Below the pieces are notes generated by a model, which worked only from the letters and a program-made list of their open reading frames with translations, searched no databases and was not told the origin of the DNA. A DNA stretch of 64,000 nucleotides, taken from contig NC_091972.1 in NCBI RefSeq assembly GCF_036711975.1, positions 5,151,001 to 5,215,000 on the forward strand, in the 5' to 3' direction. Below are positions 1 to 64,000 of this stretch, one piece after another. Made by a program: the position numbers and the translations under genes. This DNA is from Onthophagus taurus (lineage: Eukaryota > Arthropoda > Insecta > Coleoptera > Scarabaeidae). How positions within the stretch are numbered: position 1 is the first letter of the stretch; the number at the start of each line of letters is the position of its first letter.

Positions 1-245
1 GGTCATAAAGACTAAATCCATAACAAGATTGAACCCAATTATTACCATTTTTTATTTATAAGCTCTAAATCGATTAAAGATCAAAATTGTTGATTTTCGA
101 AAATTAACTCAATTATAACTCAAAAATTAAAAGCGATGGAGAAATACTTTTTATACATAAAACCTTAGTAATGGACCATAAAGACTAGATCCATAAAAAG
201 ATTGAACACAATTATTACCATTTTTTATTTAGAAGCTCTAAATCA
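1..245. repeat. 173-bp satellite, truncated array at window edge
   Basis: At least one full unit and part of another of the AT-rich repeat that forms the array at 3.5-4.87 kb. Landmarks are the phrases AAGCGATGGAGAAATAC and CCTTAGTAATGGACCAT. The array runs off the left edge, so its size is unknown. It ends at a module (about 243-400) that also ends the second array. Confidence 0.85.
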
Positions 246-480
246 GTAGTGACCATAACGTCGATTGCCAAAAAAGTCATGAATCTGAAATATCTATATC
301 TGGGCCTCAGAGAAAAAAAAAGGAAGGTTACTTTAAACCCTTCGGCCGACCTTGTCAAGACATTTATATAAAACGTCGATCTTGATCAAAAATTAGTGGC
401 CAACACTGTTATAAAGGCTTAATTATAAAAGGACAGCCTTTTATTAAAAATTTATTATTATTATTATTATGAGTCGAAAA
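243..480. repeat. hAT-like terminal module plus ATT microsatellite
   Basis: The module begins CAGTAGTGACCATAACGTCG and recurs almost unchanged at about 3400 and 4868, always next to the 173-bp satellite. A CAGTGGTG-type start is typical of hAT terminal inverted repeats, but no inverted partner was found, so hAT is only a guess. A short ATT microsatellite follows at about 450-470, just downstream of the ubiquitin-like gene. Confidence 0.45.
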
Positions 481-490
481 TGGAAAAAAG

Positions 491-1286
491 TTATTTTCCA
501 CCACGTAGGCGAATAACTAAATACAGAGTAGATTTCTTATAGATATTGTAATCTGAAAGGGTACGTCCATCTTCCAATTCTTTACGATGGAAAATTAAAC
601 GCTGTTGATCCGGTGGAATCCTTTCCTTGTCTTGAATCTTAACTTTTACATTTCCAATAGTATCAGAAGGTTCCACTTCCAAGGTGATGGTTTTTCCAGT
701 TAAACTTTTTACGAAGATTTGCATTCTTATTACCAACTGGAGGGTTGATTCTTTTTGAATGTTGTAATCAGAAAGAGTACGACCATCTTCAAGTTGTTTA
801 CCAGAGAAGATTAAACGTTGTTCATCTGGTGGGATTCCTTCCGTATCTTGGATTTTAGCTTTAACATTTTCAATGGTATCAGAAGGTTCCACTCCTAAGG
901 TGATGATTTCTCCAGTTAAAGTTTTTACGAAGATGTAGAGGGTTGATTCTTTTTGAATGTTGTAATCAGAAAGAGTACGACCATCTTCAAGTTGTTTACC
1001 AGCGAAGATTAAACTTGTTTGTTGATCTGGTGGGATTCCTTCCTTGTATTGGATTTTAGTTTTAACATTTTCACCTTCTCCTTCGTAACCAGGAGCACAA
1101 GAGCTCAATGTTACGAATAGGGTTACTATTAAAACGGTTACCTAAAACATTATAAAGTGAAGAAAGTTATTGTCTTTCAAATTAACCTTGTCATTTTAAC
1201 AAAATAAATGGTGGTAATTATTAATAATAAATTAAAATATCCATGATTTAATATAAAAATCTATTACTTACCACCAATTTATTCAT
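491..1286 (-). CDS. secreted diverged polyubiquitin-like protein
   Basis: Two coding exons: 1286-1272 (five codons, MNKLV) and 1141-491, joined by a phase-0 GTAAGT/TTTTAG intron. The 221-residue product starts with a clear signal peptide ([18 protein letters not shown], then SCAPG), followed by about 2.6 ubiquitin folds. Unit 1 lacks the first 24 ubiquitin residues and its C-terminal tail, running from ...KESTLYIF straight into VKTLTG. Unit 2 has K11 changed to E and ends LVIR, with no Leu-Arg-Gly-Gly, directly before MQIFVK. Unit 3 is full length, keeps I44, K48, K63 and LRGG, and has one extra Lys. Ordinary polyubiquitin is cytosolic and is cut by deubiquitinases after each Gly-Gly. Here the internal junctions lack Gly-Gly, so the protein should stay a concatemer. 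The signal peptide implies export. Its gene structure matches the neighbouring secreted-protein genes. A pseudogene is possible but unlikely, given the intact frame and splice sites. Confidence 0.85.
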
Positions 1287-1344
1287 CTAGTTACTTTTTT
1301 CGTTCGTTCCAAAGAAAGGAATAACATCTAATCGACGTTTAAAC

Positions 1345-1352
1345 CTTTTATA
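1345..1352 (-). promoter_or_regulatory. TATA box of the secreted polyubiquitin gene
   Basis: TATAAAAG on the minus strand, about 60 bp upstream of the ATG at 1286. This leaves room for a start site near 1318 and a leader of about 30 nt. The match to consensus is exact; use is inferred. Confidence 0.55.
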
Positions 1353-1740
1353 CCAAAATACATGCATGTTTTTATTTATCCAGAAGTCATCGCGTTCATA
1401 ATTTATATCTCACTTACTCTCTATTTATCAAATGAAGTTGAAAAGTAAGACGAGAATAATATGAGCTGTCTAAATTGCCAAGAATTAAAGTAAAATTCCC
1501 TCGTTTATCACTTAAAAAAGATCTTTAGCATTTAATTTGGTTTTTAACCGATCAACAGAACTTATTTATTTTCTTTTATCTATTTTAGGAGCAAAAACAA
1601 AACTATTACATCTATATCTTTTCGTTATCTTATGGTGAAAAGGTTATTGAAGCAAAATTTGTTAAGTTGTTGAAAGCATTTTGGTTTAGATCTTTGAGAA
1701 GCTAAGAAGAGTTAATTAAGTTTTCATATTATAAAAGAAA

Positions 1741-1938
1741 ATGAAATTTTTCACTGTAAGTTAAAAAAATAATTTCTTATTCTTTAATAACATTTTTTTG
1801 TTAATTTAGATATTTTTCTTGGTCATTTTTGCTTTATTAGCATTAGTTAACGGACAATTTTTGGATTATGGCCCAAATCCATCTGCGATTAAACCGAAAC
1901 AACCCAAGCAAAATTGTCGCTGGGTATGCGATTCATAA
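1741..1938 (+). CDS. 47-residue secreted peptide
   Basis: Exon 1 is 1741-1755 (MKFFT). A phase-0 intron (GTAAGT ... TTTAG) leads to exon 2 at 1810-1938. The product has a textbook signal peptide (MKFFTIFFLVIFALLALVNG). The predicted mature peptide is about 27 residues: Pro/Lys-rich, with Gln as a likely first residue and two Cys near the end (NCRWVCDS). Two Cys spaced C-x3-C could form one small disulfide loop. The family is not recognised. The exon structure is the same as in the ubiquitin-like neighbour and the gene at 2293, suggesting one secretory programme. It is too short to identify by eye. An ATG with a clean splice-completed frame and signal sequence makes a real gene likely. Confidence 0.75.
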
Positions 1939-2219
1939 TTAAAAGAATTTCTTGTAAACAAATTAATTAAACAATTAAAATAAACGGAAATGTAACAAAA
2001 TTTAAAATTATTTCCTCTTTCCTTGAAGTATTTTTTTTTTCTTCCGATTGACTCACCTCATTTCACGGCTATTACAGGTCGACATACACCGTTAATTATC
2101 CTAACAACGAAAGACCTTACTCTTATTCTTACAATCACCATTCTCGATTTCTTTCGCGCCATACACGCATTATTACAATCATTTTTAAACATCTAACGTC
2201 ACACTCGATCGAGCACCTT

Positions 2220-2228
2220 TATATAAAA
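2220..2228 (+). promoter_or_regulatory. TATA box of the Lys/Glu-rich secreted protein gene
   Basis: TTATATAAA lies about 65 bp upstream of the ATG at 2293, nearly the same spacing as at the ubiquitin-like gene. Transcription would start near 2250. Confidence 0.5.
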
Positions 2229-2292
2229 TGAACCGCTTTGTAAGCGGAAATTTACACTTACACGGTTCTTACTACAACATCAACACGTTACA

Positions 2293-2811
2293 ATGCAGAA
2301 ATTAAAGGTAAAATAAACTCCACAAAAATCATTTTTATTCTATTTCTTTATTTGTTTTGTATTTTAGATTGCCACATTCGTTACACTTCTTATTGCATTT
2401 ATCGCTGTAAGAAATTCTTATGGTGCTCCTTGGGAAACTCATCACCACGATGAAGGTGATGATTGTTTAGGTGAGTATGATTTTGGATGGTTTGGATTTG
2501 GTAATCATCACGGTAATAAGGATGGAAAAGAAGGAAAAACTGATGAAGGTGGAAAGAAAGATGATGGTGAGAAAATGGACGGTGAAAAGAAAAATGATGC
2601 TGAAATGAAAATTGAAAAAGTGGAAGAAAAGAAAGACGCTGGGGAGAAAAAAGATGAAAAGAAAAATGATGGTGGTGCTAAAAGTGAAGGAAGTGATAAG
2701 AAGGTAGAAGAAAATCAAGTTGATGGAAAAAAGAATGAAGAAGGTGCGAATAAAGAACCTGTTGAAAATAATAATAATGAGAAGAAAGATGGGGATAAAC
2801 CGATTAAATAA
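2293..2811 (+). CDS. Lys/Asp/Glu-rich low-complexity secreted protein
   Basis: Exon 1 is 2293-2307 (MQKLK) and exon 2 is 2368-2811, phase 0, giving 152 residues. A signal peptide covers about residues 1-25 (MQKLKIATFVTLLIAFIAV, then RNSYGA). A short His/Gly/Trp/Phe segment with one Cys follows (WETHHHDEGDDC, FGWFGFGNHHG). The rest is charged and low-complexity, built from imperfect GEKKDD/EKKND units to the stop. No catalytic domain is visible. Such tails occur in secreted structural, glue-like or metal-binding proteins, but the function is unknown. The reverse strand is also open across the low-complexity part; that is a by-product of composition. Confidence 0.8.
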
Positions 2812-3019
2812 AAATGTTAACTTTCAGTATTTATTTAGAGTATTTTTGTAAATTTGTAAATTTTGTACAATTTTTTTAAAATAAATTAAACAAATATAAA
2901 GTTTCATATTTTAATTGCGTACTATAAGAGTTATTAGCTACATACATGAATATGACTATTAGAAGCACATACTTCCCACATAAAAGGATACATAAAATAA
3001 CGTGAACCTCACTAGATGA

Positions 3020-3340
3020 CAAAACCACGAATCAAATCGACCACATCTTGATAATCTCAAGATATGGATCCAATACACTCGAATGCAGAAGCTATAGAAG
3101 AGCGAACATCAACTCTAATCACTATTTAGTTGCAGACTACTGGAGTAAATACCGCCTGGACCACCTTGAAGACAATATTAGTTGAAACTGTGAAAGAAAT
3201 GCTGGGCCAAATATCAAGAGAACAGCAAAATAGTTCGACGAAGAATGTACTAGGAAGAAGAACTCTAGAAGATTCTGCTTTACCAAGGATATTTAATAAA
3301 CAAAAGTCTGATTACCAGGATTTTCAGGCAAATAATTAAT
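3020..3340 (+). mobile_element. RTE-type LINE fragment (end of endonuclease)
   Basis: Read with frame changes, the stretch gives NQIDHIL then NTLECRSYRRANI and HYLV. This is the C-terminal end of the apurinic-type endonuclease found in RTE-like LINEs (usual form NQIDHVLI...D.R..RGA....DHYLV). The following open stretch of about 70 residues is the linker after the endonuclease. It is a dead, 5'- and 3'-truncated copy. Confidence 0.6.
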
Positions 3341-3399
3341 TCAGATAGTAGTTTCTGATGTCACAAGCTACTTTAGACAATGAGGAACTGAGTGTGGTA

Positions 3400-5000
3400 T
3401 TATATCAGTGGTGTCCATAACGTCGATCGCGATCGACTTTTAGATCGCAAAGCAGTTTTGAGTCGATCGCCAAGAAAATCATGAATCTGAAATATCTAAC
3501 ATCTGAGCCTCAGAGCAATTTTCGAAAAATAACTCAATTATAACACAAAAACTAAAAGCGATGGAGAAATATTTTTTATACATAAAACCTTAGTAATGGG
3601 CCATAAGGACTAGATCCATAAAAAGATTGAACTCAATTATTACCATTTTTTATTTATAAGCTCTAAATTGATTAAACATCAAAATTGTTGATTTTCGAAA
3701 ATTAACTCAATTATTACTCAAAAACTAAAAGCGATGGGGAAATACTTTTTATACATAAAACCTTAGTAATGAGCCATAAAGACTAAATCCATAACAAGAT
3801 TGAACCCAATTATTACCATTTTTTATTTATAAGCTCTAAACCGATTAAACATCAAAATTGTTGATTTTCGAAAATTAACTCAATCATAACTCAAAAATTA
3901 AAAGCGATGGAGAAATACTTTTTATACATAAAACCTTAGTAATGGACCATAAAGACTAGATCTACAAAAAGATTGAACCTAATTATTACTATTTTTTATT
4001 TATAAGCTCTAAATCGATTAAACATCAAAATTGTTGATTTTCGAAAATTAACTCAATCATAACTCAAAAACTAAAAGCGATGAAGAAAAACTTTTTATAC
4101 ATAAAACCTTAGTAATGGACGATAAAGACTAGATCCATAACAAGATTGAACCAAATTATTACCATTTTTTATTTATAAGCTCTAAATCGATTAAACATTA
4201 AAATTGTTGATTTTAGAAAATTAACTCAACCATAAATCATAAACTAAAAGCGATGGGGAAATATTTTTTGTACATAAACCCTTACTAATGGACCATAAAG
4301 ACTAGACCCATAAAAAGATTGAACCCAATTATTACCATTTTTTATTTATCAGCTCTAAACCGATTAAACATCAAAATTGTTGATTTCCGAAAAATAACTC
4401 AAAAACTAAAAGCGATGGAGAAAAACTTTTTATACATAAAACCTTAGTAATGGGCTATAAAGATTAGATCCATAACAAGATTGAACCCAATTATTACCAT
4501 TTTTTATTTATAAGCTCTAAATCGATTAAACATCAAAATTGTTGATTTTCGAAAATTAACTCAATTATAACTCAAAAATTAAAAGCGATGGAGAAATACT
4601 TTTTATACATAAAACCTTAGTAATGGACCATAAAGACTAGATATATAAAAAGATTGAACCCAATTATTACTATTTTTTATTTATAAGCTCTAAATCGATT
4701 AAACACCAAAATTGTTGATTTTCGATAATTAACTCAATTATAACTCAAAAACTAAAAGCGATGGGGAAATACTTTTTATACATAAAACCTTAGTAATGGA
4801 CTATAAAGACTAGATCCATAAAAAGATTGAACTCAATTATTACCATTTTTTATTTATAAGCTCTAAATCAGTGGTGACCATAACGTCGATTGCCAACAAA
4901 ATCATGAATCTGAAATATCTATATCTGGGCCTCAGAGCAAAAAAAAGGAAGGTTACTTTAAACCCTTCGGTCGATCTTGGCAAGACATTTAGTATATATA
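3400..5000. repeat. 173-bp satellite array between hAT-like modules
   Basis: About eight units between 3505 and 4868. The ATGGACCAT landmark falls at 3944, 4117, 4290, 4452, 4625 and 4798, so the period is 173 bp with one unit shortened by 11 bp. Units differ by only a few percent. The array starts just after a module at 3400 (CAGTGGTGTCCATAACGTCG) and ends at the related module at 4868-5000. This looks like a tandem array expanded inside a dispersed element rather than a centromere. Confidence 0.85.
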
Positions 5001-5024
5001 TTATTAGGATATTTCTAGACTCAC

Positions 5025-5280
5025 ATGTCTCACTCAGTTGTAGAACTTAATAGAAGAGCTCTAGAAGAAATTATAGGACAATATGAGTTATATCTCGAGT
5101 TACATGAGCATCTCTACAACATGAGCGATGTCATATATTGCGAGTTATATCAAAATCCAGGTATATATAAAATTAAAATTAATTAAATTTATTATATAAT
5201 TTTAAAAGCAAATCTCTGTTGTCCTACTGAAACTGAAAGAGAAAGTTCATGGTTACATAGCCGTAAGCTATTAATAACGT
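5025..5280 (+). other. possible two-exon short coding segment, probably repeat-derived
   Basis: An ATG at 5025 opens a 53-codon frame. Splicing at GTATAT near 5160 to an AAAAG near 5208 would extend it to about 71 residues, ending ...WLHSRKLLITFK. However, the piece CATATATTGCGAGTTATAT inside it recurs at 21.63 kb and, slightly changed, at 30.52 and 49.0 kb. It is therefore more likely part of a dispersed repeat. Confidence 0.2.
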
Positions 5281-5676
5281 TTAAATAGAAAAGGTTGTTA
5301 ACATCAAACCGTATGAATAACAATAATAACATTATGGATAAGAAACTTATTTGAATACGTTGGCACAACTAATTATGAGATAATAACCTGTCTTGTAAAT
5401 CATTAATATTGAAAAATCTTTATAACATTGACCAATATCCAACAAAGTATACACGGGATCTTAATCTATCTTAGAGACTGGGAAGATTTTTTACATATCA
5501 AACGATTAATTTTCCCACTTATGTTGTTAGATACGCCAACCAGCTCTTTGTTTATGACACGTACACGAATGTATATAATTAATGTTTATCGAGTTGGTTG
5601 GGAAGTGTGATGATATTCGCACGTTTTAGTTTTCCTTAAGCGTACGAAAGAAGACGATCGATTCAGTGAAATTACA
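5281..5676. other. 5' flank of the secreted-protein gene at 5677
   Basis: AT-rich and without a supported gene. A TATA-like GTATATAATT lies at 5571-5580, about 100 bp before the ATG at 5677. Confidence 0.4.
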
Positions 5677-5972
5677 ATGATTTTTATTTTGGTATGATTT
5701 CATTATTTTAATTTAACAAATAATTATTATTATCTTTTTTTCAGATAATTTCATTATTAATTAGCGAATGTTTAGGTCAAAATAATGAAGTTCTTCCTGA
5801 CATCTTTGAATTTGAACCAAAAGTTGTTCCAGATAAATCATCAGAAGCTAGAGATACTCTTGGATATAATAATCGGAATACGGCTACGTCCCAACAAAAT
5901 AAATGGCAAGATACTCTCCAATATGATTATGATTTTTTACCGCGACAAGGATATCGTGAACCTTACCATTGA
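5677..5972 (+). CDS. 80-residue secreted protein, YNNRN/DYDFLPR family
   Basis: Exon 1 is 5677-5691 (MIFIL) and exon 2 is 5745-5972, phase 0. The signal peptide is MIFILIISLLISECLGQ. The mature part is acidic, with no Cys after the signal. It ends in a block shared with the gene on the opposite strand at 6317-6622: LGYNNRN, then KWQDTLQYDYDFLPR and EPYH at the stop. The unspliced frame opened by the ATG at 5785 runs out of phase and is not the product. The function is not known. The Tyr/Asp-rich, basic-dipeptide-containing C-terminus could be a peptide precursor or a structural secretion; nothing decides between them. Confidence 0.75.
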
Positions 5973-6316
5973 AATGTAATTGTAATAAAAAAATTTTAAT
6001 CTTAATAAATAGTGATGCATCTTAAAGATGATTGTGTTATTTTACGTCGTTAATATTTATTGTTATGTAACGTATAATAATAAAAATTGTTATAGGTAAA
6101 TATAGACTGCAAAAATAAACAAAAATTATAATAATACTAAACAGTTACATTACTAAATCACCGTGGTATTAACGTATAATCAAAAAGTGATAACTACCAA
6201 TTATAATTTATTATTTATTTGTTTGTTATTGACGTTATAAGACAGACCTTGAATATTAGTTTAGAAACGACATTTTCATTTTTTTGCATATTTGCATCCT
6301 TTTATTTTTATAAATT

Positions 6317-6622
6317 TTAATGGTAAGGTTCTACATATTTTTTTCGTGGTAAATAATCAAAATCGTCCACAATAGTATCCTCCCATTTAATTTTAGTTTC
6401 CACCTTGATATTTCGATTATTATATCCAAGACTTTCACGAACTTGTAAGGCTCCTTGTGGAATCATTTTCACATCAAAAATATCTAAATTGTTAATCTGC
6501 AATTCTTTACCCTCCATTCTTATAAAAATAACAAAAAAGGATAAAATCTAAAAAAAATATATTTACTTATTATATAATTATTAATAAAAAATTTTACTCA
6601 CAACAAAAAGAAGATCACACAT
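6317..6622 (-). CDS. 83-residue secreted paralogue, YNNRN/DYDFLPR family
   Basis: Exon 1 is 6622-6602 (MCDLLFV), followed by a GTGAGT donor. Exon 2 is 6547-6317, phase 0. A hydrophobic leader (MCDLLFVILSFFVIFI) precedes a segment with DIFDVKMIPQ and the block shared with the gene at 5677: LGYNNRN, KWEDTI, DDFDYLPRK and EPYH before the stop. Identity is about half over the last 40 residues and low elsewhere, so the pair diverged fast outside the C-terminal block. The two genes are tail to tail, 344 bp apart, as expected from an inverted duplication. The start is the first ATG after the TATA box at 6658-6664. The in-frame ATG at 6517 would lose the signal peptide. Confidence 0.7.
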
Positions 6623-6657
6623 AATTAATTATTAGGTTGATTTGGTTTTAAAGGCTG

Positions 6658-6664
6658 TTTTATA
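6658..6664 (-). promoter_or_regulatory. TATA box of the minus-strand secreted paralogue
   Basis: TATAAAA on the minus strand, about 36 bp upstream of the ATG at 6622. This implies a very short leader. Confidence 0.45.
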
Positions 6665-7069
6665 CTAAATGTTAAATTCGAAATCAAATATGTAATATGT
6701 TAAATTTAAGCCATCAAGATATCGATGTGTTAAGCAAAAAAAATACAAACTTGCTTATAAAACGAAAATTAAATATTTATAAAGGTAAAATATAAATTGA
6801 AATTCGAATTTTATGGTTGAGAAATGAAAAGATCGAAGTTATGTAACTATGTATTTCCATTGATTAACTGAGATATCTGCATAAAATGGATTTCTTTTCG
6901 ATATCACATGACTGTTGTCTTCACACGATTGAAATTGTGATTGCCTCATCTTCAAATGTGATTGGAAAAGGTGAAGTTTCACTACATTACATTACATAAA
7001 TTATATATCGGGTAGGTGGACCAGTCAAAATAAATGAATAAAAGATCTATTATACCTCGATAGATAACA
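6665..7069. other. AT-rich spacer without a gene
   Basis: No coding, repeat or RNA signal recognised here. It separates the secreted-protein cluster from the transposon block. Confidence 0.4.
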
Positions 7070-7560
7070 TTATCAAATTTCACCGTGTGTCCAATGCTCT
7101 TAACGAATTAAGGTTCGTTAATGTTTTGCTCGGTGAAAAGTCATTCAGATCCTTTGGGGAGATAAACTGCGACCCAAAAATCGATAATCTGATACGATTA
7201 ACAGCAGGGCAGTGGCATAAAATATCCTCAACGGTCTCCTTGTCCTCCGCACATAGTCGGCATTCAACATCGTCTGCTAGACCCAACAAGTTGAGGTGCG
7301 TCTTTAATCAGTAGTGCCCAATAAAAATACCCTAGAAACTTAGCGTATCTCATTCCAGCAGAACTGGTCCACAGTAGCCGAAGTCTCTCTTCAGCCCACA
7401 GTCCAACCCTATGCTGCAAATGATATTATACCAACTGCTGGCTTTGGCCCCACAAACGCTTTAGCGCTGCCCTCTAGTGCTAGCTCATCTGCCGCTTCAT
7501 AGCCAGCAAACTCAGAGTGACCTGGGACCCAAATCAGAGAAACTCTGTTATTTCAACTCA

Positions 7561-10015
7561 CAAGGGAAGTATCAGAACTGTCCCTCACCGATTTTGTTGA
7601 AATTTGGTACAGCGATAGTATGCCCAAAAATAAGGTTTACGTATTTTTTATACGTGCTAATAAAGCCAATGGGGCGAGTTATAAGGGTTGGAAATCGGGG
7701 CGAAATATATATATTCGGTTATAGGCTGAAAACGAAAATAGCTATCGAAATGTGGTAAATGTAACCTGATATTCATTTTCAAAGAGCTTTCCATTGATAT
7801 ATCACACATATATCTGAGGGCTTCAGGGGGTAAACTACCCCTAGTTTTTTGGAATATTTTAAAAACTACCCTGTCGATTTTACCAAAATTATGTGTCCTT
7901 ATAGTACGTTTAAAAATATGAATGACGTGTTTTTTCTTATTTGCCTCTGACCATCCCCTACAAAATTACAGGGTATGATAGATAACCTCTTTCCTTAAGA
8001 ATAATGTCATAAACTGTTACACTTTTGAACAATATTTTGAAGAAAGCCATAAATTAGTTGTAAATTAAAATTTACGCAATAAAATAAACCCTATACGACA
8101 TTAAGGGGTGGCTGGCGTTGGTACCCCTAACCATCCCAAAAATTAAATTTTTTTGCGAAAATTGTTTGTCGATTTTGGTGCAATTTACCACGATAATTTT
8201 TTTATACGTTAAGTAGTACTATTGTAAGAACTTACAAGGGTTAGAAGTTTGGGGTAGAAAATATACTTTCGTTAATAACTTTCATACTCCTACAGAAAAA
8301 GCTTTTTTATCCTTATTCTATTTAAATAACACAAAAGTTAGGATAATTATATAAATATTTATTAATAATGAGTTAAAAAGCAATTAAAAAAAGAGTTAAG
8401 TATCACAAATTGTATTCTACATTGTTAGTTTAGTTTTTTTTTTTTATTTATTTTTATTTAATTTATTTTAATCATTGTTTCTATCAGTTGTGTTAAATTT
8501 GAGGGTAATAAATACAATGTTCAAAGCAGATAACATATTCGTTTTGGCATCAAAGTCTGGTAAACTGACTTCTGCTCATATGAAAAATTGGCTACAAAAG
8601 TCTATTTCCCAAACACCGGACCCAAATCATTACTATTACTGGACTCTTGGAGTGACTACTGCCCTGAAATTATTAGTGAAGTAACTCCATCGGATGTTAA
8701 GTTTAAATATTTGTCTATACCTGCAGGGACAATAGGTCCAATTCAACCCCTGGATGTATTTGGCTTTAGAATATGGAAAAATTTCATTAGAAAATTTTCT
8801 GATCAAATTATTCTCTACCAGTACGATGTCAATTTGCATCAGCGAGATAATATTTAAAAATTGCAATCCTTAACGCATAACCAGTTGTCTTCCCCACGAT
8901 TTATTAATGTTTTTAAATACGCCTGGTTTGCATCTGGATATATAGAGGAGAGATCAGAGCAGTTTGAAAATCCCGTGGTGGTTTGCTTTTCCAATGAAAA
9001 ACCTACGTGCGATATCTGTGATGATATAGCTGTTACAACTTGTGCATGGTGTAAACAATCGTTGTGATTAAAACATTTTTTCCATGATTTTCATTATTGC
9101 CAACAATATATTGAATAAAAAACGTAAAAAAAAAGAAATTAAATTAATAACGTAGAATACAATTTGTGATAGTCAACAATTCTTTTGTCAGTTACTTTTT
9201 AACTCATTATTAATAAATATTTATATAATTATCCTAACTTTTGTGTTATTTAAATAGAATGAGGATAAAAAACATTTTCCTGTAGGAGTATGAAAGTTAT
9301 TAGCGAAAATATATTTTCTACCCCAAACTTCTAACCCTTGTAAGTTCTTACAATAGTACTACTTAACGTATAAAAAAATTATCGTGGTAAATTGCACCAA
9401 AATCGACAAACAATTTTCGAAAAAAAATTTAATTTTTGGGGTGGTTAGGGGTACCAACCCCAGCCACCCCTTAATGTCGTATAGGGTTTATTTTACTGCG
9501 TAAATCTTAATTTACAACTAATTTATGGCTTTCTTCAAAATATTGTTCTAAAGTGTAACAGTTTATGACATTATTCTTAAGGAAAGGGGTTATCTATCAT
9601 ACCCCGTAATTTTGTAGGGGATGGTCAGAGGCAAATAAGAAAAAACACGTCATTAATATTTTTAAACGTACTATAAGGACACATAATCTTGCCAAAATCG
9701 ACAGGGTAGTTTTTAAAATATTCCAAAAAACTAGGGGTAGTTTACCCCCTGAAGCCCTCAGATATATGTGTGATATATCAATGGAAAGCTCTTTGAAAAT
9801 GAATATCAGTTTACATTTACCACATTTCGATAGCTATTTTCGTTTTCAGCCTATAACTGAATATATAAATTTCGCCTCGATTTCCAACCCTTATAACTCG
9901 CCCCAGGGACTTTATTAGCACGTATAAAAAAATACGTAAACCTTATTTTTGGCCATACTATCGCTGTACCAAATTTCAACAAAATCGGTGAGGGACAGTT
10001 CTGATACTTCCCTTG
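7561..10015 (+). mobile_element. DNA transposon with ~865-bp terminal inverted repeats
   Basis: The ends are CAAGGGAAGTATCAGAAC and its reverse complement, flanked on both sides by TCA (candidate 3-bp target duplication). The arms 7561-8425 and 9152-10015 match at about 95 percent along their length. The middle of about 730 bp codes for the C-terminal half of a DDE-type transposase: NIFVLASKSGKLTSAHMKNW, then LLLLDSWSDY, then GPIQPLDVFGFRIWK, and a Cys-rich tail (CDICDD..VTTCAWC). There is a frameshift near 8.6 kb and a stop near 8.86 kb. The QPLDV block resembles pogo/Tigger DDE proteins, but the family is not certain. No N-terminal DNA-binding domain is present, so the copy is not autonomous. 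Confidence 0.8.
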
Positions 10016-10139
10016 TCAGTGTGTTTAAAGTTCTTTAAAGTCATTAACCAGAATCGACGCCGCTTTCACGGCCTGCAGCGCCTGGAGAGCGGCTTGACTG
10101 TCTGAGAAAAATCGTTGTTCTTCAATCAAACACACTATA

Positions 10140-10345
10140 TCTATACAAAAAGCAACTAATTCAGTACGGTATTAATTGGCAAAGCCGAGATTGCTTGCGG
10201 CCGAGGCGCTATATTGATGCTATATCACATGCAAAAGCTATCGATGCAGCCGGGGCATAGCATCGATAGCGTGTTGATACAAAAACTAATTATAGCGTGA
10301 AGAAATATTAGGATAGGTCAGTTTTGTTTTGAAACCCTAATTATA
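10140..10345. repeat. palindromic insertion in the LINE
   Basis: Breaks the LINE RNase H frame. It contains the hairpin GCTATCGATGC ... GCATCGATAGC (about 10230-10270) and the dyad motif GCCGAGATTGCTTGCGGCC, which recurs as a degenerate array at 62.0-62.6 kb. It also carries two copies of TAATTATAGCGTGAA, a phrase repeated in the MITE at 12.1-12.9 kb. Confidence 0.5.
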
Positions 10346-10854
10346 GCGTGAAAGAATGTCAAATAGAATCAAAGGAACGTTCTTCAGCTCTCTCTCAAGA
10401 AGGATTTTAGCATTCATGTTAATAGCAAATACTTCCGCCTGGAATACAGTAAAGTACGTAGTCAGGCTGTAAGTTTGCTTAATCCTAAGTTTCTGACAGT
10501 ATACTCCCGCCCTGACCCCTTCCGCGTTTTTGATCCATCTATGAACATGCAAATATCTGCCTGAACCAGAGAATTTTCGTTTCCAATCCAGGACTGCCGT
10601 TCAGGCAGTGCAATCTGGTATCGAGTATTAATCACAATAACAGTGCTTATCGTGTCTTCCGCAGCCCATTGGTAGGACATGTCAGAACAGTAACCTGTAA
10701 ATGGTAGTTTTAGCCACTTTTTCTATATGCAAATGCAAAGGAGATAGGCCAAGCAGAACATTCATGGCTAGAGTTGGCGTTGTGCTTATCGCACCAGAGA
10801 TTGCCAATCCAGCTACTCGTTGGATCTTGAAAGTTTACTGATATGAGGATATGA

Positions 10855-12060
10855 GGATGGACACTACATGATGGGTGCTTTCTGTGACCTCAGTAAGGTA
10901 TTCGATTGTGTGCAGCATGACCTTTTGCTCTATAAGTTGGAAAAATATAATTTTGACAATAACAGTATTAGATTGATTAAATCATGCTTAACAAATACGT
11001 CACAAATAGTTAAGTGTAATGATTTATTTGCTAAGAGAATGGGTATTTCGATAGGTGTATCACAAGGACCAATATTGGGCCCCCTTTTATTTTTAATTTA
11101 TATTAATGATCTCCCTCAGAATATAACGAATGGGTCGGTTATTGTGTATGCCGATGACACAACCCTATTTAGCAATGACAAAGGTTATGAAGATGCTTTT
11201 GAGAATAGAGCTGTTTCTCTAAGGGAGGCTGAACGTTGGTTTGCTTGAAGTTAAATTTAGATAAAACAGCTTTTGCTACGTTTACATTGAGATGGTGCCC
11301 TAACATACAGTGCTGCTATAAAGTTTTTGGGGGTTTATCTTGATTCCAGGCTGTGCTAGGAGGAACATATTTTGACATTATGCAGTAAATTAAGTGCCAG
11401 CATCTATTTGTTGCGAAACCTGCGTTCGAACGTATCTCCACCAGTTTTACGCACAGCATACTTTGCGCGGTGTCAGTCCTCAATGACTTATGCATTGTTA
11501 GTCTGGGGCTCTGCTGCTGGTTTTGAACGCGTATTTAGAATGCAAATAAGGGCTATACAGGTATTAAGGAATTTAAATTATAGAGACGACTATAAGATTG
11601 ATTTACAAATATTAACTCTACCGTCTCTCTACATACTCGAATGTGTTACATATCTTAAAAAGAACATTAATAAGTTTGACTCGTATAAGCAGGTGCATAA
11701 CTATGATATTAGGAAAAATAGCGATCTGATACCCAAATATACACGATTAACAAAATGCTAAAAAAGTGTGAACGCGTTGGCGGTGAAATTTTTTAATGAA
11801 TTGCGTTACACGTCCATCAGTTGCCATTGAAGGGCTTTAAAGAGTATATTAAAGTAACTCTTTTTACAAGGGCGTACTACTCGACCTCCGAATATATGAG
11901 TGATACTCTTGAGATGATTTCCACCTTTAGCACTTAATGTTGTCTATTGTAATCTTATGTAATTTTATATGTTATTTTTTTTCTTTAATATGACACTACA
12001 TAATATTTGACAAGTGTGAATATATTGTATTGTATGTGTAACACAATAAAAATTATGAAT
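10855..12060 (+). mobile_element. LINE reverse transcriptase, 5'-truncated (Jockey/CR1-like)
   Basis: An open stretch at 10868-11248 gives GAFCDLSKVFDCVQHDLL, GVSQGPILGPLLFLIYINDL and the catalytic YADDTTLF. After one frameshift near 11245 it continues (KLNLDKTAFATF ... KFLGVYLDS) into 11372-11761, with a C-terminal domain (LLRNLRSNVSP, HNYDIR). The 3' end is a short AT-rich tail (AATAAAAATTATGAATCATAA). The 5' part, including the endonuclease, is missing. It lies head-to-head with the minus-strand LINE. The clade is not resolved. Confidence 0.8.
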
Positions 12061-12107
12061 CATAACTGTATGTGATCATAGGTCACATAGAGTCAGTACA
12101 GTCTTTC

Positions 12108-12865
12108 CCCAGTAAACAAATTTGCGTTTCAGAAACATTTCTGATACATATTATTGAAACATGAAATGTTTCTTCGACATATTTCTGAAACATAGGTGAA
12201 ACGTGTCTGAAACTGCTAATGTCCGGCCCTTTTTATGTTTCATTGAAACGTTTCTATTGAAATGTTTCTGCAACATACAGTTGACAATTACTGTACATTA
12301 CTAAAATGTTTGAATAACGGTTTTGAATTATTTCTGAAATGTTTTAACATTCCTTAAGGAATGTTACGTAAGGTTAGTTCTGTTTACAAACATTAATTAT
12401 AGCGTGAAGTTTTCTTTAGTAATTAGTAATGCCAATCATAGCGTGAAGTTTTCTTTTGAACTGTCAATTAAACCGCGAAGGAATGTTAGGTAAGGTTAGT
12501 TCTGTTTACAAACATTAATTATAGCGTGAAGTTTTCTTTAGTAATTAGTAATGCCAATCATAGCGTGAAGTTTCTTTTGAACTGTCAATTAAACCGTGAA
12601 GGAATGTTACCTTAGGTTAGTTCTGTTTACAAACATTAATTAATGTTTGTACATACGTTCACAGGCGATGCTGAAGATATTCCAGACATGTTTCAGACAC
12701 ATTTGTAGCGAAATATTTCTACTGAAATGTATTTGATACATATCTTTAGATACGTTTCGTAAAAATCGTATCTGTCACGTATATGAAACGTACTTCTAAG
12801 ATGTTTCATTTAATTCACTGTACATTAAAATTGAAATGTTTCACAGAGGTTTCTTGTTTACTGGG
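12108..12865. mobile_element. MITE with CCCAGTAAACAA ends and internal 121-bp tandem repeats
   Basis: Ends CCCAGTAAACAA and TTGTTTACTGGG are inverted. Inside, subterminal A/T-rich pieces around GAAACATTTCTGAAAC recur on both arms. The core is a tandem repeat of about 121 bp: GGTTAGTTCTGTTTAC falls at 12372, 12494 and 12615. It is non-coding. A related single unit lies at 38.84-38.97 kb in a Dscam2 intron. No clear target duplication was seen. Confidence 0.65.
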
Positions 12866-13340
12866 TCAGGGGTAAGACCCCAATTTTGTTCACAAAAACT
12901 ACCAAGTAAGTTTCACTAACTCTGTGTACCATGGTCAAATACCTTAACTTACTACTATACAGCAAGTTAAAATCACTACATCAAAATAGCCCAACCCCAA
13001 TATTTACCAGGATCACGATTTTTGTAGGGGTGTCTCCTTTAATCATTCACCCTTCTCCATCATCTGCATAACAACTATCCATTGACCAGTGCTACGCGAC
13101 AAATAATGTCATCAAGGATGTTGGAGATGGGACTTGCTTGCAGAGCTTTTGATAGCCAGATAAATAGTGGTCATTTCCCGAGATCGACGTCTCTTTGAAC
13201 TCCTCAAACAAATATTGAAATAGATATTGAATACAAATTCAACTTTTATTTTTAATTTTGACATCTTTATTAATTCTCCATCTCACAAATTACATTGCAT
13301 ATTAATAAATAAATAAAACCTATACAAAAGATCTCCCAAT
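12866..13340. other. spacer without recognised features
   Basis: Nothing supported was found. It ends at the 3' end of the minus-strand membrane-protein gene. Confidence 0.35.
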
Positions 13341-13344
13341 TGTG

Positions 13345-13968
13345 TTATTTTTTCTTTTTACAAGATTTAGTTTCATTTTCATACATCCCATTCACGTCTA
13401 AACAAAAATAAATCAACTTCATAATACCTAATTCATATTAATAATGATTAAAATGTAACCTGTAAAGCTGGTAGTATTAGAATCACCCTCATCCTCATCA
13501 TCATCATCACCCTTCCTATAAACATTGTCCATATTTATGATAATAGTCACCATGATAGCCGACGCGGCTAACACCAAATGAAAGAAAACATCAAAAAGCA
13601 CATAAAGAGTAATTAATAAGACGTTCCAAACCCATTTATTTGTGACAACTTCAAAAACAAACTCTAAAACTCTGTACCAACACTAATAACATTTTTAATT
13701 AATAAATTTTAATCGCAAATTACTGTTTGCTTACCGTAAAAATTACACGTAGACTTTGTATAAAAGCATGTCCAAATAATCTCTTTTGAACGACATCTTC
13801 AGTTACAACTGAAGGAGTTACGTCCGGGGAGGGACGTAAAAAACTCTCGCAAGATTCTGGCTCAGGTTGCGGAGATCCACCTTCCGCGTGAGGATTATCA
13901 GAATATCTGTTTGAATCTAACTTGAGCGTCGGTTCGCTGGTGGCTAATTCGCACATGTTTTTCCTCAT
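13345..13968 (-). CDS. unrecognised small membrane protein
   Basis: Three exons, 13968-13735, 13682-13460 and 13397-13345, have clean GT/AG junctions and give about 163 residues. An N-terminal Pro/Ser/Glu-rich region without a signal peptide (residues 1-60) precedes a basic stretch (VVQKRLFGHAFIQSLRVIF). A long hydrophobic region follows (about residues 92-128: WVWNVLLITLYVLFDVFF, HLVLAASAIMVTIIINM), enough for one or two membrane passes. The tail is acidic then basic (GDDDDEDEGD, KSCKKKK at the stop). No family is recognised. The start is the upstream of two in-frame ATGs (13968; the other is four codons on). The topology and lysine-rich end would suit an ER or plasma-membrane protein; this is inference only. 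Confidence 0.65.
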
Positions 13969-14252
13969 GATTTCTTTAACAGCTCATATTACATTCCAAC
14001 TCATAATAACCTAATAAAATGAGGAAGAGGTAAAAAAATCGGTAACCCGCCCGTTTTTTTACCGTAAAATGGTCAAATTATGGATAAATTCAACCATGAC
14101 CTTTTGACAGGGAATTTAATTGGTGACAGATGTTAATAAAAAATTAAAAATTGAAAAAAAAACAATAAAAATTGTTGCTAAGTATTTTTTTAAAATATAA
14201 AATAAATCATTTTTTCTAATAACTTCATTTATTAATTATATTATCAAAAAAA

Positions 14253-15647
14253 TTATTCCATTTGTGATAACGAAACTTTTCTTGTTGTAAACCCACCACC
14301 TCCTTTTTTATCATTAAAATCATATCTTGGGCGCCTATTATTTTGATCCCTCCTTTGGAATTGACCGTATTGGTTAAAATCAGGTCGTGGTTGTAGTTTA
14401 TTTATAACAGAACAAAGGTTATCATCAAGTGTACTTTCAGAAATGTTTCCATGTTCTTTGTAATATTTTACAACGCGATTAAATTCCGTGGTTAATTCAG
14501 CGTTATTTTCACTTTTTAAATAATTTTCTACTGCTTCCACAACATCTTTATTAAACGTATGAACAGCTTCTTCAGTTAAAACTGATTTTAAAATGGGTAA
14601 AACATCATCAATACGCTTTAATTGAAGAAGTGTTAACACCTAAATGGTTAAAATTAAAATTATTAATAAGATTTTGGTTTAAAACATCTTCTTTTACCTT
14701 TAAATTTCTTACTGTTGTATAATTTTGGTTTTTAAGTGAGCTAAGTATTTCTAAAGCAATTTCTGGTTTACCCTTATTTATCATTAAAGCTGCACAAAAA
14801 GTGATTGACCTTCGTGCAGCTAAATTACCCACTTGAGAAATATCCTTCCAAAGTTTTATTGCAAATTCCAAACTTTCCTCAGTATTCTAATAAAACATAA
14901 ATTAAAAAATTATATTCCAAAAAGTCAATTTTTAACACACCAATTTATAACAAGCTGCCATAGTTAAAACAACCAAACTCCTTGCCCATTTTAATGACTC
15001 AATTTGTTTCTCTTTAACTAAATTATATAAATCTAACATTTCATTGTACATTTTGTTCTCGTATAAGAGATCAAAAAGGACTTGATGGGACATTAATTGG
15101 TCAAAAAATCCTGTTAATTCAGGAGATTTGTAACATTCCAATGCTTCATTTGGTTTGTTTAGTTTATAAAACATTCTCATTACAACAGGACCAAAGATGA
15201 AATTACCAAATCGCAGCTCTTTATTTTGAGAATTAAATCTATAAATAAATACTCTTTAGTATCATTGAAAATAATTTTAATAAACATACCGCTTCATCAT
15301 CTTAACAACTAAATCAACATCACCCTCTTTGGCAAGATAAATCATATTTTTTAAATCCTCCGTAAAGATGATATTCTTTGAATTTTCAGTAACATATTCG
15401 GACATTTTTGTACGAAACTTTTCTTCTACATCGCTTATTTGTGTTCTAACTCTATTCTTTTGATATTCAAAGGAATCCAAGCCTAAAGCTGCCTCAGAAT
15501 AAAGCGTCCTGCAAACTACGTTGTTTCTTTCGGTTATATAAAAATTTAAAAAGTAAGGTTTATTTTACCATCGATTTGAAATGTGTTTTGTTTCATTAGA
15601 GTCCTCGATGCTCTTAAGAGATTACTACACGTTTTAAGTATCGACAT
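14253..15647 (-). CDS. Ptcd2: pentatricopeptide repeat-containing protein 2, mitochondrial
   Basis: Five exons (15647-15569, 15515-15290, 15238-14941, 14886-14698, 14639-14253) give 392 residues, close to the usual PTCD2 length of about 390. The N-terminus (MSILKTCSNLLRASRTLMK) looks like a mitochondrial targeting sequence. The family-typical blocks follow in order: LDSFEYQKNRVRTQI, TEDLKNMIYLAKEGDVDL, LRFGNFIFGPVVMRMFY, LNKPNEALECY and RIDDVLPILKSVL. PTCD2 binds mitochondrial RNA and supports maturation of the cytochrome b transcript in mammals. The C-terminal tail (Gln/Arg/Gly-rich, RRPRYDFNDKKGGGG) is low-complexity and poorly conserved. It is divergently paired with KGD4, another mitochondrial gene. 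Confidence 0.85.
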
Positions 15648-16105
15648 TCTTGTTGATTCTTCTTATATCGGGGCTAAAATAATTTTTTTATAAAAATTTA
15701 AACCTAACCTCTAACTTCTTTAATTGTCACACCGGTTTTCGCTATGAAGATAGGCAGATATTATTTTCTTTAAAATTAAATAAAATAAATTCTAATTAAA
15801 GTGGGATAAAGTTATTTGTTTATATAAATTCTAATTCGTTTAATTTTTTTCATAAATAACTTTAAAATTTGAAATTTATTTTTGTCAATTGTCAAGTTCA
15901 AAATCTTTCGTGGCTCATATCATGTTAATATTACGCGAATAAAATCTATATTTGCCCAACGGGAATAAAAATTACAGTCAATTTCTCGATATCAATTGCA
16001 TAATATAATTAATCTATTAAAAAGTACCATCAAAATTTTTTTTTAAACGGTTTGGGTAGAGATTTAAGTCGTTTCGTGTTATTAGGTTAGGTCCCCACTT
16101 TCAGT
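15648..16105. promoter_or_regulatory. shared upstream region of Ptcd2 and Kgd4
   Basis: A 458-bp AT-rich spacer between two divergent start codons, with no TATA box close to either. It probably holds a bidirectional promoter for two mitochondrial genes. Confidence 0.45.
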
Positions 16106-16351
16106 ATGGCACTTGTATACAAGTCTTTGAGGCTTTTTTCCGCCCATAGTAAGTTGAGGCTGCCTACAATTAAATTTCGACACGGTATAAGAAAACCAGA
16201 AGATTCTCGAGGACCTGCTACTTCCGCGGCTGCAGCTGGACATCAAAGTGCTCAACTTGTGGTGGAAGATATTCAGTTACCCATTCGATTTAAAAGACCT
16301 GATATTACTGCCGAAGAAATGGATTATATTAATAGAGGTGGACCTGCATAA
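16106..16351 (+). CDS. Kgd4: alpha-ketoglutarate dehydrogenase component 4 (MRPS36/KGD4)
   Basis: A single exon of 81 residues. The diagnostic feature is the C-terminus EEMDYINRGGPA, matching the family's EEMEFIQRGGP ending. A Pro/Arg core (LPIRFKRPDIT) precedes it, and the N-terminus is basic and mitochondrial in style (MALVYKSLRLFSAHSKLR). KGD4 links the E3 subunit to the E1-E2 core of the 2-oxoglutarate dehydrogenase complex in the mitochondrial matrix; it was once named ribosomal protein S36. The length is slightly below that of vertebrate forms (about 100). A poly(A) signal, AATAAAAG, lies about 90 bp after the stop. Confidence 0.85.
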   Translation: MALVYKSLRLFSAHSKLRLPTIKFRHGIRKPEDSRGPATSAAAAGHQSAQLVVEDIQLPIRFKRPDITAEEMDYINRGGPA

Positions 16352-16483
16352 AAATGGTGAAACATTTTTTAGTTTATGTAGAATGCACTTCTAATGTGTT
16401 AATGATATAATAAAATTGACTGTTTAAATGTAATTATTGGTAATAAAAGTTTATTGAAAAGGAAATGTTGAATTTATTTATTT

Positions 16484-18380
16484 ATGATTTACTCTTTTAA
16501 TGTCATTAAAAGTAATATTGACCATTATTTGAACAATACCTTTAGTATTGAACAACATCAAACAAGAGTGGTAAAAGTTCAAAGCACCAATGGTTTAATA
16601 TCTGTAGCAGCAACTGCTAAGACAATCTCAAAAGAGAAAATTATCAGGAAATTCTACTGCATCTTATAAACAAATTTATACTTGGAGGAGACTTTGGTGC
16701 AAAAAATACGTCTTGGGGCTCAATAGAAGGCCTAAATTGTGAGGTGCTCTCCACTGGTAAGCCAACTTACTGGCCAACAGAGAAGACATATTGACAAGAA
16801 AGTAGAAAAGTTCTTAAAAGACATACAAAACTCAACCTGGGCCTCAACACCTTGTATTTTAACACCAAAACCTAAATCTAACATATATCCTAAATTGATT
16901 AGAGACAAAATTGCAGAAAAACGGAAAGCGAGAAAGAAATGGCAAACCAATAGAATTCCTAGTGATAAAAATAAATTAAATAAAATACAGACGAATTAAG
17001 AGCTTTAACAGATAGCCACAAACAAAATAATATTCAAAATTACATAAAAGATCTTACTAAGGATGCCAGTACTGATTATTCTCTGTGGAAGCCAACAAGA
17101 AAGCTTAAAGTTCCAAAAACACATACACCTCCAATTCGAAATAGTAATGGAAATTGGGCTAAGAGTAATCAAGAAAAAGTTAATTTGTTTGCTGAACATC
17201 TGAAAGAAACTTTTACATCAGACAGTCCAACAACTATGTTAAATAGTGTTCCTAGCATAATTCAAAGTGATCAGCAGAGTAATATACCATGTGTAAGAAT
17301 GAAAGAACTGAAATACAAAAACTAAATATCAAGAAATCAGCAGGCTAAGACCGAATTAATGGAGAAACATCTACCAAAACGGGCGATAACAAAACCGTTA
17401 CATATAATTAATGCTGCTTTTAAACAGAAATACTTCCCAAGTATATGGAAAGTTGCTAAAATAATAATGATACCAAAACCTGGTAAATCCCCCACAGAAC
17501 CTGTCATAGAAGAAAAAGCCCAAATACCAACACATCAATTTGAGTTTCGGAATAAAGATGCAACAATAGACCAAATGCGGAATAAAATAAACTCTGCTCC
17601 GCCGTATTTTTGGATGTTGCACAAGCTTTCGACAAAGTCTGGTTAGATGGTTTAAATTACAAACTTTAATTTAATTAAAATCGTATCTTTCTGAGCGATA
17701 TTTTAGAGTAAAATACGAAAACGCTTATTCACCACTACATGAGGTCCAACACTGTACTTACTCTACATCCTCTACATATTCGACCTTCCTGATACCAGAA
17801 ACTTTAACAGCTACATTCGCAGATGACACAGCGGTCTTGGTTGTTGCAGAAACTGAAGTAGTTGCAGCAAATAAGTTACAATTGGCCTTACATTCTATAG
17901 GAAACTGGACCAAACGATGGCTAATAAAATTAAATTCAAATAAATTGACATACATAAACTTTACATTGACATACAAAATATCTTAGTATGACGCTGGATG
18001 CCAAACTCAAATGGAAAGCTCACGTAAAAAAAAACGTGAGGAACTTGATATCAAATTTAGACATCTATATTGGCTTATTGGCAGAAAATCTACTATTAAA
18101 CCAAAATGGACATACAGAATCCAACTGTGGGGTTGTACCTACAAGACATATGCAAGTCTGATTCAAAGATTCCAAAACAAAGTACTAAGGTGCATAGTGA
18201 ATGCACCTTGGTATATAAAAAACACCGACCTCCATCGCGACTTGGAAGTAGCATCGGTGTCATCAGAAATTGCATCATTCGCATCTAAACATGAGAAGAG
18301 AATGCACGATCATCCCAACATCGAGGCCATCTAGCCTGCGTCGCTTTAAGAGGATGAAGCCGTTCGATTTAGTAAGTCCC
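16484..18380 (+). mobile_element. Jockey-type LINE, decayed and 5'-truncated
   Basis: Starting inside the endonuclease, scattered frames read VVKVQSTNGLISVAATY, GGDFGAKNTSWGS, then RT pieces (FLDVAQAFDKVWLDGLNYKL, FADDTAVLVVAETE, NWTKRWLIKLNSNK). The C-terminus is QLWGC ... QRFQNKVLRCIVNAPWYI, DLHRDLEVASV, HPNIEA, and the MKPFDL end typical of Jockey. Many stops and frame changes are present. It lies in the spacer between Kgd4 and the 3' end of Topors. Confidence 0.85.
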
Positions 18381-18993
18381 TAGCCCTAGTCAATTCAAAC
18401 GCGAGCAAAAGTGCGGAATTATAACAAAAACGGTAAGAACCGAAACCATTTTGTGTTGCGATCTTAAAACTCTAAAAATTTGACAATATTTATCTATATT
18501 ATGTGTAAACCAGACTGGACCACTGGGAAAAGCTGCAAAACATCTTGTTTAATTTTGTGTAATGTCAAAAATAAGTAACTAATTAGTATTTACTAGGAAT
18601 TATACAATTGTGCTCTGCAAAATATAAGAAAAAAAAATGATTATCTCGTTTCAAACAAATTTTGCTTTCTCCTTTAAGTGTATATTAAAATTTCCAAAAG
18701 TAACTGAGATATATTTCGCATTTATTTCTCGTAAAAACGTATGATACAATCAATACAAAGTACACATACTGTTGTAGTTGTTGTTCTTGCCGTATCTATA
18801 TAATAACCTTATCTCTAAGACAATATAATTTAAATAAAATTAAATGTTTCGTTTTCGCTATTACACATAAATATTACAATTCATCAAATTACAAATCGAT
18901 CGAATCATCAAAACCAAATTAAAATTATATGGTTTTTTTTTAACAAATTACAAATAGAAATTAAAAATAAAACGTATAGTTTTTAAATTCTTT
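18381..18993. other. 3' untranslated region and flank of Topors
   Basis: AT-rich with no gene. AATAAA-like signals for the minus strand lie near 18.83 and 18.96 kb. Confidence 0.35.
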
Positions 18994-21900
18994 TTAGTCA
19001 TCGCAATCACTATCATCCGAACCGTATTTGCTGTCGCGTCCGTTTCTATCGTACGGCGGACGGAACCACAAATTATATTCCCGCTTAATATTAAGAGGTT
19101 CCACATTATTACTACAACTAGGCTCATCATACCGCGGTTGTTGACTACTACTACTGTAAGATCGTGCAAAATTTGCCATTGTATAGTCAAGGGGAGCAAC
19201 TTCCGTTGGAGCACTTTCTCTGGATGTACGAGGTTCGTTACCCCAATAATCAGTATTTGTAGTTGCTTCACAATATTCCTTTTTTAAAACTGTTCCTGTT
19301 GTTGTGGCTGAAGAAGTTGAAGGTGTATTATCGTTCACAAGATCGGCCGTACTGGTACTGTGAACTCTCTGATGTTTTTTACTTTTATTTTTACTATTAT
19401 TACTTTTCGATTTTTCTTTTTTGATATACTTTGCTGCAATTTTTTCACTTTCATCACTACTACTTGTACTTGTTGTAGAAGTACTAGTACAAGTACTCGT
19501 CGTTGATGTTGTACTTGTACTGCTACTACTCGATCTATATCTTCTCATCTTTTTAATATACCTTTTCTTACGTTTTCGACGTTCCTCTGAATCCGAAGAT
19601 GACGAAGAAGACAACGAAGAAGTAGACTCGGTTGACGATGAAGAAGTATAAATTCCTTTTCCTCGGCGTTTTTCGCGACGTTTTAAATCGCGTAGTTTCA
19701 TTTTTCGTTTTCTTTTCTTTATTTTCACATCGATTATCGATATTTTTGAATTACTACTAGCGCTTGGTTGAGGTTGAGTTTGTTGTCTATTGGTTTCAGT
19801 CTCTGGATAAACAGGCAACACGTCGTCATCGTCGGAAGAGTTTAATAAATCAACAATAACTGGGGTTGGCTCTTGAATAATCACATCACTATCATTACTT
19901 GAATCTGAATTGATTTCGATCACTTCAATTGTAGGCCTATGGAATGGGTTAACTGCGGCATTTGGTGCATTTCCGATAGTTTCGGCACTTGTCGTAGCTA
20001 AAATAGCCACATCATCGCTATCATCTGCACTACTAATGTTTTCATCACTAAGAACCGGTTGTGGAAAAGAAGTATAACAACTGTGGCGATCATAACCGAC
20101 CATATCATAAGGAGAACGCATAAAGTTATAAAATTCGTGAATAAAATGATCAGTACGCGGTCCTAAATACGGATTTAAGAGATTCTTAAAGAAAAATCCT
20201 ATTATATGATGCCGGTGAAGGTGTTGAAGAATCGTATCAATGAGAGTCATAATTTGTTGTGTGTTTCCGGAAAGGAGAGCGTTTAATTCGCGATTTAACC
20301 ATGGTGCTAATCGATTTATGGCCCCTGGGTGTTCTCTAAATTAAATAAAACGAAAAAGATCAATATTAACGATTTATATAAATAAATTATGAAATTAATT
20401 TACCTAAAATATCGCGGTGACGCCTCGCGGTATCGACCTGTAACATCCGCTGTGCGGGAAACCCATAAATTTTCGTCATAGATAAATCTACGGAAATTGG
20501 TGGACGAAATCAGGCGCCTGTACCGTTCAGGAACATAATGGGGAACGTATGAAATTGAATTTGTTAATGGATGGCTGAGAAGCATTTGTTGAATTGCGAA
20601 TTCTCCTCTTGGATCAACTGTAAATGTGGTTCTGAAATTGAAAATAAAAATATTGTTAAAAAAATGTTTTTTTTTATGTTAATACTTAAACCCTAAGATG
20701 TTTTCTGTTACTTAAAGAAATATATCGTTAGGAATTTATTGCACTCACTCTGTATCTTTGTGCAATCATAAGATACGTTTCGGATTAACAATAATCTACA
20801 GTTTTGAAGGATCTATTTGAAGGCTTGGAGCCGAGGTGCTACATTATATGTCATGAATATATGTCAAATGTAGCGCTTCGGCTGTAATTGACCACGACAA
20901 CAAATATGTAATTTTACTTAATATGTTTCCATAGAAACCAGGGCGTACCTATTTACTTTGTTCTACATAAAATACAACATGTCTGAATGTTTCTGGTTGT
21001 AAGTCTATTGTTAGTTCTAGTGAGAGTGGTAGGTAGCGCTAGTTAACATAAGATATTACTATGTTCCATATTCTTATTGAACTAAAACTAGAACTAACTC
21101 AAGACCTAGAACCAGAATCATTCGGGTTTAGCCATCTTGAGAGACGTGCGGCTAAATCCGAGTGTTTCTAGTTTTAGGTCTAATATTAGTTCTAGTGACA
21201 GTGATAGGTAGCGCTAGTTAGCATAAGATATGTTGCATATTTTCATTGCACTAAAACTAGAACTATCACTAGAACTAACACAAGACCTAGAACTAGAATC
21301 ATTCGGGTTTAGCCGTCTTGAGAGACGTGCGGCTAAATCCGAATGTTTCTAGTACTAGATCTAGTGTTAATTCTAGTTTTACACTATCACTAGAACTAAC
21401 ACTAGACCTAGAACCAGAAACATTCAGGTTTAACCGTGTGTCTCTTAAGACGGGCGAAAACTCAGGATTATCATAAGGACGTCACCTTTTTTCAAGCAAA
21501 ACTTTTCCTTTGCAAAAGTACCCAATGCCTGTACTATTAAGATATGTTGTATTTGATGTGGGACAGTGCAAGTGCATAATAGTTTCCTAATTACATTCAT
21601 AACTATAGTTTCATACTACTGCATTCATATATTGCGAGTTATATGAAATTCCCGGTATATGATTTTGCTTGATCAAGCAGAGACACTGAAATATGTATTG
21701 ATCAATATTGTATCAAATGAAACGCCTCGGGCGCAAGGAATTTGACTTAACAAGAGAAAATATATCATTTTGCTCAATCAAGTCGAAACAGAAGCATTGT
21801 AACATACAGGGTGATTCAGTTTTTAATCGGGAAACTTTACTAGGACACAGTACTTGCCAAAATAACACAAGTTTTCTATATATACATAGGGTCGAAACCC

Positions 21901-24900
21901 TTTTGTTTTCGAGCTATGAGCTGTCAAAGTTGAGCCAAAAATTTACATTTCATCTTTTATTTCGGGTATAAGTAAACCGGAGAATATGAAATTCTGTATT
22001 AACCAGTAGTAGTTAATACCTTATTTTCAAGCATACCTTAAACTTCCCTAGCGCCCTCTAACGGGATGAAATTCACAAAATCTTTGATTTTTTTTATCAA
22101 CAACTTTTTAACGCCATGGAATATTAACATAAAAAAATATGGGTTGTAAAGCTTATTCATTATTGCTACTTTTTAGTCTCTTCAGTTTTTTCCTTAAAGA
22201 TAATAGTTTTAGCGTAATAAAATAAAATATGCTACATTGTACTGTAAAGCAATGTTATTATTAAAAAAAAATTTTTCTTTATAGCTGGCTATGGAAGTTG
22301 TGCACTTATTAGGATTTAGTACCAACTAAATAACACCAATTAATTCTGATTTTCATAAGAAAAGCCATAAATAAGATGAATGTCTGTCTCAACAAATTAC
22401 GTTGTTTTAAACAATATTAAAAAATTGATACTCTTGCTTAATAACAGTCAAAAATTATTAATAATCATCAACAATTATGAGGATTCACTGTAAATGAAGC
22501 TTACAAGTTCTCAGAGCCAACTTTTAGAATAATTTTAGCTAAAGACGGCGGGACATAGCACATATTTTATTTTTTTACACGGAAACTATTAACTTTAAAG
22601 AAAATACTAAAGAGACAAAAAAGTACCACTAAAGAATGAGCTTTACGACCCATATTTTTTTATGTTAATATTCCATAGCGTTAAAAAGTTTTTATAAAAA
22701 AAATCAAGGGGGTGGTGAATTTCATCTTAGAGGGCGCTAGAGAAATTTTAGGTAAGCTTCAAAATAAGGTCTTAACCAGTAGTAAATACGTACAAAGTTT
22801 CAAATTGTACGGTTTACTTACAGCCGAAATACAAAACAAAATGTAATTTTTTGGTTCAACTTTGACAGCTCATACCTCGAAAACAAACGAGTTGCGACCC
22901 TATGTTTATATAAAAAACTTGTGTTATTTTGGCAAGTACTACGTCCTAGTAAAGTTTCCCAATTAAAAACTGAACCACCCTGAATATGTTGACCAATATT
23001 ATTATAATTGTGACAAGGTATGTATTAGTAGTGTTAAATTATGTCACAAGACAAAGTTAGTTTATCCTATCTAAAAAATTAAATCTATTTTATTAAATCC
23101 ATTTTTGGCCAGGAATCACAAGCTTATGTAATATCTTAAAACTAATTATTTCTTGGATAACAGTTGTTGATTGAGGGAAATAAGGCGTTAATTTGCTGAT
23201 TTGTAAATTAATGATATTCGAAGTTGATTATAAAAGACTACTTTACATTAAGGACCATTCCAGAAGCGATCAATTACTGGCTAAATTGTTCTCAGAAAGT
23301 CAATGTCATCTGAGGGAAGATTTTAATTAATTCCCAGCAGAATTTAAGATCAATATTTCGAAATAATTGATCAAAAAGATAATTAAAATCCCATTAAGCT
23401 ACAATCTGAGAAATGAAAATCCAAGAGATTTTCTAATATTCCAATCAGCCATCAACCAAATAAAGGATTTAATTTAACCAAGAACGAACTGATTCTTATC
23501 AAATTTGAAACATACATCCTTCTCCAATCTTGCAATAACAATTAAAACAATGAAGGTTATTAAATAATTAATTATCTTTTTCCCAAAATCAAATTTGCAA
23601 ATTAAAAAATTTTGTGCTTATCTTCAAATAATTCCTTATCAGTGTGTCTCACAAAAACATCCTGTTTCCAAATACCTTAGTATAGTAATCATCTTTCTTT
23701 GGGGGATATTGCGTTTCTTTTGATAACTTCATATAATATACGTATTTATTTAAATCATCTAACCACTATTTTCTTTTTGTCACTACTTTCATTCACAATC
23801 TTAATTAATCAACAATATTGTAATCATGGCTTTTCTTAATGACGTTTTGATCATGTATAGAGAAAATGGTTACTTATTGATATGAGTGTTAATATTATAT
23901 GTATCATAGCCACACAAACACCAACAAACACAGACTGTAACCACCTAATAATATTAAGGCGAAGTGTTACACAACACCAGTGTTTTGTGGTGGGGACAAA
24001 AGAGGTGAAGAATTGCACATGCGATATTTCCCCCAATAACAAGAGCATTTAATTTTTACTCATAATATTGATATAAAAACAAGAATTGTTAACAGTAGAA
24101 TTGAAACAAATTAACAAAGGGGTGATTAGTTTAAAATCACTTCATAAAGGTAACCTAAAAAAATACATACACAATTTAGTTACAATTTTATCAATATTTA
24201 AGTTCAATTTTATTTATAAATATATTGGAATTACCACGCTGCTGAACTGCTTATAAAAAGAATTCGCTAAAAGAAAACTATTTAATATGAGTCACACATT
24301 TTTTTATAAGTTATCAAATAATGATTAATAAGAAAACACTTTCTTAACAATGGTGTACATATTAAATTACATGGTTCATAATAAGCTTATCAAATACTAT
24401 TTTAGTGAATTATAGATCTCAAAACCTTATTATCTTATCAATTTACATAATAAATTTCTTATTTATTCCCAGATATCTTTCTTAGATATTATCATAGAAC
24501 AAATGATTTCTTAAAAAAAAATTACACAAAATTAAATCCAAATACATACCGAAATTGAAAATGCCTTGAAGGTGGTTGTCCGGATGGTAAAAACAACACA
24601 TCATTAATCTGATTAGGCACTTCTTGCTGTTGTCTATTTGGTTGCACAAAATGTTCATCATATTCATTATTACTTTTTACATTATGTATAATTGTATTAA
24701 ACGGTTGTTTACAAAGTGGACATTCTGGTTTGATCTAAAAAAAGGATTCACAATGAAATTGTCAATTTAGTTACACTTATCAATTTAATGTTACAAACCT
24801 TTGACCATTCTAAAAGACATGTGAAACAAAACTGATGCATACAAGAATCCGAGAACGACTTGTTTGTGCAACTGCCCAAACAAATTGCACAGTTCGGTGG

Positions 24901-24990
24901 TGGACTGGTACTGTTGCTTACACGGGGTATCGAACGTGGAGGAGGCGGTGGAGGCATTGAAACGCTATCAGGTACACTTACATCAGCCAT
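18994..24990 (-). CDS. Topors: Topors, RING-type E3 ubiquitin/SUMO ligase
   Basis: Exons 24990-24799, 24734-24550, 20631-20404 and 20335-18994 join in frame and give 648 residues. The RING finger runs CAICLGSC ... CMHQFCFTCLLEW ... CPLCK (C3HC4) at about residues 35-72, split by intron 1. The family-typical block FRRFIYDENLWV follows, then HPGAINRLAPWLNREL and GPRTDHFIHEFYNFMRSPY. The C-terminal third is Ser/Thr/Lys/Arg-rich (RKRKKRYIKKMRRYRSSS), as in other Topors, where it gives nuclear localisation and binding of substrates and topoisomerase I. It is shorter than fly and human Topors (about 1,040). The start is the ATG at 24990; the open frame continues upstream but without another ATG. 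Intron 2 (3.9 kb) is filled with repeats. It is divergently paired with Nup62. Confidence 0.9.
20820..20885. repeat. hairpin repeat in Topors intron 2
   Basis: The arms GCCGAGGTGCTACAT and ATGTAGCGCTTCGGC form a near-perfect stem. The GCCGAGG motif relates it to the insertion at 10.19 kb and the array at 62.0-62.6 kb. Confidence 0.5.
20940..21660. repeat. CTAGAAC palindrome-rich dispersed repeat, copy 1
   Basis: Alternating sense and antisense cassettes of CTAGAACTAACACTAGAC and its complement, separated by stem-loops of GGGTTTAGCCGTCTTGAGA type. The outer part ends in GCATTCATATATTGCGAG. Related copies lie at 36.37-36.56 kb and, inverted, at 50.2-50.64 kb. No coding capacity. Confidence 0.7.
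21807..22982. mobile_element. non-coding foldback element with CAGGGTG ends
   Basis: Begins CAGGGTGATTCAGTTTTTAA and ends with its inverse (...CTGAACCACCCTG). The two arms of about 430 bp match over most of their length, including the AGCGCCCTCTAA piece. CAGGGTG ends are usual for Tc1/mariner-derived MITEs with TA targets; the left flank is TA and the right is AA. No transposase is left. It sits in Topors intron 2. Confidence 0.75.
22990..24540. other. rest of Topors intron 2, no feature seen
   Basis: AT-rich intronic sequence. No repeat, RNA or coding signal could be supported. Confidence 0.4.
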
Positions 24991-25530
24991 TGTTCGTATA
25001 TATCTATCTGGAGAGACTCGTTTTAGGAGTACATTAATCGGGTCGAAACGAGTCCTTACAAAAATTGTAGCCGTTACCGGAACGTGCGGTTCCGAAATAG
25101 CGATTTTCGACACGTTTCACACATCAACTATCGCGTTAAAAGGCCCAAATATATTTAAATCAATCTCTACGATCACCATATGATCAATCAGAGGAAGACA
25201 TTTGTCGTTCAACACAACTCGATCGAGAATACAGCTTGCATCTGGATGTCAATCTTAGTTACGATTTTGGTTATACAGTGTTGCCAATTTTTAATTTTTC
25301 CTCGTCTTTTTCCAAAGGATATTATTCAATATTAAAAATATTTATTTCAATCGGAATAAAAAACCAAATTATCTAATATTTAATAATCTTCTTTAAATAT
25401 ACAACATAATATTTAGATTTCCTTCAAATATAGTTATTTTGACGCTTATGCATTAACAGTACTGAAATTGTATAACTGTCAAATTGGCTTGTTTAGGTTC
25501 GTTAAGGTTATGTTAAATTGATCATCGAAA
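24991..25530. promoter_or_regulatory. shared upstream region of Topors and Nup62
   Basis: 540 bp between divergent start codons, locally less AT-rich near the Topors start. No TATA box. Probably a bidirectional housekeeping promoter and the two leaders. Confidence 0.45.
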
Positions 25531-26894
25531 ATGTTTTTAAATCCTAACAACACCGTTTCTGGATTTACTTTGCCTACAACCACACCGACAAGTAAGTAAT
25601 CTCATTATTAAGAATAGAAATTTGGAATTTCAAAAAACCAAAATTTAATAATTTGACAGTGACTAAACAAATGTGTTTGTAGATACTGGTTTTTCTTTCG
25701 GCGCTGGAGATGCGAAAACTACAAAACCCACCCTTACATTGGGTACTCCAATTGCTACAGCAACCACAACTCCTGCTACAGGATTTAATTTGGGAACTTC
25801 AGCCCCTTCAAATACAACCCAATTTAGCTTTACTGGTTTAGCTACAACACCAGCGTCATGTGCTACTCCAGCGGCTTTATCATTTTCTTTACCAACAACC
25901 ACCACACCATCTTTGTTTTCTTTAAATACATCAAATACGACTACAACTCCAGCTACGACAACTTCAACAGGGTTTTCGTTAACTAACACGACTTTAGCTG
26001 TTAAATTACCTATCAGCTCAACAACAACTACTACAAGTAATTCTTTAACTGGTTTAGCCTCAGGTTTAGCTGCAGTTTCAAGTGCAGTTTCTTTGTAAGA
26101 ATAATCAAAAAATTGTAATTTTTGAAATAAACATGAAATAATTATTTTTAGGTCTACAACTTCCGCAGCTCCAGCTATTTCAACTTTACCTTCTGGTTCT
26201 TTAACTTTTACACAACTGGAAGATAATATAAATAAATGGACCGTGGAATTGGAGGAGCAAGGAAAGCATTTTACCAATCAAGCTAAACAAATTAATGCTT
26301 GGGATCGTTTGTTAATAACAAATGGAGAAAAAGTATACAAAAAAGCCACTTAATTTAATAATTAATTAAATTAATATTAATTTTGTTTAGATTCTTTCTT
26401 TAAGTAATGGAATATCTCGTGTTAAACTCTTACAACAACAATTAGATCAAGAACTTGATTTTGTGCTAGCCCAACAAAAAGAACTTGAAGATTTAGTGGT
26501 GCCTTTAGAAAAAGAATTATCTCAAATACCAGTTACTGATTTTGATAGAAATCAAACTTACCAAATGGCTGAAACTCTCGATACTCAGCTAAAACAAATG
26601 TCTGAAGATTTAAAGGAGATTATCGAACATTTAAATGAAGCGAGTAAAAACCAGGAGCTTTCAAATCCGGTAATATTTTTTAAATTCTATTTTAAATCTA
26701 GATGTAAATAAATTTTCGATTTTTTTTTGTTGTAGGTCACTCAGATTGGACGCATCTTAAACGCTCATATGAATTCATTGCAATGGATTGATAGAAACAC
26801 TTCTAAAATTTCCACTCATTTGGATCAAATTTCAAAAATGCATGATATGAATAAGAGAAATCATGAGATGAATTTGCAAAGAACTTATGATTAG
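25531..26894 (+). CDS. Nup62: nucleoporin Nup62
   Basis: Five exons (25531-25591, 25683-26094, 26152-26332, 26391-26669, 26736-26894) give 363 residues. The N-terminal half is Thr/Ser/Pro-rich with GF repeats (TGFSFGAG, TGFNLG, TGFSL). The C-terminal half is the conserved coiled coil: FTQLEDNINKWTVELEEQ, FTNQAKQINAWDRLLI, LSNGISRVKLLQQQLDQEL, and a last segment ISTHLDQISKMHDMNKR. Nup62 forms the central-channel trimer of the nuclear pore with Nup58 and Nup54. Only one true Phe-Gly dipeptide is present, far fewer than usual for this protein. The length is near the fly form (about 390). AATAAAG follows about 40 bp after the stop. Confidence 0.92.
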
Positions 26895-26949
26895 CATTAT
26901 TTTTTTTTGGTTACTTTGCGTTAAACAGTTTGTATTAATAAAGTCATAA

Positions 26950-27890
26950 ATAAATCGTTTCATAAATTTAATACAACAAAATTGGTTTATATTATTTTAA
27001 ATGAACAGCAATAATCGCCTCTTCTCTTTGCATAACTTTGTTGAAGATCCATTTGTAATTATCCTGTCAATCAAACCTTAAAGTATTGATCTGCACTGAT
27101 ATGAGTGCGCCATTTTATCTTTTGTAATTGAAAATATTCTTAATATCAAAAATATTATACAAATTGTAGTTACTAAAAATATTGGTTAGTATAACTATAC
27201 AGCAGGCTTGGGTATTTTTGCACTACCACTAAATTGCAGTACAATTGTCTATTCAGTGGTAGTTAAAATGCAAAATCCATTATCACTGAAAATTTAGTGA
27301 TAAATATAAATTATCACATAAAATTGCATTATCACTAAACCTTTAGTGATTGTGAAAAAAGCAAGTGCAGTGCGTCTCCTTTTTCCAAGCAAAACTTTTC
27401 CTTTACAAAAAATGTGTTTTTTTTTGTTTAAGATGTAATTTAGACTGTTTAGAATGAGAATCCATTGACCGAAAAATTTGCGTTTTTCTGTCTGAAAACT
27501 TCTTTTTTGTAACGCACTGTAACTTCTTGTCTTTGCTTTTTACTCGATTATAACAGATGTCTCAAATGTCTGGAATAAACAACAATAAATAACTTCGCCA
27601 TTTGTGGTTTAAAAAAAAATGTTTCAAATAAAAAATTCTTTATTAATTGTGGCGCATTTTTGGCGATACTTACTTGTTTACATTGTTCTTTGTTTCGTTG
27701 CTATGGCAACCAACATTGTTATTTTAAATGTTTTTTTTTTGCACATTTTAATAGAGGATAAATCTCTCTACGCGATGAACATATCAAATCATATGGTTGT
27801 ATTAGAAAAATATCGAGAAAAAATGCGTTCCCTAAAAATATTAAATCCGTTGACAGATTTAAATGTCAACAAATTGACAGTTTAAACAAA
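26950..27890. other. intergenic region with repeat debris
   Basis: No gene supported. A piece TTTAGTGATAATG-like with inverted copies lies at about 27.23-27.36 kb. AAGCAAAACTTTTCCTTT at about 27.40 kb also occurs at 21.49 kb, which shows dispersed repeat material. Confidence 0.35.
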
Positions 27891-27891
27891 T

Positions 27892-28131
27892 ATGGCGCAA
27901 TTAAGCGAACGATAAAGAATCCAAATATTAATAATGTATGGGTACGGTGCAGGTGATAGAAAACGCACTCAAAGTGAAGTTTGTACACTGTTCAATAATA
28001 TTTACCCGAATACACAAATTACACAATCCACAGTATCCAAAATACTAAAAAAAATGTTAACACCGGAAGCGTTAAAACTCTTCCAAAAAGTTGATGGCCG
28101 AAGACAGTTACCAATGACCATAGATTATTAA
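27892..28131 (+). mobile_element. mariner-type transposase fragment, helix-turn-helix only
   Basis: Reads MAQLSER, one stop, then RIQILIMYGYG and RKRTQSEVCTLFN ... ITQSTVSKI. This is the helix-turn-helix seen at the start of a group of insect mariner-like transposases (DUF4817 type). The catalytic part is missing. Confidence 0.6.
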
Positions 28132-28289
28132 TTATTCATAATTATTGTTGAAACTGTAATTTTTTTGACATTTAAAGCTGACCAACGGCGTTATTTCGGC
28201 GCCTACTTTGATTGTAATTAGCTGATTTAAGACCCTGTATATACATATGTATGTATTTTGACATTTGTTAGACAGTTAGTTTACTTTTC

Positions 28290-29145
28290 GCTCATTTCAA
28301 TGGCAAATGTTAAAAACGAGTGTTTACGAAGTGCGTATAATTGCAAGTATGGGTGGTAAAAAAGGAATGGGAGATTCTGCATATCGTGCAGGGATTTTCA
28401 TCTTTACTTGTTGTAACAACATTGATTGGATGACGTGCGGGTAAAATAGTTGATCTGGAAATAATGTCAAAAATTTGCAAAAAGTGCAGTTACTGGAAAG
28501 GTAAAGACACTGCAGAATACCAAAATTGGGTCGAAGATCATAAAGAAAAATGTGATATAAACCATACCGAATCTTCAGGAACAATGGAAGTGGATTCCGT
28601 CATAGAGATGTTTCAACGATCCAAAGAAAAGCATAATTTCAAGTACTGTTTTAAAAGAAAAAAGTCCTATTGGAGTTGAACTTGATTATTATCTGCAGTG
28701 TCCAACATCTAAAAAAGATACTAATTCCTGTGAATGGAGGAGTACTAACTAATAGGTTTTTAATATCCGGCCAAAGCCGGATATTTGGTAACTATCCGGT
28801 ATACGGCCGGTTTTTAAAAAATGGCCGGATACCGGATAGTTGCCGGATATCCGTTCCACTACTAGTCTATACCAAAAACGGTTCATAGTGGTAAGAAAGT
28901 GGTTGGCATCGCGTCCGACATTACCGCTTGTAATTTTAATGACGGTCTTACAAGCATTAAAGTTAATAATTGGAAGATCGTGGTCCTACGTCGGATTGCC
29001 CACGTTGAGCGCTCCATGGCTAATGACTCCTAATGAGGTTAAAGAAGCTCGTAGAAGCTTATTGTCAGACAGATTAGCTACAGAATAAAAGAATAACCAT
29101 CAGGAAGGACAAATGTACGGTGCAGGAATCGCTGATTAGAGGCTT
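28290..29145 (+). mobile_element. Mutator-like (MULE) transposase remnant
   Basis: Pieces in order: GFSSLLVVTTLIG, GKIVDLEIMSKICKKC, YWKGKDTAEYQNW, SSGTMEVDSVIEMFQRS, then after an insertion ITACNFNDGLTSIKV, AHVERSMAND and the terminal MYGAGIAD. These match the Mutator-like transposase domain proteins common in insects. Large parts are deleted and stops are present. Confidence 0.65.
28650..28872 (+). mobile_element. hAT fragment inserted in the MULE remnant
   Basis: A short reading frame, VELDYYLQCPTSKKDTNS, resembles the start of the hAT dimerisation domain. It is followed by CCGGATA-rich inverted pieces and an end ...TCCGTTCCACTACTAG. The GGATATCCGG palindromes are usual in hAT subterminal regions. 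Boundaries are approximate. Confidence 0.45.
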
Positions 29146-29504
29146 CGAAAAAAAAAATTTTTATTTTTCGTATTGATCAACAAACGCCTTTTTCTAAAAA
29201 TTACATTTTTCCAGTTTGTGCGCATGATAACTGCCTACATTTTTAAACGGATTTTCAAAAAATTCTTTTTTCCGTTTTTCAATGTATCTGAAGTTGTTTC
29301 TTTTACAACCATTTTTACGTACGTTTTTTTATCAATAAATGACATTTCTGATAAAATCGGCACCATGTTACCAAAAATGAATATTTTTTAAAAATCCTAC
29401 CTAGTTTTTGAATTTAGAAAAGTAATCGTTCTCAAAATTTGATTATTAGACTTCCGGTTTATGAGAAATCCTGCACACCAATTGACCCTGCATGATTTGC
29501 AAGC

Positions 29505-30266
29505 TAAAGTCCCTAGATTTACAAAGTACCGCGGTTTGACGCCATTTTTGGCTCGAAAGTCAAGCGGGAAATTTAAAACTATGTCGTTCTATTGATAACA
29601 TTACGCCAAATTTCCTTTCTTTTTTTTTTCGTGGTACCTTTGATTATATATAATATGGATTGAGCTAACTGAATATATCTACTAACAAAAATGTGGCTCA
29701 AGGTGAATAGACGCAGATGGAAAGCGATAATGTGAAAGTGTAACAAAGATAGACATAACACGGTACTAAACAGACGGGCGCATGCGCACAAAAGTGTCAA
29801 ACCTCTTCCATTTGACGTTTATCGTTTTGTTGTGTCACAGCCAGTCTCACCGTTATGTTTAAAAATGTATTGTTTCGTGTGCAAAGTTCGCGATAATACA
29901 GTTTCACATCACCTGTAAGTATTATAAATAATAAGGAAATTTTATTTTATTTTTTTTTCATTTAATTTTGTTTTAAATTTACCGCCAAAATTAACGCACG
30001 CCCATTATATGTCAGTACGCTTCTATGTCTATCTCGGTTCGATCACCTTGCGCAAGCTATCTCTCGTTGGCTCAATCCATATTATATATAATCAAAGCGT
30101 GGTACTCTGAAGAGTCGAAAGTCCTTCTTACTGCCATTTTTGCACAAGACGGCAATATTTTTGTAAATATATAAGTGGTGAGATGCAGTGACAAGCTGTC
30201 AAACTGTCATTTTGGTTCGAAAACAGGCTTCATGAACCGCGGTACTTTGTAAATCTAGGGACTTTA
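29505..30266. mobile_element. outer TIR element with perfect 8-bp target duplication
   Basis: Begins TAAAGTCCCTAGATTTAC and ends with its inverse; the inverted ends reach about 32 bp. Flanked by TTGCAAGC at 29497-29504 and 30267-30274. An 8-bp duplication fits hAT or P superfamilies. It contains a second element at 29638-30097. Confidence 0.8.
29638..30097 (+). mobile_element. inner TIR element with 8-bp target duplication and a THAP-like exon
   Basis: Ends are CTTTGATTATATATAATA (inverted repeat about 28 bp), flanked by CGTGGTAC on both sides (29630-29637 and 30098-30105). Inside, an ATG at 29865 starts MYCFVCKVRDNTVSHHL, ending at a GTAAGT donor (29915). A Cys-x2-Cys after the first Met, then Ser-His-His-Leu, is how THAP zinc fingers begin, and P-element transposases carry an N-terminal THAP domain. 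With 8-bp duplications this points to a P-type element reduced to 460 bp. No catalytic part remains. Confidence 0.65.
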
Positions 30267-30576
30267 TTGCAAGCCTAATATTGCAGACATGTAGCGGGGG
30301 CAATTTTATTTATTGTTAATAAATAAAATACGTTTTTAAAACTAGAAAAGCTGCTTATAAAAACCCCACAATCCGTTTTTAGACAGCATTTTTCCCCACG
30401 CAGCAAAAAAATCTTAGTTATTTTTATTTTTGAGTCTCCAAGGTGGCATACCCCCTTAAGCCATGTCGCATTTTATGTGAGATAATGCAAGTGTACATTA
30501 GTTTTGTAACTATGGTTACTGCATTCATATATTAGGAGTTATATTAGTTATTTAACCAACAAGTCTATTAATGAAG

Positions 30577-30655
30577 GCGATTAATTATCGAGATATTTTA
30601 ACGCGTGAGCGAGCGAAACGAAGCGAACGCGTTAATTATTGAGATAATTAATCGC
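30577..30655. repeat. 79-bp GC-loop hairpin
   Basis: Arms GCGATTAATTAT...TAACGCGT and ACGCGTTA...ATAATTAATCGC enclose a loop of GAGCGAGCGAAACGAAGC type. Looser symmetry continues outward for about 30 bp on each side. It is strikingly CpG-rich for this AT-rich neighbourhood. Probably the core of a foldback repeat. Confidence 0.55.
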
Positions 30656-31221
30656 ATTTTAATATACGAGTTAGTTACAATATTTTTCCGTTGACCGTCT
30701 TTTCAACAAAATAGAGAAAATCCATCGTTGAAAAATCTCCCAATTCTGTCACTGGCAAAATAACCTCACTTTTAATGTGTCATAATTTATTTTTGTAGTC
30801 TTACCGAATAGATATAGTGGTCGGTTGGGTCGGTATTACAAATTTCATTGGAGAATATTTATTAAATTGACTACTATTTAGTTCGGTCGGACTTTCTTAA
30901 AATCGTTTATTAATAGAAAATCGTTTATTAATAGGTGTCATTAATGAATGATTTTGTATACATTTATAAATCATATAAATACACGGTCGACGGAAAAGAA
31001 AATTAATTAAAAACAAATAATTATTTTTTGATTATTTAATAATTTCTCCAATATTTCGTTCTTTTATAAACAAAAATATAATAAACCAGATGTTTTTAAA
31101 AATTGAATGTATAAATAAAACTTAAATTTTCATAATGACCACTTCTAATATTTTTTATGACTTTTCTTTTACTTTAATCTGTTTACTATATTGATTCTTT
31201 TAAAATGAATTTAAAAATTAT

Positions 31222-32188
31222 TTACGCTTTTGCTAAACCACCCAAATCGGAAATGCATTTATCAATATTTTGCTTCTCTTGATCAGGAGTAATGGAACTC
31301 TTCACTTTGCTAACGACGAAATCGATCAAATTCTTTTGGGCGATGCGTTTTTCAATGTTTTGAATTTCAACTTGGTAATCTAACCTCTTCTTAACTTCTT
31401 GATAAGCGGTTTGGACCCTTTGCCTGTAAGCAGCTTCCAATTGTAAAGCTACATTTTCGCGTTTAGCTTGAATCAACATGTTTTGACCTTCAGAACTCCA
31501 TTGCAACCTTTCCTCATCTTGGATCATCTCTTCTAAACCATCTTTTTGATCTTTTCTACCTTGATTCCAACCAGCTTCGTATTCCTAATTAATAAATATT
31601 AATTAATATAACAAATTAATATAATTTGAGAATTTATTTTGTTACATCAATTTCTTTATCAAGCCATTTAGCAACAGCTGGTCCCATATATTTAACGCCC
31701 ATAACACACATTAGAAGCAAAGATAATCCTGAGTAATATTCATGTTCCATAACATAAATTTCTTTGCTCATTAAATAAGTGGTGAGAGTTATACCAAGAG
31801 TGTAAGGTCCTGTTACACCAGTTTTCTTATAAAAGAAGGTGAACCATTCTTCTGGGACAAAACCAAGGCGGACCTTTCCAGGTTCTTGCCTTACCTACAA
31901 ACAAAAATGAATGATTTTCCATGTTACCAGGATAAATCAATCATAAGTTTTGTCTTACAGGTCTTGAGGAGGTGCTACATGCTCCAGAATCAGTAGCTGC
32001 AGCTGATGAAGCTGGAGTGGTTGCTGTTGCTCTTACGGCTAGAGCCAAAGCGTTTCTTATTTGGTTACCTAAAAAGTACGTCACAAAAAATATTGATACA
32101 GATGTATTACATAAACATTTAAAAGTTGTAAAATTTTGTACCAATGAAGTTATTGTTTACCTGATAATAAAGAGGCTCTGGACATCAT
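31222..32188 (-). CDS. ATPsynB: ATP synthase subunit b, mitochondrial
   Basis: Four exons (32188-32161, 32068-31959, 31894-31646, 31584-31222) give 249 residues, close to the insect norm of about 243. A targeting region (MMSRASLLSGNQIRNALA) is followed by VRQEPGKVRLGFVPEEWF and YKKTGVTGPYTLGITLTTYL. A second hydrophobic hairpin segment (YSGLSLLLMCVMGVKYMG) comes next, then the long charged helix (QWSSEGQNMLIQAKRENVAL ... RQRVQTAYQEVKKRLDYQ). Subunit b is the peripheral stalk of F1Fo ATP synthase in the inner mitochondrial membrane. Intron 1 falls within the targeting peptide. Divergently paired with spartin. Confidence 0.93.
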
Positions 32189-32600
32189 TTTGTGGCCCCT
32201 ACAATGTGACTACAAATGGAAAAAAAAGGGCTGATCGTGGTGCGATGGAAAGATCTCGTAAAACCACCGAGATTAATGAAAAAGATGGCCGTATCTGTAG
32301 TGAGTTAGAAAAGGATAGCATGTCTTATGTAATGTGGCTGCCAACTGTGTAAAAATTAAAAATCTAATACACAAAAATTTCACTAAATTAAACTAAATTC
32401 TACAAAATTTATCCAACCAAAATAAAACACTTAAATCAATTTTATTAATTTACTTTTATTTCATTTATTTATTCGCTTTCGTAACAAAAAAAAACCCAAC
32501 TAATTTGACATCTGTCATTTTAAGATATTTAAGGTTATGTCATTGTAATCAAATCAAAAATACTCAAAACCTCTTTTAATTCATTTTAATTACTACTAAA
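32189..32600. promoter_or_regulatory. shared upstream region of ATPsynB and spartin
   Basis: 412 bp between two divergent ATGs. No TATA box was seen. The ATPsynB leader probably lies in the less AT-rich part next to its start. Confidence 0.45.
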
Positions 32601-34100
32601 ATGGATGCGGATTGGAATAAGACTTTCAATAACATCAAATGTCTTCACGATTTAACCTTTAAAAGTGTTGATGATGCTATAAAATTGGAAGAACAAGAAA
32701 AACCACGTCAGGTTTGTACCATTTATCATTATTATTTCTATAATTAATTAAATTTTTAACTTTTAGGCTATTGAAAAGTATAAAGAAGCTATAACTTTTA
32801 TAGATCAATCAATGAATGTTCATGTTACTTACCCAGAAGACGAGGATGAAATTGCCGGTTTTCATGAAGCATGTAAAATGATTCAAAAGTTAAAGAAAAC
32901 TAAATCAGAACTTACCTTGCGGATTGATTCATTAGAAAAGAGTGAATCTCAAAACAGTCATACAATTACTTATGCTGAATTAGCTGAGGAATTAAACAAT
33001 TTAGATTCTCAAGCTGTTCAAGCCACCAACACTTATGTCATTTTTACCACAGAAAATGCACGAGTTTATTATGTTGATAAAGAAGGATCTGTACTTTCAA
33101 ATTCGGAATCTCAAAGGCTTGTTGTTTTTGGAACAGACGGAGATGTCCCAAATAAATTCTTACAAATAAATGAATGGGTTTATCCTTTAGTTCCTGGTGT
33201 ATCACCTTGTTTTAAATCGCAATTTGGAGCGTTTATGTTCCCTGATATTAATACAGATCAAAAAAGTACTAATAATAATTTTTTTTTGAATTTATTATAA
33301 TTGAATTTGTTTTAGTTGGAATTGTTCTTCCGGAAGATGAAGCACCAATGTTTTATGATTTATTAACAAATATTCTTGAAGGAGTTATTGTTGAACACCC
33401 TGAAATTGTTGAGGGTTTTGATGAAAAATTATCATCTAAAATAGCTGCAGGTTATTTATAAATAATTAATAAATTTAAAAATGCTTTTAATAATCAAAAT
33501 TTTTTAGGTGCTAAATTTTTAGCTGATGGAATTGTTTCTTCAAGCACAAGAATCGGAAATTTTCTTGATCATTCCATTCAGCCTCCACCTCCTAAAGGTC
33601 CACCAAAAAATATCCCTGCTTACGTTCAATCGGGAGCGAAAATAACTGAAGCAACAACCAGTAAAACCGCACAAGTAGTTGGATTTGTTGCTGATAAAGT
33701 TGGAATTGCAACTTCTAAATTAGGCCAATATTTAGCACCCCATATCCAAGCCCAAGGAACCAAATTATTACAATCCACTTTCCAATATAGCGAAGAAGAA
33801 GCTTCGAAAAAAGTAAAAAGCATTTTAACTATAACCGGTGGGGCTGTTGCAGGTTTGGCTACGGTTTATTATGGTTTAGAAACGGCTGCTGGAATATTAG
33901 GAAATAGTTTAAAAGATAATACCGTTAAAGTTATTGAGAGCAAATATGGACACCCTGCAGGGGATGTCGCTTTAAGTAGTATGAATACAGTTGGAAATGT
34001 TTTTACTATCAATCATGAAGCGAAAAAATGTTTGCCAATTGGTATTGTTAAACAAACTGTTAAAAATACTGGAAAAGCTGTTATTAATACTCAACAATAA
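32601..34100 (+). CDS. spartin: spartin
   Basis: Four exons (32601-32711, 32767-33265, 33316-33450, 33508-34100) give 445 residues. An N-terminal MIT domain (about residues 8-85, HDLTFKSVDDAIKLEEQEK ... AIEKYKEAITFIDQSM) binds ESCRT-III tails. A middle region follows (FLQINEWVYPLVPGVSPCF). The C-terminal senescence domain runs through IAAGAKFLADGIVSSSTRIG, SKTAQVVGFVADKVG, SILTITGGAVAGLATVYYGL and the end GIVKQTVKNTGKAV. Spartin acts in lipid-droplet turnover, endosomal sorting and, in flies, presynaptic growth control; human loss causes Troyer syndrome. It is shorter than human spartin (666), like other insect forms. AATAAA-type signals lie near 34.20 kb. Confidence 0.92.
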
Positions 34101-34419
34101 GTTTTAGAGGGGGGTTTTATGGTTAATTTAATATAAAATGTTGAATTTATATATTTTTTATACATAATTAAAAAAAGTAAAAGTAAAAATTGATTTGGGA
34201 ATAAAGTGTGAAATAAATATTTTGGGAAATGAATTATTTTTGAAAAAAAATTAACCTCGAAATTTTAGTAGGGTAGAATACTATATTTTTGTGTCTGGTT
34301 TAGTTGAGCAACACAAGCCTACAATTATATACTATTAATTTCAATTAATTTGTTGTTATGGTTAACTTATACCAGGAATCTGGGCCTGGGAATTTCAAGT
34401 GATTATATCATTTTTTAGG

Positions 34420-36350
34420 TCTAAATAAAGTTAAAACTAGAAAATTTTAAGTTATGCCGGGTGTTTCGATTTTCCTTAAACGGATTTTTTAAATTGTCTA
34501 CGGTTGCTTTTTCTTGTTTTCCACTCGTTTTGATTGGAAAATATTAATTATTAGCAATAAAAACGATATAACCTCAAATGGAGGTTGTCAATTTCATAGT
34601 ACCAATAAAAGAAAAATAAAGGTACTAAATCTGGAAAAAAAACAAGTTTTGAGATTATGTTGCAACGCAATTAACATACAAATAAATAAATAACAATTAA
34701 AAATAAAAAATGAATGTAATAGTAATACATAATGTAATTAATATAAATTAAAAGCAATTTAAAAAATTTATTTAAACTTAGTGACGTTTAATCAATTCCA
34801 TTACCAACCTCACCATTGTAAGGTGAGGTTGGTTAAAAAAACCAATAATTTTCTTTAATAAGCAAACAAAGCGTCTTAAAAAGTACACAATAAGAAATTT
34901 TGATTTTTTCTGAATAAGATAGGACGAAACTAGTCGTATTTTAGTCAATAGAAAAGTTTTGGCGACCACTTTGAAAATTGACATGCACTTTTAATGAAAA
35001 ATATCCATTAAAAAATAATTTAACCCATTTCGAGTTTCAAGGTTGGCAGTAACGACAGAAATTCCCTGCTAAATTAGTTCTCGAAAAAGGTTATGTATTT
35101 ATATGGTATTTATAAATATTTATAAAAATAATTGGAACTACAAACAAAATTAATTCAATAAATTTAATTTGTCTACGACTACCTTATATACCTTATTAAT
35201 GAGTTTTCTAAAACAAAATGGTAGTCATTTTTCACGGAGTGAATAATAGTGGTGAATAATAATAATTATTTGAAACGTTAAAATTTCAAAAAACGTCAAT
35301 TTAATTCAATTTTTTGGGAGTTTCTAAAGATTTGATATTAAAAAAAACCTAAACTAATTACTTTTTTCGTATGATTTAAGCATAAATTAATTAATTTTCG
35401 TAAAAAAACGTTTTATAAAATTGTCATTTAATTTTGACAAATAATTGTTGTGAAGTTAGTTACAGTTAGTAACATTGAATTTGTGTCACATTGACGTTTA
35501 AACTTTATTCAAAAATTAAGTTTTAATTGCAACCATTGGATTAAAGAAACGATTTGAAAGGGGATCACATTTAACAGACCTAAAACTAGCATCAAAAGCA
35601 TACTTAGATGGAAGATGCAGAAAATGTAAGTAAATTAAAATCGTAATTTTGGGTTATATCAATTCTTAGGTCTAAATAAAACTAGAATGTTTTGAGTTAT
35701 GCCAGGGGATTTTTCTTAAACGTGTTTTTTAACTTGTTTACGGTTGATTTTTCTTGGTTTCCACTCGTTTTGAGTGGAAAATATTAATTATTTTTGAAAT
35801 AAAAATCATATAACCTCAAACGGAGGTTGTCAATTTCATAGTACCAATATAAAGAGAAATAAAGGTACTAAATCTGGAAAACATCTCAGTTTTGAAATTA
35901 TGTTGCAACGTAATTAACATAGAAATAAATAAATAACAATTAAAAACAAAAAATGAATATAATAGTAGTACATAATGTAATTAATATGAATTAAAAGCAA
36001 TTTAAAAAATTTATTTAAACTTAGTGACATTTAATCAATTTCATTACCAACCTCACCATTGCTAGGTAGTCTTCAAGAGATTTTCTCAAGTACTTTTTTT
36101 CGGCATATTTCGTTTTAAGAAACCAATAATTTTCTTAAACTGTGTCTTAAAACGTACTAAATAAGAATCTTTTTTCTAAATAAGATAGGACGAAACTTCT
36201 CGTTTTTTAGTGAATAGAAAAGTTTTGGCGACCACTTTGAAAATTGACATGCTAAAAATTATCTATTAAAAAATAATTTAACTCATTTCGAGTTTCAAGT
36301 TTGGTAGTAACGACAGAAATTCCCTGCTAAATTAGTTGTCGAAAAAAGAA
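34420..36350. repeat. tandem segmental duplication (two ~0.68-kb copies)
   Basis: 34420-35100 and 35660-36350 align over nearly their full length at about 85-90 percent. Shared landmarks are ATAACCTCAAATGGAGGT / ATAACCTCAAACGGAGGT, GTTGTCAATTTCATAGTACC and TAACGACAGAAATTCCCTGC. The copies are about 1.24 kb apart. Neither codes for a supported protein. Confidence 0.75.
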
Positions 36351-36369
36351 TATAGCTATATTGCAAACT

Positions 36370-36560
36370 CGAATAATACTAGTTCTTGGTCTAGCGATGC
36401 ACAACAATTAAAACTAGAACTAACACTAGACCTAGAACTAGAAAGTTTTAGTTAGGATATTTCTAGTTTTAGGTCTACTGTTAGTTCAAGTTTTACACTA
36501 GCACTGTTACCATGTAGAACTAACACTATACTTAGAACTAGAATCATTTGATTAAAGATA
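36370..36560. repeat. CTAGAAC palindrome repeat, copy 2 (short)
   Basis: Inverted cassettes of CTAGAACTAACACTAGAC as in the Topors intron, but only about 190 bp, and inserted right after the second copy of the duplicated segment. Confidence 0.65.
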
Positions 36561-36662
36561 TTACTGTCTGCTAAATTGGTTAAACGAGTTGGCCGAATCT
36601 ATTAATGTAAATGATGATGTGCCATAAATATTGTAGACAAAAGACTTGTTTGTTACACTTAA

Positions 36663-36848
36663 TCAAGATGAAATATCTCCATGGATATAGAAATGGGGCT
36701 GTGATAACACTAATTGTGATTCAATCATCCCAAACATAGAGTGATCTAAATTCAATTTTCTTATAGTTTGTGAGAAAATTATTAATAAAACATAAAATAT
36801 TAAACACAACATTTTATTATTTCTCATTTTTGTTGTTACAGTTAACAT
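36663..36848 (-). CDS. possible small secreted peptide frame
   Basis: A 61-codon frame with ATG at 36848 and further in-frame ATGs. It contains a hydrophobic stretch (MLCLIFYVLLIIFSQT) followed by about 30 residues without Cys (RKLNLDHSMFGMIESQ). It could be a signal peptide, but there is no promoter, paralogue or family to support it. In AT-rich DNA such frames arise by chance. Confidence 0.2.
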   Translation of the reverse strand: MLTVTTKMRNNKMLCLIFYVLLIIFSQTIRKLNLDHSMFGMIESQLVLSQPHFYIHGDISS

Positions 36849-36849
36849 T

Positions 36850-38090
36850 ATTACAATAAAACGTTATATCCAAAAAAGAGAGACATTTTTGGCCTCAATT
36901 TAGCACAGAGATGTCGTCCTAATAAGATAAATTTAATATTCTTTTTATAGTAAAACGAAAAATAATTGGAGAAATATTAATAAAAAATATGAAGACTTGT
37001 GTGATTGGCACACATACACGTTTTAATGACTAGAATGTGACTCCGTTCATTCAAAATGGAATTACTTGTACATGAAAAGAATTAATAAATTAAAAAGGAT
37101 GGAAATAACTTCATAAATATAACAATCTATAAAATTAGCTAAACGTACAGTATTTTTTTTTGTTTTCATATTTTCTGTGTTACGTTTTTTTATTAGTTGT
37201 AATTATCTTAGTATTCTCTTTAAATTTTTTTTTCTACACACTTGGTTTCACCTCAAGCTCGTGTTTGGCACATTTAGTGTGGAAGATAGGGAACAGTACA
37301 TTGCGACGATACAATTTTTTATTCCCTCGGAAAGGCACCTACCACATCTCTTTTTTTCTCTCTATAATTTCTTTTCACACACCCATTGCACTCCTCTTCA
37401 GTTCAGCTGCTGCTCTGTTTTCTATCCCCGGGGATTAAAATTAAACGAGATTCGCGTGTGTTTAATTAATTTTTTTTTTCATAAGACAGTATTTTTCTTT
37501 TTTATATTTGGTGCAATCTTTAATGGTTTGAATTATTATTATTTTTTTTTTTGGTTGAAGATACAGTAAATGTTTTTTTATGTGCTTGTGACAATTTTTT
37601 TGTGGGAATACAGTTAACAGTCAAAAATGGTTTGGGTTAGTATCATTAAATGAGTACTAGAGTTGTATTATAAAAAAGATTGTCTGAAGAATTAATTTTT
37701 GTGTTATTTTAAGCACGAATTTGTATCATATTTATAAATTCGTACTTAAAAAGTTGATATGTATTCTACTCTAGATCATTAAAAAACAAGACTCTTACCT
37801 AATCCCATTCCAAATTTTCCTTAAAAAATCAACTCCTGTACTCATTCAAAAAATTTCCAATACAAACCTCATTGTATAAACATTCAATTTAATGCTAAAA
37901 TCGTTTACAGATATGTCCTCTGTACACACTCAAGTTTACACGACTTACTTTTACGGATGAGCATAGAAAAACTGAAGTTTTACTAATTTTTTTTTTGTAA
38001 ATTGCGAATATTTTGGGGAATCAATATTTTCTTTAATTTTTATTTGCTCAATTTTTCTTAGTACCATAAATAACCTTCTTCATTGGACTC
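36850..38090. other. T-rich spacer before the Dscam2 3' end
   Basis: Long poly-T runs, no gene. The part next to 38.1 kb should be the Dscam2 3' untranslated region. Confidence 0.35.
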
Positions 38091-38099
38091 AGTCTTAGC

Positions 38100-39776
38100 C
38101 TAGACGTTAATTTGGAACGCTTCCCTATTTAATTTGGAGAGTCCTCTACCGTGCTTGTGCCCTTTTTCACATTCGGCCTCGTTCAGTTCGCGAGGATTCA
38201 GGTCGGAGAATCTAGTTGGGGGATGGATACGTTCGTTAAAACTAGCCGCGTGCGATATGCTAAAAGTTGTTTCATCGTTGTGACTCGAATATCCGCTGCT
38301 ACTTCTCACGTGGCGTTTACTCATCGCAATCGCTTTCGATTTTCCTTTTCGCGAAGGGTAAGGTTTTCTACCTACGCTTCCTGATGGTGGAGATGTTTCC
38401 GATGAAGAACTAGAACCTTCAGCACCACCTAAAAATAAATTTAGGTTTCAAAAATTTTCTAGAATTAATTTAAAAAAGTTTTGAAATCTCTTTTTTTAAT
38501 CATCTCTTTATTGATTCTAGTTGATTACCACGCATTCGGTGAGTGAATGTCATCAATTCCTGGCTGGTAGCGCGACCGTCTCCTTCAGAATCGCTGCCAA
38601 GCGTGTCGTATTCTGAAATAGGGAGGTGTAGAGTTAAAATCTTCTTGACCTCCGAGTCAGTGCTGCCCAGGTTATCAGATTCTGAAATATATATCACTAT
38701 TAGACATTATTTTTAGTTTCAATCAATTTGATTTCTAATTGAAATTTTTAATTTGAGCAGCAATGGCCCTTTTTATCCCGTTTACCCTCTTTATTATACT
38801 TGTTACCGTTGAAGTGTATAATTTATAACAAAACTAATCTTACCCTCCATTCTTTTTCAGGAACCTTACCTAACATTCCTTCACGGTTTAATTAACGTTT
38901 CAAAAGAAAACTAACCTTACATAGCATTCTTTCATGGGATGATTCACACTTGTAAACACTAATTTTCCTTAATCTTTATAAACAAAGTTACTAAATTACA
39001 ACTATTCTTTATATAAGTAGTTGATGTATATGAAATAACTGTTAATTTTATGAAATATGGGATTATACACTTTAGCGGTAACATAAAAAACTAAAAGCTA
39101 TAGAATCTTTTTTTTAACCAGAAAAAAAATCTTACCTTGACTTTCTGAATGAGGATCTCTTAACCTTCCACCTTTCCTTCTCACCTTACTATATTCAGGT
39201 TCTTTATTCTGAAATAAAAAAATCAATAAGAATATTTCTTTTTCCTCAAGACTCTTTTCGTCAATTAATTTATAATAAAACATTCATTCTAACTCAAAAT
39301 TAATAAAAAAAAATTATACACAACATCGGTAACTAAGCAAAAAACCATTCGGGTAAGTAGATGGATTGAGTTGCGTCTTTGGATTGGATTTAAACACAAC
39401 GGTGCAGAAAAAACCGATTTAAAAAAACTTACACGTCCTAAATTAAACTTATCAATAGGTGGAGGTTTAACATCGTGATAGACAAAAGACCCTCGTACCG
39501 AATGGTACGGCCCACTGTACACGTTCCCGCTGTAAGAACTCTCGCTGTAAGCCGGTTTCGATAGCTGGAACGTCGCGTATGGACAAATATCTTCGATGTA
39601 GTCTGCTGATGCCGTGTCACTTTTAAAGGTGTCTGTCTCAACGGGAAGGTGATGTTGTCCTCTGCCGGCTCGAACAGCTAAGTATTGTTGATCGCGATTT
39701 TGTTTGTTTTGAATTTGGGCCATCGATGGAGATTCCCCGATGGTCTGTTGAGTGTTTTCACGTTCTCTTTGAACTT
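38100..39776 (-). CDS. Dscam2: Dscam2 exons: cytoplasmic tail
   Basis: 39776-39433 ([18 protein letters not shown] ... [19 protein letters not shown]), 39208-39136 ([18 protein letters not shown]), 38681-38529 ([13 protein letters not shown] ... [13 protein letters not shown]) and 38428-38100 ([17 protein letters not shown] ... [11 protein letters not shown], stop). The exon at 38681 has a second, in-frame acceptor at 38612 that would drop 23 residues. Confidence 0.85.
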
Positions 39777-42700
39777 CTTAAAAAGATAACGATTAAAAGA
39801 AAAGGATTTAATGAAAAGTGATAAAGATCTACTTCTTCTCCAAAATAGAGCTCCGATTAATGCTGTAAGCACTAAGAGTGATAGAAAAATTGGTAGAAGA
39901 ACGCGAACGTTTGCGAATGGATGGTCACCGGAATGCGAAACTGGTGGCGATAATTCTGGAACAGCTGATTTAGTTTATTTTAAAATCGATCGATGATAAA
40001 GTATCTAATTATGTTTACCTCCTTGAACTGTTAGAGTTGTAAAATTATAAATAGCTGATGTATCACCAGCGTTATTATAAGCGGTAACTCGTATTTGATA
40101 GCTTGTTCCTGGCCAAAGTTCGGTTACACTAAAAATTCTTTCTGTTGGTTTTACATGGTTTGCGGCCATTAACCAAGAAGCACTTCTTCCCGATCTATAT
40201 TCTATGACGAAATATAAAATTCCACATCCTCCATCACCCCAAGAATCTAACCAAACCGTTCCTACTGTTGCGTTCATTGTTAACATTTGGGATTGTTTTG
40301 GTTTTACTGGAACTGTATAAATCGTTATTATTTATGTTATCAATTATTTAAGAAGAATTCGTTATTACCCGTTCCTTTTGTATGGGCGGTAACAATATCA
40401 CAAGGAAGTCCGGTTCCGATTCGATTAAATGCAGTGATATACAACATATATTTTGTTCCACACCATAAATTTCTTAAAACATACTCATCTGTTCGTGCAG
40501 ATATTTGCAATTCCTCCCAATCACCGTGATCGCGTTTGTAATTAATTACATACCCCAAAATGGGAGAACCACCATTCTTTTGATCCACCCATTTCAAATG
40601 TAAACTATCTGTGAATGATTCAAGAACTTTTAGATCTGGTGCTTCGGGAGGAACGAGTATTCTCAAAGAATACACGATTATATCTTTTCCATATTCATTG
40701 GCAACGCTGCAGGAATAATTTGCTTGATCAACGCTTTGAACGTCTTTTATGATTAAAGTTGAATTGGGAGTTATCGAACGTCGACCGCCGATTTCTAATG
40801 GTAAATCATTAACTCTCCAAACGACAGCTGGGGCAGGTATTCCAACTTTTTTACAAGGGAGTTTAATGTCTTGTTTCCAAGCGCTTAAAATTTCTCTTCC
40901 AAATGATGCTATTTTTGCAGGAACAGTTTTTGATAGTGATATGGTTACAACGTGACTACTCTCACCTTCACCAACCTAACGTTTTAAATATAACACAAGT
41001 ATTAATTAGGAATAAAACAATTATGTTACTTTAAGTGTAACAACTTAACCCGCCTTTGTTGAAGATGTAACCCAAAACTGACAAGTTGCAGTGGGTTGCA
41101 TCCTATCGATTTCGTGCATTTCCGTATCCGCATTTAAAAGTCTTTTATGAGTACCTTCTTCTCTGCCATCTTCTAACGTACTCATATAAAAAGTATAACC
41201 TACTAAAATTCCGTTACTGTGTGTTGGAGGTAACCATGATACTAAGATTTTGTTGGGGGCACTTAACACAGCTTTTATATCAGCTGGTGCGTTTGGAACT
41301 AAAATAAATTAAATAAAACAAATTATAATTAATGCAAATTTTCAAACAAACCGTCTTCATCAGTGTGGCAATAAATCGGTTCTGATCGAACTCCATCACC
41401 TATAGTTGTATAAGCTAGAGTTGTTATGCTATAATTGGTGTATTTTTGTAGACCCGTTAAAGTTGTGTATTTAAAAGAGATGACTTTCGTTTCTTGATCG
41501 TCATTGTCTAAAATTATCATTTTAACAACTTTGTCGAATTAACGTGAAAAATCTTACCAAACCATTCACCCACTGAGTGATATGTTATTTTATACCCAAG
41601 AATTTTACCATTTCTTCCATCTAATAATGGAGGTTCCCAAGTTATTCGAATACTTTGCGCACTGAGAACAGAACATTGAATGTTTTCTGGTGGTAGTGAT
41701 GGGGTATCTTCGAGAGTTCTCGCCGTGATTGGATCAGTTGCCGGACCAGATCCTCTGCTATTATATGCCTAATGATCGAAAAAATAACTCATTTAAATTT
41801 AAATACAAATACATACTCAAATACACAATACGATGGTAGAACAAAACTTACTTGTACAATAATGTTGTAAGTGGTAAATTTAGCCAACCCCTGCAACGTA
41901 GCTTCACCACCGAAATGAGCTCGAACTTCAACACTTTTAAATGTATATGTATCGGATTCTTGCGAGGTAGAATCAGAAACTGGTTGATAACCGATATGGT
42001 AACCCAAAAGATTCCCGTTCCACGTATCTCTTTGCGGAGGTTCCCAAGTTACAACTATCTCAGTCGAACTTTTAGCTTCTGCTCTAATATCTAAAGGTGA
42101 TCCACTTGGAACTAATACAAAAAAATCTTTTTATGTACTACAAAATAAAATAAAATTAATACCTTACCTTCTTCTAGAGTGCTTACTTGAACGATTTGAC
42201 TAGGTTCGCTAAGTCCCAAACGATTTTCTGATAAAACTCTGATATGATACACCTGAGAAGGTCGAAGATTGTGTAAAGTAGTCGAAGTTTGAGGTCCCGG
42301 AACGGTTATTTTTAATGGTTGGTTTGGCCAAGAATCCGAACCAAGTTTATATTGCACGATATAATTATTTATCGGGCTATTTCCAGCGTAACCAGACGTC
42401 CAAGATAAACCTATCGATTTACTGAATTGTTCTACAACTCTTACGTTTCTAGGCGGTTCGGGAATTTCTTGAATCACAAGATGAATGGCCATTTGGTCAT
42501 GGCCGTAAGCATTAGTTGCTGAACATGTAAATATTCCCGAATCTTGACGAATCGTTCTTTCGATACCAAGTTCAGACACCATTCCTTCAGCGAGAGCTTG
42601 TTCTCTTATCGTATATCGTTGGTCACCATCTCCAGCTATACTTTGTTTACCCATCATCCACATTATTTCCATTGGAGTATCACCTAAAGCTGAACATTGA

Positions 42701-45700
42701 AGGTGTGCTTGTTCACCTTTCACAACTTGAACTTGTTTACTTTTTTGAAGAAAATGAGCTGGTGCTAAATAATAATTTATTTATACTTAATTTTGCACAA
42801 AATAAGCGTGATAAAAATTGTTACCGTTTACTTTTAGAAAAATTACTTTACTAACTCCAGTACCAATGTTATTTTTGGCTTCGCATAAATAATGACCTTC
42901 GTTTTCTTTGGAGACGTGTTCGAATTTGAGCGTTCCGTTATGGTATTGATGCACTTTTGGTTCGTACAAAAAATCTTTGTACTCACCTGGTTGTTGTCCT
43001 GGGGGAGTTAATTAGATCGTGTTTTCTAATTTTGTTTTGGTTCTTACCCACAGCTTTTTTCCATGTTATTACAGGAGCTGGATAACCTTCAGCTTGGCAG
43101 TGAAGACTTGCTTCTTGACCAGCAGCTACACTTGCATCCGCTGGTTCTACAGTCCATTTTGGAGGAACTAAAATTGTAATTAAAAAGTAATTTTATGACA
43201 TGATCATAACAATTTTCTAGCAATTTCATTTGAATTCAGTTGGCACCGAAAACCTTTTCGCAACTATCCGTCATACAAATCTCGTAGTAATGCAACACCT
43301 CCATTTGGCACAAGCTCAAAATGGAGTGTATCGTATCAAGCTCCGGGGGCTATTTCGCCGAAACCGAGTCTCGTTCGCGTATATCTCCATCTACGACACA
43401 TTAACTCCGGCAGTTTACGGCATTAACGGGACCCGTGAACGACGAGATAACGCTATCCAAAGACTAAAGACAAAATGAGATTCCAACAAGAAATAGCTTC
43501 TTCTTTCCTTTTTAACGAGATAAATGAAAAGAAAGGGACGAAAAGAAATTAAAATCTTACCATTGACCGTGAGAGGTACAACATATTTCTCGGCTCCGGC
43601 CACGTTGCTCGCTATACAGGTGTAGTTTCCGCTGTGGGCGGAAGCAACACGGTCGATACTCAGAGAGGAGGAGAACTCGTCAATCCTACGGACGGTAGTC
43701 CCCAAGGCGACGTTGTTCGACACCGGCTTACCATTGCGTTCCCATCGAAAGGTGATGGGTAAGTCCCCCTTCATGATGTGACAGGTGATCGCAGCTCGCA
43801 TCCCTTCGCTCAATAAATTCACCATGGGATTGATTGGCAGGATTTCCGGCGGTACTGAAAAATTTAAACTTAAATTTATCGAATATACATAAAACTTATT
43901 CGAAAAATTAATAAATAAACATTTTAAATTGTTACGTAATGTAACATAAAAGTCCCATGGAGCATGTTTAATAAAACTTTACTAATTAATCCCGGAGTGG
44001 ATATAAGAGTTTAAGTTAGTCCTACATGACCGACGTATATAGAGGGTTGCGTATAACTTTCAACGACCCCCTGAGGAATTATCCTCCTCCTGGAATGTTA
44101 AACATCCAGCAGAAGTGGCGGATAACTTCACATATTTACTCGATATTTAGCCGTGGGGTACAAAAGATGTTATTTGAACCTTTCCCGAGTCGACATGAAA
44201 TAGTTATTTTTCTTATTCTACTCATAAAACGAGGAACATCAAAGGACATACTTACCGATGACCTGCACTTCGACATCTCTACGGGCTGAATTCCTCTGTC
44301 TATTTTGTGCTTGGCACGTGTACGTTCCGGCATCTTCGGTTCTTTGGGTTTGTTCAACAACTAAAGTCCCATTTGCGTAAACTTTTTGCCTGCTATTTAC
44401 AGGCAAAAGTTTTCCTTCGCGTTCCCAAGTGACTGTTTCTATTGGATGTCCAGCTACGGGACATTTAATAGTTAACCTACTTCCGGCTATTCCGGTTACT
44501 TTTGGCATTTCACGTATATATGGTAATCCAAAAACATTCACTCTTTCACTATGCGATATTTTTCCAACGCTGTTGTGAGCCGTACACGTGTATTCCCCAC
44601 CATCTTCGCTTTTTACACTAGTTATATTTACGTGACTGATTACATCATCTTGAATTGTAACATATTGTCCGACTAAAAATCGATGATCTTCCGGAATTGG
44701 AAACCCGTCCAAAGCCCAAGTGAATTGAGGCGGTGGATTTCCGGAAGCTACACATTTTAACGAAACCATTGGACCTGGTTGAAGGGTTTGCTCGGAAAAG
44801 GAATATATCAGTTCTGGTCCCGCATCACCCATATCCAATTCGGCCGTCGCTTGGGCTTGATCCCAATTGTTACTCGCTAAACATTGATACATACCGCGAT
44901 CGTCTTTGTCCAATCGTTTTATCGTTAATCTAGGTGGTTCTACCATTAATTCAACTCTATTATCGGGCGCTACGGGTTTTCCATTATGAAGCCATGAAAC
45001 TTGGGATACCGGGTAACCATTAATTATGCATTGAAAATTCGCTTCTTTTCCTACATCGACAATTTGAACTTGGGGTTGCACGTGAGCCGATAATGGGGCC
45101 GTTATTTCTAAAGTTACCCTCACGTTTTCTTCACCTGCCGAATTATTTGCGTAACATATATAAACACCTCTATCTTCCAATCGAACCTAAACATAAATAC
45201 CTTCATTTTAATATTACGCATAAAATAATATAAATTGAATACTGGTTTATGCTTAATTAGCAAAACATTAATTAAATTGATGACGTGTAAACTCAATTTT
45301 ATATCATTTGTAAAACCGCAACATTACAGTTAGTGGTTTTCATACCGAGAATAATTGGATTAATTAACGGGGACACGTGGCTCGTGTTAGATATAATTAT
45401 TGCTTCCTGAAATAAAGTATTCATACATCAGGAAAACATCAATTCATTTTGATAAATTAATTTGCGGTGATCATTTAAATTTTCCATTGGTTTTGATGAG
45501 ATATTTTTACTAAATTATAAACATGCAAATATCTATGAATACGTAAATACAATCAGCTACGTTATATTAGTTATATCCCAAACGAAAAACCACCTCTTCA
45601 AGTATGTGAACCTATTTAGACTAATCTTGCATATCACTATTATTTAGAATTGCAAAGTTTGACTTACTGATAACGAGATTTCTATATTCTTTTAGTCAAA

Positions 45701-48700
45701 ATTGAATAATAAATTGAGGAACTAATTTATACTTGTTTCAAAGAACTTTTCCGAGGAAGCCCAATGATGAAGGTGCAGCCAGATATGGAAATAAAACTAA
45801 GCCTCTTGATGACCACACATCCAGTGATGTTCAACATCTTAGGCACTTAATTGAAGTGTCATGTTGATATACATTGAACAGAAGTGTCGAATCAAAACTG
45901 CAACTACGACGCCCTAATATACTGAGAAATTTACACAAATCCTTATTTATTTACAGTTCATTACTTGTCTTAGAGAAGTCTCGTGAATGGATGATTTTTG
46001 AACAATTGCTGAATTACCGTCCAGAAAATCTCATTCAACATTAGTTAAGAGTTTATATCTATCAGAAATGCGGTTCAACATTAACCCTTTGTGTCCCGAC
46101 ATTTTAAACTGTAAAATTTTTAAATTAGCATCTTTTTTGACACTTTTAAGTTATACGAAAATGTAAGTGTTGTTTCAACATTTTTTTTCTTAATATTTTT
46201 CCAATCCAACCCATCAATTATTATACATCATTTTAAAAGGAAAGCTTTGAGCTTTAATTTAGAATAAGTCTCATTCCTTAATATCAATAAATACGGCTTC
46301 CAGGAACTTTTAAATTAGCATTGTTTTTTACACTTTTAGGTTATATGAAAATGTAAGTTTTATTTCAACATTTTTTTTCTCTATATTTTTCCAATCTAAC
46401 CCAACAATTATTATACATCATTTTAAAGAGAAAGCTTTGAACTTTAATTTAGAATAAGTCTCATTCCTTAATTTCAATCAATACGGCTTCCAGAAATTTT
46501 TAAATTAGCATCTTTTTTGACACTTTTAGGTTATACGAAAATGTACGTTTTGTTTCAACATTTTTTTTATCAATATTTTTCCAATCCAACCCAACAATTA
46601 TTATACATCATTTTAAAGAGAAAACTTTAAGCTTTAATTTAGAATAAGTCTTATTCCTTAATTTCAATCAATACGGCTTCCAGGAATTTTTAAATTAGTA
46701 TCTTTTTTGACACTTTTAGGTTATACGAAAATGTAAGTTTTATTTCAACTTTTTTTTCTCAATATTTTTCCAATCCAACCCGACGATTATTATATATCAT
46801 TCTAAAGAGAAAGCTTTGAGCTTTAATTTAGAATAAATTTCATTCCTTAATTTCAATTAATACGGCATTCCAGGAATCTTTAAATTAGCATCTTTTTTAA
46901 CACTTTTAGGTTATACGAAAATGTTAGTTTTAACTCAATACTCTTTTTCTCAATATTTTTCTAATTTAACCCAACGATTATTATACATCGATTTAAACAG
47001 AAAGCTTTAAGCTTCAATTTAAAATAAGTTTCATTTCTTAATTGCAATAGACACGGCTTCCAGAAATTTTTGAATTATGCGAAAATAGGGAGATTGCATA
47101 TTTTGCTAAAATTGATTCCAAAGGCCTTTACTGAGTGTATTTTGATAGCGTTTTAATTCTGTCACAAAGATTCAAAATTTTTTACTTCTTGGGACACAAA
47201 GGGTTAATTCAATACTTCTACTTTAGCAATAGGTCGCATAATTCAAATTTCTAGTGTTTGTTAAAGTGCAGTGTAGTTCGTGGATATATAGCTAACCATA
47301 TACTGTGGATATGTAGATGGAATGGTATTGTTTGAAATCGTGTTGCAAAAAATTAAATTCTTAATCATCTCAAACTGAAATATTCATCATTATTTGCACG
47401 AATGACTTGGTGATATAGCAACCTATTTATTAAATCTGTTTTTGATAATTTTCACGAGAAGGTGATAAACTTGTGTGCAATCTATAAAGTTTGAGATTCG
47501 AGGGTGAAGTACAAGAGGTGCCCCCTTTTGCTTTGAAACATACCGGAGCGTTATCGCTACCGGTTTTTGACCGCTTTATACGTTTAATTAAAAACCCGGC
47601 GCCAACCGAGAACAAACAAAGCCCATTGTGAAGAAGGGCGAATATAGGAAGTGAAGACACGGGGAGTCTCCTCGAACCCCTTTGAAAAGGGGTGTTTCGT
47701 AATTTTCCTGGGTTGCTGAAGAACGACTCACTTCTCCGGAACAATGCAACAGTGGGGGGCGTTATTACAACGAATTTATGCAGGTAATTAAGTGACACGA
47801 TTCTTAATGAACTCTGACACAAGACTTCGGAGATCTTAAAATGACACTTTCGAAAAATTAAGACGTTAATAAATAAATTTTGATTTCTAAAATTTTATTT
47901 TTGAATTAATCAAAATTATATTTAGAGGTGGTTTGAATTCAATTGAGTACTCATAGTATGAGCGTATCTTTACCGCGTTCGTTTTCGAACAGAGGCAGGT
48001 ATACCTGCGAATAATTAAATTTCTGCAATACCTATGCTACCGGTAGCTTCCGATCTGGAATGTTTAATATTGACGATGTGGTGCTGGAAGGTTGGAATTC
48101 GAGTTACGTTTCGCGTTAGTGATGAATAGATCTAACTCGGGCAGGTTTATTTAAGAATAAGCGAATACCTCGCGGATATCATAAAACGAGCGGTGGGAGT
48201 TTACAATGCGAATTGTTGAAGTATAAAATAGTAAGTAGGTTATATTTGTGCTTATATATCTATGAGTGAGCTTTTTGATCGTGTTTTTTAAAGCAATATT
48301 GTATGTTTTTATTTCTCTTTTAATTAATATAATGAATATGAACGTGAAACGGTTATGTATAAATGCTCTTATAACTTTCTCCAATACCTTGGATATTTTA
48401 AGTAATCCTGCTGAGATCATCGAAAGTCGTTCGCCCAATGCAACAGGTACGGTCTGGCCCTGAAGTTCCCTTTTCCAGTAGTACGTTGGGACCGGATGTC
48501 CTTGTGCAACACAAGGCATCGTCACGTCCTCGCCGAGGGCAACGCGACGTGCATTGTACTTGTCGACGGTTATCCTAGGTGCGGCGGGATCTTTCGGCTC
48601 GGTTACGATAATCCTGCTGGGATAGTTCGATATTTGTACTTCTCCTAAAACAAAAAATTAAAATCTAGATAAAATTATAAATTTTACATCTCATTAAACT

Positions 48701-51700
48701 CAAATCGAACTTTTGAGGAGTTCATTTGATATCATTAATCTTACAATGTTAGTAAAACGTAAATTTAAATGAAGAGAAGCAAATATTATTTCACCACGAG
48801 ACGTCTTGATATTAATTTTATTTGCAATGCAAATTATATTCGGTGAACACGCGAAAACTCCTTAAATTAGTATTGGAGTTGGAACTTCTCTCTTTTAAGT
48901 GGCCCTCGAGATGGTGAACTCAGACTTGATGAAAGGGGGTAGTTTTTATAATATAAATATGTTATCGTTAGAGATGGAATAATACTAATTCATATAACTC
49001 CCAATATACAGGGTTTCCCAAAACTCCCGGGACGGAGCTATACGTTTTGAACGAGTGAAGAAAAAAATTAAAAAATTTGGGGATCACTAAAGAGTCATAA
49101 AAACTACATTCTTAGATAGTTTAGAACTTCCAAGCAATGTGGAGTTTTTTTAGGGGATGATACATTTTTAAATAACAACCCTTGTCGAGTTTTACCTTAT
49201 TTTAAAGGCAATTAAAAAAGAAACACAACCTCATAAACCAAAACCCGATATCTTAATTCTGTCAAGAATTATGAGGAAATGGGAAAATAAAATTTTTTCA
49301 TGTTTTTTTGCACGTTTATTACGATTTTTATAGCAAATGTTCAAATTGTCGACCTTCTTCGGTCTCGCAATGACCCAAACGCTCATAAATGGAATTTTGA
49401 ACCATCAGGAGCATATCCCGAGTGATAGTGGTGGTTCCCTAGTGATTGGAGTGACGAAAATCCACGTTTAATAAGAGAAGATCATACTCAAAGATCACAG
49501 AAAGTTAATGTATGGGCTGGTATTATGGGAGAGAATGTAATTGGTCCATTTTTTATTAATGAAAATTTGGACGGAGACAGATATCTGCAACTGTTAGAAA
49601 ATCAAGTGGTTCCAAGTGTACGTGCCGTATGTCCTAATGGTATTGACAATAAGTGGTTCCAACAAGATGGTGATCCTCCACATTTTAGTCGCGCAGTCCG
49701 AGACTCGAGATTGATCTAACTAAAATTGATCTCCTGATCTAACACCACTGGATTTTTTCTGTTGGGGGTTTCTGAAAAGTAGAGTTCATGCAACAAAACC
49801 AGAATCAATAAATGATTTGGAAAATCTCATATTTGAAGAAACCACCAATATCACTACGGATATGCTCCTGATGGTTAATGAGCGTTTGGGTCATTGCGAG
49901 ACCGAAGAAGGTCGACAATTTGAACATTTGTTATAAAAATCTTAATAAACGTGCAAAAAAACATGAAAGCACTTTATTTTTCCATTTGGTAGTTAACCCC
50001 TCATAATTCTTGAAAGAATTAAGATATAGGATTTTGGTTTATGGGGTTGTGTGTCTTTCTCCATTACCTTTAAAATAAGGTAAAACTCGATAGGGGTTGC
50101 TATTTAAAAATGTAGGGGTATTTACATAGATAGGTATTTTTCTTCACGCGTTCAAAACTTATAGCTCCGTCCCGGGAGTTTTGGGAAACAATGTATGAAT
50201 GCAGTAATTAATCTAGTTTTACACTAGAAATCTTACTATGTAGAACTAACACTATATCTAGAACTAGAATCATTTGGGTTTAGCAGCACGTCTCTAAAGA
50301 CAGCTAAACCCGAATGATTCTAGTTCTAGGTATAGTGTTAGTTCTAGTTTTACATTTACACTGTTACTAGAACTAACACTAGACCTAGAACTAGAAACAT
50401 TTGGCTTTAGCCGTCTTATGGACGCACGGCTAAACCCGAATGTTTCTAGTTCTAGGTCTAGTGTTAATTCTAGTTTTAGTTCAATTAAAATATGCAACAT
50501 AATAATATCTTATGTTAACTAGCGCTGCCTACCTCTGTCACTAGAACTAACGTTAGACCTAGAACTAGAAATATTCAGACATGTTGCATTTTATGTGAGA
50601 TAAAGTAAGTAGGTACGTGATTTCTATGGAAATATATTTTTGTATATTGCATCTTAAGTGAAATTCACTGCATACGAAGGCTCGAATTCATTTCAAACTT
50701 TGTACTTGTAGAACTAATATTGTCTGACAACTACAATAATAATTATAACAAGTTAATTTCAAATAGTTAGAAGGGGGAAAGGAAATTTATCGTTTCTATA
50801 TAATATTACCACATTATGCCAAGTCGGGAAATGTAATAATTTCAACAGTTCCCTGACCGAACCAAGTTCCGTAATACTTCAACAGGAGGCACAGCCCTAG
50901 ATAATAATTATGGTCACCCCTTTGTCTACAGTTGATATAATTAATACCGCGTCGCCGCTTCTAATAATAATCCCGCTTCCCAAGGCTCTTGATTAATGTG
51001 CCATCGCGCATAAATTAGGAATTATTGTCACGTAACGTTGACCTATTTGCGCACAAGATATATGTTTAACAGCTTCGGATCAGTGGCGACTGACATCATC
51101 CAAATATATAATATATTATTATTGCTCCGAAATAATAATATTGTTATACCGAATATTAAGTAGGTGTTTTATTAAAATTTAAATTGCAATATAAATTTGG
51201 TACGTATGAGTGTTGAAAGGGATTGGTATTGGCAGGAGGAAATTGCCGTGCAAAATTAATATTCAACTTCGAGAGCAACACCGGCTTAAAAGGGGTAGTA
51301 TTTGTTTGAGCCTTAGCGAGCAAACGCATTTGTACGGCTTATATCTGCACCTCCAGTTTGGGCAGTTAATTTTCTGTTCTCGGTTCAGTTCAACTTTCCA
51401 ATTGACTGGCCACCATTTCAGTTACGTTGTAAATGGACCGATTATTTCACTTCATTTGCAGTTCGTAATAAGTTACACGAGAAACTACACCAATCGTTAT
51501 TTGTAGATTATTTAATGTCTTATTAACTAAACCTGAAACAAATAAATTTAGTAGTTTTAAGTCAAAAACAATTTTGTAACGGAGTGCCCATAATGATTTT
51601 TGCTATAATAATAGCTTCAGTAAATCCTTTAACTAAAATCAATACTTTGAAAAAAAATTTTTTTAAGTAGGTAGTATTATGTTTCCCAAAGTTTAACGCC

Positions 51701-52071
51701 TTTCGGTGGTAAATGGAAGAACGTAGTGTTTGGGCGTCAACAAATCCGGCTTTTATATAAAAGGAAAGACTGGGGGAGACGAGAAAACAGGAGGTAGCAC
51801 TTACCTGTCAGACGATGAACAGATCTGCAAGCGTACGTCTTGTAACCATCGCTTGGATCGGCGTTGCTTATGTACAAATCTCCGTTTCCAAGTACAACGT
51901 ATTTTCCACCGATATCGGTGTTCGGATAGATGTTTATGTTGCCATCTTGTACCCAGGAAGTGACCATCACGTATTCGGCCACATAGCTTGGAATCTTGCA
52001 TTTTAGGACGGCCGTGTTCCCGGATATCACGTACACGTCGTGGACTTGAATATCGTATTTTTGCTTTACAA
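38100..52071 (-). CDS. Dscam2: Dscam2-type cell adhesion molecule, 5' end outside the view
   Basis: Eighteen exons were traced by frame and splice phase; most start after phase 1 and begin TT/CA, giving ValPro-type junctions. They encode about 1,815 residues: Ig2 to Ig9, four FN3 domains, Ig10, two FN3 domains, one membrane segment ([19 protein letters not shown]) and a cytoplasmic tail. That is the Dscam order (nine Ig, four FN3, one Ig, two FN3). Dscam proteins are homophilic receptors for neurite self-avoidance and tiling. Absence of large alternative exon clusters, plus tail blocks such as [31 protein letters not shown] and [13 protein letters not shown], places it with Dscam2 rather than hypervariable Dscam1. 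Ig1 and the signal peptide were not found between 52.1 and 64 kb, so they probably lie past the right edge. Confidence 0.9.
38840..38975. repeat. single unit of the 121-bp MITE repeat
   Basis: Inverse copy of the core of the element at 12.1-12.9 kb (AACCTTACCTAACATTCCTT, CACGGTTTAATT, GAAAACTAACCTTAC), in a Dscam2 intron. Confidence 0.5.
39833..40975 (-). CDS. Dscam2: Dscam2 exons: Ig10, FN3-5, FN3-6 and membrane segment
   Basis: 40975-40369 encodes Ig10 ([18 protein letters not shown] ... [10 protein letters not shown]) and FN3-5 ([18 protein letters not shown]). 40312-40019 encodes FN3-6 ([16 protein letters not shown] ... [16 protein letters not shown]). 39964-39833 encodes the juxtamembrane and membrane segment ending FWRRS. 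Confidence 0.85.
41050..42764 (-). CDS. Dscam2: Dscam2 exons: Ig9 and FN3 domains 1-4
   Basis: 42764-42168 carries Ig9 ([18 protein letters not shown] ... [10 protein letters not shown]) and FN3-1 ([13 protein letters not shown]). 42111-41852 starts FN3-2 ([20 protein letters not shown]); 41768-41558 and 41507-41352 carry the end of FN3-2 and FN3-3 ([30 protein letters not shown]). 41298-41050 is FN3-4 ([18 protein letters not shown]). The last donor is the one unclear junction in the gene. Confidence 0.85.
42825..43167 (-). CDS. Dscam2: Dscam2 exons: Ig8 (two exons)
   Basis: 43167-43048 encodes [35 protein letters not shown]. 42998-42825 encodes [20 protein letters not shown] and [17 protein letters not shown]. 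The 49-bp intron between them is very short. Confidence 0.88.
43561..43854 (-). CDS. Dscam2: Dscam2 exon: Ig7
   Basis: Encodes [38 protein letters not shown] and [17 protein letters not shown]. This position is a mutually exclusive exon pair in fly Dscam2 (10A/10B). Only this version was found within the surrounding introns. It is richer in G+C than neighbouring exons. Confidence 0.88.
44256..45186 (-). CDS. Dscam2: Dscam2 exon: end of Ig3 through three Ig domains
   Basis: A single 931-nt exon covering the end of one Ig ([12 protein letters not shown]) and three more: [20 protein letters not shown] ... [27 protein letters not shown] ... [29 protein letters not shown] ... YTCQAQN. In most arthropod Dscam genes this stretch includes the alternative Ig regions of Dscam1; here it is fused and constant. 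Confidence 0.9.
45187..46080. other. Dscam2 intron, first part, no feature seen
   Basis: AT-rich, no supported gene or repeat. Confidence 0.35.
46085..47203. mobile_element. piggyBac-type MITE with five 190-bp tandem repeats
   Basis: Flanked by TTAA on both sides (46081-46084 and 47204-47207). Ends are CCCTTTGTGTCCC and its inverse. TTAA targets with CCC ends are the hallmark of piggyBac elements. Inside, TAAATTAGCATCTTTTTT recurs at 46121, 46311, 46501, 46691 and 46881, exactly 190 bp apart, with a degraded sixth start near 47071. Non-coding. Confidence 0.85.
47208..48387. other. Dscam2 intron with a GC-richer island
   Basis: Between 47.45 and 47.82 kb base composition is clearly less AT-rich and a 130-codon minus-strand frame is open. 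It has no ATG-anchored homology I recognise, and no splice phase fits Dscam2. Best seen as a conserved non-coding candidate. Confidence 0.3.
48388..48644 (-). CDS. Dscam2: Dscam2 exon: Ig3 start
   Basis: Encodes [44 protein letters not shown] and [17 protein letters not shown]. Joins in phase 0 to [15 protein letters not shown] of the next exon. Confidence 0.9.
49009..50193 (+). mobile_element. mariner-type element with extended inverted arms
   Basis: Starts CAGGGTTTCCCAAAACTCCC and ends with its inverse, with TA on both sides (49007-49008, 50194-50195). It sits inside a copy of the TATATTGGGAGTTATAT dispersed repeat, whose halves resume on either side. The middle encodes [33 protein letters not shown] and a C-terminal [20 protein letters not shown]. 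The left arm is a reverse copy of the 3' coding end, so the arms are about 360-420 bp. Part of the transposase is deleted. Confidence 0.8.
50196..50640. repeat. CTAGAAC palindrome repeat, copy 3 (inverted)
   Basis: Same cassettes as in the Topors intron but in the opposite orientation, followed by CTAGCGCTGCCTACCTC and ATGTTGCATTTTATGTGA. The mariner at 49009-50193 lies inside this copy. Confidence 0.7.
50641..51804. other. Dscam2 intron without recognised features
   Basis: Mixed composition and no supported exon or repeat, up to the Ig2 exon. Confidence 0.35.
51805..52071 (-). CDS. Dscam2: Dscam2 exon: Ig2
   Basis: Encodes [44 protein letters not shown] and [11 protein letters not shown]. 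The Ig cysteines are LKC and YAC. Starts in phase 1 and ends in phase 1. Less AT-rich than its surroundings. Confidence 0.9.
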
Positions 52072-54095
52072 CTAAAAAAAAAAAGAAAAATGTATGTAAG
52101 AAATTTCTACTTGTTCATATAAAACGGAACGATTTTTTGGTACTAGTAGTAGTTGTAGTAGAGTACTAAGACAGCGAAACTTTTTATTTGATTTCCCGAC
52201 ATTATGCGGAAGTTTATTGCATCCGGTTTTTCGCTCAACTTTAACTACTTCCCTTAACTCTGAAGCACTTCATCCCAAATTGGCTGCAAAAAGTACGCGG
52301 GCGAACTTGTCACGAAGTTATCGGTTTAAAAGTTGTTTCGTCCCGCTATATTTAAAAATGAGTTCTCTGGAACTTTTTGCCTTTCCCGCCCAGATTAATT
52401 CTTTTCGTGCTTGAAAATGAGCACGATTAAAAAATATTGTTCTCGTTACGTTGCGTCGTTCTAGAACTTGCGGGAATGCTAGTCGTTCATTCGGTCGTAG
52501 ATTCATTTTTTTTTCTCGCACTGCTCGCGTCATGTAATGGCTTCGTTCCCGTTTATTATTTCGCGAACTCAACTTTTCAGAAGCGAGTTTATTGCCGGCT
52601 TTCCTCTCCTATTATCCGGCTACGGCTCGCTCTATTTTTCTGCGTCAAAACGGGTTGACGTTAGATGAAAAATTATAGAAACTTTTGTGGGAGGTGAATA
52701 AGAGAAAATGAACGAAAAGCTTTGGACTCGCAACAGTACTTTAACAACAGGATATTTTTATATCTTTTAGATATAAAACTAAATTAATGTAATTTCCTTT
52801 AAATTTGCAAAATAAATTCTCTTCTATTACTAAGAAAGATTCCCCCGCTTTGTTCGTTAACAACGTAACATTCCTCGTCTCCCGGACGCCCGAATTCAAT
52901 TTGTAATTTGTATTAACAATGGAAGCAATTTTATTCGCACCTGGAACTTCCGTTGAAATTAGGTCGCAGAACCGGCATTAAATTCAACTTTTAATTATGG
53001 TGATACAATTAGTTGACTGCCAGGAAACGCAATCATGGTTTCGGAAGGAATTTGTCGCATTTTACGACTTTCCTCCCCCGTTCGTAGTTGATACGGAATT
53101 AATTCCTCCAGTTGGTTACAACTCCCAAAACCTGTTAAATATCTACAGTTTCAACTGATTTTCATAATCGTTTAATATTCATGAAATTTCATTTATGAAA
53201 TTCGTCTTAATTTACGAATTAATTCCGCGCGGAGCTTAAATTATGATTGAGGTGAACATTTCGGGACCTGCACTTTCATCACTATTCTTAGTCGTTTACT
53301 TTTTCCTTTGGGGAATGAAATTCCCGTTGCTCGTTATAAGCATTAACGCCGGAACAGAAATTATTGTAGTTTGCATTTTAATTTGAAGACAAACTTTTTC
53401 TTTGGTTACCTATCCGAAAAGGATAATGCTCGTTTTCATAGCGTGAATAATTGATAAACCCTAAAAGCTCCCAAAAGCTCCGAACAGGTGCGTCCCTTGT
53501 AACAAAATGACGATAATGACGACGTCGACACAAAAACCCTCCTAAAGAGACCATTATGGTCACAATCCCGTTTAAATGGTTAAATATTAATCCACCTTTT
53601 TTTGGAGCTTTAAATATTGATTTAAAAAGGGAGACTGGATTTTCTTTTAGGTTTTTTGAATGTTATTTTTGGGTTGTTAACTTTGAAAGTTGTAGGTATT
53701 TATTTAGCGATGGGAAATGTTTGGGACAGGTAGTTAGATACATACATAGTGCGTGTATAGTTTGTAGCTTGGGAGTTAGAGTGGTTAGGGGATGAAACTT
53801 TCTGCGAACTGAAACGGTTGTTAGAGCTCGGCATTCTAATTGCCGGTCCCAGAACTCGGTACTAAAACGCCCATTTGATAAATTGGCAGTCCTCGAGGGT
53901 TTCTTCCTCCCCAAGGCTCTTTTGTTACCTATTATACCCTACGTTCATGTTAAGTTGTACGAATGTAAAGAATGTTTTTAATAGTTTATATAGAATTTAC
54001 AGTAGATAAATTTGCAAATTCATAAAAATTTTTCTGCATTGAATATTTTGCTAAAAAAAGATGATAACTTTTTGAATAAAATGAAAAGTTGGATT
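52072..54095. other. large upstream Dscam2 intron, first part
   Basis: Less AT-rich stretches at 52.2-52.66 and 52.85-53.1 kb. No frame looks like Ig1, a signal peptide or any known domain. Confidence 0.35.
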
Positions 54096-54099
54096 GACA

Positions 54100-54850
54100 G
54101 GCTTTAATTTGGAAAAGCTATGGATGAATTAGTAGGTATAAAGAACTCTCCAGGAAGTCTTAGTGGTTGTCCGTAAAGCAGTTCTGATGAGCAGCAACCT
54201 TTAGATCTTCCTTTAGCGATGATAGATGTTTTTAATGTTCGATGAAATCGTCTAACATTCCATTTGCTAGAGGATGGAAAGATGATGTGTGTATTTGTCG
54301 TGTGCCGAGTAATGTATTAAATTTTGAAAAAAGCTTTGGCATCAATAACATTAAGAGGAATATAACAAACTACGACATTGTTACTTTCTTGAGATCTTCT
54401 AAATTCATCGACATCTCCCCAAATACCAATGCATGTACTCGTTTATTTGAAAATGATCCTTTAATTTTAACAATTTCAAAAACGCTTTTTGAGCCACCTC
54501 AATACCCTTAGATGACAGCACTCAGTTGATATCTAGTCTAGAACTGTATGCAAATCCAAGATTTTAATTAGCCGCTTCACAAAACTCACATCCAAAGTTT
54601 TTATGGTTTTTGTGGCCCAGGCGAAAGATACCACAATAGAAGATATCCAAAGTGAATGCAATGTTGCATCTTTGAATAAAATCTTCTCTCTTTGATCAAC
54701 AAGAGAAACTGTAACTTGTTTGTCACACGAAATATCATTGAAAATAATATGGGACGTGTTCCGAGTTTTATTCCAATGATTAAAATAAATTTCAATGCAA
54801 ATTTTATCTCGTATTGCGATCAATATGACCTCAATAAGCTATAAAATCCA
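54100..54850 (-). mobile_element. Gypsy-type LTR retrotransposon fossil (integrase part)
   Basis: Minus-strand pieces such as HTSSFHPLANGM and ELLYGQPLRLPGEFF match the end of a Gypsy (Ty3) integrase core. The upstream stretch to about 54.85 kb is probably more of the same element. It is broken, with many breaks. No LTRs were recognised. Looks old. Confidence 0.5.
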
Positions 54851-56615
54851 CAGAAAACTCTTGGATATCTACGACTAATATTACTTCACGAACTCTATAT
54901 ACAATACATATTAATCATTACTCAATTTAACTTTGCTCTCGAATAGTAGAAAAATTAGTTTTATAATGTACCAATTTCTACAACAATAACATATAAATAA
55001 ACAAAATCAAATTTTTATATGAAATTTTTGTTTATTATTTAATTGGTTTCATAAACGTTCATAAAATTGATCAAGATTTAACAGGAAGTTGAGCCTTCTC
55101 ACATTCTAATCAGCGATCACATCACGTTACCATTCGATCAAGTTGACGTGGCGTTAATTAAGCTTTATTAACACCGACATTAAATGTAGCTTTAAATCCA
55201 AATTGAAGATTTATCACCTTTTCCCGCAATCTTAAATTATAACCCAAATTAACAGCGACGCAATCTTCGGCTTAAACGACGCTTAAATCGTGTCAATTCG
55301 CATGAATACGTCACTTACAATAATTAATACCAGTCGACGTTAATCTTATCCGAATAATTAATTTAAAATGGAAGTGGATTATAGTTCACGAAGAAAATAA
55401 AAATTTCGTTTTAAACATTTATTTTTTGTTTACGTGTAACTGTTGAGATATATCAGAGAATTCAAAAACTTTTACGTCTCCCGGAATATTCCGACTATTA
55501 TTCATGTGACGTTGCATTTTCAGTATAAATAAATTAAACAAAAAGTTGATTTATGGAAAGATGAAAGATTTATGGTATGTTGAAATATGTTTTCGTAAAA
55601 GAAGAAAAATTGTACGTACTATTTTGACAATGCTTTTTTAGTTTTGTGCGAAAATAAAGCATCAATGCTTTATGGAATGAATAGATTGTAGAGTGAGCTT
55701 CGTGAGAGTAAAACTCAACATGAAATCTCACACCAGATACTTGACAAAGGTTGTCCCCTAATTATTTCGAGCGCGACGGTGACGCCGAGCGTCGTCGTGT
55801 ACACGGCGACGCTTGAAAGGGGCACGTAGAAATACTTGTGTCGGGGATATTTGTAGATGATTGTGTGCACGTGCCAGATATGAAACGACGACATGCTGCA
55901 TAGCACTTAAAAAAAGGTCACCAATTTGTCAGCGATCTCTTTTAAAACGTAAAACGAGTTTATATTGTAAAAATGAAAATGTCCGAGAAAGTAACAGCAA
56001 ATTTATTCACCCTCTCTTCTAGGGAAACAAAGAATCCCGACCGCCGTAACGCATTCAAATGAGGACCGTTTTCCTTGTGACAAAACGGCGAGAGAAAAAC
56101 AAAATTCGAAACCGAGCGTTCCATTTATATATTTTTTATTTTTATTTTTTTCGATTTTTATTTCGGTGGTCGATCTGCGGCGGGAAAGATTCACATTTCA
56201 TGCAGACCGAAGGAGAACGAACATTTTGTAGGCGGGGGTTCACCCGACGACGTTTATCCAATTCAGGACGAGACCAATCCAATTTAAATTCGAAGGGGGC
56301 TAACGCAATTTTTCACTCACGCGGCGCGTCACGGATTAACCTTAGAACGGTAATTTAATTTGGAACGCGACACGGTCTGAAAGTTTTTCCACTCGTATGC
56401 ATCACGAGATATTAAAAAAAAAGTATATCGAAAAAACAAAATTGGAAATCGTAGTTTAGTCGAGTAAATGTATTGGAATATTATTGAATCAGAGTCATCA
56501 TGAGTCCAGGTCAAATTTTTGTTTGTAAATCGTAATGTAATTCCCGATCTTATTACCTGTAGTGTGCTATGCGGAAATTACCACCAATTGAACGTTGGTG
56601 ACGTTCAATGTATCA
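54851..56615. other. upstream Dscam2 intron, middle part
   Basis: No gene supported. GC-richer patches lie at 55.73-55.9 and 56.0-56.35 kb; the first holds a 63-codon minus-strand frame (HIWHVHTIIYKYPRHKYF) that I could not place. Confidence 0.3.
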
Positions 56616-56619
56616 GATA

Positions 56620-57830
56620 TTAGATACCGATAGATGAAAAGGACATTCCAAAGACAGCCATAACAACCCCTTTTGGCCTTTACAAATTTGTTCGCATGCC
56701 TTTTGGCCTTCGAAATGCAGCACAAATGAATAAACCTTTGAAAGGGTTCATCAATGAAGTATTTTCAGGTCTAACCTTAATTTTTGTATATTTAGGCGAT
56801 ATCCTTGGAACAAGTCGAAATGAAGAACCAACAATACCTACAACACCCAAAAACTCGACCATCTGAATCAAGAATCACAGCGATAAAATATTTTCCAAAA
56901 CCAACGACTCTAATAGAGTTACAAAGATTTTTCGGAATATTTGATTTTTACCTAACATTTCAAATATTCTTGGTCCCTTATACATACTTTCAAAATCACT
57001 TCACTATCAAAAACAAAAATCGATCTCATCAACTTCTTGGACACCGCAACATGACAACGCTTTTTCTTCAGCCAAAGATCTTCTGTCAAAATCTATCTTT
57101 CTAAAATATCCCTCTTCACACGCTTCCCTATCGCTGACGCATCTAACACAGGCATCTAACACAGGTATTTAACACAGCTGTTTTAACACAAACCATCAAT
57201 GGAAAATCATTCTTTTCTAAAAAATTTACTTTATGCCAAATCAAATATTCAATTTTTGACAGAGAATTATTAGCAATCTACTTTGCCATAAAATTTTTCA
57301 AACATTCCTTACATGAAAATCAATTTACAGTATAAACAAATCCATTTCACATCAATCTTTTTCGTCCATAGACAAAACTCCTCGTCAAACCCGATATCTA
57401 AGTTACATTGCACAGTTTACTTCAGATGTCAAACACATCAGAGGAAATTCAAATATTGTCGTAGATACTCTATCCAGAACAAACATCGGATCTCTAAATT
57501 CATCTTATCCAGATGTTCTAACCTTTAGCAACGCTTAACTTGATGACACAGAATTGTCAAACTTACTGAATAAACAATTTTCAAACAATCCTTCAAAATC
57601 TTATCGTTTGGCACATCAAACAACATCACAATCCAATGTCAAGCTATGGTGTGAAACCTCTTCATCATGTCCAAGAATTTATATTCCACAACAGTTCAGA
57701 CAAATAGTTTTCGACAAAATTCAAAAACATACAAAATCACCAATCATCAACATCAAAATTTTTCTAGCTTCTTCTGACTTTCTGCGTCTTGTTGTTAACT
57801 ATAGTTTTGTTTGAGGGATACCTCGATTGT
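56620..57830 (+). mobile_element. Gypsy-type LTR retrotransposon fossil (RT to integrase)
   Basis: Recognisable parts in order: reverse transcriptase (PFGLYKFVRMPFGLRNAAQ), RNase H (KIKYSIFDRELLAIYFAIKF-like; SDVKHIRGNSNIVVDTLSR) and the start of integrase (CPRIYIPQQFRQIVFDKI). Family Ty3/Gypsy. The element is broken in several places and lacks visible LTRs, gag and env. Old, and in opposite orientation to the fossil at 54.1-54.85 kb. Confidence 0.75.
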
Positions 57831-60800
57831 TACAAACTACTTCAAGCTCTGTGTTTTCCTTTGATAAGTAATCAGTGATGAATTCAAGTTCTCTACATAT
57901 CATTTGGTATTTCTCGGAAGCAACATAATATCGCTCAGGTGCCTAGAGATATGTAGATGTGATCGGCTTATCCAGGAGGATTATGCCACTCCTTATGTTG
58001 CAAGACGTTCTATGCACCGATTTGCAGAGGACAATGTCAATCTCTTGCTATGGTGATCCTAATTACCAAATTTTTCACCAAGAGAGCATCCTACGCGGAC
58101 TGTAAGTTCCACAGTAGGACTTACAGGTTGCTTTAGGCAACATACCTATAATTAATAAAAACTATGTTTATATTTCGTAAAGTTTTTCAGAATCAAAGAT
58201 TTGCGATGAGGGTTATTCTTCGACATAACAAAATGAAAGCAGTTAAATTGCTATAAAGTAATTATAATTTCTCATCTCAATGAGCAAATTTATGACACAT
58301 TCGAAAACATTCGTAATGCTGTAATATTGATGAGTCTTTGAATTCAAAGAAGATTTCGTTTTTATTGGACTTAAAGAAGTTTTACTGTTTTTTTGTGGTC
58401 TCTAATAAAACATGTTTTTAGAATGAAAGTTTAAAAATAAAATTTTACTTGTAAATTTGTATGCACACAGTTAGTTAGGAACGTATGGAAAATCAATTCC
58501 TGTTAATGTCAAAATCTGATTACACATTGACGTTAATTCCCTTCATTTAGCTTTAGTAAGTATTCCAGGTTAACGCCTAGCAACCTTAGCGTGCCGAATA
58601 TTACATCATATATTGGAAGCCCCCGCACCAATTAATTAATTCAGTGTATCCGCGTGCACGTGCGTAACCAATTACTATTGCCAAGTTATTAATGCACGAG
58701 CACGTATTAGTACCGCATCAATAGCTACTCTCAACGTCCTTAATGGTGACGCAACCATTAGTGGGGTTTACTTTGAGTACACAGTAGCGGTGTCCTTTGT
58801 GTTGAGGACATGTCCTGCGTATAACAGTCACAGTCAACGTATTAACATAATTCCTCTATATGTATAGGGCATGTAATTTATGGGGAACACCCATTTTCAA
58901 CCAACCCTCCCCTCAACGGTGCATAACACGTAATTTAACGATCCCGCAGACAATATCCGAACGCGGAAAATTACTAATTAATCGAGCATATGTAGGTGTC
59001 AGGATTTTGCGGCTTAAAGCAAAAATTCAATTTCAAAAGTTTGTTAATAATTCAGTTCATTCACGAGTGCTATACACTGTATTCCTCCGGTGGTAATACT
59101 TTGACGTTCACCGCGTAGATTGGGGATGTGCTTTTTCGCATTGTAAAAGGCGAACACCCCACATCCATCCTGGTGCGCTTTACATCCCGTGGTTTTCGTC
59201 GAAATGAACACTGGGTCGAGCCAACCTGCAATTAATCTCGCCCGGTACGACCCCTGCATATGACTGCATTCAAGCCGCTAATGCTGCTGGGACATAGAAC
59301 ACGAAGATGATGGATCGTACTTGGTCGACGAACTACTGCAAAGAAACAACAACGTTGCGGCCCATCATTAATTGCAGACTCAAAACGCTTCAACAAATTC
59401 TAATCTTTACAGAAAATTCACAAAATTTACTTTCGTTAGGCGTGAAATATTAAGCATGTAATTTGTTACATTTAAAATATCATAAAGATATGATACAAGC
59501 CAAGGAAAAACTTGTGGTAATCCAATTTGCTTTATGGATTATTAGACTTATCTTTTCAAAGCTTGACTATAGGGTCGGCACCTTCTATTGATTCCTTATT
59601 GGATTTTGAATGTCACTGACCGAAAGAAACTTGAAGAAGAAAGGAAATCGTACCGCGTCTCGTCTCGGGATTATTAGGAGATTAAACAATTAAAAAAAAA
59701 AGGAAAAAGCGAGAAACCAAATTGAAGTGGTTCGGTTTCCGTTTGATTCCATTCGGTCCTTTTTCCAGTTAGTCACCCGAAACGGCAAATCTTGATAATG
59801 AACCCGAGAGAGAGTACTTGGTGAGTTCGTAATTCTCCTCGGCGTGGATTTCGTCGACAAATTGACACGGCTCGTGTTTCTTCTATTCGTGTTTAAATTG
59901 AAAATTTCGACATTTTTTTTTCACGGTTCAATAATACGATGGGTTCGATCAGAGCCGCATCGAACATGACTGACTATAAAGGGAACACCCGATTATTAAT
60001 AGCCATTTCAGCTCTCTCCCAGAGCCAATCATCTATCCGTTCGATTTGCAACAATGACCGGATACGATTCGGATTATCTCCCGTATCTATGTTGATAGGT
60101 TATTGATTGATTGGTATAATATCTGTAACGTATAACATTTTCATTTCCACAATAGAAAATTTTCAACAATTGAGAGGCATAAAAACAGTGCAATATCGCT
60201 AAACACAAAAGAATGTTTTAATTTTTGTACGCAATTATACGGTGCTATAACAACATCAAAACCACACCTTTTAATTACGTTTTACTACACACGGTCCAAC
60301 ACTACGAAAAGGGAGTACATAAAATTATGCTTTCCAGCTCGCTTCCGATTGTTAAATATACGGTTAACTAAAGCATTTATTTAACTCTCAAATAAGTTGA
60401 AAATGTAGAGCGGTAAAATTTCAATTTCATTTAATGTTTTTTTTTGGTTAATTTCAAAATATTTAAAATGAAAATTCATAATTTCATAATAATAATAATT
60501 TAAAAATTTAATTGAAATTTTAATTCCGGAACTAGCGACGTTGTCAAGTCTAATCGAGACTGTTTAGGGCAATAACTGGTTCATACCAGTTCATACGTTT
60601 GAGTTAGCTCGTAAACAAATTTTTAAAGTAAAATTCAACGAATTAACTAAAAATTGACAACAAATTTCCTAAATTTTATTTAATACGAAGTAGGATTGAG
60701 GAAAATAACTTGTTTGTTGTTGTTAAAAAATAAGTTTGGTGTAATTAGTAACAACATAACCACAAAAAAAATTAATAAGGAGTTATGAAATGAATTATTA

Positions 60801-60891
60801 TGACTAATATCTCAGAATTATCTTTCGTATTGAAGGTAAGTGAATTGTTAACTAAATTAATAAGAATAAATCTACAGAAAATAATAACACT
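57831..60891. other. upstream Dscam2 intron or intergenic, no gene seen
   Basis: No supported exon. Less AT-rich patches occur at 58.6-59.3 and 59.6-59.9 kb. Confidence 0.35.
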
Positions 60892-61172
60892 CAAGGTCTA
60901 TAGAACATAAGGTTACCCAATACCGATTCTCCTCCTCTGAGAGGCAAGGTGGGTCAGTGACGTAACTGGTTCTATGAACAACACAACACCACCTATACTG
61001 TGGTACAGTCTATATAAAATATTTAAACCTCGCATCGTGTTGTCACGTATAGGCACATGTATAGGCTATCTTTTATTCTGACTGTATCGAACCAGTGACG
61101 TCAATTTGCGGGGTAATAATCGATACTACAGAGGCATAGGGAATGAGGTAACCTTATGTTCTATAAACCTTG
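60892..61172. mobile_element. 281-bp MITE with perfect 9-bp target duplication
   Basis: Ends CAAGGTCTATAGAACATAAG and the inverse with one mismatch (inverted repeat about 26 bp). Flanked by AATAACACT at 60883-60891 and 61173-61181. A 9-bp duplication suits Mutator-type elements, though the superfamily is not proven. Non-coding. The intact duplication suggests a recent insertion. Confidence 0.8.
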
Positions 61173-61181
61173 AATAACACT

Positions 61182-62019
61182 TACTTAGCTTAGTTTGTTG
61201 GTTGTAGAATAAATAAGTCCACAGTACGGGATTCAGGGATTGTCAGGAACAGGAACCAAAATGATGTTTCTTCATTAAGGTTAGTATTTTTTTTTCTTTG
61301 AATCGGTGAAATTCTTGAAATTACTTTTTTTGAAGTTATGTCAACCTTTATCTTTTTACATAACCTAAAACGCTAACGTGAAATTAGTTTTTAAAATGTT
61401 CTGATATTACCAACCTTAACATTTGAAATGTCACTACTAATTTAATTTGATTAAATATTTAATTTTTTTTAATAACTATATTTATTTATGAAATCTTGTA
61501 GTTTTAATGCTTCTTTAAATTGCTTTTCAGATATCCGATCATTTTCTTCTATATTCAACGGCAAAATTCCCAAAATGCTCAAATCTTAAGATTATGAATT
61601 TTCATCTAAAATTTCATTAATCACACAAAGGACGGCTGTTTTCCATTCTTACTATACTAATCGTAAGATTATTTTTAATAGCTTTAACCGGAAAAATAAG
61701 GATTTGAATAAGAAATTGAGGAAAAAATCAATTTGAGGTTATCTATCTGTCAGGAGGTCTTCAAAATTACTTCGTATCGACTTTACATGGATTATATACA
61801 ATAGAAAATATCAACGGCCAATAATACATAACTGAATTCATGAGTAAATAGTATTTTATATCATAAAAATAAATGTATAATTATTATCATTCATAACATT
61901 CTCTTACGTTCAATACGATAATTTTTTAAATCCTCAAAACAATGCTTATGATTAACTTATGATATGATAATAACAATGCAAATTTTCAATGAAAGTCGAG
62001 GAGACGCAATTGATATCAC
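61182..62019. other. AT-rich sequence, no feature seen
   Basis: No coding or repeat signal supported. Confidence 0.35.
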
Positions 62020-62640
62020 ATTTAGATAACCCATATTGAAACCTCGCTCGCAAGCAACCTTGGCTACAGTTAGGACTTTATAATTAAAAGAATCAACTCA
62101 AAATTGGTCAACACATTGCAATGCCACGCTCACAAGCGACCTTGGCTAAATTAAGATCGGAAATTCTACCACTTCGCCTATTTGTGGTGAATTTTTTTTC
62201 ACCTAATTAACTCCTTGCTGTGACCTTGTAATCAATTCTGCATCACCAACAGTTGTTTAACACATTGTAACGCCTCGGTTGCAAGCAACCTCGGTCTAAA
62301 TATCGTTTCTTAATATCTTATTACCCTAATTTGATTAACTTTTTGTAGCTCCTCGGCCGCAAGTGACCTTGGCTACACATACAATTAGTGTCAGGAATCT
62401 ATGTGTTCGCTTACTTAAGCTGAGGTACAGAATAACCAGAAATGACACTGATGTCGGTACCTTTGATGTTGGAGGAATCTATGTGTTAGTCTGATTAAGC
62501 CGACGTCGCTTGCAGCCCTATAGTTAATGCTATATTTAGCCAAAATCGGTTGACGTATTGCAAAAACTTGGCTGTAAGCAATCTCGATTAAACTTTTAGA
62601 AAACAATCAATGAGTTCCACGATTAAGCTGAGGTAGCTTG
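62020..62640. repeat. degenerate array of a CCTCGG-GCAAGC dyad motif
   Basis: Variants of CCTCGGCCGCAAGCAACCTT, a near-dyad, occur at about 62042, 62124, 62270, 62350, 62565 and, on the other strand, 62505. Several are preceded by CAACACATTGCAA or similar. Spacings cluster near 80 and 150 bp, as in a decayed tandem repeat. Single copies with the same motif lie at 10.19 and 20.83 kb. Confidence 0.55.
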
Positions 62641-62919
62641 TTAAACTTTCGATGGACAATCTTTGAACCTATACCCACCACGCCGATATTAAATTGATTC
62701 GAGTAATACCGCAGGGAAATCCAACATATCCAAGTGTGGTTGAAAATAACATATTAATAAAAATTGTTTTAATAAAGATAACATAAAATTACCATTAATT
62801 TAGAACATATTATATATGCTACAAAACTCTTTAAAGCGTTAGTTGAGAAACCACTTCAGTATTTACTCGTAATTTCTCACAGTATGCTATATGGAGTATG
62901 CTCTAGGAAAAGCCTAGGT

Positions 62920-63260
62920 TTACCCTAACGTCATTAGCGGGTTTCGCGATCCTTCGTACGTGGAGCATCGCGTCGCCGCCGGGAAGTTTTGATTGAGTTC
63001 GCCGAACTCCCACTTAAGTTCCATATGCAACAGACGTTTCGGAGTCGGGAATTGGCCGTTCGGGCATCTCTTGGCGCGCAATCCGGTTAAATACAGTCTC
63101 GTCGTCGTCTGTTTGGTGAATATACGCAGTACGTAGGACGAAAGGAGAGAGAGAACCGGAATGATGAACCCACGTTGCCTATCGTCCATCTCTCGCTGGC
63201 CGACCGAATTTCGCACGTACAGGCAACCGTAATTTTCGCGATAAAACTCGCCGAGCACTC
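62920..63260. other. GC-rich island with an open minus-strand frame
   Basis: Strongly less AT-rich than its surroundings and open for 112 codons on the minus strand (GFIIPVLSLLSSYVLRIF, RAKRCPNGQFPTPKRLLH). No domain was recognised and splice sites are not obvious. It may be an unplaced exon, a leader of Dscam2, or a conserved non-coding element. Confidence 0.25.
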
Positions 63261-64000
63261 GTAAAATCTAATGTGGGAAGTTTTAAGCGGCTACGTAATT
63301 ATTTTTGATGCCGAGAGCGTTTTATGAACGAACACGGTTAACCATTTAACCAGGAACTATCAACGTTTTTGTACCCACCGAATTCTAAACATTCTTCTTC
63401 TTTGTTGTTCTTCTACTTTGGGCGTTCAGTTTAAGTTTTAGTAAAATTAACTTTGGAATTGGAATGACGGCGAAAAAAAAAACGTTTTAGGGTAAGAAGC
63501 TTTCGAAAAGCTACGGTTCCGTTTGCTCAGAGCCAAACGCAATTACGAAGCATTAAAACAATTCCACAGGCAAATTAAATTCCACCTGAACTACTTCTTC
63601 GTTTTGTGTTCTTCCCCAGGGCGTCTTTAGTTTGTGATTGCTTTGAAAAACGGTAAATCTTTTTGTTATAAACAGTTGGGGTCTCACTGTTTACCAACTC
63701 GCCTGAGGAGATATATTTCTTATAATTAAAGCAATATTTTTTGTGTTTATAATAATGGCGGAGGAGCCGAATTAGAAACTCGTTTAAGCTCTAAAACATA
63801 ATAATTTATATTGTGTTATCTCATTTGAAACCAATTTAATTATGAAATTCGCATCCTGCATTATCGCGTTCGTTCATTTAGTGCAGCATTAGAGAACTTG
63901 TCAATAAATATGCATACCCGGTTTGGTTCCGAAACTAAACAGCTAATATACGAGAAAGGAAGCAGTAAAACGATATTTCGAGGAAACCCGTCGTTACACC
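63261..64000. other. right edge of window, no gene seen
   Basis: Moderately GC-rich islands at 63.4-63.7 kb and otherwise AT-rich. No exon supported. Confidence 0.35.

Follow-up and report, generated by a model that had tools for sequence, protein, structure and literature searches.

The window analysed here, a stretch of 64,000 nucleotides (64 kb) from the scarab beetle Onthophagus taurus, carries on its minus strand a gene (positions 1286-491) whose two exons, once joined, form a single open frame of 221 codons. Exon 1 (1286-1272, minus strand) comprises 15 nt, ATGAATAAATTGGTG, which encode MNKLV, the start of a signal peptide, and exon 2 (1141-491, minus strand) encodes the rest of the 221-aa protein. 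Between them lies a phase-0 intron of 130 nt (1142..1271, minus strand) with a GTAAGT donor and a TTTTAG acceptor ending at 1142. The frame without exon 1 is closed by an in-frame TAG at this acceptor, and the leader can thus be reached from an ATG only via splicing; the first in-frame ATG inside exon 2 is that of Met145, at the start of the third ubiquitin unit. We infer that the mRNA is spliced as modelled. Consistently, the NCBI protein 'polyubiquitin-B-like [Onthophagus taurus]' (P0001) is identical to the spliced gene product in 221/221 residues, and its annotated start is exon 1. Upstream of the ATG, at a distance of 66 nt, lies a TATAAA motif (1347..1352, minus strand), and the stop codon is followed at 34 and 45 nt by two poly(A) signals of the form AATAAA (440..456, minus strand). 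A preliminary description of the locus had proposed that a 15-nt first exon adds a signal peptide to a ubiquitin chain, and the open splice join and the identical database protein bear this out.

Within exon 2, the remainder of the predicted signal peptide (1094..1141) is followed by a translated seven-residue linker, PGYEGEG (1073..1093), and then by three ubiquitin units, all on the minus strand. Unit 1 (941..1072) covers ubiquitin residues 24-66 only, has gained a net 3 nt at position 42 by insertion and carries the replacements A28T and D32Y. Unit 2 (725..940) spans residues about 1-72, has Leu-Tyr at positions 1-2, lacks LRGG and shows eight further replacements. Unit 3 (497..724) is a full ubiquitin of residues 1-76 with 11 replacements and an intact LRLRGG, after which the translation ends in a single C-terminal Lys and the stop codon (491..496). 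The chain is real, at about 2.5 units rather than the 2.6 first counted. Membership of the ubiquitin family is clear from the PF00240 profile, which matches in three stretches with 238.8 bits (cut-off 25.4), and from tblastn of canonical ubiquitin against the window (E 7e-40, 1e-38 and 6e-23 for the three stretches).

The joints between units are the most unusual part of the chain. At junction 1 (...EST-LY-IFVK) Leu-Tyr stands in place of the twelve canonical joint residues (67-76 and 1-2), and at junction 2 (...VIR-MQIF) LRGG is likewise missing; unit 3 alone ends in LRGG, followed by the Lys. The earlier claim of internal junctions that cannot be cleaved therefore stands, and, because both lack Gly-Gly, Gly-Gly cleavage is possible only before the last Lys. 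Canonical polyubiquitin shares with the beetle protein its head-to-tail units, the unit sequence and the extra end residue, but its units are complete, Gly-Gly stands at every junction and a leader is lacking. The beetle chain is not a series of complete units joined Gly76-Met1 (unit 1 lacks residues 1-23, and cutting at the joints is a matter of prediction), nor is it near-invariant in sequence or free of a leader. The mature protein is predicted to have about 23 kDa, 200 residues, a pI of 5.7 and no Cys. At the binding-patch positions, unit 3 has kept L8, I44 and V70 of the Ile44 patch, with Tyr at residue 68 and Arg at position 47, and it also has all seven lysines; in unit 2 residue 68 is Gln, and Lys11 and Lys33 are gone.

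The leader and the neighbouring genes

On sequence, the start of the protein qualifies as a signal peptide both by hydrophobicity and by the (-1,-3) rule, which places the predicted cut after Cys-Ala (SSCA). A leader arising as a chance reading of the DNA appears unlikely. The 64 kb contain 31,045 stop-free windows of 23 codons out of 127,858, of which 485 are as hydrophobic as the leader of the gene, and 25 are in addition uncharged and carry small residues at (-1,-3), a count that takes in any real leaders of the window and hence overstates chance. The pattern of an ATG, four codons without a stop and a GTRAG donor occurs at five sites on both strands of the 64 kb, namely 1286 (minus), 1741 (plus), 32285 (plus), 38324 (minus) and 38935 (minus), the first two being the ubiquitin gene and a neighbour. 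When residues 1-42, leader included, were compared with 5.77 billion proteins (E up to 10), the single candidate was the Onthophagus taurus protein itself; this search depends on shared 5-residue words, which a diverged leader would escape.

Two small secretory genes lie next to the ubiquitin gene on the plus strand. One (1741..1938) encodes 47 aa, with MKFFT in exon 1 (1741-1755) and the rest in exon 2 (1810-1938), and the other (2293..2811) encodes 152 aa, with MQKLK in exon 1 (2293-2307) and the rest in exon 2 (2368-2811). In both, as in the ubiquitin gene, the first exon is 15 nt long and the leader lies in exon 2. This layout, together with the P19/S57 type common in animals, upholds the earlier description of a host-type ubiquitin in a secretory gene structure. 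What the three genes share is the exon layout, their leaders not being clearly related by sequence. Shuffling gave no sign of common descent of the leaders of the ubiquitin gene and the neighbour at 1741 (4637/5000 shuffles match or beat the observed pair) or of the two neighbours (2228/5000), and for the ubiquitin gene and the neighbour at 2293 the signal is weak (208/5000). The best Pfam match of the 1741-1938 gene is below threshold (10.9 bits against a cut-off of 24), the 2293-2811 gene has no Pfam match, and a protein search with residues 1-55 of the latter returned no candidate with three shared 5-residue words. The product of the former ends in NCRWVCDS, and that of the latter has a long tail rich in Lys, Glu, Asp and Gly.

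The island of three genes is bracketed by repeat copies (4-370 and 4629-4996) that are 94% alike. A 173-bp tandem repeat array occupies 3518-4869, and copies of the element are found in the window at 1-370 and 3401-4996. Conceivably, the flanking repeats could have helped rearrangement. Farther along the window, Ig-domain-like exons on the minus strand (40340-52114), of which 44239-45186 matches insect-type Dscam (3dmk, E 4.5e-112), offer a synteny anchor. An exon at 31222-31584 (minus strand) matches the mitochondrial ATP synthase B chain (PF05405), and another at 33462-34100 (plus strand) matches the Senescence domain (PF06911) and perhaps belongs to spartin. A RING-finger exon (24748-25116, minus strand; PF00097) is followed about 4.4 kb beyond by a long Ser-rich ORF without a Pfam match (18994-20340, minus strand); taken together (18994-25116), they resemble a putative Topors-type E3 ligase.

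Divergence, selection and the predicted fold

Is this a working gene or a copy on its way to decay? The most serious alternative to a functional gene is a young chimeric duplicate drifting towards a pseudogene, in which ubiquitin came to lie behind a leader by chance and without selected function, and in which the frame is still open because of its youth. We regard this alternative as unlikely, yet it accounts for several features of the locus, including a unit 1 that is truncated, bears an insertion and receives low confidence in the structural model, and the lack of a leader-bearing relative in the protein search with residues 1-42. It also accords with the comparison of units 1 and 2, in which replacement and silent sites change at about equal rates (dN 0.052, dS 0.039): with the indel codon masked, ~5 differences are replacements and ~1 is silent. 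Since dS and dN are so similar, the strong constraint of ordinary ubiquitin must be gone, and the rates fit neutral drift as well as a new function. Positive selection between these units was considered and set aside, because the 0 silent and 9 replacement changes that would indicate it are obtained only when the indel codon is counted, and the masked figures are those given above. Units 2 and 3 are much farther apart (dS 0.95, dN 0.13), and their silent divergence is probably in part older than the capture by the secretory gene.

Identity to canonical ubiquitin falls from 40/42 in unit 1 to 62/70 in unit 2 and 65/76 in unit 3, with 2/42, 8/70 and 11/76 codons replaced, respectively, in counts that leave out indel and junction codons. 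Where these replacements fall speaks to some degree against a decaying copy. None of the 21 affects a set of 14 hydrophobic-core positions, against an expectation of 17% (P about 0.02); the 21 include L71I twice, and with 20 the core P is 0.024. This evidence is modest, and the core test is weak: if non-conservative core changes alone are considered, zero of 21 is not significant (P 0.16-0.21), a point that favours the pseudogene. For non-conservative changes at all hydrophobic positions P is 0.04-0.07, and a zero count for all hydrophobic positions does not apply, since L71I is present in units 2 and 3. The indels point the same way as the core, all 3/3 being multiples of three and hence frame-keeping (net +3, -30 and -12, sized by count on the alignment), with the reservation that the locus was chosen for its open frame and its in-frame indels carry this ascertainment. 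About 20 non-silent changes have produced no stop codon, but neutrality would give this outcome with P about 0.24-0.32, so it carries no information. The promoter motif, splice sites and poly(A) signals, on the other hand, are all intact, which is not what a pseudogene would lead one to expect. Core avoidance and in-frame indels tip the balance mildly towards a functional gene of recent origin and away from a copy in decay. As evidence that the protein is expressed and folded, with a surface that is relaxed or changing, the sequence counts as mild to moderate. From a single genome, a functional gene and a very young neutral copy are not separable on divergence.

Structure prediction with AlphaFold2, for which 31 of 121 related proteins served as input, yields block mean pLDDT values of 70-93 over residues 81-220 (units 2 and 3) and of 48 at residues 71-80, the first residues of unit 2. 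Values are 50-56 over the unit 1 fragment and under 40 over the leader, and for the whole protein the mean pLDDT is 69 and the pTM 0.46, so that the arrangement of domains is not predicted. The model thus describes a protein with probably two folded ubiquitin domains, units 2 and 3, and an unfolded unit 1 fragment. The term 'permanently linked', as used in the preliminary description, fits both junctions but applies to two folded domains only, the first fragment being of low confidence. Among the best 50 of 1,806 structure matches, linear ubiquitin chains come first, and ISG15 appears from rank 35 with 27-31% identity.

Relatives and origin of the ubiquitin units

Where might the units have come from? 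Pro19 is present in both units that cover the position, Glu24 in two of three and Ser57 in all three. The same P19/E24/S57 type is found in the insect polyubiquitins of Glossina (P0077) and Manduca (P0121), and S19 and D24 occur in a plant (P0003) and in fungi (P0010 and P0083). Among the first complete units of 121 proteins P/E/S is the commonest type (36 proteins, not all from named animals). The residues fit a beetle polyubiquitin as the source of the units, without proving it.

The full-length protein search scored 7,951 candidates, and starts were ranked for P0001 and the best 120, a set that favours five-unit proteins, from which P0001 itself is absent and from which short relatives could escape. 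In this ranking of 121 proteins by hydrophobic start, the Onthophagus taurus protein comes top (3.14), followed by P0094 (2.25), P0046 (2.23), P0051 (2.20), P0016 (2.11), P0080 (1.95), P0104 (1.88), P0105 (1.72) and P0063 (1.65). P0046, P0080 and P0105 were rejected as leader-bearing ubiquitins, as their first residue is not Met, and P0016, P0051 and P0104, as their starts are not clean leaders by eye. The start of P0094 could be a leader. Like the beetle protein, this 365-aa ENA protein from a contig of 3,643 bases has a hydrophobic start, MLLGLCYLTLFSLFVRQ, followed by a diverged ubiquitin chain, and one of its internal junctions (LVLR-MQIF) has lost LRGG as in beetle junction 2. Unlike the beetle protein, it has five units, Gly-Gly at three other junctions and a weaker leader (2.25 against 3.14), and the comparison of leaders and derived residues gave no sign of common descent. 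Given P0094, the combination of a leader with an LRGG-less junction may not be unique to Onthophagus taurus.

A viral origin is unlikely: a scan of viral contigs gave nine IMG/VR loci with ubiquitin ORFs, and by inspection none of these ORFs has the beetle leader or the beetle chain. Some of these contigs, which are filed as viral, do encode a leader in front of ubiquitin (L002, L004 and L005-L007). The L002 ORF ends in LRLRGG, that of L004 runs on into a long C-terminal region, and that of L005, which recurs in L006 and L007, carries at its end a sorting tail of the IPTL-CTERM type (33.6 bits, cut-off 20.5). The sorting tails suggest that the ORFs carrying them are bacterial, and the adoption of ubiquitin for secretion may have happened more than once or twice. 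A two-ubiquitin chain in L001 (965-1510) has no clear leader and a much diverged second unit.

Possible roles of a probably secreted ubiquitin chain

How might such a protein have arisen, and what might it do? We envision that a small secretory gene of the kind seen at this locus, with a 15-nt first exon, a phase-0 intron and the signal peptide in exon 2, contributed its leader end, and that a fragment of a beetle polyubiquitin was fused to it in frame. The leader would send the chain into the secretory pathway and would be cut off after SSCA, and the mature protein of about 23 kDa that would be released is expected to comprise two ubiquitin domains fused without a linker and a probably unfolded fragment. 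Ubiquitin-conjugating enzymes work mainly in the cytosol, and a secreted ubiquitin chain would therefore not serve as a tag. Activating enzyme is normally scarce or absent outside cells, which again argues for binding rather than tagging; the protein might thus act as an extracellular binding protein or as a source of peptides. Ascidian sperm exudate is reported as an exception in which activating enzyme is present outside cells (PMC9265791).

The sequence features make it likely, in our estimation, that this is a real secreted protein. Its most likely use would be antimicrobial defence or immune signalling in a dung-dwelling and dung-breeding insect, a way of life that makes defence the most economical guess. 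If secretion is real, analogy with known systems gives defence a slightly better than even chance of being the role, and the explanation as a whole, a linear ubiquitin protein that is secreted, does not conjugate and most likely serves extracellular defence, we advance tentatively, at somewhat less than an even chance. A kappa-B-like match at 1500 (minus strand) is one of 17 such matches in the 64 kb and is not evidence for a defence role. Ubiquitin fragments are described as antimicrobial, and in vertebrates extracellular ubiquitin is reported to act on immune cells or microbes through a disputed receptor (PMC10892293); ubiquitin has also been identified in tick saliva (PMC5759025). Secretory RING-finger effectors are reported from an insect that galls grapevine (PMC6892190), which suggests that other components of the ubiquitin system, too, can be exported by insects. 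A bacterial counterpart with an antagonistic function is BfUbb of Bacteroides fragilis, whose signal sequence precedes a eukaryotic-type ubiquitin as in the beetle; it is secreted, a processed form being reported in the culture supernatant, and normal conjugation is impaired (PMC3352274, PMC5705921). BfUbb mediates antibacterial antagonism (PMC5705921). It differs from the beetle protein in being bacterial, a single domain, 63% identical to human ubiquitin and, by these accounts, in ending in Cys without Gly-Gly; the beetle protein shares the leader, but its last unit keeps LRLRGG.

A reproductive role, as a seminal-fluid or egg-coat ubiquitin that takes part in gamete interaction or male competition, is improbable. 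A changed surface on a mostly conserved fold would suit a reproductive protein, and ascidian fertilisation is reported to need extracellular ubiquitination (PMC9265791). There, however, ubiquitin is described as being conjugated to egg-coat proteins, and the beetle protein has one usable tail only.

Another possibility is a secreted counterpart of ISG15, built from the beetle's own polyubiquitin, with two fused folds, one LRLRGG tail and a true signal peptide, that would act as an extracellular immune signal or antimicrobial; we think it improbable as well. Vertebrate ISG15 resembles the beetle protein in that two ubiquitin folds are fused without a cleavable junction and one LRLRGG tail is followed by extra residues, and it is reported to act outside cells (PMC12304407). 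As described there, it differs in having no secretory signal and in being a distant ubiquitin relative. Common descent with ISG15 does not agree with units that match canonical ubiquitin at 40/42 to 65/76 positions and the ISG15 chains listed at 27-31%; since the beetle units are near-canonical ubiquitin, any likeness to ISG15 would be convergence. If this reading is true, no fused ubiquitin chain that an animal produces for export was known before, within the reach of our searches.

The preliminary description favoured an exported mimic of ubiquitin; such a protein would enter the cells of another organism and jam or hijack its ubiquitin system. We consider this very unlikely, and nothing that we found points to a host target. 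Onthophagus taurus is a dung feeder and not a plant parasite, and we know of no plant or animal host into which dung beetles could inject such a protein and of no route of uptake. Compatible with a mimic are the LRLRGG, L8, I44, V70 and all seven lysines of unit 3, and a leader on ubiquitin is also the layout of GrUBCEP12, a gene of an animal, the cyst nematode, whose product modulates plant defence (PMC4301866). GrUBCEP12 comes from a plant parasite and is described as one ubiquitin and a 12-residue peptide that are separated inside plant cells (PMC4301866), not as a fused chain, whereas the beetle gene encodes a chain with a one-residue tail and has no host. Of the traits of nematode ubiquitin extension effectors (a leader, one ubiquitin and a short peptide that is cleaved off), the beetle protein shows the leader alone. 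As a precedent, the nematode effectors that were invoked earlier hold for the leader layout (PMC4301866), but BfUbb and the leader-ubiquitin ORFs of IMG/VR had been missed.

Leader-bearing ubiquitins are already known, and it is the insect one with a fused chain that looks new. We found no leader-bearing ubiquitin chain of an insect in the open-licence papers searched, and the word 'ubiquitin' is absent from the main text of the dung beetle genome paper (PMC10942260); the suggestion that the gene is new for an insect is compatible with these searches, but they could not settle it. The occurrence of such proteins in nematodes, bacteria and probably a beetle suggests an extracellular use of ubiquitin that evolved repeatedly. 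The sequence of ubiquitin is nearly frozen, because so many intracellular partners bind it. An exported copy with its core kept and its surface changed would show the effect of losing the constraint that these partners impose. Onthophagus taurus is reared for research. As it also has a chromosome-level genome (PMC10942260), the question is testable.

Finally, transcription might start inside exon 2 and leave the leader unused, giving an intracellular single ubiquitin with one Lys from Met145, which starts a complete unit 3 ending in LRLRGG and one residue as in many ubiquitin genes (several database ubiquitins among the proteins listed end in GG and one residue); this is highly improbable, given the TATA box upstream of exon 1, the start of the NCBI protein at exon 1, and the 11 changes in unit 3 as against the near-invariance of intracellular ubiquitin.
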